A stretch of 64,000 bases of DNA from Pirellulaceae bacterium (GTDB lineage Bacteria > Planctomycetota > Planctomycetia > Pirellulales > Pirellulaceae), in NCBI GenBank assembly GCA_026004795.1, contig BPJV01000010.1, forward strand, positions 124,001 through 188,000, given 5' to 3'. Shown in pieces: positions 1 to 64,000 of this stretch (positions within the stretch are counted from its first letter, which is position 1; every line of letters starts with the position of its first letter). The notes below the pieces were generated by a model that saw only the letters and a program-made list of their open reading frames with translations, made no database searches and was not told the origin of the DNA. Position numbers and translations under genes: made by a program.

Positions 1-1197
1 AGCTCCGCGATGCACTACGAACATCCTGCGGGGCGGATATCCATCGATCGTCCCGGTGAGCTGCTGATTCCCTCTCACCTGTTGCCGACGTCCCCCACCG
101 CCGCTGCGGCGCCGTCCGGAGGGCCCGTGGCATCCGTCTCCTCGCCCAGGACGACGGCCGTGGGCATGCAATGGCTCAAGCAACCTCGCTGCATCTGGCA
201 ACAAGGACTCGAGTACGATGGTCGACAGCTACGTTTGTCCGGCGAGGTGCAGACGCAAGGTTCCTTTCGCACGGAGATGGATAGCTTATGGTCTATCCTA
301 CAGCGGAGCGATACGCTGACCTTGGACCTGGTTACCGACCATCCAGCGGCAACGGTATCGCTATCCCAAGGCAAGATTGAACGCGTCGTATGGTCGGGGA
401 ACGTGCAATGGCGAGCATCCCAGCTGGATCGCTACGGCGGAAAGCTTCGCCGTGATCAATTGGATGTTCCCGAGGCAACCTTTGTGGTACCAGAGCAACG
501 CCTGCTGGCCAACGGACCAGGGATCATTCGCTCGCGATTCGTCGCTACGGGGCAATCCGATGAGGCGCAACAACTGCGGGGAGCCAACCTCCGATTCCAA
601 CATCAACTGACGATGTTTCTCGACCCGCGTCGTGCCATCTTCGACGGCAAGGTCGAGCTGCTCATCGGCACGATTTCCGACTGGGAAGAGGACATCGAGC
701 AAGCGACAGCACGTCATCTGCGCCCCGGCGATCTGTTGTTGACCGGCGATCAGCTACAGGTTTACGACCTGGCGACGCTCGGGCCAGCGCCGCACACGGC
801 TGATCGAACCTCGACCGGATCGTGGGAATGCGTGGTTACGGGAAAAGTCGCCTTCGCTGGAACTACCTTGACGAGTAGATTTCGTGGCACCGCTGCACGC
901 GTCGTCTATACCCAGCCGGTGAATCGACTGCTGGTAGAAGGCGCGGGTAGAAGCCCCGCCATGTTGTTCAGCGACCCATTGGCCGAGGGACGTCCGTTTC
1001 AAGCCGCCATCGACTCTGCCGCCGTCAATCCGCACACTGGAGAAATCCAGGATTTGCGTATCGCCGCCGGTGGGATTCAAGTGGGGCCGAATACTCCCTC
1101 AACCGCACCGTCCCAGTTAGCGCCTCAGCTACCGACGCCCAGTCAGGCCCCTGACCCACGCCGCGACTTTTTTCAACGCGATACATCGTCGCCGTGA
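1..1197 (+). CDS. OstA/LptA-like beta-sheet protein, C-terminal part
   Basis: The frame is open to the first base of the window, so the true start lies outside it and the ATG at 10 is probably internal. The visible 395-odd residues are hydrophilic and beta-rich, with recurring phrases such as GPGELLIP, LRLSGEVQTQG and LLTGDQLQVYD that resemble the OstA/LptA fold used in envelope lipid transport. The last 50 residues are Pro/Ala/Ser/Gln-rich and probably disordered. No membrane segment is seen in this part. The gene converges on the minus-strand HTH/TPR gene with 19 bases between the stops. The family assignment is by sequence character only; a generic planctomycete extracytoplasmic beta protein is the alternative. 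Confidence 0.55.
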   Translation, partial: SSAMHYEHPAGRISIDRPGELLIPSHLLPTSPTAAAAPSGGPVASVSSPRTTAVGMQWLKQPRCIWQQGLEYDGRQLRLSGEVQTQGSFRTEMDSLWSILQRSDTLTLDLVTDHPAATVSLSQGKIERVVWSGNVQWRASQLDRYGGKLRRDQLDVPEATFVVPEQRLLANGPGIIRSRFVATGQSDEAQQLRGANLRFQHQLTMFLDPRRAIFDGKVELLIGTISDWEEDIEQATARHLRPGDLLLTGDQLQVYDLATLGPAPHTADRTSTGSWECVVTGKVAFAGTTLTSRFRGTAARVVYTQPVNRLLVEGAGRSPAMLFSDPLAEGRPFQAAIDSAAVNPHTGEIQDLRIAAGGIQVGPNTPSTAPSQLAPQLPTPSQAPDPRRDFFQRDTSSP

Positions 1198-1216
1198 CGA
1201 CTTGCCAGTAGAAAGG

Positions 1217-2209
1217 TCAAAAATCCAATAGGGGAGCATCGGATTGCAACCGCTGGCGAGCTTCCTGTGCCCACGGGCTGTCCGGCGCCAATTCCAGGAA
1301 ACGGCTCCAGTGCTCGGCGGCCCGTCCTGGTTCATTGAGGTCATCCAAAGTCCGGGCCAGGTGGAAATGGACATCGGCATATTGCGGAAACTGTTGCAGA
1401 GCCCCTTCGAAAGCTGCCACGGCCAACTCGAGCTGTCCCTCCTCCGCCAGCACGCATCCCAGACTGGCTCGCGCTTCGACCAAGTTGGGGTCCAGCTCCA
1501 GCGCCATGAAATAACGCTCTCGGGCCGCCTCGAGATCTCCCATCCGGTAGAGCAATTCGGCCAATTGGAAGCACACATCGGCCCGTGGTCCATGCGCGGC
1601 CAAGGCCGCTCGATACCAGTCCAAGGCGGCGTCCAATTCCAGCTCGTCCTCGGCCATCATCGCGCGATCGACCATCGCCTCCAGGTCGAGCGTCTGGGAC
1701 GGTCCGTCGGGCACTTGATCGGCGATCGCGGCGCGCGGGAACGGAATGACGGCACGCGGTGCATCCTCGGATTCCCAAGACTCCGGAGCCTTATCTCCGC
1801 TCGCCTCGAGATCCAATGGGAGACGCATCTGTCCGTTGGCTTCGACGGTCACATCCCCGTCGATCAGCACCAACCGCTTTCCCTCGGCACGAATGGGCAA
1901 TTCGGTGAGCGGCACCTCGCGACCGAATCGTTGCCGTAATGCCGTCAATTGCTGTTGCAGGCTGGCGACGGTAATTCCCCCTGCCGACCAGCGTGCCAAT
2001 TGCCGCGCTGTGGCCAGACCGCAGAAGTCGAAATGGGGCAGTTGCAACACCTCCGAAGCTGCTGGCAGCAGCCCAGCGCGATACCACCGCCGCACCCGGC
2101 TGACAGATATCCCCAACAGGTCAGCCAACATGGCGGGGGTGTACAATTGCTGCGGAACGGTTGCGGTCTCCCCGCTGCTTCCCGCCGACGGTACGGATGA
2201 TCGTTCCAT
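1217..2209 (-). CDS. MerR-type HTH plus TPR-repeat protein
   Basis: 330-residue cytoplasmic protein. Residues about 22-50 (YTPAMLADLLGISVSRVRRW) are a MerR-type winged-helix DNA-binding motif, followed by a variable linker that includes an acidic stretch. From about residue 185 to the end there are TPR-type helical repeats with the usual A/L/Y and terminal P pattern (LELDPNLVEARASLG, FLELAPDSP). The start at 2209 is chosen because a GAGGAG box overlaps the stop codon of the upstream glycosyltransferase gene; the frame is open further upstream but would overlap that gene. A DNA-binding head on a protein-interaction tail suggests a transcriptional regulator or adaptor. Partner and target are unknown. 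Confidence 0.75.
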   Translation of the reverse strand: MERSSVPSAGSSGETATVPQQLYTPAMLADLLGISVSRVRRWYRAGLLPAASEVLQLPHFDFCGLATARQLARWSAGGITVASLQQQLTALRQRFGREVPLTELPIRAEGKRLVLIDGDVTVEANGQMRLPLDLEASGDKAPESWESEDAPRAVIPFPRAAIADQVPDGPSQTLDLEAMVDRAMMAEDELELDAALDWYRAALAAHGPRADVCFQLAELLYRMGDLEAARERYFMALELDPNLVEARASLGCVLAEEGQLELAVAAFEGALQQFPQYADVHFHLARTLDDLNEPGRAAEHWSRFLELAPDSPWAQEARQRLQSDAPLLDF

Positions 2210-2216
2210 AATCTCC

Positions 2217-3029
2217 TCAATATCGCAGCAGGCAGTACATCGCCCGCACTCCATCACGCCAACCGATCTTTTTTCCTTCGTCGAAGCCGCGGCGATCGTA
2301 ACGTATCGGACGCTCGTAGAACCTGGCCCCACACCGCGCCAGCTTGATCGTCAATTCGATTTCGATGCCGAATCGATTCTCACGCAACGTCGGAGCGATA
2401 CGCTGAATCAATTCTCGACGCATTACTTTGTAACAAGTCTCCACATCACTCAAGTAGAGCCCGGTGCGGAGATTCGCCAAGCGGGTGATCCAGCGATTGA
2501 CCAGCACGTGCCATAGGGGAGGCACGGGGCGATCGTGGTGGCCATATCGGGTACCGTAAACCACATCGGCGTGTCCCTCGACAATCGGTTGGATCAAGAA
2601 CCGAAAATCGTCCGGATCGTACTCCAGATCGGCATCCTGTACCACCACGGCAGTGCCGCTAGCATGTGCGAACCCGGTGCGCAAGGCCGCCCCTTTGCCG
2701 CGATTCTGCTCATGATAGATGACATGCAGGTCGTCGGCCCGCGGCAAACTTTCCAACTTTTCCCGAGTGCCATCACGGCTGCCGTCGTCGACCAAGATGA
2801 TCTCCAACGGCAACTGGGTACGGCGCACACGTTCAATCACTCGTACGACCGTCGACACTTCATTAAACACGGGGATGATGACCGACAAGCGAAAGTCGGA
2901 TGGCAATGCGTAAATCCCCAAACGCCGCCGGACGTCATCGGTTAACGCCATTCCCATCAACTCGTGCAAAGGCTGCGGCCTATCCGTCGCGGGAGGTGCA
3001 GGCGACACTTCCGATTGTGGTTCTTGCAT
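2217..3029 (-). CDS. Family 2 glycosyltransferase (DPM1-like)
   Basis: 270 residues, soluble GT-A type glycosyltransferase. After a 45-residue N-terminal extension the family 2 domain begins (LSVIIPVFNE), with the nucleotide-binding DDGSRDGT at residues 81-88 and the metal-binding DAD at 132-134 (QDADLEYDP). The arrangement matches dolichyl- or polyprenyl-phosphate sugar transferases (DPM1/GtrB-like), but there are no C-terminal transmembrane helices, so it is the minimal soluble form. It is followed after 7 bases by the HTH/TPR gene, whose ribosome-binding site overlaps the TGA of this gene, so the two are probably translated together. Acceptor and sugar donor cannot be told from sequence. 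Confidence 0.88.
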   Translation of the reverse strand: MQEPQSEVSPAPPATDRPQPLHELMGMALTDDVRRRLGIYALPSDFRLSVIIPVFNEVSTVVRVIERVRRTQLPLEIILVDDGSRDGTREKLESLPRADDLHVIYHEQNRGKGAALRTGFAHASGTAVVVQDADLEYDPDDFRFLIQPIVEGHADVVYGTRYGHHDRPVPPLWHVLVNRWITRLANLRTGLYLSDVETCYKVMRRELIQRIAPTLRENRFGIEIELTIKLARCGARFYERPIRYDRRGFDEGKKIGWRDGVRAMYCLLRY

Positions 3030-4070
3030 TGCTCGCGTGTTTTACATTGAAATGTACGGACTATCCACCACCCTGCCGGGCGTGGGCCTAGGCATACCTG
3101 CACCCCGCCCCTCGCCGAGCGTTTTCGTTGGTGCAAGCACATGCAAAAGTCGGTGCGTCGTGCTGCGCAGCGGCATACGACCGAGTCCTTAGTTTCGCCA
3201 ACCGCCGGTGACCTTTCAAGCGGCAATGCGCGCAAATCGGTCCTGCATTTACCTAGCTTGTGGGGTAGGAAAAGTGCTCATCGAAAAAGTGCGGATCACG
3301 CTTGACAAACAAAGGCCACATTCGCACAATTCTCACTCATCGCTGCTGGGGATGCACGTCTTCAGCGGTGCCTACGAGATGACCCGGTGGGAGGCTTTGT
3401 TGCCTGCAAATCCATTGGGTTCCATGAAGCGAAAGCCCTATCGTAGTGCTTCCGTTTCCACCCGAACGCTCCGCAAAGTTTTCTCCTTTTAACGCTTCTC
3501 TGAACTCCTATTTGCAGCGGTATTGGTGGACATGACAGCGGTCATTGAACAGTCCGATAGGGTCCTCCTCGACAGGACAGCAATACCACTGACGTACCGC
3601 TTTCGATCATTGCCAACCCTATTCGTTGCCGTTTGGTTGTGCAATGGATTGTTCATGAGGTCGTGGCGATGTGCAAAGAATGTTCGCTACCGACTGCAGC
3701 GTTTGTTGTGCCCAGAGGTGAGACACGCGCCGCAAGGTTGCGAGCGCGTTGCAGCAGGCCAGGGAGGGCCTTTTCCCATCTGTCGTTGGCTCGCGTCCGC
3801 AGCGGCTGGGCTGCTGACAGCGCATTTTCGGGGCGCTACCCGTCCAATTGCCATCAGCGCACCACGTATTTTCGCTGGCATGGATCGCTCAGTGTAAGCG
3901 GCAGGATGCCGCACTTTTTTACATGCTGACCGGTGCCGCCGCCGCTGGCCGACGGCCCCCGCGACGGCAGAACGCCCTTCCGATGGAGATGGCCCGCCGA
4001 GCGCATGTTCGCTTATGGTTGGCCGTTTTTCCACCGTACCAATTGCGACGAAAGGAGCCTGCGGTCGTTG
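3030..4070. other. 1 kb without a convincing gene
   Basis: Several short open frames exist on both strands, but none has a good ribosome-binding site, a recognisable domain or a protein-like composition; their translations are rich in Arg, Ser, Cys and Pro as expected for out-of-frame GC-rich DNA. The segment should hold the promoter of the glycosyltransferase/HTH pair at its left end. No tRNA, repeat array or clear terminator was seen. Confidence 0.6.
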
Positions 4071-5276
4071 CTATTGTTGGTAATGCCACACGAGCAATTG
4101 AACGCCCATCGATGCCATGCTGATCGCGTTGAGCATCATGTGCATGACTAAACATGGCCAAATCGATTGGCGGGCACGATAGACCACCCCCAAGGCGACT
4201 CCGAAGACGATCAGGGGGATGAAACTTAGGCCATATTCCCAATGCGCCAATCCAAACAGGGTGCCACTAACCAAGGCGGGCCACCAAGGGGGGCTGGCGG
4301 TAGGTGCAGGAACGCTGGAAAGGTTCGAGTACGGGGCGGGGGCGTCCACCGACGCCGGAGCCATTGCCATGCTTCTCTCCGCGGCCGGTGAACTTTCCGG
4401 CCCAAGCGGCTCCACCACTTGGGCAACCAACACGGGAGTTTCCTCGCCATCCTTGATGAGGTTCCCCGATCGTTGCCCAAGAAGGACATCGGGCATCGAT
4501 GGTGGGAACGAAGGCTTTGCCGCAACCGCCTCGCCTTCGTCTTGGGCAGTGGTGTCGCTGGACGCGCCGAACAATACCGCGGACTTATCACGCCCAGGAA
4601 TCGCTTCCAACCACCCCTGCAGCAACACACGGAAGGCAAATTCCTCCGAAACCGGCGCCGTGATGACCGCCACGAAGACGGCGAGCAGGAATCCGACCAG
4701 CGACGCTTCCGCCCGCATCGAGTCCAGAATGGGATGGGCGTACTTGGTATCAAAGGCAGTCGAGACGACGGCACTGAGCACGTAGACGACAGGAATCACC
4801 AACAATCCTGCCACCATACCAATCCCCACCTCCCGAATCACGTCAGCCGTCCAGCCAGCATGCTGCGCTCCACGACGATAACGTGCCACAATCCACGCGG
4901 TGATAATGCCCACCGTGCCTAGATTGCTGAGGCTGACCAGCGCCGTAAAACCAATAGGAGGCGTGGCTTCTGCATTTCTAAGTGCATTCACATCGATGTC
5001 CAGCCAGGTGACCCCTAGACCGAAGAACAGCATTTGCAAGCAGTAAAAAACTGCCACCGTCAATATCAAGTCGATGAGGCCCCAGCGGCGCGGCTCCCAT
5101 GGTCGGCGGGGAAGCACCGTTTTTCCTTGGTACCACCGCCTCAGCACCATGGCCCAAGCCAGAGCCGATCCGGCCAGACCGCCTAACATCATCATCCCAA
5201 AGGTCCCGACCACTACGGCTAAGACAGGATGCTGTTCCAGCAATTCGGGGGTGATTTGTAAACTGTCGGCTTCCAT
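4071..5276 (-). CDS. CPBP-family intramembrane metalloprotease
   Basis: 401-residue multi-pass membrane protein of the CPBP/CAAX protease (Abi) family. Motif 1 is EEFAFR at residues 211-216, motif 2 is FGLAHWEYG with His345, and the third motif holds His379 in VMHMMLN, so all expected metal ligands are present. The start at 5276 has an AAGGAG box seven bases upstream; a longer form from 5297 is less likely. Between motif 1 and motif 2 there is an insertion of roughly 100 residues (about 228-330) that is hydrophilic and rich in Pro, Ala, Ser and Glu; most family members have only a short loop here. The gene stands alone. Such proteases act within the membrane on prenylated or small peptide substrates; the substrate here is unknown. 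Confidence 0.88.
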   Translation of the reverse strand: MEADSLQITPELLEQHPVLAVVVGTFGMMMLGGLAGSALAWAMVLRRWYQGKTVLPRRPWEPRRWGLIDLILTVAVFYCLQMLFFGLGVTWLDIDVNALRNAEATPPIGFTALVSLSNLGTVGIITAWIVARYRRGAQHAGWTADVIREVGIGMVAGLLVIPVVYVLSAVVSTAFDTKYAHPILDSMRAEASLVGFLLAVFVAVITAPVSEEFAFRVLLQGWLEAIPGRDKSAVLFGASSDTTAQDEGEAVAAKPSFPPSMPDVLLGQRSGNLIKDGEETPVLVAQVVEPLGPESSPAAERSMAMAPASVDAPAPYSNLSSVPAPTASPPWWPALVSGTLFGLAHWEYGLSFIPLIVFGVALGVVYRARQSIWPCLVMHMMLNAISMASMGVQLLVWHYQQ

Positions 5277-6078
5277 GAAACGACTCCTTGCGCACACACA
5301 GCAGCGGCGGGCGGGTAGGGGAGGTTAACGTGCTAGACTACAACTCGACCGAGCGACGAATGTAACCCGATTGTGCCACCGATGCGAGGCAAAAATCGGC
5401 GGTGCTGCGGGTCACCAGCAGCATGTTTTCGACCTATCGCGGATGGAAGCAGGCTTCGTCCACAACCGAATCGCGCGCAGACGTGACCATCCGGGGGTTG
5501 GCGGCGACGATGGGCTCTTCGCTACTACCGTAGGAATTGGCGACCAAAGCCTCTGAGGCCCCAGCCCGGCAGGACGCAAGCCCTACTGGCTGAGCCGTAT
5601 TTGGGGTGCTTCCGCAAAACAGGCCCATGAGTAAACAAGAGTTTAACTCCTTGATTTGGATAGCGAGCACTTTCATGAGAATCAAGCGACACAGGCCGGA
5701 GCAGATCATCGGGAAGAGCCGGGAGGCGGATGCGATGCTGGCCGCCGGTCTTTTTTGCAGTGCGGGGGCTTAGGACCGCTATCCTTCTACGCGCTTTCTC
5801 CTGGCCACAGCGAACGCCCACGAAAGAACGCCGAGTTAGCCCCCACAGCGCCAACCAGTCGGAGTACTGCAAAGAAGACTGGATGTGCACGCTGGCGGCT
5901 GGCAAGACGATCGACCACGAATGCCCCGCGTCGGCTTCCCGAGCACAACCACGAGCCACCGCGCCGCAGTCTGGCGTACAGGCAGTCTGCGGAGATTGCT
6001 TTCGGTTGTACCACGGCTTCCCCACCGTCTAGAAGTAGGATCCATACCTCAGATACAAACACGACGCGCGTCAACTAC

Positions 6079-6156
6079 AAGCACGACGCGCCAGCGAGTG
6101 AGCAAATCGGTCGACAATACGCGATCCGGACCACACTTGCTGGCGCAGCGTGCTGG
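6079..6156. repeat. Imperfect inverted repeat, REP-like
   Basis: Arms at about 6079-6100 (AAGCACGACGCGCCAGCGAG and onward) and 6134-6156 are reverse complements at about 19 of 23 positions, separated by about 33 bases. The arms resemble the short palindromic intergenic repeats I recall from planctomycete genomes, where spurious frames often translate to a YKHDAPASE-like string. It is too short to encode a protein and carries no transposase. Confidence 0.55.
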
Positions 6157-6213
6157 TATTGAAGTTGTGCTGGTATTTAGACGCGCTGGTATTGAAAGCG
6201 AGGTGGTATTGAA
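6152..6213. repeat. Four iteron-like direct repeats, about 17-base period
   Basis: Four copies of a 12-base unit close to GCTGGTATTGAA begin at 6152, 6169, 6185 and 6202, giving a spacing of 17, 16 and 17 bases. The second copy ends in TTAG and the fourth begins GGTGG. The array abuts the right arm of the inverted repeat. The period is compatible with a protein-binding array, but a decayed satellite of the adjacent repeat is equally possible. Confidence 0.6.
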
Positions 6214-6600
6214 AATGCCTCTGCGCCTTCGCTCCAGCCGCGGCACAGCCGAGAAGAAGCACCGTTACCCGTTACTTTACCGCTACTCTCCTAACACTTG
6301 GTACCCATCATGGGGGCATCCCGGCATCTTCGGAACTACCGGCGGACGAGGTCTTGGGCCTCGATTGGTACTTCAGCAGGGAGGCGGCAATACGCCATGC
6401 GACCGCCCCCCCGATGGCACAGTGGGTGCTCCAATATCCCCGACGGCGCAGTCGGTGCCGTTGGTGGCTCGATTTGGGGGCAGCGATTGTCAGCCCAAAA
6501 AAAGGCGTGTCGCAGCATACTACAACACGCCTTCATGCTCGAAAAAGCGCGATCGGCATCGCGGCTCGCGGCATTGCGACCAAGAGTCGTCCGGCCAGCC

Positions 6601-6990
6601 TTAGCTTTGTTGAATCTTCAGTCGCTTCTGAATATCGGTCTCGAGAACACCAAACACCTGCTCGTGGCGTTGAACCGACATTTGCAGCGCTGCCAACAGT
6701 CGCTTTGCAGTATAGAAGTTCATCACTACCCGTTGGTTGACCTGAATCGGATCCTTGGGAACCCCGACCGGCTGCGGGTTCAAACCGAAGTCGATGATCA
6801 ATTCCTCGGGCGATCCGGTGACGCGGCAGAAATTCGCGTAGGTAGCGGTGACGTTATCGTCCTTTACTTGCACTTGGACTGGCGCCTGCCGCGGTTGATT
6901 CTGAGCCGGTTGTTGACCTTCCTGCGGCGCGCTAGCCGGAGCCGCGTCATTCGTTTCGTTTGCTTGGGGTGCATCGTCAGTCTTAGCCAT
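6601..6990 (-). CDS. DUF3467-domain protein
   Basis: 129 residues. The start at 6990 is set by an AAGGAG box six bases upstream; longer frames starting further upstream are not supported. The N-terminal 40 residues are low-complexity (Ala, Pro, Gln, Asn), and the rest (YANFCRVTGSPEELIIDFGLNPQP ... VVMNFYTAKRLLAALQ) matches the small DUF3467 family, a single beta-rich domain of unknown function often found in bacteria and archaea. It lies 127 bases downstream of the RRE/M50/HlyD gene on the same strand, so it could be the last gene of that operon. It has no signal peptide or membrane segment, so it acts in the cytoplasm. Confidence 0.85.
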   Translation of the reverse strand: MAKTDDAPQANETNDAAPASAPQEGQQPAQNQPRQAPVQVQVKDDNVTATYANFCRVTGSPEELIIDFGLNPQPVGVPKDPIQVNQRVVMNFYTAKRLLAALQMSVQRHEQVFGVLETDIQKRLKIQQS

Positions 6991-7117
6991 GTCCATCTCC
7001 TTCTTCTTTCTGCTGTGAAACAGCGAACTAATCTCACGCCTTCGGGGCGTAACCACAAACGTTTGTCGCCGACCTTAGGAATCGACGACCCTTACGACAA
7101 AAACGTACTACGTAACT

Positions 7118-9358
7118 CTACAATTCGAATCGGAACGTGCGGGCACAAAAACGATAAACTCGCCATCCCAACGACTTCCAACCGACATCAATCTTTGCCT
7201 GACCGCGATATCCAGGCCGTAGCGGCATCGCCACGTGCTCTAACGGCACCCGCGCTTGGTAAGACGTGCTGATCGGGCGCAGCCGTCCGCTGGAGTCCAG
7301 TTGCGTGTCCAACCGTCCGCCCGACTGCAACGCCAGGTGTTCCGGTGTCTCCTTCATTTCCATCTCCGAAATGCGCTCGATACGACCGACAAAGGAATCC
7401 AACCGGGCAGCATCGAGCATAATCTCGACCTCGTCCCCTTCCTGCACGAGATCGATATCGTGCTGATCGACGACCAATACCGCCTCCATGTTCTTCGGGT
7501 CTCCCACCAGGCAGAGCAAGTCGGCTTCGCTGAAAAATGCGTCATTGTTTTTTTCGTCGAAGGGATTGCCGCTCCACCCAGGCAATTGTTGTTCGGCATC
7601 ATATTGTTTCGGCAGCGGCTTGGGCGGAGGAGGGAGAATAACCCCCTCTCGCGCGGCACGAATCTGCAACATGCTCAGACGATCCACCAGGCGTTCTACC
7701 ATCTCCTTCTTGGTCGCCACGATCTGACGTTGCGTGTCGATCTGCGCGGCCGCTTCGGAATCGAAGACCATGATGTTCTCGAGCACGGCCAAGCGACTGC
7801 GCGCGATTTCGTATTCGCTTTGTGCTTTTACCAGTTGCAATCGAAGATCAACATTATCCAACTCGGCAATGGTTTCACTTGGCTGCACGCGATCGCCAGG
7901 CCGTTTATGCCAACTGACCAATCGGCCCGGCACCATGGCAAAGACCTGGTCCGCTTCCAGTGGCTCAATCGAAACGGCGCAGTCGACATGATAAGGGAAC
8001 GGGACAAAACAGAAGGCAGCGATCAACGCGGTGCCCACCGCTGCGCTCCAAAGAATGTTTTTGCGTTTCATTCTGCTCGCTCGACCGGGAGTACGAAAGA
8101 ACTTGAAGACCTGATAAAGCGGTTGAACGATCATGCCCGTGACGCCGGCGACGGCGATCAGCCTTCCCACGGCCTGCAGACCGTATGGTTCGAGCACTTT
8201 CATCAGGAAAAACATGATGGAGAATACGACCACCCAGCGATAGATCACCGATGCTACCGTATAAAGCGCGAACCAGAACTGTTTTCGTTGTGGTAAAAAC
8301 GGATTCTCTTGCAATTCCAATCCCAAGCAGTATTGTTGAAACCAACGCTTGAGAATCTCGGTCGCTTTCTGTCGGAGATTAGGGATTTCTAGAATGTCCA
8401 TCAGGATGTAATACCCGTCGAATCGTAGCAGCGGATTGCCGTTAAATACGACCGTGCTCACCGAGCAGATGAACATCACCGACAGACAAAGGAAGTTGAA
8501 CATTCCCGGTTCGGAAAACCACCACAGCCAGGTGGCAATCGATGCCAGGATTAGTTCTACGTACATTCCAGCAGCACCGATGAACACTCGCTGCCACTTG
8601 TTAGGCAGCATCCATGAGTCCGATACGTTGCAATACAAGCAAGGGGTGAACACCAGCAGCATGACGCCCATTTCGTGGCATTCTCCACCATATCGTTTGC
8701 AGCTCAATCCGTGACCGAATTCATGCAGAATCTTTACTACGGCCATGGTCAATCCGAGCCATAACCAATTGTGAGCGGCGAAGAATTGTTCAAAGGTGGG
8801 CAACTTACCGCGAAACTCTTGAAAATTTACCAATACCAGCGTGATGGCGCTCAAGCCGAAGAGCAAAAAGAAAATGAGGGCCGGGACGGTAAACAACCAC
8901 CAGGTGAACGGGTTGAGGGCATTGAGGATGCGTTCTGGATCGATCCCCCGAAAACGCAGTGCAAAGATGTTCGACAGCTTGCTGAGCAGTTCGCGTTTCT
9001 TCTTCTGCTGGCCGCGTCGCCGCAGCTGCCGTCCTTGGCCCGTGGCATCCGATATGACCAGGCCACTGCGGTGCAACATGCCGACGAACTGCTGCAAGTC
9101 TTGCAGAGTAATACGCTGGGGAGCGAACTGTGCCTGAAAGCGTTCCTTGATTTGTTCCAGACTGGTTTGTCCATCCAGCCATGTAAGGATCGCGTATTCC
9201 TCCTCGTGAAACCGAAAGTAATTCAGGCCTACCGGTTCCTTGACCACCCAGTAGGCACGACCGTGATATTGATGACGCCGCGCTTCCAAGTCGGGACGAC
9301 GGCGCAAGCGCAATGGGCGCTTGGCGCTGTTGACTAGACTGTCAGCCATCGTCGTCAT
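7118..9358 (-). CDS. RRE/PqqD-like, M50 site-2 protease and HlyD fusion
   Basis: 746 residues with three parts. Residues about 20-100 resemble a PqqD-type winged helix (RiPP recognition element; NYFRFHEEEYAILTWLDG, then a helix ending HRSGLV). Residues about 150-460 form a polytopic M50 zinc metalloprotease core: HEFGH at 212-216 and NPLLRFDGYY at about 308-317 provide the zinc ligands. After a last transmembrane helix (about 455-475) comes a periplasmic HlyD/biotinyl-lipoyl region with a coiled coil. The layout matches proteins annotated as putative peptide zinc metalloproteases (YydH-type). It follows the HlyD gene after 108 bases. The start at 9358 has AAGGA eleven bases upstream. Inference: binds a leader-like peptide, cleaves it in or at the membrane, and couples this to export. 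Confidence 0.85.
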   Translation of the reverse strand: MTTMADSLVNSAKRPLRLRRRPDLEARRHQYHGRAYWVVKEPVGLNYFRFHEEEYAILTWLDGQTSLEQIKERFQAQFAPQRITLQDLQQFVGMLHRSGLVISDATGQGRQLRRRGQQKKKRELLSKLSNIFALRFRGIDPERILNALNPFTWWLFTVPALIFFLLFGLSAITLVLVNFQEFRGKLPTFEQFFAAHNWLWLGLTMAVVKILHEFGHGLSCKRYGGECHEMGVMLLVFTPCLYCNVSDSWMLPNKWQRVFIGAAGMYVELILASIATWLWWFSEPGMFNFLCLSVMFICSVSTVVFNGNPLLRFDGYYILMDILEIPNLRQKATEILKRWFQQYCLGLELQENPFLPQRKQFWFALYTVASVIYRWVVVFSIMFFLMKVLEPYGLQAVGRLIAVAGVTGMIVQPLYQVFKFFRTPGRASRMKRKNILWSAAVGTALIAAFCFVPFPYHVDCAVSIEPLEADQVFAMVPGRLVSWHKRPGDRVQPSETIAELDNVDLRLQLVKAQSEYEIARSRLAVLENIMVFDSEAAAQIDTQRQIVATKKEMVERLVDRLSMLQIRAAREGVILPPPPKPLPKQYDAEQQLPGWSGNPFDEKNNDAFFSEADLLCLVGDPKNMEAVLVVDQHDIDLVQEGDEVEIMLDAARLDSFVGRIERISEMEMKETPEHLALQSGGRLDTQLDSSGRLRPISTSYQARVPLEHVAMPLRPGYRGQAKIDVGWKSLGWRVYRFCARTFRFEL

Positions 9359-9466
9359 GTCGAGCGTTTTCCTTGAACAAGATCCGTAGAGACGGCCACC
9401 GCCATCTCCTGTTCATTACCGAACTGCGTGAATACGGGATTGATTAAAAGAATGACGTGAAGCCAC

Positions 9467-10570
9467 TCAGGGTTGTGCGGCAGAGGGTAGCCGTACAAAG
9501 CACTCGGCCGACATTCCCTCGCGCAGCAACCACTGGCCATTGAGCTGACGATTCTGCACGCGACCGGCGACTCGCACCCGGCCGACACGGATTTCGGGAG
9601 CCACGAAATCGATATTCGTTTCGAATTCAACTATTTGTTCCGGATTGATGTGCACCCGCACGAGCATGGGAGCCCCCTGCAAGGCACTGAGCGCCACCGA
9701 CTTCACATCGACCATCCCTTCCACCTTGACCGTGTTCATGTGCACCAATCTCAAGATTGGGTCTCCGGAGCGGATCCATTCCCCACGATCCCGCAATCGC
9801 TCAGCAACGACCCCGTCGAACGGAGCCTTGACCGAATAGAGTTCTAAGCGAATCTGTGCAGCCTTCACCTTCTCCTCGGCAATGGCGGCCGCCAGGACGT
9901 CCTGGTTGTGCTCCACCGTGGCCACGTCGACAGAAAAACGAGCCCGGTCACGTTCCAGCGTCTTACGGCGCACCGACGACCAGGTCGTCGAGTTTTGCTC
10001 CCACAAACGTTGCTCCGATTCCAGCTCCTCTTCGGCCAGTGCACTTGCCGCTTTGGCATAGTCGATATTGGCCGTCTGGCTCGCTTTCTCCCGCGCGGCC
10101 TGAGCTTCCTTTTCGGCAACTTGCAGCTCAGCCAGGGCGACGCGCGAATCGATCCGCAGGAGGATGTCGCCTTCGCCGACGCTATCCCCTTCTTCCACAA
10201 GAATCTCTTCGATCAGGCCATCGGCTTGGGCAGCCACTTGAATGCTGTGGATGAACTTGATGGACGCCGAATCGAGTCGGATGGCCGAGCGATCCCCCAC
10301 AGGCGAGGCGGAAGAAAAACCACCATTGGCCGGTGGTTGCGACCAGGCCACCGGTATGGCAGTCCCCACGAGGCCGGCTACCAGCCCCAATGCTCGGCAC
10401 CAATTCGCTATTGCGCCTAGGCGGCGACGCGTGGTCGCCTGCGACCGCTGCCTGCGGTCCCCCCATGAGGCAACATGCCAGAGCTGGGTCGAAACTGCCC
10501 ACCACCGATGCAGCCACGCCGTCCATCGAATCTGCTTCGTCACTTCGATCATCTTTCTAGTCAAATCCAT
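9467..10570 (-). CDS. HlyD/RND-type periplasmic adaptor protein
   Basis: 367 residues. A long basic N-terminus (to about residue 53) precedes one hydrophobic segment (about 54-75, LGLVAGLVGTAIPVAW) that is either a signal peptide or a membrane anchor. The periplasmic part has split lipoyl halves (IQVAAQADGLIEEILVEEGDSV and YSVKAPFDGVVAERL) separated by an alpha-hairpin rich in Glu, Ala and Lys, then a beta-barrel region. This is the standard membrane-fusion adaptor that bridges an inner-membrane transporter and an outer-membrane channel. It lies between the GAF-HlyD and RRE/M50/HlyD genes (51 and 108 bases), so the three very likely form one complex. No TolC-like or ABC partner is encoded beside it. 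Confidence 0.87.
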   Translation of the reverse strand: MDLTRKMIEVTKQIRWTAWLHRWWAVSTQLWHVASWGDRRQRSQATTRRRLGAIANWCRALGLVAGLVGTAIPVAWSQPPANGGFSSASPVGDRSAIRLDSASIKFIHSIQVAAQADGLIEEILVEEGDSVGEGDILLRIDSRVALAELQVAEKEAQAAREKASQTANIDYAKAASALAEEELESEQRLWEQNSTTWSSVRRKTLERDRARFSVDVATVEHNQDVLAAAIAEEKVKAAQIRLELYSVKAPFDGVVAERLRDRGEWIRSGDPILRLVHMNTVKVEGMVDVKSVALSALQGAPMLVRVHINPEQIVEFETNIDFVAPEIRVGRVRVAGRVQNRQLNGQWLLREGMSAECFVRLPSAAQP

Positions 10571-10621
10571 GTAAAACGGGTCCCAGCTGTCTTGTCTGGT
10601 CAGTATGCTTCGTGGTGTTTT

Positions 10622-12667
10622 TTAGAAAAGCAAATTCGCCCGCACCCACTCGACAACTTCGTGGAACCAGACGAATGCGGCGGAGCGCTTCCCGCACTTG
10701 ACGTCAGCAATGACCTCCGCCCCCGGTCGTCGCGAGACGCCCTCTAGCGAATCCAGGTCCACGCGAAGGCGCACGACGGCGCCTTCTTCCGGATCAAGCT
10801 CGGCACGGGCCGCCACCGCCTCCGCAGCTAAGTGGCCGTGGTGGGTTACCGCCGGGTTCGTAGACAGGATGTATTCCACGGGCAACGGTTGACCGCCGGT
10901 CTGCTCCAACGCTTCGTCCAGGTAACGCATGCGTTTTTCGGGCATCAAGACTTCCAGCTCCCACTCCCCGGATGGATCGGCGATGTTGGCGAGCACCTGC
11001 CCCGTCACCACCGGACGCGCTCGCAATCGCTTTTTCAGCTCCCAATCCATGACGATGCCGTCGATCGGTGATGTCCTCACCAATTGCGCTTCTTTCTCCT
11101 GCAGCAACGCCAACTGAGCTTCCAGCGTGTCCCGCCGCGTGAGATACTCCTCTTGTTGACCGATCAAGCGGCTTTGTTCCAACGGATCTCGCACGCTCCG
11201 GCGAATCAGTTCGGTGAGCGTAGCGATCTGCTTTTCCGCTTCTTCCAACTGGCCTTGGAGACCGGCTATCTCGATCTCCAGTTCTCGATTACGCAACTTG
11301 ACCAACGGATCACCCGCACGCACCACATCGCCGTGGTCGACGTAAACCTCCGCGACCTCCCCATCGACATGCGCGAAGACCTGCCGCTGCGTCCTTGGCT
11401 GCAACACACCGTTGGCCTCCAGATCCAAATCGATTTTCACCACGAACATGGCGATCAGGGCAGCCGTGATCAGCGTCAGGATGGCCAGCGTTTTAGGGAG
11501 AGCCGAGCCTCGAAACAGCCACATGGCGCGCCCCAAGAAGCGCCACAACGGCATCAAGAACAGTTCGTTATGGCTCAGGGCATTGCTCAACGCACGTGCT
11601 GCATGCTCGTACACCAAGTCACACCGCGATCGCAACTCCTCCTGCGGCACCTGGCTCTCGATTTGTTCCACGATCAACGCACCGATGATTTCTCGCTGCG
11701 TGGGATCCTCACGCTGCACCTTCTCCTTGGCTTTGACATCTCCCTCGACAACCCGCTCCGGTCGCCGAATGGGCAGTACGGTAATCGTCCTACCGTGGGA
11801 CAGGTCAACATAGTCCTCGATCGCCTCTTCCAACTGAGGTGGCAAGTCAAGGGTCGAACCGTCGTACCAGAGCGCCTCACCAGCGGCACACACACGAGTT
11901 GCCAAGGTGTTGAGAGCGGTGACGATGTTGGATCGATTTTCGATCGAGTCCTGCCCGGAAATCGCTCGCACCTTGCAGTGACGCCCTTTCTTGATCGCCA
12001 CGCTGACGCGGTCGCATCCGATTAGCTGCCGCCCCTCATTGGCAATCGTATAAGCCGTATCGTGGAGGTCGAGGTTATCGTGGACCAAGCGAGCGAAGTG
12101 GTCGGCGCGCTGCCACATCTGCTGACGATCGGCGACCTTCTGCAGTGTTCGCCCTTTCAGCCACTCGCCGATCAACCCGGCCATCTGTTCGAGAAAACGT
12201 TGATAACCTCGTTGGATGTTGGGCGCCGAATTGGGGCGCTGAAAGACCTCAATCACCCCAGCAGGCTGCTTTCCCGAAAACAACGGCGCTACCACCAACA
12301 GGTATTGGGTGGGATTCCCTTCCTGCTGGTCTTCACCGAGCATCGAGTTGGGCGGCACTAGCTCGGGTTGGCCACGCGAAAACAGCCGAGTCAACAATCG
12401 ACCGTGGCGTACCGCATCTTCGTTCTCAGCATCGAGCAGGTTTTGACTGACGTTGATTTGATAGCTTAGACGCAACGCCCCCGCATCGTCGAGCAACCAT
12501 ACCGCCCCGCCGACTGCCGCTAACGCATCGACAATCCGTTTCAAGACGGCCGGGTAGTACTCTTCCGCCGGCGTGTCGGACCGCGACAACTCCGCGATTT
12601 CATTGATCAACGCCCGGATTTGCTGTTTGGTCTGTTCGACCGTCTCGGGAGATGGTGTTGTCGACAT
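10622..12667 (-). CDS. GAF-domain and HlyD fusion protein
   Basis: 681 residues. Residues about 35-170 and 200-365 are two GAF-like sensor modules (AVGGAVWLLDDAGALRLSYQ; IGCDRVSVAIKKG). One transmembrane helix follows (about 392-411, LAILTLITAALIAMFVV), then a periplasmic HlyD part with lipoyl halves (QVFAHVDGEVAEVYVDHGDVV; TSPIDGIVMDWEL) around a coiled-coil hairpin. The cytoplasmic sensor therefore sits on the same chain as the periplasmic adaptor. It is the first gene of the minus-strand cluster. The predicted topology allows a cytoplasmic signal to alter adaptor assembly, but that is inference. The ligand of the GAF modules is unknown. Confidence 0.85.
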   Translation of the reverse strand: MSTTPSPETVEQTKQQIRALINEIAELSRSDTPAEEYYPAVLKRIVDALAAVGGAVWLLDDAGALRLSYQINVSQNLLDAENEDAVRHGRLLTRLFSRGQPELVPPNSMLGEDQQEGNPTQYLLVVAPLFSGKQPAGVIEVFQRPNSAPNIQRGYQRFLEQMAGLIGEWLKGRTLQKVADRQQMWQRADHFARLVHDNLDLHDTAYTIANEGRQLIGCDRVSVAIKKGRHCKVRAISGQDSIENRSNIVTALNTLATRVCAAGEALWYDGSTLDLPPQLEEAIEDYVDLSHGRTITVLPIRRPERVVEGDVKAKEKVQREDPTQREIIGALIVEQIESQVPQEELRSRCDLVYEHAARALSNALSHNELFLMPLWRFLGRAMWLFRGSALPKTLAILTLITAALIAMFVVKIDLDLEANGVLQPRTQRQVFAHVDGEVAEVYVDHGDVVRAGDPLVKLRNRELEIEIAGLQGQLEEAEKQIATLTELIRRSVRDPLEQSRLIGQQEEYLTRRDTLEAQLALLQEKEAQLVRTSPIDGIVMDWELKKRLRARPVVTGQVLANIADPSGEWELEVLMPEKRMRYLDEALEQTGGQPLPVEYILSTNPAVTHHGHLAAEAVAARAELDPEEGAVVRLRVDLDSLEGVSRRPGAEVIADVKCGKRSAAFVWFHEVVEWVRANLLF

Positions 12668-13386
12668 AGCAACCTTCTATTGGTCCGTGAATGCTCATGT
12701 ACCAACACGTGTACATGCTCGGGGATCCAACTGACACACTAATTCCCTCACCGGCGGTCGCAAACGCTTCGGGGCAGCAACTACCGTGACTTCGGTTCGC
12801 CAGCAACGGAACGTGACGGTTATACCAATTGTCTTCAGATCCGGCCTAGTGAAATCTTGGCGAAACGCCACGTTGGAGGGAGTCGCAGTCAAGAAAGTTC
12901 CCCAGAATCCAGAAAAAACCAGGCTTCATGGCTTCCACTTGACTTCCCCGCCAACCAATGTTGCTCGGCGTTCGTACTAAGAGTATAAACGACGAAGCAG
13001 GGTAAGGTGAACACGTGCGGAGCAATGTAGCGGCAGTTTTTTCGTTCCTTGTCGATAACATCGATTCTGCAAGGAACGCGCCGACGCAGTGCTGCGTCCC
13101 AAGGGCATTGACGACTACGAACGGTTGCATTGGCCCCATTTTGAAGCATCCTAAACGAACCGTGGAAGGCTGGCCGAACATACCCTGCCTAACCCCCAGC
13201 GGTGCATGCCAACCCTGTTGCGGGAACAGTACCGGAGCGACGCTCTGTCTCTGCCGGAGGGGCGTGAAACATGCTCTAGCGGTGGTGGCGCCGTACGAGA
13301 ATGGCAGGACGCGCCGTTGCAACTGCTCCTTAGACACGCGACAGGGTTAAACCATCAGGACACCGAGCAACTCTCCGGGAGCGTTT
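12668..13386. other. Divergent intergenic region, 0.7 kb
   Basis: Lies between the start of the GAF-HlyD gene (minus) and the start of the GAF-like gene (plus), so it must carry both promoters. The open frames inside it have no supportable features. No operator-like palindrome could be singled out with confidence. Confidence 0.6.
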
Positions 13387-14352
13387 TTGTTGGCTATGAA
13401 TAATAAGGCGTGGCAGGAAGCAATCTCGCACTTGCCCGACTCATCGTCGACCGGGCGCCCCCAAGAACTGTTGGCGGTCCAACAGCTGATCGAGGGCGAT
13501 TTGCCGCTGCAGCCATTTCTAGAACAACTGCTTCCCCATGCCTGCCAGTTGTTTGGTGGAGTGGCCGCGGTCACTTGGTTGAAAGCGGCCGGTGCTCCGG
13601 GAGCCGTGTTCGGTATTCGCTATCTCATGGACGGAGTCTTGCAATCGCTCGCCGGCCAACAGAAGCACGAGCGCCTCGTCCAGATCGCCTGGCGGCAACG
13701 TAAACCGATGCTGGCAGAGCCGACGAGGAAGAAGGCAAGCACCCCCGAGGACGCCGAGCACGCCCAGCTGTCCTCTCACAATCCGACCGCCCATCCGCTG
13801 CTGTTCGGGCCCATTTTGCACTTGTCCGAACCGATCGCATTGCTGGAAATCGTCCTGGCAACACGCGGTGAACCGTTGACCGGCCACCAGCGACAGCTCT
13901 ACCTGCGGGGAATACAACTGTTTGCCGATCGGGTCTATCAAGGTCTCCGTCGACGGATGACTCTGCCGGCGGCGACGCTCCGGCATGCTACCGAGCAACT
14001 GGAACAACTGGTCAGTGATGTCCAGGCGTTGCAGCAGCAGATTCTGAGGACGATTGAAGCGCGCTTGCAGCAATTCCACGGTTGGTCGTTCCCTACCATC
14101 GCCGAGAATCAAGAATTCGCCAAGATGGTGCACCAAATGCTTGACGCCCACGGACTACGAGTTCAGTGCACCGAGTGCGGCAGCCCAGCGATCTTACGCT
14201 GTTTGCGTGCTGGCAATGCGAAGAACGGCGCTTTCGTCTTCGACCACTACTTGGAATCAGGGCGGACTTTTCATGGCGGGCCCACCACGGTACCTCGTCT
14301 CAAGGTCGTGCCCAAGCCGGCTCGCCGTTCGGCCATTTCCAACACTGCCTGA
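13387..14352 (+). CDS. GAF-like protein with C-terminal Cys motif
   Basis: About 320 residues, cytoplasmic. The N-terminal half (LLPHACQLFGGVAAVTWLKAAG) resembles the first GAF-like module of the divergently transcribed GAF-HlyD protein. Residues about 200-235 are a predicted coiled coil. The C-terminal 65 residues carry Cys261, Cys264 and Cys272 (CTECGSPAILRC) and a conserved-looking FVFDHYLESGRTFHGG segment, suggesting a small zinc-binding module. The start is uncertain: TTG at 13387 has GGGAG five bases upstream, while ATG at 13396 is the nearest ATG. Sharing a promoter region and a sensor fold with the export cluster suggests a regulator of that cluster. No DNA-binding domain is seen. Confidence 0.7.
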   Translation: MLAMNNKAWQEAISHLPDSSSTGRPQELLAVQQLIEGDLPLQPFLEQLLPHACQLFGGVAAVTWLKAAGAPGAVFGIRYLMDGVLQSLAGQQKHERLVQIAWRQRKPMLAEPTRKKASTPEDAEHAQLSSHNPTAHPLLFGPILHLSEPIALLEIVLATRGEPLTGHQRQLYLRGIQLFADRVYQGLRRRMTLPAATLRHATEQLEQLVSDVQALQQQILRTIEARLQQFHGWSFPTIAENQEFAKMVHQMLDAHGLRVQCTECGSPAILRCLRAGNAKNGAFVFDHYLESGRTFHGGPTTVPRLKVVPKPARRSAISNTA

Positions 14353-14648
14353 CCGTTATCTACCGGAGCAGGGACGAGTGTCGCTCCTGTTTGACGCAGG
14401 GCCCATTCTTCTCGGGGGCCTTTGGAAAGCTGCGGTGCCTGTGTTGCTTGTCCGCGGCGGTCCTCCAGGCCAAGCGATCGACGTTATCTCTTGAAGCAGG
14501 TGGACGTTCCCGCTTGTTTGCCACACCGTGCCATTGAAGCTTGCTTGCATGTCGACGACGGAACATCCGTCAAGACCTCATGGAGATGGCGCCAAGTCGG
14601 TCGAGCGGCCGGAACGGAGGTGGTGCTGCCGCCGTAGGCTGAAAGCGG

Positions 14649-15071
14649 TCAACGAGCGTCTGATCGATGAAGCTTGCAGGTGCCCTCGTCACAAGCAGCA
14701 AGACGATAACGGCGCTGGGCGATCCAGCGATAAGCACGGCGCCAGCAAGGCATCATACCGGGCAGGTGCATCAGCGGGGCCAGCGGCCATAGCAGCGGCA
14801 GCCGCCGAGATAGCGCCCGCATGGCATCCGCTCCACCATAAGCCTCTCCCGCGGGGGTTATCAACCACATCTGTTCCATCAATTGCTCGTAACTGAGTTG
14901 AGGATAGCGCTCAGCCACGCGTGGATCGTGCAAGTCGATGTACGTTAGCCGCCCGCCGTCGATGGCACGCAACCGCTCAACTTGCCGACGACAAAACTGG
15001 CACTTGCCATCCCAAATGACGGTGGCCAGGTCGGGATGCTCATCGGGATCGGGCAACGGACGGTCGCTCAT
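14649..15071 (-). CDS. DCC-family thiol-disulfide oxidoreductase-like (DUF393)
   Basis: 140 residues with the family signature DGKCQFC at residues 21-27, a thioredoxin-like CxxC site, and the downstream helices typical of DUF393 (AMRALSRRLPLLWPLAPLMHLPG). It has no signal peptide, so it is cytoplasmic or peripheral to the inner membrane. It is the last of four same-strand genes (isomerase, deoC, sulfatase, this), 75 bases after the sulfatase stop. The name of the family rests on the DxxCxxC motif; the redox partner is not known. Confidence 0.88.
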   Translation of the reverse strand: MSDRPLPDPDEHPDLATVIWDGKCQFCRRQVERLRAIDGGRLTYIDLHDPRVAERYPQLSYEQLMEQMWLITPAGEAYGGADAMRALSRRLPLLWPLAPLMHLPGMMPCWRRAYRWIAQRRYRLAACDEGTCKLHRSDAR

Positions 15072-15146
15072 TGGGCACCTGGAATACGAAACATTTCTGA
15101 ATCAACACACTGCCATCGCCGCATGGGGGAAAAAGAATTCAAGTTC

Positions 15147-16622
15147 TCAAAAATCACGAAACGGGCCGCGCGGCTCTGCCGCCTCCATCTCCCGCTGCCA
15201 AGCTGCGAAGATCCGTTGCAGGCGAACCACGACGTCGGGCCGTTGAGCAGACAAATCGTGCTGTTCGCCCACGTCCTCACTCAGATTGTACAATCCCTTC
15301 CCCGCCTTGGTATCCACCCATTTCCACGTGCCCTCGCGAACTGCTCGATCGTCGCGACGCTGCCAACACATGACTTCTCGCGGGCTGGCGACGTCATCGC
15401 TCAGGATGTCGATCACATCGTATCCATCGAGCACCAACTGCGGCGGCAAAGAGGCCTGGCAGAGATTGGCGACAGTCGGAAAAAGCTCCAACGAACTGAG
15501 GAACTGGTCTCGCACTTCACCGGCTGGAATCCGCGGAGGATAGACAACCATCGCGGGAACCCGTATGCCTCCTTCCCACAACTGGGCCTTGTGCCCTCTC
15601 AAAGGGCCATTGTCTGCAATACTGCTGCCGCCGTTGTCCGAACAGAAGAAAATAAAGGTGCGGTCCGCAATGCCGTACTGATCGATCAATTGGACGACTC
15701 GGCCAATCGCCGCATCCATGTGGGTAACCGCCGCGCAATACTCGAGACGTCTGCCCGCCCGATTGCGCACCTGTGCCGGTTTGCCGTAGCGCTCGGCTTG
15801 TTGCACCCCGGCTTCTTTCTGTAAGTGCGGATAAAGGGACTTGTAATGCTCCGTTGCTTGCGGCGCTGAGCGAATCACTGGATCCAAATTGGAAGCCGAG
15901 TGAGGCGCGTTGAACGGCAGGTAGAGGAAGAACGGCTCGTCGTGGCACTCGGCCAAGAACCGCTCCGCTTCCCGCAAGAACAAATCAGTGCAATAAGTAC
16001 CTCGATCCTCCTCCGTCGGTGCTGCCCCCCGATACATGCTGGGGATACCATAACGCTCGTGGGTGAAGTAATCGATCCCCGTGTTGACGAATCCGTAAAA
16101 CCTTTCGAACCCGCGCGACGTAGGCAAGAATCGCCGGAGGGAACCTAAGTCCCATTTACCGAAAATCGCCGTGCGATAACCTCGACGGCGCAACAGTTCG
16201 GCCAGAAGCAATTCACGCTCATCCATGCCACCAATTCGCTCGAATGTCACGGCGTACTCAGCAGGTGAGTAGCGATACCCGTAGTCCGGCGCTTCATTGC
16301 GCAGCATGTCGTACATGCCGTTGCGCTGGGGATAGCGGCCGGTTAGCAGACTGCCGCGACTGGGGGTACACGCGGGCCAAGCGACGTAGAAGTTCGTCAA
16401 TCGCACGCCGCGGGCCGCCAGTTGATCAAGGTTCGGGGTGAGCACTTCACTGCTACCAAAACAACCCACATCTCCGTAGCCTTGGTCATCGCTGACGATC
16501 CACACCACATTGGGTGGGACGTGCCGTTGCTCTGCGGCGGCGATGGTCGTAGTGGCAGCGAAAACCAGCCACCAACAAACGGCGGCACCGACGGTCCATA
16601 CAATGCTGGGATAGTACCTCAT
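15147..16622 (-). CDS. Secreted sulfatase, Cys-type
   Basis: 491 residues with an N-terminal signal peptide (about 1-30). The alkaline-phosphatase-superfamily start NVVWIVSDDQGYGDVG supplies the metal-binding Asp pair, and CTPSRGSLLTGR at 85-96 holds the Cys that must be converted to formylglycine. Later metal ligands appear in FCSDNGGSS. The C-terminal part is typical of planctomycete arylsulfatases acting on polysaccharide sulfate esters in the periplasm or outside the cell. The substrate cannot be told. No formylglycine-generating enzyme is encoded in the window. It sits downstream of deoC (151 bases) and may belong to a sugar-catabolic group. Confidence 0.92.
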   Translation of the reverse strand: MRYYPSIVWTVGAAVCWWLVFAATTTIAAAEQRHVPPNVVWIVSDDQGYGDVGCFGSSEVLTPNLDQLAARGVRLTNFYVAWPACTPSRGSLLTGRYPQRNGMYDMLRNEAPDYGYRYSPAEYAVTFERIGGMDERELLLAELLRRRGYRTAIFGKWDLGSLRRFLPTSRGFERFYGFVNTGIDYFTHERYGIPSMYRGAAPTEEDRGTYCTDLFLREAERFLAECHDEPFFLYLPFNAPHSASNLDPVIRSAPQATEHYKSLYPHLQKEAGVQQAERYGKPAQVRNRAGRRLEYCAAVTHMDAAIGRVVQLIDQYGIADRTFIFFCSDNGGSSIADNGPLRGHKAQLWEGGIRVPAMVVYPPRIPAGEVRDQFLSSLELFPTVANLCQASLPPQLVLDGYDVIDILSDDVASPREVMCWQRRDDRAVREGTWKWVDTKAGKGLYNLSEDVGEQHDLSAQRPDVVVRLQRIFAAWQREMEAAEPRGPFRDF

Positions 16623-16773
16623 CCGAGTTCGCCTCGATTATCGTCACTCTCGAACCTCACGTGCACGCACCGAACTCGGTGTGGTGCCTCCCCATGCTTC
16701 GGTGAAGTGGAACCGGGCAGCGGATGGATGCCGCTTGCCTCACCGCTGTTTAACCGTCTGGCGCAACGGATTG

Positions 16774-17502
16774 TCAATATCCGCCAGTGGTGGCGGAGGA
16801 TTCGGCGAATTCAATCGGTTCCAATCCCAGGGCTTTTCGCGCAGCATCGAGAATGTCCCGAGTCCGGCTGGCTCCACAGCGTGTGACGCCGATTTGCCGC
16901 ACTTGTTGTAGGGTAGCAAAGTCACGAACACCGCCGGCTGCTTTTACCTGGACGTGTGGACCAACGTGCCGAACCATCAACTGAAGGTCCTCCAACGTCG
17001 CGCCGCCAGTTCCAAAACCCGTGCTCGTCTTGACCCAGTCTGCGCCGAGTTCCGTACAGATCTCGCACAATCGAATCTTGTGTTCATCCTGGAGGAAGCA
17101 ATTCTCGAAGATCACTTTTACCTTCCTGCCGGCGGCATGGGCGACCTCGATTACCGCCGCAATGTCTCGCGCCACGTAGTCCCAATTCCCACTTAGTACC
17201 TGACTGATGTTCACCACCATATCCAATTCCTGGCCACCATCGTCGATCGCCCGCTCGGCCTCCTGCCGTTTCACGTCGGTGCGGTGACCGCCGTGAGGAA
17301 AGCCGATGGTAGTGCTGGGCAGGACATCCGTACCTGCTAGCAGTTCGGTGCATCGACGCAGGTAATACGGCATGATGCACACGCTGGCCACCTCGTAGGC
17401 AATGGCCAGTCGACACCCGGACTCCAATTCCGCCTCCGTCAGATTGGGAGCCAACAACGAATGGTCGATCATTTTCGCGTAATCACGATAGGTCGCGGAC
17501 AT
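16774..17502 (-). CDS. deoC: Deoxyribose-phosphate aldolase
   Basis: 242 residues, class I aldolase that splits 2-deoxyribose 5-phosphate into acetaldehyde and glyceraldehyde 3-phosphate, the last step of deoxynucleoside breakdown. The Schiff-base lysine is Lys158 in VKTSTGFG, and Lys187 in VKAAGGVRD is the second catalytic lysine; the Asp in ELDMVVNI completes the site. Length is normal for the family. The start at 17502 (MSATYRD) is preferred over TTG at 17520, as an AAGAG box lies just upstream. It follows a sugar-phosphate isomerase-like gene by 152 bases and precedes a sulfatase by 151, so it is probably part of a carbohydrate operon. Confidence 0.95.
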   Translation of the reverse strand: MSATYRDYAKMIDHSLLAPNLTEAELESGCRLAIAYEVASVCIMPYYLRRCTELLAGTDVLPSTTIGFPHGGHRTDVKRQEAERAIDDGGQELDMVVNISQVLSGNWDYVARDIAAVIEVAHAAGRKVKVIFENCFLQDEHKIRLCEICTELGADWVKTSTGFGTGGATLEDLQLMVRHVGPHVQVKAAGGVRDFATLQQVRQIGVTRCGASRTRDILDAARKALGLEPIEFAESSATTGGY

Positions 17503-17654
17503 AAACAATCTCTTGAGCAATGGGATTTCAACAACAAGAAAGTCGATTCAACGAATGGTCATGACATCGGTCTGCTGTCGCCAGCGTCAGGGGGGCAGCT
17601 GCGTCGATTTGGCCCTCGGTGAGGAATTTCAGCGGCTGGCCTTCACGCGATCCT

Positions 17655-18572
17655 TCACGCGATAAAATTCCGCAGGAACCGATGACTTTGCACCAAGGAT
17701 TTCTTGCGGTCGTCTACGGAGCCCTCGAAGGCACGATCTTCCACTTCCACGCATACAGGTCCGCGATAGCCAACGTCCAACAGGGTGGCGATGAAAGCCC
17801 CCCAATCGATCTCTCCCAGCCCCGGAATCTTCGGTGTATGGTACTGTGTTGGATAAGCCAGTGTTCCCACGTCGTCCAATCGGTGCCGATCGATGCGCAC
17901 ATCTTTAGCGTGGATATGAAACAGGCGGTCCGAAAAATTGCGGAGCGGCGCCAGGTAATCCATGTGTTGCCAAACCATGTGGGACGGGTCGTAGTTCAGC
18001 CCCAAGTTGGGACTGTCAAACTGCTCGAACAGACGACGCCAGATGGCTGGAGACACGGCAATGTTCTTACCCCCCGGCCATTCATCCTCGGTAAACGACA
18101 TGGGACAGTTTTCGATGCCGATCTTGATTTTCAGCGACTCGGCCATCTCGATCAATGGTCCCCAGGTATCGACCAACCGAGGCCAATTCGCATCGACGCT
18201 CTTGCTGGGGTCTCGCCCGATAAAGGTGTTGACGCGGTTCAGCCCTAGTTTGGCGGCACCTTCAAAAACACGTTTCAAATGCTCCACGGCCTGAGTCGCT
18301 TCCTGAACGTCGGGCGAAAGGTAGTTGGGATAGTAGCCCAACGCACTGATAGTGACGCCCGTCGTTTCCACAATACTGCGAATCTCGGCAATTTTCGTTT
18401 CGCTCAATTGGTTGACGTCGATATGTGTCACCCCGGCATACCGCCGCTCTGCCTTGCTGACCGGCCAACACATGACTTCGACGCATTGATAGCCGATCTC
18501 GTGGGCCAATTCGAACAACTGGCGAAACTCCAAATCGGGCAGAATGGCACTGGCGAAACCAAGCTGTAACAT
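17655..18572 (-). CDS. Sugar phosphate isomerase/epimerase (xylose isomerase-like TIM barrel)
   Basis: 305 residues, cytoplasmic TIM barrel of the AP endonuclease 2/xylose isomerase-like superfamily. Metal-ligand candidates are Glu154 (GIENCP), Asp195 and His198 (NYDPSHM), His221 (HIHAKD) and Glu278 (EVEDRAFEG). The family includes sugar epimerases, tagatose/psicose epimerases and inosose-type enzymes, so the exact substrate is open. It is the first gene of the minus-strand group isomerase-deoC-sulfatase-DCC, which points to breakdown of a sugar released from sulfated or nucleoside material. There is no signal peptide. Confidence 0.88.
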
Positions 18573-19877
18573 GATCTAGCTCTCTTTCCTACGCTCGAGA
18601 AAATCCAACGGAGTCGCTGCCGCGGCATTTGTCCTTCCCATGTCCTTTCAGGGGCGGGACGTCATTATAACAGTCGACTAAGATGCCGTTAGAAGCCACC
18701 CGACAGGTCGCCGTCTTCCTTGCTCGCGGCACTCGATTTCCACCATCCTGGATGATTCACGGAACGAGACCTAGATCACTTGCCGTAGCTGCTCTCAGTG
18801 GCCTGATGAAGCAATGCAGACCACCCGCAGCAGCAGGCACTCGAACATCCTCTACCAACATCCTGGCGGTAAGACAGGACGCGCAACGCTGGACGAACCT
18901 TGCTCACCCCGGGGCGAACCGGTTGTTTCAGCCAGGCGAACCGGGTGTCGTGGTTACCCTATCCACTACGGTCGAGTCCACCGCCAAACCAGGAAACCCA
19001 CTCAACCGACAACGCGGCGGGCGTCCTTATGGAACTTTGGTGGGAGCGCCATCGTTGAGTCGCATCTGGTTGACGGTGTCTCCTCCCCCATCCGTGTCCG
19101 CCACCACTGCAAGCTTTGACCAGGCGACACACCTACCGCGGCCGACAAGTCTTGCGGAAGAAGACTACCTTTTTCTCCCGCTGTTCGAGCAAGGTGATTG
19201 GTGGATCGCTGTCATGGGATTCCCTGCGTCGGCCCAGGATTAAGATTTGCCCTCGTTATGACAGCGCTGTTAAATCCTACGGCATGTCCGTACTGGAACA
19301 GGTCGGAGCATTTTTCTCAAGGAAGCATTTCCCATGCGCACACAGCGGAAACCTAGGCCACAAAGCTTTCTAGTGATTCGCTTGGCGGAACGACCGCTGG
19401 CAACTTGCCAAAGCGGCCCTGCCTAGGGGGTAGCACGCCAGAGACCACGCATTGAAGGTTGCTCTGTGGGGGGCACCATCGCTTGCTGATATGAATCCGT
19501 TGCGATATTGGCCAGGTTGTATGGCGATGTCAGCATTCCACATCCTACCAGGGAAAGAGTGCGCATCCAGAGATCTGGAAGTCCGTCGAGCGGCAGTCCG
19601 TAGAATTTGTAGCGGCATCGAAATCAGTCAAGTGGCCGCGATCTCAAGCTCAAAACCGGCGCGCGTGTCACCAGTGCAACGCGATGCCGTCTTTATAGGT
19701 GAAGGGAGGCGTGGAGCGAAGCGACGGATTTGGGCGACACGCTCAGAAGCTGAAGAACGGGAAAGGTCTTCAGGGACAGCGGCGCGTGGCACCAGCTCCC
19801 TTTTCGGCAGCGGTTTGGTTGCCTGCCAACATGGGTAAATGCTGATTCTCAGGGGTACAGGTTCGAGGAGGTATAGG
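18573..19877. other. 1.3 kb without a convincing gene
   Basis: The stretch lies between two divergent genes. The largest open frame (18683-19243, plus) has no ribosome-binding site, no domain and an unusual Arg/Thr/Ser-rich composition, so it is judged spurious. A promoter for the isomerase group should be at the left end and one for the Ala/Gly-rich pair at the right end. No RNA gene or repeat was recognised. Confidence 0.55.
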
Positions 19878-20972
19878 ATGAGCGATAACGCCAGCAAACG
19901 TTCACCGTCCATGCGGATGCATTTAATTAAACAAGTTGCTGTTCCATCCATGGTGCTTTTCTTGTCGATCGTCGCCTGGTGGGTGGTGACGTCTCGCGAG
20001 ACGCCGCTGCCTGAACCGCCGACCCCGCCGTCGGTCGAGGTGATCCCACCCCAAGAAGACCGGGAGGCCCGGGAGGCCAAGCGGCGTCGGGAAATGTTCG
20101 AGGAGGCCGTGCAGCCGGAAATCGAAGCCATCCATCAAGCCAACCTGAAGGCCGTCCAAGATTGCATCGCTCGCATCGACAGTGCGTTCCGCAGGTATCA
20201 TCAAGGGGTCGAGCCGTTCGTCGAGGATGTCACCAGCATGGGAACCCGATTCGGGATCCTGAGTCGAATGCCGGGGCAGTGGTGGAATGAAGATCAGCGC
20301 GTCAACGTGTACGTGAGACAGAAATTCGAAAAGCACCTGTTTAGCGATGCACGGATTCGCAATGACGTGTCCGCCGCCCTGGTAGCGTTCCGGGACCAGA
20401 TTCATGACAACCGCCAGGAGTTGCTGGTCCAGGTGAAAGCCAACGTCTCGCAAAGCGACTTTCCGGAAATCAAGTTGCCGGACTATGAAGCTCACATGTC
20501 CGAGCTGAACCGCCGGTTGCAGGAGTTCGCAACTAGCCGCGGAGTCGATTCGGTGGTTAACGGTGTGGTGACGATGGTCGCCAGTGAGGTAGCAACCGTG
20601 GCCGCAACAGCCATCGCAGTCCGCGTCGGCACCTCGATTGGAACTGCTGCGGCCGCCAGTGCGGCGTCGGCCGGTGGGGCGACGGTGGGTGGGACCGCGG
20701 CCGGAGGCGCTGGTGGTACGGCTGTCGGGCCCGTTGGCACGGCGATCGGGGCTGGTGTGGGACTGGTCGCCGGCCTCCTGGTGGATTGGTGGATGACCGA
20801 CAAATTCCGGTCCAAGCTAGCGAGCGAACTTCGCAGTTATTTGAACCGAATGCGAGGAGACATCGTCGAAGGGCCCGCGGGATTGCGGAAGGCTTTAATG
20901 GACTACATCGAATTGGAGCGGGAGGCCCAGCGGGACGTCTACGGGTACTACATTTTGGGAGAAGCACTATGA
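19878..20972 (+). CDS. Unknown membrane protein with Ala/Gly-rich helix
   Basis: 364 residues, not assigned to a known family. The start at 19878 is set by GAGGAGG upstream. One transmembrane helix (about 20-38, VPSMVLFLSIVAWWVV) is followed by a Pro-rich linker, a long charged helical domain, then a striking Ala/Gly-rich hydrophobic region (about 224-304) with many small-residue spacings of the glycine-zipper type, ending in a Trp-Trp-Met pair (VDWWMTDKF), and a basic helical tail. Glycine zippers often form tight helix packing or oligomeric membrane assemblies. The next gene overlaps its stop codon (ATGA), so the two products probably work together. Function unknown. Confidence 0.75.
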   Translation: MSDNASKRSPSMRMHLIKQVAVPSMVLFLSIVAWWVVTSRETPLPEPPTPPSVEVIPPQEDREAREAKRRREMFEEAVQPEIEAIHQANLKAVQDCIARIDSAFRRYHQGVEPFVEDVTSMGTRFGILSRMPGQWWNEDQRVNVYVRQKFEKHLFSDARIRNDVSAALVAFRDQIHDNRQELLVQVKANVSQSDFPEIKLPDYEAHMSELNRRLQEFATSRGVDSVVNGVVTMVASEVATVAATAIAVRVGTSIGTAAAASAASAGGATVGGTAAGGAGGTAVGPVGTAIGAGVGLVAGLLVDWWMTDKFRSKLASELRSYLNRMRGDIVEGPAGLRKALMDYIELEREAQRDVYGYYILGEAL

Positions 20973-21014
20973 GAAAAGCTGGTTGGTTCCTCGGTCTGGT
21001 CGATCCTTCTCGTC

Positions 21015-22061
21015 ATGGCGCCCATGCCGCATCGCTGTTCGGCACAGGTCGGATCCGTGGCCCGTGAAGCCGCTGAACAATTGATGAATGCTACGGCGCG
21101 TTACTTCGGCAAAACCACGGCCCGCGAGGCCGCGAGCGAGCTGGCCGAGTATGGCGGCGAAGCCGTCGTGCGCCGCGCCGCCTCACGATTGGCCGCCGAG
21201 GGGGGTGAGGCCGCGGTCTCTCGCGCGGTGCGGCTGACCCAGCAGCACGGCCCGAATGTGGTGCGTGCGTTGGACAACGCTCCCAGCGGCCAGGCCGCCG
21301 TCCGTGTTTTCGACGCCTTGGATGAGCTGCCCGGTGACCAGGCTGCCGCCGCCGTCCGACAACTGGCTTCCAGCCGGACAGGCCGCGAGTTGTTCGAGTT
21401 GGTCGAGCGCCACGGCGCCGCCGCCCTGCGCACCGCGGCAACGCACCCGGGAGCTGGCACGCGATTGGTTCGCTACCTGGGCGATGATGGAATCCGTCTG
21501 GGCCAAAAGCTGACCACCGAGCAGGCCACGGTGATCGCTCGACGCGCGGACGAGATCGCCAAGCTGCCCCCGAAGCAGCGCCAAGAACTGTCGGAGCTGA
21601 TTTACAAAGACACGGAGCGGGTCGTGCAGTTCATCGGTGAATTCACGAAGAAGAATCCTGGCAAAACGTTGTTCACGGCCAGCGTGACGACCATCATCCT
21701 GGCGAACCCGGAACGAGTCCTGGGCGGGGACGAGATCGTCATTGGGCCCGATGGAAAACCCGTGCTGGTCTCCAAACCGGGGCTGATCGGTCGCACCACG
21801 GAGACGGTAACAGAAGAAGTCGCCCGTCCCGTGATGGATGGTGTGATCATGCCTTTGTCGCGCATCGTTGTGTTTGCTGTAGGTGTATTTGCGATCGGCT
21901 GGCTTGGCATTCGGTTGTGGGCTGTTTACCGTCACACAGCAGCACGGCTGCCACCGTCGCGGCGACTTTCCCCTCGGCACGCCTCTAGCATTCCCACTAA
22001 ACCGACGTCGCCCCGCTCTCCGTCTCGATCGACGGCTGTTGACGACGAAAACAACCGTTGA
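21015..22061 (+). CDS. Unknown Ala/Arg-rich protein with C-terminal TM, apparent frameshift at start
   Basis: 348 residues from the ATG at 21015. Upstream in the same frame there is an obvious signal-peptide core (SVWSILLVMAPMPHRCSAQ) that begins before this ATG but has no ATG, GTG or TTG start. In the next frame, an ATG at 20969 overlaps the stop of the preceding gene as expected for a coupled gene and starts MRKAGWFLG; a single-base shift near 20985-20995 would join the two. The mature region is a helical Ala/Glu/Arg-rich repeat-like domain, then a transmembrane helix (about 283-302, IVVFAVGVFAIGWLGI) and a basic Ser/Pro-rich tail. Function unknown; pairs with the preceding gene. Confidence 0.7.
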   Translation: MAPMPHRCSAQVGSVAREAAEQLMNATARYFGKTTAREAASELAEYGGEAVVRRAASRLAAEGGEAAVSRAVRLTQQHGPNVVRALDNAPSGQAAVRVFDALDELPGDQAAAAVRQLASSRTGRELFELVERHGAAALRTAATHPGAGTRLVRYLGDDGIRLGQKLTTEQATVIARRADEIAKLPPKQRQELSELIYKDTERVVQFIGEFTKKNPGKTLFTASVTTIILANPERVLGGDEIVIGPDGKPVLVSKPGLIGRTTETVTEEVARPVMDGVIMPLSRIVVFAVGVFAIGWLGIRLWAVYRHTAARLPPSRRLSPRHASSIPTKPTSPRSPSRSTAVDDENNR

Positions 22062-22549
22062 GTAGCCAATCTCCGGCCACAGGAGATTGGCGCGTCTGCA
22101 TGTTCGTGGGCGGCACCAATAGGACGCTTGGCTGAGCAAGGGGTGGGAGCCGTCCATGATCGGCTTTCTGGAGAGGACTCTGGGTGGCTGACGATGCGAA
22201 CAAAGATGCAAGGCTCGGGTAGAGTACTGGTAGCGGATGCCTGGAGAACTGGAGACGCGTGGGCTTCCGGTTCCAAACGTGCTGTCGACCGGAGACCATT
22301 GCCGCACACTCGCACTGCTACTGGCGGACAATGGTGCTGAGCTGTGGCCGGTGAACCATCAAGTGGTTGATCGCATGGGCTCCTTCGGGCTGCGATACGG
22401 CGGGGAAACCCTTCCGATGCGGTGGCGGCGTGATCACTCGGAGACTGCCGAGATATTGCAATGAGCGCCTAAGTCCCTATGCTTAGAACACTTGGAAAGT
22501 GCTGGCAATCCGCGTAGGCGGGTACAACGAGAAGGATGTCGGCGACTCT
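22062..22549. other. Intergenic, 0.5 kb
   Basis: A 75-codon frame at 22237-22464 (plus) has a partly protein-like composition (LLADNGAELWPVNHQVVDRMG) but no ribosome-binding site and no known domain, so it is not called. Otherwise nothing supportable. The region should carry the promoter of the membrane protein at 22550. Confidence 0.5.
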
Positions 22550-24115
22550 ATGAGCCATCTGCTGCTGTACTATCAGCGACCTGAACCGGCGACGTGGGTA
22601 TTCCTGTCGTCGTTTCTGATGATTAGCGTCTACTTTGTGTTCCACCGCTTTTTCTGCGTGCGGAACCTGGACATCGTATTACTGTTATTGCTGGCGCCTG
22701 GCCTGATGATGGTATATGAAGGGAGGCGCATGCAAGCAACTGCGGTGGTATCGGCCGAGGCGGAGAAGCTGGCCTTACGCCATGGAATAGTTCCGGCCGA
22801 CGATGCTGGTCATCGCCCAACGTTAACCGCAACCCTGGCAGTGCCATCCGATGCCGGCGCGTCCGCTTCACGGGCCGGCTTGGCGGCCGCTGTAGTACCG
22901 AATGGTGACGAAGTGGCCGTGGATATGCAGTCCGCTGATACACGAGGCGCTGGAAATCCCGGGCCGACGGTGCGGCGCGACGGCTATCCTGTGGAGACCT
23001 CGCGTCGCCAAGAGGGAGAGCGGCTGGAGTTCTACGGCTTCTTGGCCCTTTTGGGGGCATGTGCCTTGTTGTTGATCCGCATGTTGTGCGACCCGGCCTT
23101 GGTGAGGCGACCGCTGCTGGATCCCAATCTATCGATCGGAGGACTTACGTTTATCGGCGGTGCTCTGTTCCTTTTCCTAATGGCGAACGTCATCACCAGC
23201 ACACCGGAGGATGCGGCGCGTGGGCCAAGGTTGGGGCCGGGGTATCCATTGCTCTCGATGTTGCCCGAGCTGCCAACGACGCCCGATAGGGAGACCAGGA
23301 GCTGGCCACCTCAAGGTCCCTCTCAGAGTGCCTGGTTGACAAACCTCGCTCGGGCGCTGGCCATTCTGTCCAACTTCTTGATCGTGGCCGGCATGGTTAG
23401 CGTTGGTTATTGGCATTTCGCCAATATTCGCACCGGGGTCGGTTGCGCCGTTCTTTACTTGATGCTTCCGTACACGGCGCAAATGACGGGTAACCTCGAG
23501 CATACGGTTCCCGCGGCGTTCCTTGTCCTGTCCGTGCTGACTTACCGCCAACCCTTGGTGTCAGGGACGATGTTGGGAATGGCGGCGGGTTTGGTTTACT
23601 ATCCAATATTTCTCCTGCCGTTGTGGTTTAGCTTCTACTGGTATCGTGGGGCGAAGCGGTTTGCCGCGGGATTACTGGTAAGCATCCTCTTTCTTGTCGG
23701 CTTGTTGTTGTTGCAGGGCATGGAGGCGTTTGGCGAGCACGTACGTCAAATGTTCGGTCTCTGGCTACCCCGCATGCAAGGCTTGGAGGGCATATGGGCC
23801 GAAGGGAGGGTGCCGACCGATTTCCGCTTGCCTGTTCTGGTAGCCTGCATTCTGCTAAGCGCCAGCTACGCTTTTTGGCCAGGTCGCAAGAACCTCGGGA
23901 CGCTCATGTCGGGCACCGCCGCGTTGATGTTGGCCGTACAATTCTGGCATGGCTTTGGCGGTGGTTTGTACATGGCGTGGTACCTGCCGCTCACCATCCT
24001 GACCATGTTCCGTCCCAATCTGGATGATCGGATTGCCTTGACCGTAGTTCGCGGTGGACGCAAGCTGGGCACCGTCTCCAGTACCGGTGGCAGCGTTTCG
24101 GTCTCGGACCGGTAG
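22550..24115 (+). CDS. Polytopic membrane protein of unknown function
   Basis: About 521 residues from ATG 22550. There are roughly ten hydrophobic segments: two near the N-terminus (VFLSSFLMISVYFVF, NLDIVLLLLLAPGLMMVY), then a soluble 110-residue loop, then the rest, with short charged loops and a soluble tail. The layout, including a large first loop and the LPYTAQMTGNLEHTVPAAFLVLS segment, recalls lipid-linked-sugar-dependent membrane glycosyltransferases (GT-C type), but no DXD or similar motif in the first loop could be fixed with confidence. An unrelated transporter-like protein is the alternative. The gene stands alone on the plus strand, convergent with the ABC exporter. Confidence 0.65.
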   Translation: MSHLLLYYQRPEPATWVFLSSFLMISVYFVFHRFFCVRNLDIVLLLLLAPGLMMVYEGRRMQATAVVSAEAEKLALRHGIVPADDAGHRPTLTATLAVPSDAGASASRAGLAAAVVPNGDEVAVDMQSADTRGAGNPGPTVRRDGYPVETSRRQEGERLEFYGFLALLGACALLLIRMLCDPALVRRPLLDPNLSIGGLTFIGGALFLFLMANVITSTPEDAARGPRLGPGYPLLSMLPELPTTPDRETRSWPPQGPSQSAWLTNLARALAILSNFLIVAGMVSVGYWHFANIRTGVGCAVLYLMLPYTAQMTGNLEHTVPAAFLVLSVLTYRQPLVSGTMLGMAAGLVYYPIFLLPLWFSFYWYRGAKRFAAGLLVSILFLVGLLLLQGMEAFGEHVRQMFGLWLPRMQGLEGIWAEGRVPTDFRLPVLVACILLSASYAFWPGRKNLGTLMSGTAALMLAVQFWHGFGGGLYMAWYLPLTILTMFRPNLDDRIALTVVRGGRKLGTVSSTGGSVSVSDR

Positions 24116-24541
24116 CTCCAGATTTCCAGCCGACGCACCACTCCCGGCGGACGCAACCGTGCGTTCCTACTGCATGGCATGCTCATCACCGGGAACGCGT
24201 TCGGTCTTCGGTCTCTGTAGCGTCCACCATCCACGCGACTGGTTGTCCGTTCGCCGCGTCCCTCCCCCCGGCGACCATCAGGGGCGGTCGCTTTTCTCGC
24301 TGCCCGAAGCGTCGGCCTCAGGAGGGCGCTGCACCTCTACACGGCGCAGTAAGCCAAGACGATGCCTGTTTCGTTCCTGCTGCTAGGTTCATGCCAAGCA
24401 GCTATTTGTCCAAAACTACCTTTGCTGCCCAGGAAACACGGGGTGCGTGCGAGTCTGGCCAGAAACGGTGGCATGGTCCAGTCGCTTGGACAGCCCCTCT
24501 TATCGTAGCGGCAGGTCGCCAACCGTCGCAGTGCCGCGCAG
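24116..24541. other. Convergent intergenic region, 0.4 kb
   Basis: Lies between the 3' ends of the membrane protein (plus) and the ABC exporter (minus). Terminators for both are expected here, but no clean stem followed by a T-run was found. No gene supported. Confidence 0.5.
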
Positions 24542-26494
24542 TCAGGCGGCAGCGCGAACCAGGTGCGGTCGTTCCACCAACGTTCCGTCAACGACTTCGT
24601 AAACGCGATCAGCCAGTTCCAACAACTTCTCGCGATGGGTAATGATCAACATCGTCCGCTCGCCGCGGTGTTCGGCCAGTGACTGTCGGATAAGCTCTTC
24701 GCTCTGCATGTCGATCTGGCTGGTCGATTCATCCAAGATAAGGATCTCCGGGTCACACAGCAAAGCTCTGGCCAGGGCAATCCGCTGTCTTTGGCCACCA
24801 CTGAGGCGGGAACCGTTCTCACCGACGATGGTTTCGTAGCCTTCGGGGAGCACCGTGGTAATGAACTCGTGAGCATGCGCTTCTTGGGCGGCTCGTATGA
24901 CCTCCTCATCGCTCGCCTCAGGTCGACCGTAGCGAATGTTGGCCGCCACCGTGTCGTTGAACAATTCCGTGCTCTGGTTGACCAATGCCATACGTCGGCG
25001 CACGTCCTCAACCCGCATCTCGCGAAAATCGACTCCATCGAAACACAATCGTCCACTGCTCGGATCGTAGAAGCGTCCCAGCAGATGGATCATCGTCGAT
25101 TTGCCGCTGCCATTGTGCCCGATGATGGCGATGGTCGAGCCGAAGGGGACTTCCAGGTTGACATCGCGGAGGATGGGATGCCCCGGCTGGTAGGCGAAAT
25201 CAACGTGCTCCAGCGTCAAGCGACGATGCGGTGAGGAAACCTCGCGCGGTTGCTCGGGATCGCGAATCTGGTTCTTGGTATCGAGCACTGGAAACAGCGC
25301 ATCGGCGGCCATGGCCCCAGCATAAATCGAAGAATAGACAGCGGAAAGCTTGCGGAGCGGGTCACTGATACCGATCAGCATGCCGAAGAATACAAGCAGT
25401 GCCGAGACGCTCAGCGGCTCATCGGTGATCGGCAGTCCCAGCAGCGTCGTCTCCTGATTGAGCACCAGATAGGCGCCGCCGACGACGGTGGTTCCCAGCA
25501 TGGCCAGCCCCAAGAACTCGATGATCGGTTTGGACAAGCTGCTGTAAAAGACGAACTTCAAACCGAAGTCACGAAGCATCTGCGTGGCGCGGTCGAAACG
25601 TTTCGCTTCCCGCTCTTCCATGCGAAATATCTGCACCGTATTGATGTTGCTCAGCGCCTCCAGCATGACGGTGTTGTAATTGGCCGCTTTGTCGAGCTGC
25701 CCGCGGGAGATGCTTTTCAACTTCTTGGTAACCAGGTACAGCATCACACCGACCACCGGCGCGACGACGATGCTGAGCAACAACAGACGCCAACAGATCA
25801 TGCCGGCCCCAATAAGGCACGACAAGATTTTCAACGGTTCGCGCAGCAGGGCTCCCATAGCTGCCATCAAGCCATTGGTAAGCATGTCGGTGGTGTGCGT
25901 GATGTTCGTGGCGAATCCACTCATGCCGTAGTTGGCAAAGCTGGCACGATCCATGGCCAGCGCTTTCTCGAACACGCGCATCTTTATGTGACGCGAGATG
26001 TTCAAGGCGACTCGACCGACCAGCAGCTCATTGGCGATTAAGAAGAAGTGCTTGACCAACGTGGAGACGATTAGAACGGCCATGATAAGGGCAATCGTTT
26101 GAAACGGATCGTTAGGAACGTAAGCCTTGATCCATGGTTCCATCCGCTGATAACTGTGCAGCTTGAGCTGCGCCTGCTGCCGCTCCGCCTCCACCTCGGC
26201 CAGCCGGGCAGTGAGCTGGCGCCGTTGCTCTTCATCCATCGGTGCGGATTGGATCTGGCTCTCGATCCGTGCCGCCTCCGCGCTATGCGCGTTCAATTGC
26301 TGCTGGTAGTTCTCGATTTCCGTATCAATCCACTCATGCATCGATTTGCCATGAATGGTGACTTCCAGTACTGGATAGAAGGCACCAATGTTGGCTCCCC
26401 ACAACGCGGCAACGGCCAGTGAGCAGCACGCCGCCAGGGCGATGCTGGGCCAAAACGGCGCGGCCATCCTCAGCGCACGGAAGAAATTATGCAT
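24542..26494 (-). CDS. ABC exporter, fused permease and ATPase
   Basis: 650 residues of the type IV (MsbA-like) exporter family. The first transmembrane helix is followed by an extracytoplasmic insertion (about 50-120) that includes a predicted coiled coil rich in Gln, Glu and Ala, which is unusual for this family. The permease core runs to about 400. The ATPase has Walker A GHNGSGKST (459-467), signature LSGGQ (564-568), Walker B ILILDE (584-589) and the H-loop His620, all intact. Half-transporters of this kind act as homodimers and export lipids, peptides or drugs; the substrate is unknown. It stands alone on the minus strand, about 14 kb from the HlyD cluster, so linkage to that system is only a possibility. 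Confidence 0.93.
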   Translation of the reverse strand: MHNFFRALRMAAPFWPSIALAACCSLAVAALWGANIGAFYPVLEVTIHGKSMHEWIDTEIENYQQQLNAHSAEAARIESQIQSAPMDEEQRRQLTARLAEVEAERQQAQLKLHSYQRMEPWIKAYVPNDPFQTIALIMAVLIVSTLVKHFFLIANELLVGRVALNISRHIKMRVFEKALAMDRASFANYGMSGFATNITHTTDMLTNGLMAAMGALLREPLKILSCLIGAGMICWRLLLLSIVVAPVVGVMLYLVTKKLKSISRGQLDKAANYNTVMLEALSNINTVQIFRMEEREAKRFDRATQMLRDFGLKFVFYSSLSKPIIEFLGLAMLGTTVVGGAYLVLNQETTLLGLPITDEPLSVSALLVFFGMLIGISDPLRKLSAVYSSIYAGAMAADALFPVLDTKNQIRDPEQPREVSSPHRRLTLEHVDFAYQPGHPILRDVNLEVPFGSTIAIIGHNGSGKSTMIHLLGRFYDPSSGRLCFDGVDFREMRVEDVRRRMALVNQSTELFNDTVAANIRYGRPEASDEEVIRAAQEAHAHEFITTVLPEGYETIVGENGSRLSGGQRQRIALARALLCDPEILILDESTSQIDMQSEELIRQSLAEHRGERTMLIITHREKLLELADRVYEVVDGTLVERPHLVRAAA

Positions 26495-26943
26495 CTTTGC
26501 GAACCTAGGTCTTTTTTTCTACGAGTAAAGCGGCTGGTCGGAACGAGCGCGATCCTTCCCTCCCTCTGCACCGGCCGACCAATTCTCCTGTTGCTTGATC
26601 GTGATCGGTGAGCCGAGTGGGGGCAGGCAGTACCCCCAAGGATCCGCTGTCCCCAGCGAGAAATACTCAATAGTCCCGCAGCGCGTAAACCCCACCCTGG
26701 TTGCGAGGAACGATAATGCTAGCCAGCCCAACCCCACGGCACGGGGAATCAGTAGGTGGAGCAGGCCGAGCGACTATCGGAGTTGGCGGGAGGATTTGCG
26801 AGGGAGTCGGTCCGCCTCACGTGGCCATCGTCCGCCGCCATAGCTCAAGACACGAGGTTCTGCGCTGCCGCTGTGCGGCGAAAACTGTAGAAGGTCAGAC
26901 CGGTGCGAGTTCTCGACCTCGGTTCCTTTCCTGTGCGGTCGAA
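26495..26943. other. Intergenic, 0.45 kb
   Basis: Between the DUF1559 gene that ends the pseudopilus operon and the ABC exporter start. It should hold the exporter promoter and the operon terminator. No coding sequence or repeat could be supported. Confidence 0.5.
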
Positions 26944-27843
26944 TTAGAAATGGTCGCCGACCAACTCCCCATCGGCTCGATTGCCCAGCCGCTGCAAGAG
27001 CGTGGCATCGATGGTGAGCGACAGGAATCGTACCGATCCGTCGGCAAACGTTGCATTGATGCCGCCATGATGGGCACTGGCGAATCCGCCGACGAATAGC
27101 GGGTCGGGTTCGGAGGGGGGAGATGTGGATTGCAAGCGGCTCACAGCCCACTCGAGGTCGCGGCAATCAGTGATTTCCGACATGTTGGCCAACGTGGCTC
27201 GCGTGCCAGATACCCATCCCAATCGCGGAGCGGCAATGGCGCGTTCGCCCAGCAATAACGTATAAGTCGATCCGTCTTCGATGTCAGAAAATGCGATGCG
27301 CGAATTCAAGAACAACAAGCCGTTGTTATCGACATCGATGGGAGCTTCCCGATCATGATGGCATCCAGCGTAAACCGTGTCGGCCGGAGAACCCCACTGG
27401 TACGGAAAGGACGGACACATGAAGATCGTCACGCCGTAGTCTCGCACCTCGGCGTTGACCGGCGCGTAGGCGCCCGCCTCGATGTCGAACTTGGCAAACG
27501 CATTTCGTTCCTCGATGTACGGTAGGATTTGCACCAGCCAACTGACATGTTGCCCCACCGGTTCCGACCGGATCGGCCCGGTGGGATTGAGCACGCCCGC
27601 CGGCAATCGCTCCATGTTGAATTCAAAGTGATGGATTCCCAGCCCTAACTGCATCAAATTGTTATTGCAGGAAGCGCGCCGCGCCGCCTCGCGGGCCGCC
27701 TGCACAGCGGGCAGCAGCAGGCCGGTCAGAATGCCGATGATGGCGATGACCACCAAGAGTTCCACTAGGGTGAAGCCAATTGGCCGGCGGTACCGAGCGC
27801 GTCGAGACCTAAGAGCAAGTACCGTTGTGTGGCGACGTTTCAT
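26944..27843 (-). CDS. DUF1559 pseudopilin-like protein
   Basis: 299 residues. After a basic leader the type IV prepilin cleavage motif [15 protein letters not shown] starts at residue 23, followed by the DUF1559 hallmark [14 protein letters not shown] and the cysteine in SCNNNL, then the characteristic C-terminal HHGGINATFADGSVRFLS. These proteins are expanded in Planctomycetes and are thought to be secreted, membrane-anchored pseudopilins. It is the last gene of the operon and overlaps the previous gene by four bases (ATGA). Processing would need a prepilin peptidase encoded elsewhere. In this operon it could be the major pseudopilin. Confidence 0.95.
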   Translation of the reverse strand: MKRRHTTVLALRSRRARYRRPIGFTLVELLVVIAIIGILTGLLLPAVQAAREAARRASCNNNLMQLGLGIHHFEFNMERLPAGVLNPTGPIRSEPVGQHVSWLVQILPYIEERNAFAKFDIEAGAYAPVNAEVRDYGVTIFMCPSFPYQWGSPADTVYAGCHHDREAPIDVDNNGLLFLNSRIAFSDIEDGSTYTLLLGERAIAAPRLGWVSGTRATLANMSEITDCRDLEWAVSRLQSTSPPSEPDPLFVGGFASAHHGGINATFADGSVRFLSLTIDATLLQRLGNRADGELVGDHF

Positions 27844-28394
27844 GATTGAACTCCTGGAGATAGGGCATGGCCTGTGACTAACGGCAGTGAAACAGGGAAG
27901 GCATCAGAGCGATGGATAGTCTCGTAGGGATTGTCGACGTGGATCGGCAAGGCGACTTCGATTTCAATCAGTACCTCCTGAACGGCTGGTCGTGGTGGCT
28001 CTCCGCCTGTAGACACATCCTTCGGCCGATCCTGGGGATCATCGGCACTAGTGGCCCTGGGAGTGACGTTGATGGAAATCGTCGCCCCGGCGGGTTGAAT
28101 CACCTCGGCAGGCATCATCCATATCTCGCCTGCGTAGGCTGGATCGGCCTGGAGGGAATGCAATGCCTGTTGGCGTCCTGCATCGATCAACCATTGCGCT
28201 TGATGCAACCGTCCCTGTCGCCACTGATGCCGCCGTTGCTGCAGCACGGAATGCACGGCTGCAGCGATAAGCGAGAAAGCCACCAGCAAGCAGATCAGCA
28301 TGCACACGGTCAATGCCCCTCGCCGTCGAGTGTCGAGTCGGCCAATCGGTTGGCGGAGATCGTCACGGTGGCACGAGTTTACCGAGTACGTCAT
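27840..28394 (-). CDS. Minor prepilin-like protein (PilX/GspK position)
   Basis: 184 residues with one N-terminal hydrophobic helix (about 28-46, VCMLICLLVAFSLIAAAV) after a basic leader containing RRRGALT, followed by QQRRHQWRQGRLHQAQWLIDAGRQQALH, the amphipathic continuation typical of PilX/GspK-type minor pilins. The rest is a soluble domain with a Pro-rich disordered segment. The canonical GFTLVE motif is absent; the residues before the helix are GALT. It overlaps both neighbours by four bases. The family call is by position and topology, not by a full domain match. Confidence 0.7.
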   Translation of the reverse strand: MTYSVNSCHRDDLRQPIGRLDTRRRGALTVCMLICLLVAFSLIAAAVHSVLQQRRHQWRQGRLHQAQWLIDAGRQQALHSLQADPAYAGEIWMMPAEVIQPAGATISINVTPRATSADDPQDRPKDVSTGGEPPRPAVQEVLIEIEVALPIHVDNPYETIHRSDAFPVSLPLVTGHALSPGVQS

Positions 28395-28873
28395 TGGGGA
28401 TCCCTCGTGGGATGGTTAGCCCAGCGTCCCACCGCGGCTTCGATCTGCAGCACCTGCCGTGTCTCATTATTGGGCGTGAGGGAATGCACGGTGAGCAGCA
28501 CGCGGTCACTACCAGTTATTGCTTGGAAATCAATTACGGCGTCGGCGGGCAACGAGAAATGCTGATACTCGATGGTTTCTGCAGCCCGAGAGATGCGCAG
28601 TAGTCCTCGTTCGTCGCGGATGTATTCGATAGCGGCTGGGCCGGTAGCCAGCGTCAATTTCCGTGATCCGATCTCCACTACCGCTTCCGCCAAATGAGCA
28701 TCCCGCCGCAGTTGCAGGCACAGCGCGCTCCAATCGTGCACCTGTTCCATGCCGCTCAACGCCGTTTCCTGCACTTGCATGGTCCGCTCCAGTAGATGCA
28801 CGGCCAACACCATAAGCCCACTACCAAGAACAAGCACTTGCATGACCTCGACCAGGGAAAAACCACGTTTCAT
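28391..28873 (-). CDS. Prepilin-like protein (PilW/GspJ type)
   Basis: 160 residues. The start at 28873 gives MKRGFSLVEVMQVLVLGSGLMVLAVHLLERT, a textbook type III-leader prepilin motif with cleavage after Gly4 and Glu at position +5 of the mature protein. A longer upstream frame exists but overlaps the previous gene and has no support. The soluble part (LRRDAHLAEAVVEIG, YQHFSLPADAVIDFQ) resembles the beta-rich GspJ/PilW domain. It begins 17 bases after the preceding gene ends and overlaps the next one by four. Likely a minor pseudopilin at the tip complex. Confidence 0.8.
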   Translation of the reverse strand: MKRGFSLVEVMQVLVLGSGLMVLAVHLLERTMQVQETALSGMEQVHDWSALCLQLRRDAHLAEAVVEIGSRKLTLATGPAAIEYIRDERGLLRISRAAETIEYQHFSLPADAVIDFQAITGSDRVLLTVHSLTPNNETRQVLQIEAAVGRWANHPTRDPQ

Positions 28874-28890
28874 GGCAATCGCTTCTCCCG

Positions 28891-29337
28891 TTACCTTGTG
28901 GCAATCCTGTTGCCGAAAGCGGCCGGCGGCCTCACCCAGGCGACACGGCTCAAGTGGAATCCAATGGAACCATGGCTCTCGGCCCAATGCAAACGCACGA
29001 CCACTCGCTCGCCGAAGGCATCGTCGATGCGCTCGGCTTGCAGTTCGGCGCCCGGTAAACTCGCCCTCGCCCACTCCGAGAGTTCGCTACCGCGGACGGC
29101 CGCCTCCAGATCCTCGACAGGACTCGACACTAGACGCGCGAGTTGGTTGTCGATCTCGGTCTGAGCAACCTGATACTGCCGACTGTGGGCGACCAGACGC
29201 AAACAGGTGGTGGTCAGGCGGCCAATCAGTGTGGCCGTTGCCAGAAAGATCGTCGCCGCAACGAGCAACTCCATCGCTACGGCACCACGCCGATGACCAG
29301 CTCGGCGGTCGTGCAATCTGTTCCCTATGCATCGCAT
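28891..29337 (-). CDS. Minor prepilin-like protein (PilV/GspI type)
   Basis: 148 residues with RRGAVAMELLVAATIFLATATLIGRL: a basic leader, a small residue before the cleavage site, and Glu near the start of the helix, as in pilin-like proteins. A short coiled stretch follows (QYQVAQTEIDNQLARLVSSP) and then a small beta-rich domain with two Trp residues (VVVRLHWAESHG). It starts three bases after the T2SF gene stop and ends 17 bases before the GspJ-like gene. The leader AVAMELL departs from the GFTLIE consensus, so recognition by prepilin peptidase is inferred. Confidence 0.7.
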   Translation of the reverse strand: MRCIGNRLHDRRAGHRRGAVAMELLVAATIFLATATLIGRLTTTCLRLVAHSRQYQVAQTEIDNQLARLVSSPVEDLEAAVRGSELSEWARASLPGAELQAERIDDAFGERVVVRLHWAESHGSIGFHLSRVAWVRPPAAFGNRIATR

Positions 29338-29340
29338 TGT

Positions 29341-30444
29341 CTAAGCCTGACTCCAAGTGAGAAAGGGAATAATGTTGAAGAAGCCTGCGACAATGGCAGC
29401 GACCACCAACCCCACGGCTACCACCACCAGCGGCTGTATTAAAATGCTCCGCATGTTGCCGAGATGGGCAGCCTGCCGGCGGGCTTGCAAAGCAATCTGT
29501 TCCAGTAGGAAAGTCCGCATGGGCGAATCGGTGGCCTCTGCCAGAGCGCCTGCTTGGTCGGACGTCAGCAGTTGAACGCGGCGGAGGCTGTCCCACTGGT
29601 CGGCCCCTTGCTCGATTTCGTTGCGTGCCTCCAACAACCGTTGTCGCCAAATCGGGTGATAGTGGTAATACGCCAAGGCCGATAGGATGCTAGGCAGTGG
29701 CCGGCCTTGTCGGACTCCGATCACAATCGTCTCCAGTACCACCGCGCGCTGTTCGTTGTTACTGGCACCGAACATGCGATAATGCATGCGTCGCACCCGG
29801 TGGCGCAGGCGAGGGGTGCCCCACCACAAACATCCCATCAAAACACTCACCGCCACGATCAACGGAAGACGGTTGGCAATCTCCTGGCTAGCCGTCAACA
29901 CGGACTGGGAATATGCTGGCGGCGCCTGGCCACTGTCCTGCAGAAGGGCGTGCATTATCGGGGCGATTACACATCCCAAGAAAGTCACCGCCAACACAAG
30001 TGCTACCGCATATCCGATCAGGTACCGCCGGTGCGGCCAAGGGGCGACCGCACCGGTCTGGTAGGTGCGAAGAACTTGTTCAAGATGCTCCAGCACGGCC
30101 GGCAAGGTTCCACTGCGGACGGCACACTGCAGTTGCAAAAGAGTTGCATCGGTGACTACGCCGGGAGTGCGTTGGAGCGCCTCGGCGATATCCAGCCCGC
30201 TCGACAAGTGGTTTGCCAAGCGGTGCAACTGCCGCCGCGCCCGCCACCGATGCTCCCCTGCCAAGTCCCGCACCAGTTTCGCCAAATCCAATCGCTGGTG
30301 AACACTCATTTGCAACAACTGCAAAAGTGAATATTCGAGTTCCGCCCGACGGGGTGGACACCACCAATAGGTGGATCGCCAGTTGCTGACGGTTCGATCC
30401 TGATGGGTGTTTTTCGCGGCGATGTTGGTGGCATTGGTCATCAT
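29341..30444 (-). CDS. Type II secretion F-like membrane protein (third T2SF copy)
   Basis: 367 residues with two T2SF-type halves: LLQLLQMSVHQRLDLAKLVRDLAGEH... and LETIVIGVRQGRPLPSILSALAYYH... each followed by a transmembrane hairpin (about 140-165, 195-215, 330-360). This is the GspF/PilC platform protein architecture that couples a cytoplasmic ATPase to pilus growth. The start at 30444 (or the adjacent Met at 30441) has a GAGAG box. It lies 28 bases after the half-length T2SF gene and just before the three pilin-like genes. No ATPase (GspE/PilB) is in the operon, so its motor must be supplied from elsewhere or lost. Confidence 0.88.
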   Translation of the reverse strand: MMTNATNIAAKNTHQDRTVSNWRSTYWWCPPRRAELEYSLLQLLQMSVHQRLDLAKLVRDLAGEHRWRARRQLHRLANHLSSGLDIAEALQRTPGVVTDATLLQLQCAVRSGTLPAVLEHLEQVLRTYQTGAVAPWPHRRYLIGYAVALVLAVTFLGCVIAPIMHALLQDSGQAPPAYSQSVLTASQEIANRLPLIVAVSVLMGCLWWGTPRLRHRVRRMHYRMFGASNNEQRAVVLETIVIGVRQGRPLPSILSALAYYHYHPIWRQRLLEARNEIEQGADQWDSLRRVQLLTSDQAGALAEATDSPMRTFLLEQIALQARRQAAHLGNMRSILIQPLVVVAVGLVVAAIVAGFFNIIPFLTWSQA

Positions 30445-30471
30445 AGACGGCTCTCGGTTTCCGATCGCGGC

Positions 30472-31038
30472 TCAGGCTAACTCGGAAACTAGCTGGACCA
30501 AGGGGGCAAACAGCGATAGGACGGTCATGCCAATCAATATTCCCAGTAACAGCGTTCCGAGGATCGGTAACATGACGGCGAATTGTTTCCACCGCCAAGA
30601 TGCCTGGTCGATGTAGGTGATCCCCAGACGGTCGAGCATGGCCGTTCGCTGTTCGCGACTAAGTTCGTCCGCCAGGGCACGTTGCACCAACGGTGGCAGG
30701 CGTCGCAGCCTGGATGCCACTGGTGGCGTCAGCTCCATCTCCGATGCGAAGAATTGTGCCCATTGACGAAAGGCCTCTGCCAGATAGCGATCGGCAGTGA
30801 CGGAGGCAGTGGCTTGCAAAGCCAGCTCCAGCGGCAACCCCAGGGCGATCCAGCCGCTCAGCATTCGCGATGACCATCCCATAGCCCATAGGTCGGTACT
30901 GGTACCGGCCACCAGCGGGCCGCACAATCGGTTGGCCAAGGAGAATCTTGTGGCCATCCGCCAGAGGATCCAAGTCATCCTGTTCGAGGACTTTCCTGAC
31001 CGCCGCTCGGATGCTTTGGCGGAATAGAGGAATCGCAT
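30472..31038 (-). CDS. Half-length T2SF-domain membrane protein
   Basis: 188 residues containing a single T2SF-like half: helical SGWIALGLPLELALQATASVTADRYLAEAFRQW, then LVQRALADELSREQRTAMLDRLG, and one C-terminal transmembrane segment (about 163-183, MLPILGTLLLGILIGMTVLSLF). The usual GspF has two such halves, so this is either a partner for the frame-broken gene upstream or a specialised half-length form. It starts 18 bases after the stop of that gene. The N-terminal 50 residues are basic and lack a recognisable feature. Its place between two other T2SF genes supports a joint platform. Confidence 0.75.
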   Translation of the reverse strand: MRFLYSAKASERRSGKSSNRMTWILWRMATRFSLANRLCGPLVAGTSTDLWAMGWSSRMLSGWIALGLPLELALQATASVTADRYLAEAFRQWAQFFASEMELTPPVASRLRRLPPLVQRALADELSREQRTAMLDRLGITYIDQASWRWKQFAVMLPILGTLLLGILIGMTVLSLFAPLVQLVSELA

Positions 31039-31056
31039 GACTTGTTCGGCTGCGCG

Positions 31057-31991
31057 TTAACGGGAGCGAAATAGGATCAGTAGCATTTCCACTAATGGGA
31101 CGTACATCAGGGCGCCGACCAACACGACCGCCGCCCCTCCGGCCAGCGCGTATCGCCAGGACGACCAGTCGAATCGCAGCTCGTGGCAGGCAATACGGGC
31201 CAGGGCCTCGTAAGCGCCCGCTTCAACCGGTGCCCCCACAGCGGGTATTGCTACCGCAGCGCCTTGAGATGCGTCGTCGTTGGCCTGCTCGGCGGTCTCC
31301 TCTTCGCCGTTATCCAGCTTCTCTTGAGAAGCCTGACATCGACGGTGATGCCACTCTCTGCCGCTGTGTCCGCCGCAGGTGCACCGCACGCCATGTGGGA
31401 ATGCCGACCGTGAGCCAAGCGCAACAGACGGGCGAACGTTTGCCTGGCACGACACAAACGCCGCCCGCCGTGCGCAAGGTGGATTCCTAAGCCACACCAC
31501 ACCAACGGCAGCCAAATGGCAATACTCTCGCCCACCGGCAGCAGGGCATCCAAAACGCGTTGCGGCTGGGGGCGAGAGCCGGGGGCAAGCTCCATGTCGG
31601 GAAGGACCCGCGCGGCGAGGTAAGCTGCCCCCAGGCTAGCCAGCGCCCAAGTCACGACCACTCGCAAACGATGTTGCTTGACTCCTTGGGCATAGCATGC
31701 CGCCAGGTGCGCCAACATGCAGGGCAAGTGCGTGGCCGATGGCCCCGGCTTTTCGAGCCAATGCCGCAACACCGTCAGGTATAGATCGGGCACTCCGGGA
31801 ACGCCCTGTCGCACGATATCGACTAATCGGCGGCCGCGCCCCAACTCGGCCAGCACCTTTTCCTCGAGGTACTGCAGTTCGGCCGGCCCCCAAGAGGCAT
31901 GCGCCCCACCAAAATCCAGACGAATTCCAGCTCGATGGAGCTGCAACAGTTCTTGGTGTAGAGCCACCAGTACGCGAACTTCATCGGACAT
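31057..31991 (-). pseudogene. T2SF-like protein, apparent -1 frameshift
   Basis: The gene starts at 31991 (MSDEVRVLVALHQELLQLHR), where the start overlaps the anti-sigma gene by 11 bases, and its first 220 codons are protein-like: the GspF-type helical start, then transmembrane segments. Downstream of about 31340 this frame turns into Arg/Thr-rich nonsense and stops at 31251, while another frame becomes protein-like (QEKLDNGEEETAEQANDD, then a final transmembrane helix WRYALAGGAAVVLVGALMYVPLVEMLL) and stops at 31057. A one-base deletion relative to an intact ancestor, or a -1 shift near 31320-31345, joins them into about 310 residues. Whether it is a sequencing error, a real mutation or recoding cannot be told here. 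Confidence 0.7.
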
Positions 31992-32403
31992 TAGCGTTCT
32001 CCCGAGCATGGCGGGAGGAAGGGACTGCACCCATCGATTCGTCCCACGTGAAAGGGGAAGAGAAGCGCACGAATCGAAAGGCGTCCACTAAAGCCCAATC
32101 GACGTTGTATGCTGGGCTGGCACTCCACCGATTGGCCAGTGCCTGAGTTCGTTCCGCGTTCGGCATATGGCGCAAATCGACGCTCCGATGCAGGGCTACC
32201 ACCACGGCCATCCATACCGCTACCGTCGCCAGCGCCCACCCACCGAAGCGGCGAGCAGAACGAATCGCTGACGCCCGTTCTCGCACCACCTCGAGCACTC
32301 TAAGGCGAAGGTCCGGTGGGGGGACTACGTAGTCGGCAGCATCGGCGAGCAACGCCTCCACCGCGTCCACGGCCAACGGATCCAGGTCGGCATCGTCATT
32401 CAT
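31981..32403 (-). CDS. Anti-sigma-factor-like single-pass membrane protein
   Basis: 140 residues. The acidic N-terminus (MNDDADLDPLAVDAVEALLADAADY) and a basic helix (LRLRVLEVVRERASAIRSARRFG) are followed by one transmembrane helix (about 53-72, GWALATVAVWMAVVVAL) and a short extracytoplasmic domain. The layout matches membrane-bound anti-sigma factors, although no zinc-binding HCC motif is present. It overlaps the ECF sigma gene by eight bases and the T2SF gene by 11, so all three are cotranslated. The pairing with a sigma factor is the main support. Confidence 0.72.
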   Translation of the reverse strand: MNDDADLDPLAVDAVEALLADAADYVVPPPDLRLRVLEVVRERASAIRSARRFGGWALATVAVWMAVVVALHRSVDLRHMPNAERTQALANRWSASPAYNVDWALVDAFRFVRFSSPFTWDESMGAVPSSRHARENANVR

Positions 32404-32959
32404 GGCACACTCCCTCTGTCCGCGGCCCCAAAAAACGCGCCAAACGCGCTAAGGCGTACCGGTAGCGACTGGCCGCCGCCTCCGGATGGACTGACAACAC
32501 CTGGGCAATCTCCGCGAACGTCAACTGCTCCCAAACCTTCAACAACACGACTTCTGATTGCGCCGGTGGCAACTGCTGCAGGGCGCGCCACACCGCCCGT
32601 CGCTGCTCCTCGCGTTCCAATTCGTCGACCGGGCAATAGGTGGTGAACTCGGCAATATCTGCGCGAACCTCGTGCTTGCGTCGCCGCAAAATGCCCAACG
32701 CCTCGTTGCGGACAATCGTCAACAGGTACGCCCATGGAAACTGGGCACGGGCCAGCAGATCGGGCCGGTCCATCACGCGCACCATCACCTGCTGCACCGC
32801 GTCCTCCGCATCGTGCGGGTTGGAGGTAATAACCACCGCAAATCGGAATAAACGATGGGCCACCAGGTCATAAAGCGCCGAAAACCCCGCCGTGCTATCG
32901 GTCGGCATTTCTTCCGCGCACTGACGAATGCATTCGACGAAGGAGTCTTTCGTGGTCAT
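32396..32959 (-). CDS. ECF-type RNA polymerase sigma factor
   Basis: 187 residues. Region 2 runs from FSALYDLVAHRLFRFAVVIT through NPHDAEDAVQQVMVRVMDR to the -10-binding WAYLLTIVRNEALGILRRRK, and region 4 is LPPAQSEVVLLKVWEQLTFAEIAQVLSVHPEAAASRYRYALARL with the helix-turn-helix. There is no region 1 or 3, as expected for the ECF group. The start at 32959 (ATG) is preferred to the TTG two codons earlier; neither has a strong ribosome-binding site. It heads the operon of T2SF and pilin-like genes and may control it or a wider set. The anti-sigma-like gene overlaps its end. Confidence 0.92.
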   Translation of the reverse strand: MTTKDSFVECIRQCAEEMPTDSTAGFSALYDLVAHRLFRFAVVITSNPHDAEDAVQQVMVRVMDRPDLLARAQFPWAYLLTIVRNEALGILRRRKHEVRADIAEFTTYCPVDELEREEQRRAVWRALQQLPPAQSEVVLLKVWEQLTFAEIAQVLSVHPEAAASRYRYALARLARFLGPRTEGVCHE

Positions 32960-33676
32960 GGACAAGCATCAAATCAAGAGAAGCAAGCGGCAAGCCCGTC
33001 GATCCCCGACTGCTCTCCTTGGCGGCGCAACTGCCCGCCCCCGGTAGTGGGATGGGACCGTCCGCGCGCGTCGATGCGGTGCAGGTGAGCGGGCCGCACG
33101 TCGACACTCTACCAGGGTAGATGCATGAGACCGGTGATTTTGGTTATCCCAATGGGTTTTTTTTGGAAAATCTCATGGCGGTTGATGCATCCGCGTCTCC
33201 TGCCGAGAGCCCATCGACAAAGAGGGCAGTACACGAAGGCTGACACCTCGATCGATCGCCAGCACCGTAGGTCCGGCCGTGTTGGTAGCCACGTAGAAGA
33301 ACTCCACTTCGACGCCGGGAGTTGTTGTTGACCAGGCATTCAGGTGCGGTAGCCATGCCACTCGGTGGACGGGCGGAGTGTGGAACGCGACATGGTAGCC
33401 TGCAGCAGCGGTGCCGTGGTTGACTGCCGATGATCGGGATTCTTTAGGGGAGCTGGTGTTCTCGCCGTAATTGCCAACGCTAGCGCACTCGGTGCGGGTG
33501 GAAAATCCGTACGACTCGCAGTGGGTTTTCCAGAAAAGCGGGGAAGACCTAGCAAATTGCGCCGGTTGCTTGGCCCGATCTCCCCAACTAGCATAGCTTG
33601 GGTGAATCCTTCAGAATGGTTAGTCGAGTTGGCTTGCCTGTCCCGAATAATCCGTATGTAGCGAGGAAGTCGCACC
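32960..33676. other. Divergent intergenic region, 0.7 kb
   Basis: Between the ECF sigma gene (minus) and the SHD1 gene (plus). It must contain both promoters and perhaps an autoregulated ECF promoter, but no -35/-10 pair could be assigned with confidence. Small frames inside lack ribosome-binding sites or domains. A good GAGGAAG box for the SHD1 gene ends this stretch. Confidence 0.55.
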
Positions 33677-35440
33677 ATGACACGTCCCTTCCGCTATTGG
33701 TTGCGTTGCACCACCATAGGCACTTTGACTGTGTTGCTCACGATCAATCCGTTGTGGGCTGGTCGCAAGCTTCGTCGACTCATGCATCGTCGCGCCTGCG
33801 CGCCGGTGTGTTGTCCATGTCCGTGTCCCCCGGTGGAGATTGTTTGCCCACCCACGCCGTGTGATGCGATGGTGATGGACTCTACCGAAGAAACTGCCGC
33901 AGCGACTCCCGCGCACGCAGAGGATAACGAACCATTGTCAACTGCCCCCGTCGATGCGACCCCCAGTCCATCGGACACCTCTCCTGCTGCGCCACCGAAC
34001 GCCGCTGAGGCCTCCGCAGCGCCACCGGCGGAACAGCCATCCCAGGCAGAAACGCCTGCAACCCCGCAGGCCACCGAGGCACCGTCAACGCAGCTTGCTC
34101 CAGCAACGGACGCGGAAGCAGAGCCTGCTCCGGTGCCACCGCCACCAGCGACGGCACCACCGGTAACGGAGTCTGCAGCGGATTCTGCGGCTGCTCCGCC
34201 ATCAGAACCCAGCTCAGAACCGCCCCCGCAACCAGAATCCAATCCTGAGCCCGAACCTGAGCCCGAACCTGCAGTTCCTGCTGAGCCGGCAACGGAGGCT
34301 CCGGCGGAACCGCAGCAGGCGCCAGAACGACCGGAAGAACCAGAGCCGGCAGTCCCCGAGCCGGAATCGCCCGCTCAGTCGGAGGCATCCGCCGCCGATG
34401 CGCCTGCCGACGTGGAGGATCTGTTCCGTCCGGTACCTCCGGATGATTCGGGAGCGGATCTATTTCGCTCCACACCGGCTGGCGATTCCCCTGCCGCACC
34501 AGCCGACGATCCGTCCGCACCGAGTGAGGATCCGTTCGGGGCGCCCATCGGTGATACCCCCAATGGTGTAAACGACGATCCCTTTGGTGCCGCGCCGTCC
34601 AATTCGACGGGAGAGGATTTGTTCGGAACTCCCGCGGACGAGCAACCTGTTCCGGAATCGCCAGAACCCGCCCAGGACTTCTCGGCACCTCCAAGTGATG
34701 AAAGCCGTGGTGACGATGCGGCCGATCTGTTTGGTTCGCCCGCCACGCCGGCAGCCGATTCCGAGGCTGCGGATGCGGAGGCGTTGTTTGGAACGCCACC
34801 AGCGGATGATGCGGCAACCCCGGGGGATGATCTGTTCGGACCGGCTGGAGAATCGTCGCCCTCGGCTGAGGAGCTATTCGGCCCTGCCGACAGTGATGCT
34901 TCTTCGGTAGAAGATCTCTTCGGCAGCCCGGCGAGCGCGCCGTCGGCTGACGACCTGTTCGGACCGAGCAGTGACAGCTCGTCGTCGGACGATGATCAGT
35001 CTTCCACCGATGCGGTCGAAGACCTGTTCGGCGCTCCGGTTGGTACGGCAGACCTTTTCGGAGAAGCGACCGTGCCGGTGGTGGATACGAGCGCCGATAC
35101 CGACTCCGGTGTCGAGAATGGACCAGCGTCTTTCTCTCCCACCAGCGATTTCGACAGTCTGTTCGGGGAACCGGCTGAAGTCCCACCGAGTGATGATGAT
35201 GCCGCATGGTTGGACGGTGCATTGCGACACCGAACCTGGCGGGATAATACGGGGTTGTACGCGGTTACCGCGCGTCTGATCGAAATTCGCTCAGAGTATG
35301 TACGTTTGCTCAAGGACAACGGCAAGACGTGTACCGTTCCGATGCGACGTCTAAGCGCTGAGGACGCGGCGTTGGTACAACGCGTGGCAGCAGCGGTGCC
35401 AAACAACGATGCAGTAATCTATGTTTCGACCGAGCGTTGA
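33677..35440 (+). CDS. Secreted low-complexity protein with LFG repeats and SHD1 domain
   Basis: 587 residues. A signal peptide (about 1-28) is followed by a Cys/Pro cluster (CCPCPCPP, residues 41-62), a long Pro/Ala/Glu/Ser-rich disordered region (about 70-240), and then at least 14 copies of a short acidic motif around DLFG (EDLFRP, ADLFRS, EDPFGA, EDLFGT, ADLFGS, ALFGTP, ELFGPA, DDLFGP and others) to about residue 510. The C-terminal 60 residues (HRTWRDNTGLYAVTARLIEI...VPMRRLSAED) match the SHD1 (SLA1 homology 1) domain, common in planctomycete envelope proteins. GAGGAAG precedes the start. Function unknown; the repeated Asp-x-Phe-Gly motif looks like a short linear binding motif. Confidence 0.8.
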   Translation: MTRPFRYWLRCTTIGTLTVLLTINPLWAGRKLRRLMHRRACAPVCCPCPCPPVEIVCPPTPCDAMVMDSTEETAAATPAHAEDNEPLSTAPVDATPSPSDTSPAAPPNAAEASAAPPAEQPSQAETPATPQATEAPSTQLAPATDAEAEPAPVPPPPATAPPVTESAADSAAAPPSEPSSEPPPQPESNPEPEPEPEPAVPAEPATEAPAEPQQAPERPEEPEPAVPEPESPAQSEASAADAPADVEDLFRPVPPDDSGADLFRSTPAGDSPAAPADDPSAPSEDPFGAPIGDTPNGVNDDPFGAAPSNSTGEDLFGTPADEQPVPESPEPAQDFSAPPSDESRGDDAADLFGSPATPAADSEAADAEALFGTPPADDAATPGDDLFGPAGESSPSAEELFGPADSDASSVEDLFGSPASAPSADDLFGPSSDSSSSDDDQSSTDAVEDLFGAPVGTADLFGEATVPVVDTSADTDSGVENGPASFSPTSDFDSLFGEPAEVPPSDDDAAWLDGALRHRTWRDNTGLYAVTARLIEIRSEYVRLLKDNGKTCTVPMRRLSAEDAALVQRVAAAVPNNDAVIYVSTER

Positions 35441-35503
35441 TCGACAGCCTCGAAGGATTCTTTTCCGTCGAATGCACGAGTTTCAGCAATAGTAAAGGCG
35501 TTC

Positions 35504-36172
35504 ATGTCGACAGGGCCAGACGAGTCGCAGCAACCACGTTCGCTCAGCCTGGTGTGTGCCGCTCTTTGGTTCCACTGGCTGGCGATCGTGATTGCACTGT
35601 CGGCGAATCTGGCCCCCAGCATGCTGCAGGGAAAGCTGATCGCGCTGCTCAGTCCTTATCTCTTTGGTACGCATCAATCGTATGGTGCCATTCCACTCGA
35701 ATTGACGCACGGGCAGCCGATCGACTTCACCTTGTTCGTGACCGTGCAAGGGCAGGACGGAGCTTGGCACGCGGTCGACTTGGGGCAGCAAAACCACGCG
35801 GATGGTTCCATCGGTTGGCAACGATCACGGTGGGCTGCATTGTCCCGCAATTTTCGCACGGTTGCTCAATTGGCCCCCGATGCGGAGGTGTTGGCAGAGA
35901 TCGCGCTGGGCGTTGTGCGCTACCAAGAAGCGCAGACTCGTCGCCAAGTTGCAGCCATTCGGCTGTCGCAACTGCCCACCCCCTCCTACGACGAATACGC
36001 CGCCGTCGCGGACGCCGGGCCGACCGCTTTGGCGGAGATCATCGATCCGGTGGTGGTGTACGAAGCCGTAGTCATTCGCGATGACCATGGAGGAATAACG
36101 GGATTGCTGCCACGTGAAGATGCCGCGCGAACTGCGACTCCACCGATCCATGAGTCGGGAGGGCCGTCGTGA
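35504..36172 (+). CDS. Single-pass membrane protein, partner of HTTM-like protein
   Basis: 222 residues with one N-terminal transmembrane helix (about 15-38, LVCAALWFHWLAIVIALSANLA) and a periplasmic beta-rich domain (FTLFVTVQGQDGAWHAVDLG, DGSIGWQRSRWAALSRNF). It overlaps the next gene by four bases, a strong sign of a functional pair. Proteins of this kind often sit beside HTTM-type membrane enzymes in planctomycetes and other bacteria, but the domain itself is not one I can name. No catalytic motif is evident. Confidence 0.7.
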   Translation: MSTGPDESQQPRSLSLVCAALWFHWLAIVIALSANLAPSMLQGKLIALLSPYLFGTHQSYGAIPLELTHGQPIDFTLFVTVQGQDGAWHAVDLGQQNHADGSIGWQRSRWAALSRNFRTVAQLAPDAEVLAEIALGVVRYQEAQTRRQVAAIRLSQLPTPSYDEYAAVADAGPTALAEIIDPVVVYEAVVIRDDHGGITGLLPREDAARTATPPIHESGGPS

Positions 36173-37107
36173 GATACCAGCCGAAGACGAAGTTCACCGA
36201 TAGGTTCGTCAAATGGTTTGGGGTCGGTTTGGTGGGCTATCGCTACTGGCCCGGAGCGGTCGTCATCTATCGCGTGGCCATTACCCTGGCCGCCCTGATT
36301 TGGGCAGCAAGTTTTGTTCACGAGCTTCCACGATGGTTCGGCCCATATGGCATCTTGACTCGCGGAACCGCCAGTCTGTTGTTGGAGTACGAAGAGATTC
36401 CGCGATGGCAAAGCTGGTCGCCGCTGTGGTGGACCGATGCGCTAACTGCCTATTACGGATGGTTGGCAATCATGGGCGTCTGTCTGGCATTGACGTTGTT
36501 AGGAATCGGTGGGCGGTGGAGTGTATTGGCGGCATTGTTGATGCTCATCGGCTGGGCGCATCGTGCAACATGGATCACCGGCCCGGTGGAGCCGGCGCTG
36601 GTCGCTTTTCTTGGATTTCTTCTAATCGATCCTGGCCCTCCATTGCTTCCCACAGCACGGACCGCAGCGGCAGTCGATCGGACGGCATTAAGGCGTGACC
36701 TGACGATCCGTGCGGCGCGAATTCACTGGTGGATCTTGGTGGCTGCCGGATTGCTCAGCCAGTTGGCAGGGCTGGTGTGGTGGCGAGGAGAGGGAGTATG
36801 GTGGCTGGCCGCGGCCGGCCACTCGTGGCTGCTGCGGATGCCTGGTTTATTTGACCATCCGCTGTTGATCAATGCCTTGACGCACGGCATGATCTCAGTG
36901 CAGCTCCTCGCACTGTGGTGGCTAGCGACTAATAGGTGGCGAGTAGCGGGTATCCTTGCCGGAATCCTGTCCTGTGCCGCCATTGGTCTGGTAGCCGACC
37001 AGACGCTGTACGGCCTACTGCTGTTGGCGGGCTTGACGAGCTATGGGAATGGGCCCGTCGCGGTGCGCGGCCAGAATCAAAGTCAACCAACCAAAGAGAG
37101 CGTATGA
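36169..37107 (+). CDS. HTTM-like polytopic membrane protein
   Basis: 312 residues with about seven transmembrane helices. The N-terminal part (FGVGLVGYRYWPGAVVIYRVAITLAALIWAASF) and the arrangement of aromatic residues between helices (LPRWFGPYGILTR, WSPLWWTDALTAYYGW) resemble the HTTM superfamily, whose best-known member is vitamin K-dependent gamma-carboxylase. The cited family usually carries a downstream soluble domain; here it is short. The preceding gene overlaps by four bases and the next (EEP hydrolase) also by four, making a three-gene operon. The catalytic role is unproven and the match is by character, so a DoxX-like transporter is the alternative. Confidence 0.7.
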   Translation: MRYQPKTKFTDRFVKWFGVGLVGYRYWPGAVVIYRVAITLAALIWAASFVHELPRWFGPYGILTRGTASLLLEYEEIPRWQSWSPLWWTDALTAYYGWLAIMGVCLALTLLGIGGRWSVLAALLMLIGWAHRATWITGPVEPALVAFLGFLLIDPGPPLLPTARTAAAVDRTALRRDLTIRAARIHWWILVAAGLLSQLAGLVWWRGEGVWWLAAAGHSWLLRMPGLFDHPLLINALTHGMISVQLLALWWLATNRWRVAGILAGILSCAAIGLVADQTLYGLLLLAGLTSYGNGPVAVRGQNQSQPTKESV

Positions 37108-38114
37108 ACTTACAACGGGGATGGCGAAAATTGATGTGGTGCCTCGCCATGTGGTGCGTGCCCTCAGGTGTAGTGGTCGCCCAAGAGCTTGATGCGGCTC
37201 CGGAGCGGCTACTCATCATGAGCTGGAATGTCGAATGGATGTTCGACAATTACACGGGGGACAATCGTTCCGACCTGGCGCGTGAGCAATCCGCTCCCTC
37301 GCGGGAGTATTGGGAAGCCAAACTTTCCGGGGTGGCGGGGGTGATCGCCGACCATCGCCCGCACATCGTCGCCTTGCAAGAAATCGAAGGCCTCGGCACT
37401 TTGCAAGCCATTGCGCGGACTTTGCGGCAGCAGTATCAGCGGACCTATCGTTACGCGTTTATTCCTGGTACCGATTCTTTTACCGAACAGGATGTGGGAC
37501 TGCTGGTTGCTTCCTCCAGTGGGCTGGTATCCTACTGCCGCCATGAACAGTCCTACGCAATGTACCGTAGCGGAAAGTACCACAACCTCTCGAAGCATCT
37601 GGTCGCGCACTTTCGATGGCGCAACGTCGCAAGACCTTTGGTGTTGATGAACGTGCATTTGCGGGCCACGGCCGAAGTTGCCGATGTTCGCGCCCGTCAA
37701 CTCGAATTGGCGCGAGTTTGGTTGCGGCCGCTGGCGGAGTCGGGTGCGGATGTGTTGCTCGTCGGTGACTTGAACACCGAGGAGCCGGTGGGGAGCCGGC
37801 GAGGTGATCTGGCTGCCTTATTAGGAGGTTCGAACCCCATGATGGTCGATCTTCTCCAACAGTTGTCGGATCCTCATGCTGCCACCCATCTGGTACTGCC
37901 GCGGCAATTCGATCGCGCCATGGGATCGCGCAGCCTGATCGAGGAGGAACCGGGACCGGATTGGGTACTCGGCTCGGTGAGTATTATTCAGCAAGGAATC
38001 ATTCGCGGTGATGCGGATGGAGAGGAACATTGGTCTCGGCGGCTGCAATATCCTGTCGAGGAGTTTGACTTGAGTGACCATTTTCCGCTGTTGATCGAAT
38101 TGAAGCTGAAATAG
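37104..38114 (+). CDS. Secreted endonuclease/exonuclease/phosphatase-family protein
   Basis: 336 residues from ATG 37104, which overlaps the stop of the HTTM-like gene (ATGA). A signal peptide (about 1-26) ends VVVAQ. The EEP fold is clear from SWNVEWM (Asn), ALQEIE (catalytic Glu), the VGDLNTE loop (Asp, Asn) and the C-terminal SDHFPL (Asp-His). These residues form the metal site of DNase I-like hydrolases. Being exported, it may hydrolyse nucleic acid, sphingomyelin-type lipids or phosphoinositides outside the cytoplasm; the sequence does not say which. The three coupled genes suggest a common envelope task. Confidence 0.9.
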   Translation: MNLQRGWRKLMWCLAMWCVPSGVVVAQELDAAPERLLIMSWNVEWMFDNYTGDNRSDLAREQSAPSREYWEAKLSGVAGVIADHRPHIVALQEIEGLGTLQAIARTLRQQYQRTYRYAFIPGTDSFTEQDVGLLVASSSGLVSYCRHEQSYAMYRSGKYHNLSKHLVAHFRWRNVARPLVLMNVHLRATAEVADVRARQLELARVWLRPLAESGADVLLVGDLNTEEPVGSRRGDLAALLGGSNPMMVDLLQQLSDPHAATHLVLPRQFDRAMGSRSLIEEEPGPDWVLGSVSIIQQGIIRGDADGEEHWSRRLQYPVEEFDLSDHFPLLIELKLK

Positions 38115-38145
38115 TTGGAACAGGAAATGTGAAGGGAGTATGGCG

Positions 38146-38592
38146 ATGCTTAGGACCACGCTGTTGCATCCAGATATACTACGAATTTGCGCCACCGCCG
38201 GTCATCATTCCAAGATCCTCATTGCCGATGGCAACTATCCGGCCGCTTCAAAGATCGGTCCACGCGCGGAACTGATCTCCTTGCAGTTGATGCCGGGAAT
38301 ACCCACGGTAGCGCAGGTGCTCGACGCCATCCTCAGTACGGTTCCCATCGATGGATTCAACACCATGGGGATCGATCCAAGTGATGAGTACGCCTTCGAT
38401 GGCGACCCGCCCGTGTGGAATGATTTCCGGCAGATCTTAGCCAAACACGGTGTGCAGCGCGAATTGGTGCCCATTCAAAAGTGGGATTTCTACGAGGCCG
38501 TATCTTCGGCCGATCATGTGCTCACGATCCAAACTGCCGACCAAGCGCTGTGGGCCAATTTGCTGCTCAGTGTCGGTGTTCGGCAAACTTAG
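38146..38592 (+). CDS. RbsD/FucU-family sugar mutarotase
   Basis: 148 residues (150 if read from the ATG at 38140). The signature HPDILRICATAGHHSKILIADGNYP includes the catalytic His in the RbsD/FucU (D-ribose pyranase/L-fucose mutarotase) family, and the closing DHVLTIQTADQALWANLLLSVGV is the family end. The ATG at 38146 lies seven bases after GGGAG, while the one at 38140 is too close, so 38146 is preferred. FucU-type enzymes speed up anomer exchange of fucose or other monosaccharides before phosphorylation. It starts 31 bases after the EEP gene. The sugar is not determined, but the neighbouring sulfatases suggest sulfated-fucan use as one possibility. Confidence 0.92.
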   Translation: MLRTTLLHPDILRICATAGHHSKILIADGNYPAASKIGPRAELISLQLMPGIPTVAQVLDAILSTVPIDGFNTMGIDPSDEYAFDGDPPVWNDFRQILAKHGVQRELVPIQKWDFYEAVSSADHVLTIQTADQALWANLLLSVGVRQT

Positions 38593-39003
38593 CAGACGAT
38601 TCGGCCTCAACCGTCGACGTGCACTCCCAGCGGCTGACCATCCCAGTGGCGCGCGGTGGCGATAGCGAATCCTTGGGCTGCCTCGACCGACGTCATGCCT
38701 TTCTGACGTTGTGCGTCGTTATGTCACTGCGACCTGAACCAATACGCTCCTCGATCCCCTTGGCACGCCTCTTGCTTCTGTTGCTTTCCGTCCCGGGATC
38801 ATGTCCGTAATCACCTGCAGGGTGTCTTCTGCTGCATTCCCGCAAACGATGCCACTCACAAGTTGATGGCATTGCGTGGAGGCAGTTGGTTGGCATCCAG
38901 TTGGTCTGTCGGCTGCGCTTCGTATGCCACGACGCGCAGCTTGCGTGATGGACTTGGAATCACTGGAATCTTCAAACAGAAAGCCTGTAGAGGAGGTTGA
39001 TAG
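38593..39003 (+). other. 0.4 kb leader region of the YfdX-like gene
   Basis: Intergenic stretch between the mutarotase stop and the YfdX-like start. It contains the sigma-54 promoter at 38761-38775, so a transcript would have an untranslated leader of about 215 bases, unusually long. No coding sequence was supported. A strong GAGGAGG box precedes the ATG at 39004. Confidence 0.6.
38761..38775 (+). promoter_or_regulatory. Sigma-54 (RpoN) -24/-12 promoter
   Basis: TGGCACGCCTCTTGC, followed by T, matches the sigma-54 consensus TGGCACR-N4-TTGCW at every fixed position with the correct GG-N10-GC spacing. It is on the plus strand, 229 bases upstream of the YfdX-like ATG, with no other plus-strand gene between. 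Transcription would start near 38787. A sigma-54 activator gene is encoded at 52311-54233 in this window, though no link is shown. Confidence 0.75.
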
Positions 39004-40047
39004 ATGAGTACCCGAATTGATGGTCGGATAGCTTGTTGGAAGCGGCGTATTGCGGCGGCCGCGGTCGTCTTGTCGATCACCGCAACCCAGGTCGCAGTCG
39101 GACAACAGGCCGCTTCGGAGGAGCCCCAGTCGAACGAAGCAGCGGTGGCGACCGAGGATGCGACGGATTCTCAGAACCAGAATGCGTCATCAAGTTCGGC
39201 CGACGCAGCAGCTCAGCCGCCTGCGGCAGAACAACAAAGTGAAACAGCGCAGTCGATCCAGGCAGATGTGGAGCAACAGACGCGTCAGCAGGCTGCTGAG
39301 GAGAAAGAGAGCCTGATCAACGAAGCCGTGGAGGCGGTGGCACTGACGCGTCAAGCGCTGGAGCAGCTCGACGCCGGTAAGAACGACGAAGCGTTCGACA
39401 CCTTGGCCAAAGTGGCCGGAAAGCTGGAACTGGCCATCGCTCGCAATCCGGGAGTGGCGTTCTTGCCGGTGGAAGTGTCGACGACGGTATACGATGTCAT
39501 CGCTCAAGTGGAGACGGTTGAAGAGTACATCAAGCAAGCCCGCAAGGCGCTGGACAAAGGTCAGGTTCAAGTCGCCAGACGAATCCTTTCGGGATTGGCG
39601 AGCGAGGTTGTGGTCAGCACGACCAAGCTTCCCGTCGCCACCTATCCATTGGCCATCAAGAAGGTGGCGCCGCTGATTGATGCTGGGAAAATCGAGGAAG
39701 CGAAACGGCAGTTGCAGACGGCGTTGAATCTATTGGTAGTGTCCGACACCGTCTTCCCGTTGCCCGTCTTGCGCTCCAATTTGTTGCTCGAAGAAGCCGA
39801 AACGTTGGCCGAGAAAACCGACCGCAGTCCCGAAGAGAACGAACGTTTGGAAAAGCTGCTGGCGGAAACCGAACATCAAATCGCGCTTGGCAGGGCCCTG
39901 GGATACTTGGACGCCGAGCGGACGAAGGATCTGCGCAGCGAGCTGAAGCAGATCCGAGAGAAGACCTCCGGTGGCCAGGCGGGGAAGGGTTTCTTCGATC
40001 GCATCAACGCCCTATTCGAGAATTGGGGGGAGTGGTTGGGCGACTGA
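39004..40047 (+). CDS. YfdX-like secreted helical protein
   Basis: 347 residues. A signal peptide (about 1-34, ending AVGQQ) precedes a Ser/Ala/Gln/Glu-rich linker (35-95) and a long helical domain with LTRQALEQLDAGKNDEAFDTLAKVAGKLELAI and the family-like PVEVSTTVYDV and PLIDAGKIEEAKRQLQTALNLLVVSDTVFPLPVL. This agrees with the YfdX family, periplasmic proteins linked to acid or stress tolerance in enterobacteria; the role here is unknown. The start at 39004 is fixed by GAGGAGG. It is preceded by the sigma-54 promoter and followed by the universal stress protein gene after 291 bases, so a stress-response neighbourhood is plausible. Confidence 0.72.
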   Translation: MSTRIDGRIACWKRRIAAAAVVLSITATQVAVGQQAASEEPQSNEAAVATEDATDSQNQNASSSSADAAAQPPAAEQQSETAQSIQADVEQQTRQQAAEEKESLINEAVEAVALTRQALEQLDAGKNDEAFDTLAKVAGKLELAIARNPGVAFLPVEVSTTVYDVIAQVETVEEYIKQARKALDKGQVQVARRILSGLASEVVVSTTKLPVATYPLAIKKVAPLIDAGKIEEAKRQLQTALNLLVVSDTVFPLPVLRSNLLLEEAETLAEKTDRSPEENERLEKLLAETEHQIALGRALGYLDAERTKDLRSELKQIREKTSGGQAGKGFFDRINALFENWGEWLGD

Positions 40048-40216
40048 TATCTGGTCGATGGCAGCCAGCAGTCGCTCCCGAGAGTGGGAGGCTCCGTAGT
40101 GCCGGGTGACCATGTCAGGCATCATCCCCAGACGCGACACCGCCAGGCCTAACTGCCTCTATCCCCAAACAGGATGGTGGCAAGCGTCTGGCGGTGCAAC
40201 GCTTGGGAACGAGACC

Positions 40217-40231
40217 TGGTGCCGCGTTTGC
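40217..40231 (+). promoter_or_regulatory. Weak sigma-54-like site before usp
   Basis: TGGTGCCGCGTTTGC keeps the GG-N10-GC core and TTGC of the -24/-12 element but deviates in the -24 box (TGGTGC instead of TGGCAC). It lies 108 bases before the usp ATG on the same strand. On its own it would be unremarkable; it is listed because the preceding gene has a perfect site of the same kind. Confidence 0.3.
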
Positions 40232-40338
40232 CCGGCCTTTTGCGGTGCCCCTACTTTGTTTTCGCACGGGCAGCGAACAAGATGGAAGCACGGTTCTTTG
40301 CAGCCTCTACTCCACACCCATGATAAAGGAGACGGAAG

Positions 40339-41220
40339 ATGAAAGTCTTGATCGCCACCGATGGCTCGGCAAGTGCAGAAGAAGGTGCATGGTTTCTCGC
40401 GCATCTGCCGCACCGAGAGCATTTGGACCTTTCCGTCATCTCAGTGGTTCCCGACTACGGCGTCCATGGGTCGTTGGAGGTTGTCGAGTGGATGCGGGCG
40501 GCTGTAGAGGCGGAGAAGGCGAAGGCCGAGGAGGCCGTTCAGCGGATCGCCCAAATGTTCGAAGGGGCTGATGCCGACGTGGAGACCTGCGTGCTGGAGG
40601 GACACGTGCCACACGTGCTCCTGGAAGAGGCAGCCAAACGAGAGGTGGATTTAATCGTTATGGGAGCCCGCGGGCATTCGGCACTGGAGCGAGTCTTTCT
40701 CGGTAGTGTTAGTGATACGGTAGCGACCCATGCCAAATGCTCTGTGTTGGTGGTTCGACCTACCGGATTGCGAACCCGCGATCATGAAAAGTTGCATTTA
40801 TGTGTTGCGTATGACGACTCACAGGCAAGCCGCTGGGCCGTGGAGCAGCTCAAGCAGTTTGAATGGCGTCAGAATACGATCTGCGATATTGTTTCTGTCC
40901 TCCAACTGCCAATGGCCTACACCGATGTGCCCTTCGATTTCGACTTGAATGAGATGCGTGAGACCCTCAAAGAAAGGCTGGCAGCCATCGCCGACGAACT
41001 ACGGCCGATGGTGGCGGAGGTCCATACGCATGTCGTCGATGCCGTGCATGTGGGCAATGCCCTGACACAGTTCGCCATGGACCGTAAAGTTGATGTCGTG
41101 GTGATGGGTGATACCGGAAAGAATGCCTTGGAACGTTTCATGATGGGCAGCGCGTCCCGGTATGTGTTGCGGCATGCGCACGCATCGGTATGGATTGCCC
41201 GACGTCCTCGTCAAGACTAG
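40339..41220 (+). CDS. Tandem universal stress protein (two UspA domains)
   Basis: 293 residues, two UspA folds in tandem. The first domain begins MKVLIATDGSASAEEGAWF and has the ATP-binding loop MGARGHSALERVFLGSVSD; the second starts LHLCVAYDDSQASRWAVEQL and has MGDTGKNALERFMMGSASR. Both retain the G-x2-G-x9-G(S/T) motif, so both can bind ATP. Cytoplasmic. The start has AAAGGAG. USPs of this kind promote survival under starvation or oxidative stress. It lies downstream of the YfdX-like gene and upstream of the DHPS-like gene, each with its own intergenic region. A minus-oriented terminator-like repeat follows. Confidence 0.95.
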   Translation: MKVLIATDGSASAEEGAWFLAHLPHREHLDLSVISVVPDYGVHGSLEVVEWMRAAVEAEKAKAEEAVQRIAQMFEGADADVETCVLEGHVPHVLLEEAAKREVDLIVMGARGHSALERVFLGSVSDTVATHAKCSVLVVRPTGLRTRDHEKLHLCVAYDDSQASRWAVEQLKQFEWRQNTICDIVSVLQLPMAYTDVPFDFDLNEMRETLKERLAAIADELRPMVAEVHTHVVDAVHVGNALTQFAMDRKVDVVVMGDTGKNALERFMMGSASRYVLRHAHASVWIARRPRQD

Positions 41221-41288
41221 GCCGCAGCAGCGGACCGGTTGTCCAACGCACGAACCATGCTACGGCTGGTGCGATCAGCGCATGAAAA

Positions 41289-41350
41289 AACGAGGAGCCC
41301 CGGCCACAGAACAAACAGGACGCCATTCGTTCCTTTTCGAGCTCCTCGTT
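41289..41350. terminator. 10-bp inverted repeat, possible terminator
   Basis: AACGAGGAGC at 41289-41298 and its perfect reverse complement GCTCCTCGTT at 41341-41350 are separated by 42 bases. On the minus strand the stem is followed by TTTTTT (the A-run at 41285-41290), the order expected for an intrinsic terminator in that direction, though the loop is long. On the plus strand it sits about 70 bases after the usp stop, so it may serve as a transcript end for that gene. Confidence 0.4.
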
Positions 41351-41498
41351 ATCGAAGTGTTTTAGTGAAGCTGGCTGGCGCGTCAAGACTCTCCAATCAA
41401 AAAATAGTAGTACTCAGCAAGCTGTCAGCAGCAAGAAGCGTCCCGTCCGGTTCTCTCCCTGATCACACACCATCGTTTCGCTCGCCACACCAGCCACG

Positions 41499-42884
41499 AT
41501 GACCACTGATTATCGGCAACACCATATCCAGTTCATCACCGGCAAGCTAGCTGCTCCCATCGTCCAAAAGACGGTGCAACAAGTTGCGCAGAATCTGGGA
41601 TTCGCGTTTTCGATCGATGTGCTTCCCATCACCGTGGCAGCGCTAATGTCGCCGCGATGGCTGAAGCGTCATCTCGTTCCCCATCCCGATGCCACCATGA
41701 TCATGGTTCCTGGACACCTCAGCTCTTGCGCCGATGAATTGAAGGATATCACCGAGATACCGATCGTGGTCGGTCCCCGTGAAATCCGAGAATTGCCGTG
41801 GTTTCTCGCCAAGCAACAACCTGCCGATTTTCAATATGGCGAGTTTGATATCGAAATACTCGCAGAAATCAATCACGCCAATCGCCTGGCCATCGATGAT
41901 GTCGTCGCACAGGCGGAAATTCTGCGCGACGCAGGAGCCGATGTCATCGATCTGGGGGACACGCCTGGAGAGCCGTGGCCCGACCTAGCGTGTCAAGTCA
42001 AGGAATTGATCGATCGTGGCTATCGGGTGTCGATTGATTCGTTCGAGGGGGACCATGTTCGAACGGCCGTCGAGGCGGGAGCAAGTTTGGTGCTATCGGT
42101 CAACTCGACCAACCGGCAAGCGGCCGTCGACTGGGGGTGCGAGGTGGTGGTGATTCCAGATCGTCCGGAGGACGTGACGAGTTTCTACGAATCGATCGAC
42201 TTTCTCGCTGCACGGGACGTACCGTTCCGCGCTGATCCGATCCTCGAGCCGATCGGATGTGGTTTTGCGGCCAGTTTACGACGGTACTTTTCCACACGTG
42301 ATCGATACCCTCGACTTCCCATGTTGATGGGGATCGGCAATCTTACGGAGTTGACCGATGTCGATTCGGCCGGCGTGAATGTATTGTTGTTGGGAATTTG
42401 CCAGGAATTGGCCATCTCCAGTGTCTTAACGACGCAGGTAATCAATTGGGCGCGCACCAGTGTGCGTGAATGCGATATCGCCCGACGTTTGGTGCGTTTT
42501 GCGTGCCATCATCAGATTCCCCCAAAACATGTCGATCCGCGGTTGGTGATGTTGCGCGACCCGCGTCTCACCCAACCTGACGCCGAAGAGATTGAACAGT
42601 TGGCGGCTTCCATCCGTGACAGGAACGTGCGTATCGTCGTTGCCGACGGAAACATTCATGCCCTGTGTGCCGGTTATCGTTTCTCGGCAACCGATCCCTT
42701 TGAGGTGATGCGTCAGCTACTCGACTCGCCGGTCGGTCCGCACATCTCGGCGGCGCATGCCTTCTACCTGGGAGCTGAGATGAGCAAGGCGGAGATGGCC
42801 ATCCAACTGGGCAAACAATACCGTCAAGACGAAGAATTGCAGTGGGGCTATCTCACTCGAGCACAATCCCATCGCCGTTTATGA
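41499..42884 (+). CDS. Dihydropteroate synthase-like protein, C1/H4MPT type (DUF6513)
   Basis: 461 residues, cytoplasmic. The N-terminal third (HIQFITGKLAAPIVQKTVQQV) is the DUF6513-like domain and the central part is a DHPS-like TIM barrel (ILRDAGADVIDLGDTPGEPWPD, YRVSIDSFEGDHVRTAVEAGASLVLSVN, LPMLMGIGNLTELTDVDSAGVN). In archaea and methylotrophs such proteins catalyse or support the arylamine-pterin condensation of tetrahydromethanopterin biosynthesis (MJ0107-like), not folate synthesis. Planctomycetes are known to carry the archaeal-type C1 pathway. No ribosome-binding site is evident, and it stands alone in the window. The true DHPS (FolP) is shorter and lacks the N-terminal domain. Confidence 0.85.
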   Translation: MTTDYRQHHIQFITGKLAAPIVQKTVQQVAQNLGFAFSIDVLPITVAALMSPRWLKRHLVPHPDATMIMVPGHLSSCADELKDITEIPIVVGPREIRELPWFLAKQQPADFQYGEFDIEILAEINHANRLAIDDVVAQAEILRDAGADVIDLGDTPGEPWPDLACQVKELIDRGYRVSIDSFEGDHVRTAVEAGASLVLSVNSTNRQAAVDWGCEVVVIPDRPEDVTSFYESIDFLAARDVPFRADPILEPIGCGFAASLRRYFSTRDRYPRLPMLMGIGNLTELTDVDSAGVNVLLLGICQELAISSVLTTQVINWARTSVRECDIARRLVRFACHHQIPPKHVDPRLVMLRDPRLTQPDAEEIEQLAASIRDRNVRIVVADGNIHALCAGYRFSATDPFEVMRQLLDSPVGPHISAAHAFYLGAEMSKAEMAIQLGKQYRQDEELQWGYLTRAQSHRRL

Positions 42885-43559
42885 GCGGTCGGTGACCTTC
42901 CGCTGCTGGTTGGCTCACCGAAGTCAACCGCCACGGCACACGCTCTTTTCCTGGCCGCGACACGTAGAGCTTTACCTGGCCGCAATATATGGAGCCGGCG
43001 TTTCCGTGAAATTGCATGACTTTCTTTTCCCGCGCCGTGCTCTTGATGGGGCTCGACCGCAGAATTCTCCCGCCGGAGCATCCCTGGCATTATTTGAGTT
43101 GGGGCATCGCCACGGCAGCTTCCCCCTCCGATTGAAGCGGTACTCGACAGGCAGCCTGGAAGGCGCAAGAATTGGTTCGAACGGCCTAGGAATCGGGGAT
43201 TAAGTTGCCCCATCGCCAACGATCACCCACCATCCGTACCCACGGAGCGAACTACGGAGCAAGTAGGCATGAACGGACCGATCGAGCGAGTTGAGTTGGG
43301 CAGAAGCTACCTTCACGACGAGTCGCTGCCCACCTGGCATCGCCTGCGAAAAGCTGGTTAGGTACTGGTACGAATCGACGGTACGAATTGGAGTGAACCG
43401 GATGTCCACAAAGTCCACGAGCTACAGCAACGGATAAACGGAATCCTTGCGTCCCATGACAGCGAGTCTGAGCAGCAGGAAGCGAGCGTTTCGGAGGGAA
43501 TCGAGGAGGAAATACGGGAACTGTGCGAGGCTACCGCCAATGCGGTTATAGATGCCGAG
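42885..43559. other. 0.7 kb, contains the unclear 5' end of the DUF1186 gene
   Basis: From about 43362 the frame of the DUF1186 gene is already protein-like (VHELQQRINGILASHDSESEQQ, EEEIRELCEATANAVIDAE) but has no ATG, GTG or TTG. An in-frame TAG at 43359 separates it from an upstream stretch that begins with an ATG at 43269. On the minus strand 43200-43418 there is a 72-codon frame with GTG start. The left half holds nothing else. Confidence 0.5.
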
Positions 43560-44470
43560 ATGAACAGTATCCTCCGCCAACTTGGTGCGAATACCAGCAA
43601 GCTTCCCACGGGAGCGATTCACGCGGCACGCAAATACCGTGAACTGCTGGTTCCTCGACTAATCGAATGCTTGAGCACGACTACTCAGGCCGCCCGTCGT
43701 GGGGATGTACCGACGGGCAACGCGCATATCTCGTCTTTGCTGCTACTTTTGGAGTTCCAGACGCAGGAGGCGTTTCCCACCATCGTTGATGCCTGTACCC
43801 TGCCCGGGGAGATACTGGACGAACTGTACGGTGAGTTGATATTCGAACTATTACCCGGAATTCTCGCGCAGGTCTCGAGTGATCGTCCGGAGACGCTGGA
43901 TGCTATCCTCGACAATCCATCACTCGACGCGTCTGTACGGTGGGCGGCAGCTCAAGCCTACTTGCATCACGTACGCGATGGCCGTCTCTTTCGCCAGGAC
44001 GCCGTGCGTCGCCTCCAAGGGCACCTTAGAAAGGCCATGGAACGCAAGGATGGAGAGATGACGGAAATGATTATCAACGAGCTGGCCAATCTAGGGCCTC
44101 ACGAAGCTCACGACGACATCAAACTAGCCTTTGATCAAGGTCTCGTTGGTGCGGGGATCATCAACTGGGAGAGCGTGGAACGCGCGATGGCGGGTGGCGA
44201 GGAAGAGGTCCGAAAGTCGCTGGCACAATGTGCGCCCACTGGCGTTCGTGATGCGCTGCGCGAACTGGAACGATGGGGAGTATATCACGAGCAGGCCCCT
44301 AATCTTCTGCAGCGCAACCGAACATGCTTCCCCCCATCGATGACGAAGCGTCTGATTCGGTTATGCCCACGGTTCGTCCGATCACCCGTTCGTCTGCGAG
44401 TGTGGGGCGCAATGATCCCTGTCCATGCGGCAGTGGAAAAAAGTACAAGAAATGCTGCCTGAAACGCTGA
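43560..44470 (+). pseudogene. DUF1186 protein with SEC-C tail, broken by a frameshift
   Basis: DUF1186 proteins are alpha-helical repeat proteins, often with a C-terminal SEC-C zinc motif. Here the frame starting at ATG 43560 encodes the helical domain (PTGAIHAARKYRELLVPRLIECL, LLLEFQTQEAFPTIVDACTLPGEILDELYGEL), but after LLQRNR it becomes unlike a protein and stops at 44462. The neighbouring frame (-1) then reads [21 protein letters not shown] and [19 protein letters not shown], a perfect SEC-C motif (C-x-C-x8-CC), ending in TGA at 44468-44470. The frames meet in a C6A run (44330-44336) that fits a -1 slippery heptamer. The N-terminus is also unclear: the frame is open and protein-like back to 43362. 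Recoding, a mutation or a sequencing error are all possible. Confidence 0.72.
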
Positions 44471-44596
44471 AACGCCGCGCGCAGCTCGCGTGCGTTTTGT
44501 TCCTCCACTGCCATGGAGCGCAGGGGAGGTAACTTGCTTTCCGTGCTCCTTTTTTCGCCATTGACGCAGGTACGGAAAGGGACGGGACAACGGCGC

Positions 44597-45985
44597 TTAT
44601 GCATCCGGTAACGGCGGCAATTGCCATCCTTCTCTGACGGGCTCGTCGATTATCCGATCCGCCTCGGGTAACCCGACTGCTTTTCCGCCGCTACCGTCCC
44701 AACGGATTGGCTTACGCGTCCGTAGGCTGAGCGCCCCCAACAGGGCGATTTCCGATAGCTGGGCCCCGTATTGGAAGTTGCTTCCTGGTGCATGGTTGGT
44801 TCGCATGGCGTCGAGCCAGTCGCGCAAGTGGCTAGGGACGCGTGGCAAGGAAGGAGCAGGCGGCTCCCAGTCCTTAGGCCCCCGAATCAGTTCCGGTCGG
44901 CCGCCTGCGCCGCCACAATAGAGGCAACCTTCGGTACCGTGAAAGAGAACGCCTCGTCCCGGCAACGGCTTTCCTGCTGGCCACCCTGCCGGCCGTCGCG
45001 GTTTCAGTCCTCCGTCATACCACGTGATCTCGATCGGGCCTCGCCGATCGGTTGGCGGGAAAACGAAGTAGCCAAGGCACCCGTGCGGACCGATCGAATC
45101 GTTGCACGGCCCAGCCGGATGGAACTCGATATATTCGGGCGATTGCAAATCCAATGCCCAGCACGCCGCGTCCAGATCATGACAGCCGAAGTCACCGATG
45201 TTCGAATTGCCAAAGGCCCAAAAATCACGCCAAGCTACAGGAAAGTACGCCGAGGAGAAGCCATACCCGTCTCTCGGCCCCAACCACAGATCCCAATCCA
45301 GACCGTCGGGAGGGCTCGCGGATTCTGGCGGACGTCCAGTAAGCGTCGGGTTCCACCGATGGCCCCCAACCCAAGCCTCGACCCGTGTGGGCTGGCCGAT
45401 GGCCCCCGCCCAGATCCATTCACAGGTGAGGCGCATGCCTTCGGTCGCATGCCCTTGATTGCCCATTTGCGTCGCCAAGCCTACCTGCCGAGCAAGCCGA
45501 CTGAGGTAACGCGCTTCGGCGATATTATGGGTCAGCGGTTTTTCACAGTAGACGTGCTTCCCGGCCAACAAACAATGGGCGCTGACAAATGCATGGAGAT
45601 GGTCCGGCGTGGCGCAGAGAACGGCATCGAGTTCCGGTAACGAAGCGAGCATGTCGCGGAAATCGACATACGAACGGCAGGAGGACGATGCAGCGTAGTG
45701 TTCATCGATCAACCTCGCCGTGGGCTGACGACCGCCGACGTCGCGGTAGTAGAAGTCTTGCAGGCTGTATTCCGCGGCTGGATCCGCGACGGCGATGACG
45801 CGCACGTCTGGCTCCTGAAGAATCGAACGCAGGACTTGCCGTCCTCGGCCCCCGGCACCGACGAGCGCAACCTGAACCTGCTCACTGGGCGGTTGATACC
45901 CCGGTCCACCCAAGACACGGCGGGGCACGATATGGAACAAGCCGGTCCCCGCCGTCGCTCCCAACCATCGGCGTCGTGTCAACAT
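44597..45985 (-). CDS. Tat-exported Gfo/Idh/MocA-family oxidoreductase
   Basis: 462 residues from ATG 45985, with GAGAGG upstream; longer frames extend into the intergenic region without support. A twin-arginine signal (TRRRWLGATAGTG) implies folding and cofactor loading before export. The Rossmann motif VALVGAGGRGR is at about 40-49, and the EKPLTHN loop holds the catalytic-site Lys seen in the family. The C-terminal part (IEFHPAGPCNDSIGPHGCLGYF) is the typical planctomycete extension. Members oxidise or reduce sugars with NAD(P); the substrate is unknown. It is divergent from the sulfatase at 46531 and may act in the same polysaccharide catabolism. Confidence 0.92.
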   Translation of the reverse strand: MLTRRRWLGATAGTGLFHIVPRRVLGGPGYQPPSEQVQVALVGAGGRGRQVLRSILQEPDVRVIAVADPAAEYSLQDFYYRDVGGRQPTARLIDEHYAASSSCRSYVDFRDMLASLPELDAVLCATPDHLHAFVSAHCLLAGKHVYCEKPLTHNIAEARYLSRLARQVGLATQMGNQGHATEGMRLTCEWIWAGAIGQPTRVEAWVGGHRWNPTLTGRPPESASPPDGLDWDLWLGPRDGYGFSSAYFPVAWRDFWAFGNSNIGDFGCHDLDAACWALDLQSPEYIEFHPAGPCNDSIGPHGCLGYFVFPPTDRRGPIEITWYDGGLKPRRPAGWPAGKPLPGRGVLFHGTEGCLYCGGAGGRPELIRGPKDWEPPAPSLPRVPSHLRDWLDAMRTNHAPGSNFQYGAQLSEIALLGALSLRTRKPIRWDGSGGKAVGLPEADRIIDEPVREGWQLPPLPDA

Positions 45986-46530
45986 GCGATTTCCTCTCCC
46001 TTGATCCACGGCAGCGTTTGCGCAATCGTAGGTATTCACCTCTCCGACGGCTCGCCCTTCGTTCACTCGGCGCCACCGATAGCACGAGCCTCCGGGGTGG
46101 TGGGGCCGAGAAGCTAGGGCGATGTCGACCGACAACCTTGGTGGCGGCGTTTAGCGGCAATGCGGCCCGAGTTGCCGGCCCAACGCATCATCGTAGGCGA
46201 TGCGCACCCGGTCGTGCAACAAACTGCGTTTCGAATTGTTGCCGACAAGGTCAAGCAACGATCATCGATCCAGCACGACATCTATTCTCGCCGGTGTGGC
46301 TCCACCACTCCTGCCATTCTGTGGGCGACAGTGGGCTGGAAAACGGTCCCTGTGCCGACCACTACTGGAACTCCGATGGGGTTAAGGACTATCATGGCAA
46401 CGTTCGCAAGCGGGTGAAGTGACTGGCTTCCCCGGACGCCTTGATTCGCCTTGCCCGTTTCCAGTCCCCTCCCGGCCTCTGATCATCCCAGCGGCAGTTT
46501 CCCATCAACGAGTTCCCTCGAGGTAGATTC
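45986..46530. other. Divergent intergenic region, 0.55 kb
   Basis: Between the Gfo/Idh/MocA gene (minus) and the sulfatase (plus); both promoters are expected here. Small frames in it have no support. A GAGGT box lies just upstream of the sulfatase ATG. No palindromic operator could be defined by eye. Confidence 0.5.
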
Positions 46531-48036
46531 ATGCGATATTCACCGGCAGCGTGGGGTGGGTTTCGTCAGCACAGCTGTCGAGCCTTGCAGTTCATCGCTT
46601 TCCTGATCCAATTCGTGGGGCTAGTGGCGTTGCCTGGGCGGCTCGTAGGCGCTCAAGAAGAGCCGCCCCGACCGAACTTCGTTATCGTTCTGTGCGACGA
46701 CCTGGGGTACGGTGACCTGCAGTGTTATGGGCATCCGCATATCAAGACTCCCAACTTGAATCGCATGGCAGGCGAGGGGTTGCGGTTGACCAATTTCTAT
46801 TCGGCGGCACCGGTATGTTCCCCGTCTCGCGTTGGGTTATTGACAGGGCGCAGCCCGAATCTGGCCGGTGTCTACGACTGGATTCCCCCGGCCACGCGCC
46901 CACAGGATGACCTGCGCGACCTGGTGCACCTGCGCCGCGAGGAGATTACGCTCCCGCAATTGTTGTCTGACGCCGGTTACGCAACCTGTTTGGTAGGAAA
47001 ATGGCACTGCAATTCTAAATTCAATTCCAACGCGCAGCCGCAACCTAACGATGCCGGCTTCGATTATTGGTTTGCTACCCAGAACAACGCCGCGCCGTCA
47101 CACGAGAATCCGAACAATTTCGTGCGCAACGGAGAACCCGTGGGGCCGATCGAAGGATACAGTTGTCAGATCGTCGTCGATGAAGCGATTCGATGGTTGG
47201 AACAGCAACGAACGGTGGGCAGTGACCAACCGTTCTTTCTCTATGTCGCTTTCCATGAACCGCACGAGCCGGTGGCCAGCCCTCCCGAGCTGGTGGCGCA
47301 GTACCTGGACGTGGCCCGGAACGAAGACGAGGCTCAATACTTCGCCAATGTGGCGAACGTCGATGTGGCGGTTGGTCGATTGTTTGATGCATTGAAGCGG
47401 CTGGACGTCGATTCCAACACGGTAGTGGTGTTCACCTCCGACAATGGCCCGGAGACGCTCAGGCGGTACGCTCGTGCCCGTCGCTCCTACGGTCGTCCAG
47501 GACCGCTGCGAGGCATGAAGTTGTGGACGACGGATGGAGGATTCCGAGTCGCGGGCATCCTGCGATGGCCCGCCGGATTGCAGCGGCGTGGCGAGTCGGA
47601 CGAGGTCGTTTCTGCGTTGGATCTGCTGCCGACCTTCTGCCGTTTGGCCGGCGCCGACATTCCTGCGACGCGCGAGTTGGACGGCATCGACCTTAGCCCA
47701 CTGCTGCGCGGTCAATCGATCGAACGCCCGCGACCGTTGCTGTGGTGCTATTACAATGCGTTGAATGAACACCAGGTGGCCATGCGGCACGGTCCGTGGA
47801 AGATGCTGGCGAAATTGGATCATGGTCAATTGCCGAGATTTCAGAATGTCCATCGCGGAAATGTCCAGCGCGTCCACGCTGCTCGTTTAACGGATTTTGA
47901 GTTGTATCATGTCACCGACGACATTGACGAATCGGACAACCTGATCGATCAGGTGGAGGAGTCACCACGGTTGCGGGAGTTGATGGAGCGGGAGTACCGA
48001 CGACTGGTCGACGCGTCCCTCGTTTGGTCACGCTGA
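46531..48036 (+). CDS. Secreted sulfatase, Cys-type (second)
   Basis: 501 residues with a signal peptide (about 1-41). NFVIVLCDDLGYGDLQCYG supplies the metal-binding Asp pair and CSPSRVGLLTGR starts at residue 96, with the Cys to be converted to formylglycine. FTSDNGPETLR provides another metal-binding Asp-Asn. The C-terminal half fits the family arylsulfatase A group. Its sequence differs clearly from the other sulfatase in the window, so the two probably cut different sulfate esters. It is followed after 62 bases by the DUF1080-PhoD fusion gene and may share a transcript. Confidence 0.93.
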   Translation: MRYSPAAWGGFRQHSCRALQFIAFLIQFVGLVALPGRLVGAQEEPPRPNFVIVLCDDLGYGDLQCYGHPHIKTPNLNRMAGEGLRLTNFYSAAPVCSPSRVGLLTGRSPNLAGVYDWIPPATRPQDDLRDLVHLRREEITLPQLLSDAGYATCLVGKWHCNSKFNSNAQPQPNDAGFDYWFATQNNAAPSHENPNNFVRNGEPVGPIEGYSCQIVVDEAIRWLEQQRTVGSDQPFFLYVAFHEPHEPVASPPELVAQYLDVARNEDEAQYFANVANVDVAVGRLFDALKRLDVDSNTVVVFTSDNGPETLRRYARARRSYGRPGPLRGMKLWTTDGGFRVAGILRWPAGLQRRGESDEVVSALDLLPTFCRLAGADIPATRELDGIDLSPLLRGQSIERPRPLLWCYYNALNEHQVAMRHGPWKMLAKLDHGQLPRFQNVHRGNVQRVHAARLTDFELYHVTDDIDESDNLIDQVEESPRLRELMEREYRRLVDASLVWSR

Positions 48037-48098
48037 TCGCGATACGACCGGTCAACCGACGAGGCTTTCTCGTATTGAATCGCTAAAGGGCATTGCGA

Positions 48099-50333
48099 AT
48101 GGTGAAGAGCCTGTTCACGTCGCGAATCTTGCGGCAAGTCGCCCAGAGCCTGGTGCTTTGTTACGCCTTGCTTGGTGGCATCCCCTGCCGTAGCGCTTGT
48201 GCCGAGTCGGCGGTGGCGCCCGCCGCAACGGGAGTCGAGTCGGTAAACGTCGACTCGCCCATGGCGAGCCACAGCGCACCGCCGGGGCCGCGCAACTGGC
48301 TCGCGTCGTGGGATTCCCCCGATTTTTGGGAAACCATCGATGGCCAACCGTTCGCCCGATCGTGGGAGATCTCCGATGGCGAACTGCGGTTGGTCGCTCC
48401 TCGTGGAGGCAACGGCAGCCTACTCAGCCCACCGGTCCCTGCTCATTTCATTCTCACTTTCCAGTGGCGAATCGCCCCGGGAACCAACTCTGGTGTAAAA
48501 TATCGTGTGCGGCAGTGGGATCATCGATGGCTCGGGGTCGAGTATCAAATCATCGACGAACCCATTCCGTTGCCGCAGATCTCTACGGGTTCCACGGCCT
48601 CCATCTATGATCTGATTCCGGCAGCGCTGAACAAGCCTTTGTTGCCGCCGGGCGAGTGGAATACGGCGCGCATCGAAGCGGTGGGTAATCGTGTTCGCCA
48701 TTATCTCAATGGTGTCCTGGTGGCGGATTCGCGCCTTGACGATCCACCGTGGCAAGCCGCCTTGTACCGCAGCAAGTTTTTCGGGCTGGAGCGATTTGGT
48801 CTTCCCGCTGACGCGGACCGCATCATGCTCACCGACCATGGTGGCCGTGCCGCCTTTCGCGACTTTTGTCTAGTGGCGGCCACGCCCTGTGGCAAGTTTG
48901 CTGAGCAGCCGCCGCCCGCGCAGTCTCCGCAGTTGGGCAACGCCCTGCGCAACAGTTGGGTGGACCAGAATTCAATCACCCTGTGGTCGCGCACTACACG
49001 CCACGCAGAGTACGTGTCCGAGGGTCCCGACTTCTTGGATGCCAAGACCAACCCGCCCCAGAAGGTGAAGGATGCGGACGAACTGACCGCTCTCCAGATT
49101 CCCGCCGGATTCGCGCTTGACGACATGTTGGGAGCTTGTCCCGGCGCCCCGGGCGAGATTCGCTTAACGTATTTTCCGGTCGATCAGCGCCATCGGATGA
49201 GCACGACTGCGTGGCAGCGAACGACGCCGGAGAACGATTATACGATGCAGTGGCATGTGGACCGTTTGCGTCCCGGCACGAAGTACGCCGCCATTGTTGA
49301 GGCTCGTCCAATTGGCAGCCAGGAGGTCACTGCCGTCATTCGCGGGCATTTTCACACGGCACCGGCCGTCGCAACGCCGGCGGATGTCCGTTTCTGCATG
49401 ACCACCTGTCACGATTTCCTGCGCCGCGACGATGGATTGCAAGGGCATCGGATTTACGCATCGATGCCCAAGTTGGCGCCGCACTTCCTGGTGCACGCTG
49501 GGGATATCGAGTATTACGACAAGCCACGCCCGTTCGCGTGGACCATCGATCTGATGCGGTTCAAATGGGGGCGGCTTTTCGCCATGCCGCGCAATCGCGA
49601 TTTCTATGCCAACACCAGCAGTTACTTCATCAAAGACGACCACGATACGTTGAAGAATGATTGCTGGCCCGGGCAACGTTATGGTGCAGTGACGTTCGAG
49701 GAAGGAGTGAGGCTGTTCAACGAAGAGCAGTTTCCGTCGCGCGATCCGCGTTACATGACGGTACGATGGGGGGCTGACGTCCAGATGTGGATTCTCGAGG
49801 GACGGGACTATCGCAGTCCCAACACCATGCCTGACGGACCAGAGAAGACGATTTTAGGGACGGAGCAAAAACGCTGGCTGCGGGAGACGTTGGCTCGTTC
49901 CGATGCTCCGTTCAAACTCGTCTTCACTCCCACGCCGATTGTTGGTCCGGATCGACCGAACAAGTCGGATAACCATGCCAACGAGGTTTTCGCTCATGAG
50001 GGCGAAGAATTGCGGAAGTTCTTCGCGGCCACGCCCGGAGTCATCCTCTTTTGCGGCGACCGACATTGGCAATACGCTTCGGTTGATCCTCAGCATGGTC
50101 TGTGGGAATTCGGTTGCGGCCCCGGTAGTGCCGAGCATGAATTGGGGTGGAAGCCCGGCGACTTTCGTCCTGAGCATCGATTCCTGCGCGTTCAGGGCGG
50201 CTTCCTGTACGGAGAAGTGCGTCGCGAGGACCGTCGACCGGTACTGATCGTCCGCCACTACGATGTCGACGGTCGACCCTTGAGCGAATTTCGGTTCACT
50301 GGTAGCTCGCCGGCCAACGACCAAGTCCCATAA
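48099..50333 (+). CDS. Fusion of DUF1080-type domain and PhoD-type phosphoesterase
   Basis: About 744 residues; the ATG at 48099 lies eight bases after AAGGG, better than the TTG at 48093. After a signal peptide (about 1-38) a DUF1080-like (3-keto-disaccharide hydrolase, LamG-type) domain runs from about 60 to 265 (WEISDGELRLVAPRGGNGSLL, FQWRIAPGTNSGVKYRV, EWNTARIEAVGNRVRHYLNGVLV). A fibronectin-like linker follows and then a PhoD-type metallophosphatase from about 415, with the ligands in HAGDIEYYD, KDDHDT and CGDRHWQ. The two halves normally occur as separate genes; the joined form suggests a glycan-binding module that targets a phosphoesterase to carbohydrate. No substrate is proven. Confidence 0.85.
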   Translation: MVKSLFTSRILRQVAQSLVLCYALLGGIPCRSACAESAVAPAATGVESVNVDSPMASHSAPPGPRNWLASWDSPDFWETIDGQPFARSWEISDGELRLVAPRGGNGSLLSPPVPAHFILTFQWRIAPGTNSGVKYRVRQWDHRWLGVEYQIIDEPIPLPQISTGSTASIYDLIPAALNKPLLPPGEWNTARIEAVGNRVRHYLNGVLVADSRLDDPPWQAALYRSKFFGLERFGLPADADRIMLTDHGGRAAFRDFCLVAATPCGKFAEQPPPAQSPQLGNALRNSWVDQNSITLWSRTTRHAEYVSEGPDFLDAKTNPPQKVKDADELTALQIPAGFALDDMLGACPGAPGEIRLTYFPVDQRHRMSTTAWQRTTPENDYTMQWHVDRLRPGTKYAAIVEARPIGSQEVTAVIRGHFHTAPAVATPADVRFCMTTCHDFLRRDDGLQGHRIYASMPKLAPHFLVHAGDIEYYDKPRPFAWTIDLMRFKWGRLFAMPRNRDFYANTSSYFIKDDHDTLKNDCWPGQRYGAVTFEEGVRLFNEEQFPSRDPRYMTVRWGADVQMWILEGRDYRSPNTMPDGPEKTILGTEQKRWLRETLARSDAPFKLVFTPTPIVGPDRPNKSDNHANEVFAHEGEELRKFFAATPGVILFCGDRHWQYASVDPQHGLWEFGCGPGSAEHELGWKPGDFRPEHRFLRVQGGFLYGEVRREDRRPVLIVRHYDVDGRPLSEFRFTGSSPANDQVP

Positions 50334-50488
50334 CTCAACACTATGAACGGACGACGGTGACCAGGTGCGACGGAGACTGCCTGTTCCCTCGCCGGTCCAT
50401 GGTTTACACTGGCTGCCACGCCGCGGACAAACACTTCCTCACGGCGTGTCGAGACAATGACGTACCTTTGCAAAGCGATCGAGAGGTT

Positions 50489-50728
50489 ATGAGCAACTAT
50501 TCACCTGGTGCTGCGCGTCTGATTTGGGCCTTGGTGCTCCTGCTGATCATTCTCCACCAAGATGTTTGGTTTTGGGAAAGCGATTATCTGGTGTTGGGCA
50601 TCATGCCGATTGGTCTTTTCTATCACGCCTGCCTGTCCATGGCCGCTGGATTTGTCTGGTACCTAGCGACCCTCTACGCCTGGCCATTGGACGACATCAC
50701 CTCTGCCAAGAACGGAGGTGATCAATGA
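50489..50728 (+). CDS. DUF3311 small membrane protein
   Basis: 79 residues with two transmembrane helices (about 10-25, LIWALVLLLIILHQDV; about 32-60, LVLGIMPIGLFYHACLSMAAGFVWYLATL). This is the DUF3311 family, regularly found immediately upstream of sodium:solute symporters and assumed to be an accessory subunit. The start at 50489 is set by GAGAGG; the frame is open further upstream but not supported. It overlaps the symporter gene by four bases (ATGA), so the two are cotranslated. Confidence 0.9.
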   Translation: MSNYSPGAARLIWALVLLLIILHQDVWFWESDYLVLGIMPIGLFYHACLSMAAGFVWYLATLYAWPLDDITSAKNGGDQ

Positions 50729-52314
50729 TTAGCACCGTGGTGATTGCTTGCTACTTGACATTGTTGCTGGCTCTTGGGCTTTCCTCCAATCGCTTGTTTT
50801 CCGGTAGCGGTAAGGATTATCAGTTAGCCACGCACTCCATCGGACCGTTCATGCTGCTGATGTCTCTGTTCGGGACGACCATGACGGCCTTTGCGCTGAT
50901 AGGTTCAACGGGAGAAGCTTGGCAGAATGGCATCGGCGTTTATGGCAAGATGGCTTCTTCCAGTGGGATCATCCACTCCCTGTGCTTCTTCTTGCTCGGC
51001 GTGCGGCTATGGCGCTTCGGCAAGGAGTACGGCTATGCTACTCAGATTGAGTTCTTTCAGGACCGACTGGCCAGTCCTCGGATTGGCTTGCTGCTATTCC
51101 CCATCCTCGTGTCGATGGTGATCGTCTACATTCTTGCCGGAGTCCTGGGGGCAGGCACCGTGGTCAACGTGTTCACCAGCGGCGCTTTCCCCAATCTCTT
51201 TCCGGGGAATCCAGCATCACCACCGTCGGTTGGCGCCGTTCCGACATGGTTGGGATCGGGCATCATTTGTGTGGTCGTGCTGTTGTATGTGTTTTTCGGT
51301 GGCATGCGCGGAACAGCTTGGGCGAACACGTTTCAAACGCTCGTGTTCATGGTGTTGGGAGTCGTCACCTTCCTGGTGATCGCCAGCAACTTGGGCGACG
51401 GCGGAATCTGGGAAAACATGCGGCAAGCCTCGGAGATGGTGGGCGAACGATGGAAGACCCGCACGGGTACCTCCAAAACGGTCTTTTTGACCTACATGTT
51501 TATTCCCCTATCGGTCGGCATGTTTCCGCACCTGTTCCAACATTGGCTAACGGCGCGCAGTGCCGAGGCGTTCAAGTTGCCTGTGGTGGCCCATCCGATC
51601 TTTATCATGCTCGTCTGGGTTCCGTGCATCATGTTAGGGATCTGGGCGACGACGGAGATGGCGCACGCCGCCGTTCCGCCGCTGGGGCGACTCGATCCAG
51701 AGGTTCCCGACTCGGCCAATAAAGTGCTGCCCATGCTCGTCAAAGGCCTTTCCTCGCCGATTCTCGGTGGTTTTTTGGCTGCCGGCGTGTTGGCCGCCAT
51801 CATGAGTTCGCTCGATAGCCAATTCTTGTGCTTGGGAACGATGTTTACCAACAACATCGTCAAGGAGTACTTTGCCCAAGGCACGATGAGCGATAAGCAG
51901 ACGGTCTTTTGGACGCGGACGTTTATCGTCCTCGTGGTGTTAATTACCTACTTGTTCAGTTTGCTCGAACCGCGCGGGGTGTTCGGTTTGGGGGTGTGGT
52001 GTTTTAGCGGTTTCTCCAGTCTATTTCCGTTGGTATTCGCTGCCTTGTATTGGCCCCGTTTGACGCGCGCCGGTGCCTACGCCAGCATCATCGCGGCAGC
52101 CGGCACCTGGTTGTGGCTCTTCCTGAGCGCCTGGAAAACCGGCAAGCCGTTGGCGGACTACCTTCTGGAGGTCAAAGTAGGTGGCACGGTGTACGATTTT
52201 ATGCCGGTGACGCTGATGATCCTGGTGTCGGCGACAGTCTTGGTCGTCGTCTCCTTGCTCACCAAACCCCTCCCTGAAGAAACCGTTCGCAAATTCTTTC
52301 CTAAGCGAGCGTGA
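50725..52314 (+). CDS. Sodium:solute symporter family protein
   Basis: 529 residues with about 13 transmembrane helices, SSS family (panF/putP-like). The N-terminal block SNRLFSGSGKDYQLATHSIGPFMLLMSLFGTTMTAF and LIGSTGEAWQNGIGVYG fit the substrate and Na+ region, and AAIMSSLDSQFLCLGTMFTNNIVKEY is the family signature. The DUF3311 gene upstream and sigma-54 activator downstream overlap by four bases each, so the three form a translationally coupled operon. The substrate could be an organic acid, amino acid, vitamin or sugar; SSS subfamilies are not separable by eye. The adjacent regulator may sense the same substrate. Confidence 0.93.
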   Translation: MISTVVIACYLTLLLALGLSSNRLFSGSGKDYQLATHSIGPFMLLMSLFGTTMTAFALIGSTGEAWQNGIGVYGKMASSSGIIHSLCFFLLGVRLWRFGKEYGYATQIEFFQDRLASPRIGLLLFPILVSMVIVYILAGVLGAGTVVNVFTSGAFPNLFPGNPASPPSVGAVPTWLGSGIICVVVLLYVFFGGMRGTAWANTFQTLVFMVLGVVTFLVIASNLGDGGIWENMRQASEMVGERWKTRTGTSKTVFLTYMFIPLSVGMFPHLFQHWLTARSAEAFKLPVVAHPIFIMLVWVPCIMLGIWATTEMAHAAVPPLGRLDPEVPDSANKVLPMLVKGLSSPILGGFLAAGVLAAIMSSLDSQFLCLGTMFTNNIVKEYFAQGTMSDKQTVFWTRTFIVLVVLITYLFSLLEPRGVFGLGVWCFSGFSSLFPLVFAALYWPRLTRAGAYASIIAAAGTWLWLFLSAWKTGKPLADYLLEVKVGGTVYDFMPVTLMILVSATVLVVVSLLTKPLPEETVRKFFPKRA

Positions 52315-54233
52315 GGCTTGTGTGCAGCATGCCTGCCTTCGAGTTGCTCTCCGTGTTCAACGACCTGTTGGGGTGCTTGCTCGAAGCCGCAACGTGGGAA
52401 GATTTTCGTCAGCGCCTCCTGACAATCGTCGCACGACTGTTTCCGGCAAGCAGCCGGTTGGCCTGGGTGCACCAAATCGATGGTCACTGGACCATTCGCG
52501 GTCCTCAGGGACTGCTTGAGCGTGTCCCCTCGGGGCTGATCGCCACCGCAGCGGATCGTCTGGAGCCTGTAGAGCAAGACGGTACGCTGGCGATTCCTAT
52601 TGAAGTGCCTGAAAGTGGGGTAGAACTACTGCTCATTTCCCCGGCCGATGGTACAGCGCGAGAAATCGGCGTTGCCCTCCTTCCCGCCCTTCGCTTGCTG
52701 TGGGAGCTGTTCAAGAGACGTTGCGAAAGCGAACAGCGGGCCGGTGAGCTGGAGACGCTGGTGGATTTGGCGGCGAAGTGGCAAGTCTCACGTGATCCGA
52801 AGCAACTGTTGCATGACATAGCCTCGGCTGCCGCCAAGGCATTGCACGGCGATCGGGCATCGATTTTTCTCTGGGACAAGAGGCAACGCGAGTTGGTGGG
52901 CTATCCTGCCCTGGGCGTCGAGGGAGAATCCTTGCGTATTCGCGATGATCAGGGAATCGCCGGCAGCGTGCTGCGAACTGGAACATCGTACCGCTGGCAC
53001 GCTGCAGAGGACCCGGCATTGATCAACGCAGAGGTGGGACAACGACTCGGTTATGTCACCCGCAGCCTGATTGCCGTTCCCCTCCGCGACCGGCGTGGCA
53101 AAATCATCGGCGTGTTTGAGGTGTTGAATCATCGCAGTGGGCGGTTCTCCGTCACCGACGAAAGGTTTTTGACCGAACTGGCCCGTCATGCCGCGGCGGC
53201 GGTGGAGAACATTCGGGATATCGCCGAGTTGACCGCGGCGCGGGAGCATTTGTTGCAATCGGTGGCACATTCGGTACGGCTGATCGGTCACTGTGCGCCA
53301 ATCGAGGCATTACGGCAGTCTATCGATCGCATCGCTCCCACCGAATTGGCGGTGTTGATCCTGGGAGAGAATGGGACAGGGAAAGAGGTCGTCGCCAGGA
53401 GTATTCATTTGTTGAGCGACCGGCGTGATCGTCCATTCGTCGCCGTCAACTGTGCAGCGATCCCCGAAACACTGTTGGAAAGCGAATTGTTCGGGCATGA
53501 AAAGGGAGCGTTCACCGATGCAAGTACCCAACATCCTGGGAAGTTTGAAATCGCTAGCGGCGGCACGTTGTTGCTTGACGAGATTGGCGAGATGAGCCTC
53601 AGTGGGCAGGCGAAGCTTCTTCGTGTCCTGGAGGAGAAGACGTTGGTGCGGGTCGGCGGCACCCGGCCAATTCGCGTCGACGTGCGCATCGTAGCAGCTA
53701 CCAACCAGGACTTGGTGCAATTGGTGCGGCAGCGGAAGTTCCGCCAAGACCTCTACTTTCGCCTCACCGTCGTTACGCTGAACGTCCCTGCGCTGCGGGA
53801 GCGAGGGGAGGACGTGATCGTGCTTGCCGAGTATTTCTTGGAACAATTCGCCCACCAGATTGGCCGGCGTCCGCCACGACTGAGCGAATCAGCCAAGGCG
53901 CGATTGCGTAACCATCGGTGGCCCGGCAACGTCCGAGAGCTGCGCAATATGATGGAACGGGTAAGCTACCTGTCCCGCAGTGATACTATCGATGCTGCGG
54001 ACTTAGAATTCGTGCTCTCCCCCACCGACGTTTCTTCCGAAAGCTTGTTGACCGACGACCTGACGCTGACGGAGGCCACGATGGAGTTTCAGAGGCAGTT
54101 TATCCGCCGACACATCGAATCGGCTGGCGGTAACCTGGCGCGGGCAGCACAAGCAATGGGAATGCATCGATCCAATCTGTACCGCAAGATGAACCAGTTG
54201 GGAATGAAGCCGCAGGAGGAACTCGGAGAGTAA
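52311..54233 (+). CDS. GAF-containing sigma-54-dependent transcriptional activator
   Basis: 640 residues read from GTG 52311, which overlaps the symporter stop (GTGA). An alternative start is the ATG at 52329. An N-terminal sensor-like segment precedes a GAF domain (about 150-305). The AAA+ domain has Walker A GENGTGKE at 352-359 and Walker B LLLDEIGEM at 420-428. The sigma-54-contacting loop, normally GAFTGA, reads GAFTDA at 399-404, an unusual change. The C-terminal Fis-type HTH (NLARAAQAMGMHRSNLYRKM) is present. The GAF domain should bind a small ligand, possibly the symporter substrate, to control the activator. It probably regulates its own operon and other sigma-54 promoters. Confidence 0.93.
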   Translation: MRLVCSMPAFELLSVFNDLLGCLLEAATWEDFRQRLLTIVARLFPASSRLAWVHQIDGHWTIRGPQGLLERVPSGLIATAADRLEPVEQDGTLAIPIEVPESGVELLLISPADGTAREIGVALLPALRLLWELFKRRCESEQRAGELETLVDLAAKWQVSRDPKQLLHDIASAAAKALHGDRASIFLWDKRQRELVGYPALGVEGESLRIRDDQGIAGSVLRTGTSYRWHAAEDPALINAEVGQRLGYVTRSLIAVPLRDRRGKIIGVFEVLNHRSGRFSVTDERFLTELARHAAAAVENIRDIAELTAAREHLLQSVAHSVRLIGHCAPIEALRQSIDRIAPTELAVLILGENGTGKEVVARSIHLLSDRRDRPFVAVNCAAIPETLLESELFGHEKGAFTDASTQHPGKFEIASGGTLLLDEIGEMSLSGQAKLLRVLEEKTLVRVGGTRPIRVDVRIVAATNQDLVQLVRQRKFRQDLYFRLTVVTLNVPALRERGEDVIVLAEYFLEQFAHQIGRRPPRLSESAKARLRNHRWPGNVRELRNMMERVSYLSRSDTIDAADLEFVLSPTDVSSESLLTDDLTLTEATMEFQRQFIRRHIESAGGNLARAAQAMGMHRSNLYRKMNQLGMKPQEELGE

Positions 54234-54383
54234 CATTCTTTTCGTTGGTGGGTTAGATACCTCAGGACGCCAAATTGCAGGCTTCCGCTAAAGATTCGGT
54301 GGTTCTGCTAACCGCCGAGTAGAATGGAATGCATGCTGAAAACGTAGTGCATGGGGTGCGTTAATCGCTACGGTCTGATGGCA

Positions 54384-55763
54384 ATGAAGAGAACAAGCAC
54401 GATGAGAAAAGCTTTATTGGGGTGTGTCCTCAACCTCCTGTGGCTCAGTGCTCTGACGGTCGCCCAACCTCCAGATCGCGGGGGATTTGGTGGGCGTGGT
54501 GGCCCCCCAGGTGGTTTCGGGGGGCCTCCGGGAGGGTTTCGCGGACCACCGGGAGGGGGTGGCTGGCGCGGAGGTGACGATCGAGGGGGACGCGGAGGTT
54601 TCGATCCCGCAGCGATCCTCGCTCGTTTCGATCGCAATGGCAATGGCATGATTGAGCCGGATGAAGCCCAGGGGCCGGCGCAATTCTTTTTGCGGAGGAT
54701 GGCCGAAAACAATCCTCGCATCGATCTCAACCGCCCCATCCCTATCGATTTACTACGGGAGGAGATCGATCGTGCTCGGGGAGACCGTGATTCGCAGCGC
54801 GGTGGGGCGTCGTCAGCGGCCGAATCCAACGAACCGAAGCTGCTGGTTCCCGACTTTAGTCTCGCGGAAGAGCCAATTCCTCCCAGCGGATTTTCGGCGG
54901 TCGACGCGGGAAACCTGTTCAACGTCCAGGTCGAGGAGCGAGACATGCGAGAGGCCGAGGAGCGTATGCGTCGTTACGACCGAAACCGCGACGGTAAACT
55001 ATCCAAGGAAGAGCTTTCCCAGGGGCGGTGGTCCGATGACCCGATGCAGTTTGACCGCAATCGTGATGGCAGTTTGACGGTCAGTGAGCTGGCCGTGCGT
55101 TACGCCAATCGCCGCATTGCCGAAGAACAACGGCGGGGAAACGATGATCGCGACCGGCGAAGCGGTGGCTGGGATCGTGGTCGCGGTGACTGGGGTGGTC
55201 GAGAGGACGACGGCTGGCGGCGGAGGGATGAGGCCCAAGTGACCCCTCGCCAAGAGCGGTTCGGGGACGCCAAGAGCTATCGTCTTACGACGACGGTGGA
55301 GCTGCCATCGGGGTTACCCAATTTCTTTGCCGCCAAAGACGCCGACGGTGACGGGCAGATCATGATGAACGAATTCAGCAGTTCATGGGATGCTTCCGTC
55401 TTGGCCGATTTCCTGAAATGGGACCTCAACCATGATGGTGTGATCACGGCACAAGAGTGTTTGCTCGTTTCCAGATCCGGAGAAGGGGCAGCCGGCACCG
55501 GCAGCGAGGAGACCTCTCGGCGGGAGGCAGGGGCGACGATGAGCAGTTCGTCCGCAGCCGCCGGGGCCAGTGGGGACATCAGTGCCGTTCACCTCGATTG
55601 GGCGCAACGCCAAATCGAAAAGTACGACAGCGACGGAGATAAGGTGCTCACCGCGGAAGAGTGGAGCAAAATGCTCATCAAGCCGGAGGGTGCCGATGCG
55701 GATGGCGATGGAAAGCTGACCGTCGAGGAGTACGCTCGCTTCCGCCAGGGGCAGCGTCGTTAG
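54384..55763 (+). CDS. Secreted Gly-rich EF-hand protein
   Basis: About 459 residues. The start is uncertain; the ATG at 54402 also gives an ideal signal peptide (MRKALLGCVLNLLWLSALTVAQ) with AAGAGA upstream. After the signal comes a Gly/Arg/Pro-rich low-complexity segment (about 30-85 of the longer form) and then seven calcium-binding loops: DRNGNGMIEPDE, DRNRDGKLSKEE, DRNRDGSLTVSE, DADGDGQIMMNE, DLNHDGVITAQE, DSDGDKVLTAEE and DADGDGKLTVEE. The spacing between loops varies, as is usual in planctomycete EF-hand proteins. The role is probably structural or calcium-sensing in the envelope. It stands alone on the plus strand. Confidence 0.88.
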   Translation: MKRTSTMRKALLGCVLNLLWLSALTVAQPPDRGGFGGRGGPPGGFGGPPGGFRGPPGGGGWRGGDDRGGRGGFDPAAILARFDRNGNGMIEPDEAQGPAQFFLRRMAENNPRIDLNRPIPIDLLREEIDRARGDRDSQRGGASSAAESNEPKLLVPDFSLAEEPIPPSGFSAVDAGNLFNVQVEERDMREAEERMRRYDRNRDGKLSKEELSQGRWSDDPMQFDRNRDGSLTVSELAVRYANRRIAEEQRRGNDDRDRRSGGWDRGRGDWGGREDDGWRRRDEAQVTPRQERFGDAKSYRLTTTVELPSGLPNFFAAKDADGDGQIMMNEFSSSWDASVLADFLKWDLNHDGVITAQECLLVSRSGEGAAGTGSEETSRREAGATMSSSSAAAGASGDISAVHLDWAQRQIEKYDSDGDKVLTAEEWSKMLIKPEGADADGDGKLTVEEYARFRQGQRR

Positions 55764-55820
55764 TTCCTGTTTTGGGAAGCAAGCGCCGGCGCGATTAACC
55801 AATCGCGCTGACGGTCGGGG

Positions 55821-56408
55821 TTAGGGCTCCACTTTGCTGCCCAGTAACTGCAAGAACTGCCGCATCCAGGCGGGATGTGCAGGCCAAGCAGGCGCGGTGA
55901 CCAGGTTGCCGTCGGTATGGGCGTTGTCGAAATTGGGTGCCGCGTCGACGTACGTTCCCCCCGCCTGAACAACCTCAGGTCCCACTGCCGGATAGCAACT
56001 GCACGACATGCCCGACAGGATGCCAGCCGCCACCAGAATTTGTGGGCCATGGCAAATCGCTGCCAGCGGCTTACCAGCCTCGTGGAATTCCTGAACCAGC
56101 GCGATGACCTGCTCATTCAACCGCAGGTATTCCGGTGCCCTTCCGCCAGGAATCACCAGTGCATCGAAGTCAGTGCTCTTGATCTCGTCAAAGGTTCCAT
56201 TCAACGCGAATCGGTGGCCCGGCTTCTCCGAATAGGTCTGGTGCCCTTCGAAGTCATGCACCGCCGTGACGACGTAATCCCCTGCTTTTTTGCCCGGGCA
56301 CACCGCCACGCATTGGTGGCCGACCATGGTCAACATTTGAAATGGAACCATCACCTCGTAATCTTCGACGAAATCGCCGACCAGGAACAAAATGCGCTTC
56401 GTTGCCAT
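55821..56408 (-). CDS. DJ-1/PfpI-family protein
   Basis: 195 residues, cytoplasmic. Cys119 and His120 (AICHGPQ) form the nucleophile elbow of the PfpI/DJ-1 superfamily, and Glu15 (GDFVEDYEV) is the partner acidic residue. Family members include intracellular proteases, chaperone-like deglycases and stress proteins; the sequence does not decide among them. The gene follows der on the same strand after 15 bases (56408 to 56424), so it may be cotranscribed with it. Confidence 0.93.
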
Positions 56409-56423
56409 AATCTCGTTCGCATC

Positions 56424-57791
56424 CTAATTGTCGAGAATAGTAGGTTGGTCCGCCGTGGACCGGTCCGTTTTACTGTCACTTTCGCGTTTTTCGAAATACA
56501 ACCGTATCGGCACTTCGCCGAAGGGGAGATGATCTCGTAGCACACTAGTCATGTAGCGCCGGTAACTTGGCGGAAATCCTTGCGGTATGTTGCAGCGAAG
56601 GATGATCGTCGGGGGAGCGGTATCGATTTGAGAAGCGAAGTAGATTTTCGGTCGGCGGTTCAGGTACAGCGGTGGCTGTTGTTTCTGCAGCGCCAGCTGT
56701 ACCAGCTTATTGATCAACGGAGTGGGGACGCGCGACTGTGCCTGCTTGAAGAGCATTTGCGCATGGTTCAGTAGCGCTTTGACGTTCTTGCCGGTTTGTC
56801 CAGTAACGAAGGCGATCGGACAATAGCTCATCGTGGGGAACGTCTCCCGCAGGTAACGCACCCACCGCTCGGTCGGCATTTGCCCGGCTAGCTGGTCCCA
56901 TTTGTTGACGACAAAAATGCACGGTTTGAACTGCTGCTCGATGTAATGGGCCAACTGCTTGTCGACCTTGCTGATCCGTTGGCTGCAATCGAAGAACAAT
57001 AGCGACACGTCAGCACGTCGGATACTACGTTGAGCGCGGTGCAATCCGTAAAAATCGATATCCGTGCGAATGCTCCGATGACGGCGTAGTCCCGGCGTGT
57101 CGATGGCGACAAACCTGTGGCCATCCAATTCGAAATGCACATCGATGCTGTCACGCGTCGTTCCCGGAACCTCACTGACGATGACGCGCTTCGCCTTGGC
57201 CAAGGTATTGACAAAGGTACTCTTGCCCACGTTGCGGCGGCCCACGATGGCCAACTTCATCCTCGGCTCACCGTCAGGCTGTTCGGTCGTCGCCTCGGGC
57301 AGTCTGGCCGTGATCTCAGCGAGCAAATCACTGCGGTTGCGATTCTGCTCCGCACTGACCGGAATCAACCAGCCGCGTCCCAATCGGTGAAACTCCAGCG
57401 CAGCGGCATCCAACGAAGGGTGGTCGGCCTTGTTGGCCAACAACAAGACGGGCTTTTCAATCTTACGTAGTTTTTCCGCAACCATTTCGTCGAGCGGTAC
57501 CAGCCCTGAACGCGTGTCGACCACGAACAGCAGCACGTCGGCCTCGTCGATTCCCGCCGCGATCTGCTCTTCGACCTCCTGGGTCAAGCGATCCGCGTCC
57601 TCGATTCCCATCCCGCCGGTATCGACCAGCTCGAAGTAACGTCCGTCGTGCTCAATGAGCGTCGTTAACCGATCGCGGGTAACCCCCGCCATATCGTCTA
57701 CGATGGCCAACCGCCGACCGGCCAACCAGTTGAAAATACTGCTCTTTCCGACATTTGGTCGCCCGACGATTACGACCTTAGGGATTGCCAT
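56424..57791 (-). CDS. der: GTPase Der (EngA), ribosome assembly
   Basis: 455 residues, double-GTPase required for 50S ribosome maturation. The first G domain has G1 GRPNVGKS at 10-17, G3 DTGG and G4 NKAD at 120-123; the second has G1 GRRNVGKS at 184-191, G3 DTPG and G4 NKWD. The C-terminal KH-like domain closes the protein (PPTIILRCNIPQGFPPSYRRYM...). All G motifs are intact. The start at 57791 (MAIPKVVIVGRPN) is chosen because it fits the family N-terminus; the ribosome-binding site is weak. It is followed by the PfpI gene after 15 bases. Confidence 0.97.
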   Translation of the reverse strand: MAIPKVVIVGRPNVGKSSIFNWLAGRRLAIVDDMAGVTRDRLTTLIEHDGRYFELVDTGGMGIEDADRLTQEVEEQIAAGIDEADVLLFVVDTRSGLVPLDEMVAEKLRKIEKPVLLLANKADHPSLDAAALEFHRLGRGWLIPVSAEQNRNRSDLLAEITARLPEATTEQPDGEPRMKLAIVGRRNVGKSTFVNTLAKAKRVIVSEVPGTTRDSIDVHFELDGHRFVAIDTPGLRRHRSIRTDIDFYGLHRAQRSIRRADVSLLFFDCSQRISKVDKQLAHYIEQQFKPCIFVVNKWDQLAGQMPTERWVRYLRETFPTMSYCPIAFVTGQTGKNVKALLNHAQMLFKQAQSRVPTPLINKLVQLALQKQQPPLYLNRRPKIYFASQIDTAPPTIILRCNIPQGFPPSYRRYMTSVLRDHLPFGEVPIRLYFEKRESDSKTDRSTADQPTILDN

Positions 57792-58108
57792 ATCGCTGCA
57801 GATCACTTCGTGAACAATGCCGTCCGCTTTTTTCTCACCCCGCTCACTCCGGCGGTGCGGGAGTTGCACGCCTGATTAGTCTACTCTGCCGCTCACAATT
57901 CAGCGACCCTTGTTCTTGCTTGGTTAAGTGGCGATGCACGTGCCGCCTCAGACGCTTTGTCCTACTGGTCCTCGTGCCGGGCGAGGCCTAGCCAAGAGTC
58001 GCTTCGCGTTCCCACCACGCCACCGCAGGCGATCAAGGATGGCGAATGATTCAGGTACCCACCCCGGACCAACGATAAAATCAGGAACATCGGCATCGGC
58101 AGGGGGAA

Positions 58109-59059
58109 CTAGAATTCGTCGTCATCGTCGTCGTGATCGGGGTGCAAGGGATCACCGGCATTGAAAAAGAAGTCCCCCAGGGTAAACGCTCCGCCACCTC
58201 CACCTTGTCGTTGACGACGTTTGGCGGCGGCATCGAGGTCGAGCGCGTCGTCGCCCAGACAAAACTCCAGGGCTTCGCGCCAAGCTTGATCCTTGCTGAT
58301 CGGATGTTCGGGATCCTGCGCCAACCGCTTCAACGCGTAGCGGAGGAGATTCAGGCCGTCGCGGGCAGAGAAATCGAGCTTTAGTTCATGACTGCGCTGG
58401 AGAAAATCGACCGTCATGGCCAGCATCTCCGGCTCCGCAAACGGCAGGTGGTACTGCAAGATGGCCATTTCGTCTTGCCGGCTGGGAAAGCCCAACTGCA
58501 AACTCGGTTGAAGACGACTGAGAATGTAATCAGGGATTTCATAGGTCGAATCGTCTTGGTTCATCGTCACTGCACACCGAAAATTGGGGTGCGCTGGAAT
58601 GACGATGCCCGCCACGATCGATTCGACATAACGCCGTTGGTCGAAAAGCGGGGCGAGACTGGCCCAAGACTTCTCGTTCATGCGATTGCCTTCATCCAAC
58701 ACACATACGCCGCCGCGAATCATGGCGGTCACCAACGGCGAGGCATGGTAGGCGATTTTCCCCTCGCTGCTGAGAACGGGAGTGACCAACAAATCTTCCG
58801 GTCGGGTATCCGCGGTACATTGGAAGACATACAGTTCCTGACCTCGATGTCGCGCAGCGGCCATGGCTAAAGCCGTCTTGCCTATCCCCGGCACTCCCAC
58901 CAGACGAGGAGTTAGCGGCAGGTCTTGGTCATCGACCGTCAGCCAACAAGCTAGTAGCTGTTTTAGCACCTCGTGCTGACCAATCCATTCGGCGTCGTTT
59001 TCCATCGCCGCGGAAAGATGCAATCGCACTCCGTCAATCTCAACAGCCCTGCCGCTCAT
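58109..59059 (-). CDS. MoxR-like AAA+ ATPase
   Basis: 316 residues from ATG 59059, preceded by GGGAGAA. Walker A GVPGIGKT (55-62), Walker [11 protein letters not shown] (about 118-127), a sensor-like [19 protein letters not shown] region and Arg-rich downstream helices place it in the MoxR/AAA_5 group of ATPases. The last 35 residues are acidic and end DDDDDEF, with a Gly-rich stretch (RQGGGGGAF) before it. MoxR-type ATPases usually act as chaperones with VWA-domain proteins, but none is adjacent. The acidic tail could bind a basic partner. It stands alone on the minus strand. Confidence 0.9.
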
Positions 59060-59515
59060 GGATTCTCCCAACTGATCTTTGCTGCTGCGGCGGCAGAGGC
59101 ATCTCCACGCCACTGCACCGCGACACCTTCGTCATGATTGTCCAACGATCTCTCACGCAGTCATGTCAATCTAGCCAGTCCAGCCACCGGTAACAACCAG
59201 TCTGGGGCAGTGTGGTGTTTCTCGTATGACTCCGCGGGAGACGGGCCAGTACGAAGCGCGAGGACGATTGAAGAAGACAAGCTGGCCGGGCCACGCCAGC
59301 CGCAAGGCAGCCTGCGGCGATTTTGGTCGCTGGTGCCCATTGCTTCGACGGTGCGCGCGGCAATAGACGAGGCCAGCGCGTGTCGCACGTCAAGGTTCCA
59401 CCGTAGCTGGCACACCGGGAGCCTTTTTCAGGAAAATGAAAAGGGCGCAGGCAGAAGCGACGATCGGGCGTCCCAGACGTCGCTTCTCCCGCGGCAGAAG
59501 ATCACTCAGCACGCA
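59060..59515. other. Intergenic, 0.45 kb
   Basis: Between the DUF4198 gene (3' end) and the MoxR-like gene (5' end), both on the minus strand. It should contain the MoxR-like promoter and the end of the upstream transcript. No coding sequence or clear terminator could be supported. Confidence 0.5.
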
Positions 59516-60313
59516 TTACCTGTGCCGTCGATCCGCCACCGATCGATTGGGAACCGGCAGGACGATGACTGCCGAATAATGCGTTCGGTCATATCCGTCT
59601 CCCTTCTCCTCTTCGACTGGAAAATGGGCTACGATCAGAAGCATGTTCCCCTCCTGGGGAACGAACTGGACCGTCCCATCGGCATCCGTTACCCGCTGAT
59701 AGTCAGGATCAAACTCTGGATCCAGAGTCACGCCTCGAGGTACAAAACTTACTGTTACACCGGATAGCGGTTTGCCGTAACGCGTCAGTTGGCATCGGAT
59801 CGGCTCTCCGGCCTCGATCGTTGACGGCGGAGTTTTCAAGACCAACTCAAGGCCGAATCCATGGCATTTGTCTTCCCCCGCCAGCTTTCCTGGCTGTTCA
59901 CTTGATTGCGTTGCCCAAACGAACGTCTTCGCCGATTTTATCGCTCGCGTTGTGCGATGACGCGTGTCGAGGGTGTGAATGAAGTGATGCAGTCCGGGTT
60001 TGTCAAAAACATACTTTGCTGTCCAAAACCCTTCCTGTTCACCGTATCCCATATCGATGAGGGACGGTTTGAGATCGGCCGACTCTCCGGATGGATCGAT
60101 CACTGAAAGGGTACAAGGGGCCACGGTAATCTTGCTCGCCAATTTGAAGTCGCGGTGATCGTTGCCATGATTGACCAGCATCAAACTCACATAGGTATAC
60201 TCGCCAACCGGAACGGTAAAACTGCCCACTTCCAGCCATGTATCGTGGGCTCGCGCGTAGATTGCGCTGCCAACGACGATCAAGGCAACGGTCAACGCTC
60301 TTGTTCTAAACAT
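59516..60313 (-). CDS. Secreted DUF4198 protein
   Basis: 265 residues with a signal peptide (about 1-22, ending ARAH). The mature N-terminus HDTWLEVGSFTVPVGEYTYVSLMLVNHG is the DUF4198 signature, and two beta-sandwich halves follow (ETIEAGEPIRCQLTRYGKPLSG). DUF4198 proteins are periplasmic and some are linked to cobalt or nickel uptake, but no transporter sits nearby. The neighbouring minus-strand genes (DUF1559, Cys-rich protein) may belong to the same module. The start at 60313 is the first in-frame ATG with a suitable hydrophobic core. Confidence 0.85.
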   Translation of the reverse strand: MFRTRALTVALIVVGSAIYARAHDTWLEVGSFTVPVGEYTYVSLMLVNHGNDHRDFKLASKITVAPCTLSVIDPSGESADLKPSLIDMGYGEQEGFWTAKYVFDKPGLHHFIHTLDTRHRTTRAIKSAKTFVWATQSSEQPGKLAGEDKCHGFGLELVLKTPPSTIEAGEPIRCQLTRYGKPLSGVTVSFVPRGVTLDPEFDPDYQRVTDADGTVQFVPQEGNMLLIVAHFPVEEEKGDGYDRTHYSAVIVLPVPNRSVADRRHR

Positions 60314-60512
60314 CTTTATTCTCCACCTATCGAGTTGTTCTACGGTCAGTTCTTATCGGCCGATTCTCTTAGCCGCTCAATAACGACTGCTTCCCGCCGC
60401 AAACGGCGTCGCAGATGCATGGCGTCCAGACTCAGCGTCACGCTGCGCCGCATTCGCCTGGCTTGTTTCCCGTCCGCTTGCGCATGGGTGCGTAAAGCGA
60501 CCGGACCATCGC

Positions 60513-61622
60513 TCACCATTGCTCGAGCACTTGTCCGTCATTGCGGGCCCCCACGCGTCGCCAGGCTGGCAAGTCGATCGATTCGGTGACGAAGCGAACG
60601 CTACCATCGCCAAGCGCCAGGTTAACTCCACCATGATGGTTACTGCGGGATGCAAAGACACCCCATCCGCAGCTCATCACATCGGCGATGGTACTATTGG
60701 GTGGGTGGTAGTGGTGGTAACCGGTGTAATACTCGCGCCCATTGATCCATCCGGCACCACGTTGCCCCGACCATCCACGATGCAACCCGCTGCCGCGAGT
60801 GACTGCGTCCAGCAGGTGCGGATCGTCGGGGACGACGTACCCAGCAAAACCGGGAACACTGGGAGGCATGGAACGATCGACGAAGGCGCAGCGGAGGTTG
60901 TGCATCGTACGTCGCCGTCCTTCCTCGGTGGTCGGCTCGCCAGGATTCTGCACCTGGACGCCGATGAGCGATTCGGAGAAGGCTGCCGTATTGCTCAGGC
61001 CATCCGTGATGGCGCTGAATCCGATTTGCGCGTTTATCCACAGGATGCCATCGGTGGGCACTCGAGTATCGTAAAACGTCCCGACGCCCGTCCCCAAGTT
61101 CATATGGTAGTTTGTCCCGGCGAACGTTTGAGCAGGCCCGCTGCCTGAAAGCGTGACTACGCTGAAGGTCATCGGTTCGCTTTCACTGGGACATGTCAAC
61201 AAAGGTATTGGCGTTGCCGCCGCCTGGTCATGAGGTGGTTGCATGACCCCTGGACAACAACCAACGCTCAAAGGAGTGCCGAAATCGATCAACGCCTGCA
61301 AGTTCGCTTGTTCGTAGTAAGGCGCCAGTTGCGCGAAGACTGAAAAATTGCCCGCCAGGCTGTTGGCATTGGTGTAGTTGGCGGGCAGCCGTCGCAAAGC
61401 ACTTTCATAATTGTGCAGAGCGAGAGCGATTTGTTTCAAATTGTTGCTACAACTCATACGCCGCGCGGCCTCCCGTGCGGCCTGAACGGCTGGCAACAAC
61501 AGGCCCACGAGCACACCGATGATGGCGATCACCACCAACAGTTCGACCAGCGTAAACGCTCCGCGCCACCGACGCGCGTTTGCCATTTCATAACGGAACA
61601 TACGTTTCCCCGTGGAATTCAT
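60513..61622 (-). CDS. DUF1559 pseudopilin-like protein (second)
   Basis: 369 residues from ATG 61622, which has GAGGAG six bases upstream. The prepilin motif [35 protein letters not shown] begins at about residue 21, and the C-terminal [16 protein letters not shown] is present. It carries the longer middle domain typical of the family, with a [13 protein letters not shown] segment. Unlike the first DUF1559 gene it is not in a T2SS-like operon, but it is followed by the DUF4198 gene after 199 bases. Processing would need a prepilin peptidase from elsewhere. Confidence 0.94.
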
Positions 61623-61872
61623 CAACAACTCCTCGTGCTCATCGTCATCTCAGTTTTCCATAGCGCGCACCGATCGCGTCTCCCGCCAGAACGTTCGTTC
61701 TGCAGAATAGTCACGCCATCGTGCGCAAGGCCGCTTCCCCGTCAAAGTGACGAAAACCGCGTTGGTGTGAGGAACGAGCTGTCGCCCATCTCTGACGGTG
61801 GAAGCGATTTACGAATCGTTGGTCCGCGCCATGCGTACCGCCAAGGAAATCAGCGGCTCGTTGGGCAGGCGC

Positions 61873-62565
61873 TCAACGGTACTGCCTAGAGCACGATCGT
61901 GCTCCAAGAGATGCCTGGACACCTTCGAGATCAGGGGATGGGAGGGTCGGGACGATGAGGGGGGAAGCGGCGTGTTCATCGACACTGACAAGCCACTCTC
62001 CCAACGGCGGCAGGCAATCCATCCCTGGTTGTTCAGGAGCAAGCCACAGCAACGCCAGAAGAGTCCATAGATAGGACAGCCCGCGGCACTCGGCCGCTTT
62101 CCACATCAGGATGACCTCACTCCCTATCGTTGGGTCATCGGTTGATGCCCCTTCCGGAGATGGTTCGGAATCGGAGCATGAGCCGGCTGCTTCCGAACAT
62201 TTTTCGGATTGAAATCTCCCCCGGTGGCAGCACGTTGGTCGCGCGGTGGAGGTCTGCGTAGGGGTGTTTATTCGCACCACGCGATCGATAAGAAACTGCG
62301 GCGGCTCCACCCCATGGCGTGCCGCCCATTCCAGTTTTTCTTCATCAGAATGGCAACAACATTTATCCCAACAGAAGTCGGCGGAGGAACATCCGCAAGG
62401 ACAATGCTCACACGGAAAGCGCTCTGCCCCGTGGCGGACATGTGGCACCGAAGATGGAACGCCCACGAAGCCGGTGAGCGCAAAACTGACCATCAGCAGC
62501 AGTAGCCACGTCAGAGCCCGCCGAGCAGGGCAATCTTGAATGGAAATCCGTGTTAGACAATTCAT
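61873..62565 (-). CDS. Cys-rich secreted or membrane protein
   Basis: 230 residues. A hydrophobic segment (about 17-34, ALTWLLLLMVSFALTGFV) is followed by a Cys-rich motif: Cys52, 55, 57, 59, 65, 69, 70 and 71 (PCEHCPCGCSS, CWDKCCCH), then a conserved-looking helix EEKLEWAARHGVEPPQFL. The rest is a variable Ser/Thr-rich linker and a second hydrophobic stretch (about 163-180). The eight clustered cysteines suggest metal binding or disulfide links. I recognise the motif as recurring in planctomycete proteins of unknown function, but cannot name a family. Its place next to the DUF1559/DUF4198 genes may be meaningful. Confidence 0.7.
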   Translation of the reverse strand: MNCLTRISIQDCPARRALTWLLLLMVSFALTGFVGVPSSVPHVRHGAERFPCEHCPCGCSSADFCWDKCCCHSDEEKLEWAARHGVEPPQFLIDRVVRINTPTQTSTARPTCCHRGRFQSEKCSEAAGSCSDSEPSPEGASTDDPTIGSEVILMWKAAECRGLSYLWTLLALLWLAPEQPGMDCLPPLGEWLVSVDEHAASPLIVPTLPSPDLEGVQASLGARSCSRQYR

Positions 62566-62979
62566 AGCGGACAGTCGAAAGTTTCATGACAGCCGCTCGC
62601 TCCTCACTCTGAAAAATATACTACCGATTCCTGGTTAGAACAATGGTCCACAACCCTCTTGTGGCTGTTTGCCACAGGCAAGTCACGAAGAAGACTCGAC
62701 AGACGCAACTTCTTTGCTTCTACTCCCCGCCAGGCTTTCGCCCTTTTTCGCCCCATCACCGCACCAACATGGAAACGGGAGCCATCGCCGAGTAGAATAG
62801 GCCTATTCGGCACCTAGCATCGCGGATCTTTATTCTAGCGTTCTCCATGACGCTCTCTGGCCGCGTTGATTCCCTGGAGGGCTGGTGTCGTGTGGCCTCT
62901 TCTCTGTTCCGGCCCCGTTGATTGTGGATACAGTCAGCGGGGTTTTTTTACTGGGAGATTGCCTGGGGAGGGAGGAGCT
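62566..62979. other. 0.4 kb intergenic, possible small RNA locus
   Basis: Between the helicase 3' end and the Cys-rich gene start (both minus). A strong intrinsic terminator on the plus strand lies at 62913-62949 without any plus-strand gene upstream. A small RNA ending there is one explanation; no coding sequence is supported. The palindrome GAATAGGCCTATTC lies upstream at about 62800. Confidence 0.45.
62913..62949 (+). terminator. Intrinsic terminator without an upstream gene
   Basis: CCCCGTTGA pairs with TCAGCGGGG across a 12-base loop, giving nine pairs (one G-U), and is followed at once by seven T residues (62943-62949). The form is textbook for Rho-independent termination on the plus strand. 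The nearest plus-strand gene is more than 7 kb upstream (ends 55763), so it more likely ends an unannotated RNA or read-through transcript. Confidence 0.7.
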
Positions 62980-64000
62980 TCAACGCGCCCCATGACGTCG
63001 TCGAGCAGCTTGACGGCGGGAAGTTGCCTGAGACTGGCCGCCCGGCGATGAAGTTTTCTTGGCGGATCGGTAAGGCGTCGCTCCTAAGATCTCCTGCCTC
63101 GCCGCCCGCATGGCACGCAGGCGGTTCGGATTGTCGGCCTGGCCGGTCATTTCATAAAGAAATCGGCTGACGAACGTCGGCCGCAGCTTGCCCCATTTCA
63201 TGCGCTGCAGGGGAAAGGACAAGGTCAGTTCATCCTGTGCACGGGTCACGCCGACGTAACACAAGCGGCGTTCTTCTTCTACGTCATCATAGTTTTCTTG
63301 CAGCGTCCGGCGATGCGGAAGAATACCTTCTTCCATGCCGACCATGTACACGACGGGAAACTCCAATCCTTTCGCACTGTGGTAGGTCATCAGCGTGACA
63401 CTGTTGCCACCGCGATCTTTCGATTTGCTGCCAAATTCACGACCGGCCAGCATGACTTCATCAAGAAACCCGGCTAAGGTGGGCGACTCGGTGGAGGTTT
63501 CATATTCTCCGATCGCGTTGACCAACTCGATGATGGTTCCCTTCCTGGCCTCAACTTCCTCCGGAGTAGGGTAGGCGCGTTCTAGCACAGCGAAAAGCTC
63601 AAGCCGGTTGATGAGGCGGCGCACCACATCGACCATCGGCTCAGTCCCCTGAGCAAACATTTGTTGATATTCGATGACCAAGTTGCGGAGGTGATGAATT
63701 CCCGTTTGCGAGGGCTTGGGCAGTTCGCCGATCAGGCCGCGGTCTTCCATCATGTCCCACACCGGTTTACCGGCGGCCACCGCGCGCTTCAGTAGCGTCT
63801 CCACGGACTTCACGCCGATGCCACGCGGGGGAAAGTTGATGACGCGCAGCAAGGATACCTCATCCTGCGGTTGGTCGATCAGTTTCAGGTAACTCAACAG
63901 ATCGCGCACTTCTTTACGATCGAAAAACGATTGGGTACCCACCAACGAGTAGGGAACGCGTACTTTTCGCAGCTCGGTTTCGAAGACGCGCGGTTGTTCG
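62980..64000 (-). CDS. UvrD/Rep-family helicase, C-terminal part
   Basis: The frame continues past the window end, so the first part of the gene is missing. The visible 340 residues contain VGTQSFFDRKEVRDLLSYLKL at the left, MTYHSAKGLEFPVVYMVGMEEGILPHRR (motif V region) and EERRLCYVGVTRAQDELTLSF (motif VI), the ATP-binding and DNA-contacting signatures of superfamily 1 helicases such as PcrA, Rep and UvrD. The short C-terminal tail is basic and Arg/Ser-rich. These helicases act in DNA repair and replication restart. Which paralogue (PcrA, UvrD, Rep) cannot be told from the C-terminal part. Confidence 0.9.
   Translation of the reverse strand, partial: EQPRVFETELRKVRVPYSLVGTQSFFDRKEVRDLLSYLKLIDQPQDEVSLLRVINFPPRGIGVKSVETLLKRAVAAGKPVWDMMEDRGLIGELPKPSQTGIHHLRNLVIEYQQMFAQGTEPMVDVVRRLINRLELFAVLERAYPTPEEVEARKGTIIELVNAIGEYETSTESPTLAGFLDEVMLAGREFGSKSKDRGGNSVTLMTYHSAKGLEFPVVYMVGMEEGILPHRRTLQENYDDVEEERRLCYVGVTRAQDELTLSFPLQRMKWGKLRPTFVSRFLYEMTGQADNPNRLRAMRAARQEILGATPYRSAKKTSSPGGQSQATSRRQAARRRHGAR

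Follow-up and report, generated by a model that had tools for sequence, protein, structure and literature searches.

A locus encoding a secondary SecA_DEAD protein along with HlyD, Peptidase_M50 and GAF domain proteins was described by Kamneva, Poudel and Ward in 2015 (PMC4452313). According to the main text of that paper, the set is found in planctomycetes and proteobacteria, and is composed of M50-HlyD, HlyD and GAF-HlyD proteins and of a SecA without the wing-scaffold domain; a type-I-related secretion was proposed, the broader role was called "completely unknown", and no cargo is named. A term search of the same main text gave zero occurrences of LEPR, PqqD, DUF3467 and cadherin. Among the matches listed in a search of the open-access literature, no title or abstract ties LEPR proteins to this locus; LEPR-XLL itself occurs in two papers, in one of them in a passage about a giant Vibrio protein.

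Other known systems share parts with this locus. Classical type I secretion (HlyB-HlyD-TolC) resembles it in the HlyD-type adaptors, in the TolC present at some loci and in the very large size of the probable cargo, but here a SecA-type ATPase is found and no ABC transporter, the protein in the membrane joins an M50 protease and HlyD in one chain, and the proposed signal is N-terminal, whereas the type I signal is C-terminal. The M50 proteases of the daptide and YydH RiPP systems also feature an RRE-like part followed by an M50 membrane domain; here, in contrast, the chain runs on into HlyD. Gram-positive accessory SecA2 systems, which serve special, often large surface proteins, likewise have a second SecA, but the one considered here shows no SecA_SW match, scores under the SecA2 cut-offs and is tied to HlyD and M50 parts.

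The operon described below lies in a window of 64,000 nucleotides, the whole stretch of DNA analysed, from a Pirellulaceae bacterium. It holds M50-HlyD, HlyD and GAF-HlyD together, and its genome contains a SecA_DEAD protein without SecA_SW; it is a real and conserved example of the locus already published. What is added to the 2015 description is a probable cargo class, the reading of one domain as an RRE, and a DUF3467/SapC component. We propose, with a probability of roughly 70%, that the operon encodes those components of a type-I-like exporter lacking an ABC pump that span the envelope, with large LEPR-XLL proteins, which begin with a basic stretch and the motif LExRxLLxA, as its cargo.

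Gene content of the locus

Four genes on the minus strand make up a compact operon, in the order GAF-HlyD, HlyD, RRE-M50-HlyD and DUF3467, spanning positions 12667-6601, and a plus-strand gene diverges from them (Table 1). The reading frames and domains listed in the initial annotation, including the GAF-HlyD adaptor and the joining of M50 protease and HlyD on one chain, were recovered by ORF and Pfam analysis. The DUF3467 identity of the 151-aa protein was absent from that annotation.

Table 1. Genes of the operon and the divergent gene, with their positions in the window
Feature	Length (aa)	Position	Strand	Domain evidence
GAF-HlyD adaptor	681	10622..12667	-	Pfam GAF 4.1e-10, HlyD_3 6e-9
HlyD/RND-type periplasmic adaptor	367	9467..10570	-	HlyD_3 1.2e-15, RND_mfp 9.1e-24
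RRE-M50-HlyD	746	7118..9358	-	Peptidase_M50 1.3e-8, HlyD_3 2.1e-5, sub-threshold PqqD 0.0078
DUF3467 protein, small soluble operon component	151	6601..7056	-	PF11950 1.8e-24
Divergent GAF-like protein, TTG start	321	13387..14352	+	C-terminal CxxC...AILR...[FY]DH...RTFHGG domain

In the 681-aa protein, Pfam detects GAF in two stretches, plus an HlyD_3/biotinyl-lipoyl part, and the hydrophobicity profile shows a single hydrophobic segment (387-417) after the GAF part. The 746-aa protein begins with a PqqD-like domain (about residues 19-101), continues with the M50 domain and ends with the HlyD part. It carries the HExxH and LDG-type motifs and the multi-TM domain of M50 intramembrane proteases: HEFGH is found at 212, FDG at 313 within NPLLRFDG, and five hydrophobic segments are predicted on a simple scale. 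When its M50-HlyD profile was compared with solved structures, all 20 matches fell in the adaptor part; the DUF3467 profile gave no match to solved structures at E up to 1.

The N-terminus of the 746-aa protein had been proposed to be an RRE (PqqD-like) domain. In order to evaluate this assignment, a profile of 30 rows, covering the N-terminal 110 residues, was used in HMMER searches. Among ten matches to solved structures at E up to 1, part of them unrelated, are PqqD (3g2b, 1.6e-4), PQQ C/D (5sxy, 0.0046), TfuB1 (6jx3, 0.017) and TbiB1 (0.11), the last two of which we take to be lasso-peptide RREs. TIGR03859 matches the N-terminus of the window protein (1.6e-4) and 15 of the 30 profile rows, below its curated cut-offs. 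The Pfam PqqD match on the window protein is likewise under the Pfam cut-off; PqqD was found in 8 of the 10 rows of alignment A1 that were scanned, one of the ten being a 33-residue fragment. Several proteobacterial relatives are annotated by NCBI as "PqqD family". The profiles thus support the reading of this N-terminus as a putative RRE/PqqD-like domain.

Eight neighbouring genes (1217-5297 and 14649-20972) were scanned against Pfam. They correspond to MerR/TPR, glycosyltransferase, CAAX-protease-like, DCC1-like, sulfatase, DeoC and TIM barrel proteins, with one unmatched; as originally stated, no ABC transporter, TolC/channel or RiPP enzyme is found among these eight. Of classical type I secretion, the HlyD-type adaptors are present, and the ABC transporter is missing from the eight flanking genes scanned.

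The divergent protein had been described as GAF-like with a Cys motif. The latter part stands, since the C-x-x-C is kept in 13/13 aligned sequences, the window's included; the former is less firm, as Pfam gives no GAF match, whereas residues 31-182 align with the GAF-containing region of GAF-HlyD in a single-pair blastp (22% identity, E 2.8e-4). The C-terminal part is present in all 13 aligned sequences and the GAF-like half is absent from 6. The protein is a possible regulator.

Conservation and the secondary SecA

GAF-HlyD matches were found in all 60 genomes of a family sample, at E 1e-67 or better in 58 and weakly in G022 and G057. For 45 of the 60 loci, at least 6.5 kb of DNA was available downstream of GAF-HlyD: HlyD is found there in 41, M50-HlyD in 39 and DUF3467 in 26, and 24 of the loci contain the complete trio. 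Because GAF-HlyD matches in 60/60 genomes and its neighbours recur, the operon is not a chance arrangement, and the proposed conservation of the GAF-HlyD/M50 pair in relatives holds. The GAF-HlyD fusion had also been considered unusual; it is, on the contrary, the usual partner at this type of locus, as published in 2015 (PMC4452313). A second, diverged GAF-HlyD/HlyD/M50-HlyD set occurs in the same genome on contig C7, and a search of plasmids with GAF-HlyD gave 2 weak records.

A SecA-like ATPase takes the place of the ABC transporter. In this genome it is unlinked, which differs from the locus in the main text of the 2015 paper: the secondary SecA is encoded some 54 kb away from the operon, at C10:74771-76822. 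Pfam detects SecA_DEAD (4.6e-106) together with preprotein-binding and P-loop domains, SecA_SW gives no match, and the protein scores below the cut-offs of the SecA2 models. A gene encoding a BBP7 beta-barrel (2.9e-77) is oriented divergently to it. A secondary SecA was identified in 59 of the 60 family genomes (best E 7e-156 or better), within 9 kb of GAF-HlyD in 20 of the 60 loci, and BBP7 is present too in 14 of these 20. The exception is G022, where the best SecA match is the canonical SecA, 3 LEPR matches are found and, as reported above, GAF-HlyD is weak.

Giant proteins beside proteobacterial loci

Thirteen of 80 plasmid records were opened, ten with loci of the RRE type (H1-H9 and H12) and three of a SecA-less type (H14, H15 and H24). 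In alphaproteobacterial plasmids the usual set comprises a giant protein, DUF3467 in some, (GAF-)HlyD, RRE-M50-HlyD, SecA2 and an RND-type adaptor, with TolC in two. SecA2 is present in 9 of the 10 RRE-type loci and DUF3467 in 6; in the stretch opened for Thalassospira, an LEPR giant is present and no SecA is found, and in R. johnstonii SecA is in two pieces in different frames. The giant of H3 runs off the stretch and the N-terminus of that of H5 was left out, leaving 8 N-termini from the 10 loci. All 8 carry LEPR/YEPR/MEPR/IEPRxLL[SAN]AD: IEPRILLSAD in Thalassospira, LEPRVLLNAD in Methylosinus, LEPRLLLAAD in Alisedimentitalea, MEPRVLLSAD in Pontibrevibacter, LEPRFLLSAD in Pseudosulfitobacter, YEPRLLLSAD in Pseudohalocynthiibacter, and LEPRLLLSAD in both Mesorhizobium and Rhizobium johnstonii. 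The motif is upstream of the annotated start in Alisedimentitalea and R. johnstonii, and the Pseudohalocynthiibacter gene spans the record start and is missing from its gene table.

A genome-wide scan for RRE-M50-HlyD gave 561 loci, the best 80 of which, from alpha-, beta-, gamma- and deltaproteobacteria and Nitrospirales, with no planctomycete among the record titles, were analyzed. GAF-HlyD accompanies 78 of these 80, SecA2 76, the adaptor 61 and DUF3467 34; among the 45 of them with both flanks, the numbers are 45, 44, 40 and 19, respectively. The profiles for SecA2, SapC and TolC derive from plasmid sequences (6, 1 and 2, respectively), and the TolC counts (1 of 80 and 0 of 45) come from an insensitive two-sequence profile, which misses the annotated TolC genes of the three SecA-less plasmids; TolC is annotated beside some proteobacterial loci. 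According to a motif pattern, an ABC-like ORF within 9 kb is absent in 76 of the best 80 and present in 4. DUF3467 alone occurs in 33 of them, SapC alone in 20, both in 1 and neither in 26; DUF3467 thus appears to be a shared component, with SapC as an apparent alternative to it. An LEPR N-terminus was seen directly in 9 of the best 80 loci, and E-P-R-x-L-L-x-A is invariant in the 17 motifs from these and the 8 plasmid giants.

LEPR-8K was searched in 42 genomes, corresponding to 45 of the best 80 loci, picked by hand. Matches above the curated cut-off were obtained in 38 of the 42 locus-bearing genomes, against 1 of 14 control genomes; none was found in G068, G071, G072 and G092. Such matches lie within open frames of at least 5,000 aa in 46 of 58 cases, the largest being 15,161 aa.

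The linkage was evaluated in 292 genomes from the order of G066 (Pseudooceanicola locus L138), which we take to be Rhodobacterales. Of 50 genomes with a match to M50-HlyD, the 32 in which it extends over the M50 part were scored as positive, and the 18 with adaptor-only matches were set aside; LEPR is present in 25. Both occur in 23 genomes, M50 only in 9, LEPR only in 2 and neither in 258 (Fisher p 1e-24). When M50-HlyD is restricted to full-length matches of the RRE type, LEPR is found in 15 of 17 (p 8e-17), the relatedness of the 292 genomes making both p-values overstate independence. LEPR giants are tightly linked to the locus: 25 of 28 LEPR matches are on the contig of the M50-HlyD gene, and 23 of 28 within 6 kb of it, when the match is taken as the start of its open frame. 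The pairs are often on the same strand, and convergent ones are also seen.

A SecA-less branch

One record each from Azospirillum, Niveispirillum and E. coli plasmids shows a giant DUF4347/Ig-like protein by TolC, two adaptors and M50-HlyD, and SecA was not found in the stretches opened. The leaders of the giants read LEPRFMFDAA in Azospirillum and LESRQLFDGA in E. coli, and in a search involving seven sequences the M50-HlyD N-termini resemble RRE weakly (6e-5 to 7e-4). One may conjecture that an LEPR-like leader is older than the partnership with SecA.

LEPR-type proteins in Planctomycetota

Large ORFs with a basic N-terminal stretch and LExRxLLA recur in planctomycete neighbourhoods of the operon. 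They were found at 10 of 60 operon loci and in 0 of 40 control stretches, hand-picked at round coordinates in 14 family genomes; the one-sided p of 0.004 refers to the same pattern that selected the 10 windows, composed after seeing the planctomycete ORFs. The LEPR-XLL class model NF012209, of 24 positions, gave no match in the source genome at E 0.001. A profile (A3) was built from the N-termini of 10 planctomycete proteins encoded close to the operon and is circular for those loci. At E 0.05, A3 identifies 12 LEPR-type matches in the source genome, in frames of 371-5,057 aa; 11 of them have at least 5 K/R in the motif region or ahead of it. All 12 lie on contigs other than that of the operon, and the window is without an LEPR-type protein. 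No Sec-like hydrophobic core is seen in any of the 12, for which the maximal 15-residue hydropathy is at most 1.35, versus 1.75-2.21 for four presumed signal peptides.

At E 0.02, A3 matches were obtained in 55 of the 60 family genomes, with up to 56 in one; G027, G030, G031, G047 and G051, which have the system, gave none. In 199 genomes of Planctomycetota, where 46 of 47 M50 genomes were kept (G528 was left out), LEPR (A3, E 0.05) and M50-HlyD occur together in 19, M50 only in 27, LEPR only in 21 and neither in 132 (p 1.2e-4). This test is weaker, because some ten genomes would be expected to score for LEPR by chance at E 0.05, and the association in this phylum is regarded as moderate. M50-HlyD is present in 8 of the 9 genomes with at least two LEPR matches.

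Proposed mechanism and alternatives

We infer transport, its direction, leader recognition and cleavage from the domains described. The cytosolic RRE of M50-HlyD would bind the LEPR leader, as its relation to the PqqD/RRE family suggests, and the secondary SecA, judging from its SecA_DEAD and preprotein-binding domains, would drive the unfolded chain. The M50 membrane domain and/or SecYEG are candidate pores for passage of the inner membrane, beyond which the three HlyD-type parts would form a periplasmic tube leading to an outer-membrane channel, TolC in some proteobacteria. The GAF module may sense a cytosolic signal, and DUF3467, or SapC in other lineages, may act as a small helper. M50 may trim the leader: H212, E213, H216 and D314 are invariant in two alignments, one with 34 sequences and one with 16. 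Not being hydrophobic, LEPR does not make an obvious substrate for intramembrane proteolysis; the leader fits recognition by an RRE better than intramembrane cleavage, and trimming is thus the least certain step.

The intact M50 active site and the scattering of LEPR genes in the source genome would also suit a complex which processes and does not export, trimming or anchoring at the envelope LEPR proteins that leave the cytosol otherwise. We hold this to be unlikely, if the best of the alternatives: the adaptors, TolC in some loci and the SecA-type ATPase in 76 of the best 80 loci favour transport, and the LEPR N-termini examined are without Sec-like hydrophobic segments.

The initial annotation had suggested a cargo of short peptides with leaders. 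RRE domains bind RiPP leaders, and in a RiPP-type cassette the RRE-M50 protein would bind and cleave leaders of short peptides, as in the daptide and YydH systems, the adaptors exporting the product. The daptide_HExxH model NF041824 indeed matches residues 29-412 of the 746-aa protein (7e-56), and the YydH/LiaK model residues 162-331 (1e-13), but the scores of 190 and 51.6 bits are under the respective cut-offs of 300 and 225. Moreover, neither a RiPP enzyme nor an ABC exporter is encoded by the eight flanking genes, and in other phyla the neighbours are giant LEPR proteins. The evidence favours these large LEPR-XLL proteins over a short-peptide cargo, and makes such a cassette quite improbable. 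Small-molecule or ion efflux with GAF-controlled gating, the giants being unrelated surface genes hitch-hiking on plasmids or islands, would agree with the HlyD/RND adaptor homology and is the least credible explanation, given a set without a transporter pump and an association that extends across the 292 genomes, with LEPR matches mostly within 6 kb, and recurs in several phyla.

Returning to the LEPR exporter, a wider formulation, for and against which we consider the odds to be even, is that of a distinct diderm secretion system, in which a fused RRE-protease-adaptor would read the LEPR leader, a wing-less SecA would power transport, and proteins of up to about 15,000 residues would cross both membranes without an ABC pump. 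A conserved planctomycete copy would be shared by dozens of proteins encoded at scattered places, and each proteobacterial copy would serve its neighbouring giant, the SecA-less DUF4347 variant, with its LExRx[LM]FDxA-type leader, being a sister branch.

Implications

If the proposed export is correct, the locus first described in 2015 would gain a function and a class of cargo, together with a signal that can be read. Planctomycetes and many proteobacteria would possess a route for very large proteins without a Sec-like signal, and the role of RRE domains would be widened from the maturation of small peptides to protein secretion.

Variable genes of the operon and its divergent neighbour

In the best 80 of the 561 RRE-M50-HlyD loci, DUF3467 and a SapC-family gene are near-exclusive alternatives within the operon: 33 loci carry DUF3467 alone, 20 SapC alone, one both and 26 neither. 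A single in-frame stop was found in each of three M50-HlyD relatives from other genomes (TGA in G527, contig C5, and in G584, contig C20; TAG in G496, contig C1).

The protein encoded divergently from the operon produced no Pfam match over cut-off and no NCBIfam match. When it was compared with 12 relatives, a C-terminal domain, CxxC...AILR...[FY]DH...RTFHGG, was found to be kept in all 13 sequences, while the GAF-like half is missing from 6 of them.

Associated loci and candidate outer-membrane components

Features located in the window and elsewhere in its genome (G000)
Feature	Location	Coordinates	Remarks
Divergent GAF-like/Cys protein	window	13387-14352	
BBP7 beta-barrel gene	L105 (G000:C10)	12067-13470	divergent from secondary SecA
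Second, diverged GAF-HlyD/HlyD/M50-HlyD set	L098 (G000:C7)	8335-17767	

Of the 20 family loci having the secondary SecA nearby, 14 likewise contain a BBP7 gene, and its beta-barrel product is a candidate for the outer-membrane part of the system. Divergent from the second set lies a gene pair that, by eye, looks POTRA/Omp85-like; it may encode an outer-membrane partner.

Judging gene names by eye, a ClpV-like ATPase gene is close to the paralogous operons of three loci (L091, L093 and L100), with TssF/TssG-like genes also close by in L093 and L100; these surroundings look like a type VI secretion cluster.

The E. coli plasmid NZ_CP081687 (loci L117 and L130) carries a SecA-less M50-HlyD/TolC cassette with an Ig-like protein of 4,459 residues; among the matches listed, similar hits come from 18 Escherichia and 8 Citrobacter records, the cassette content being read from NZ_CP081687 alone. 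This giant Ig-like protein resembles an adhesin.
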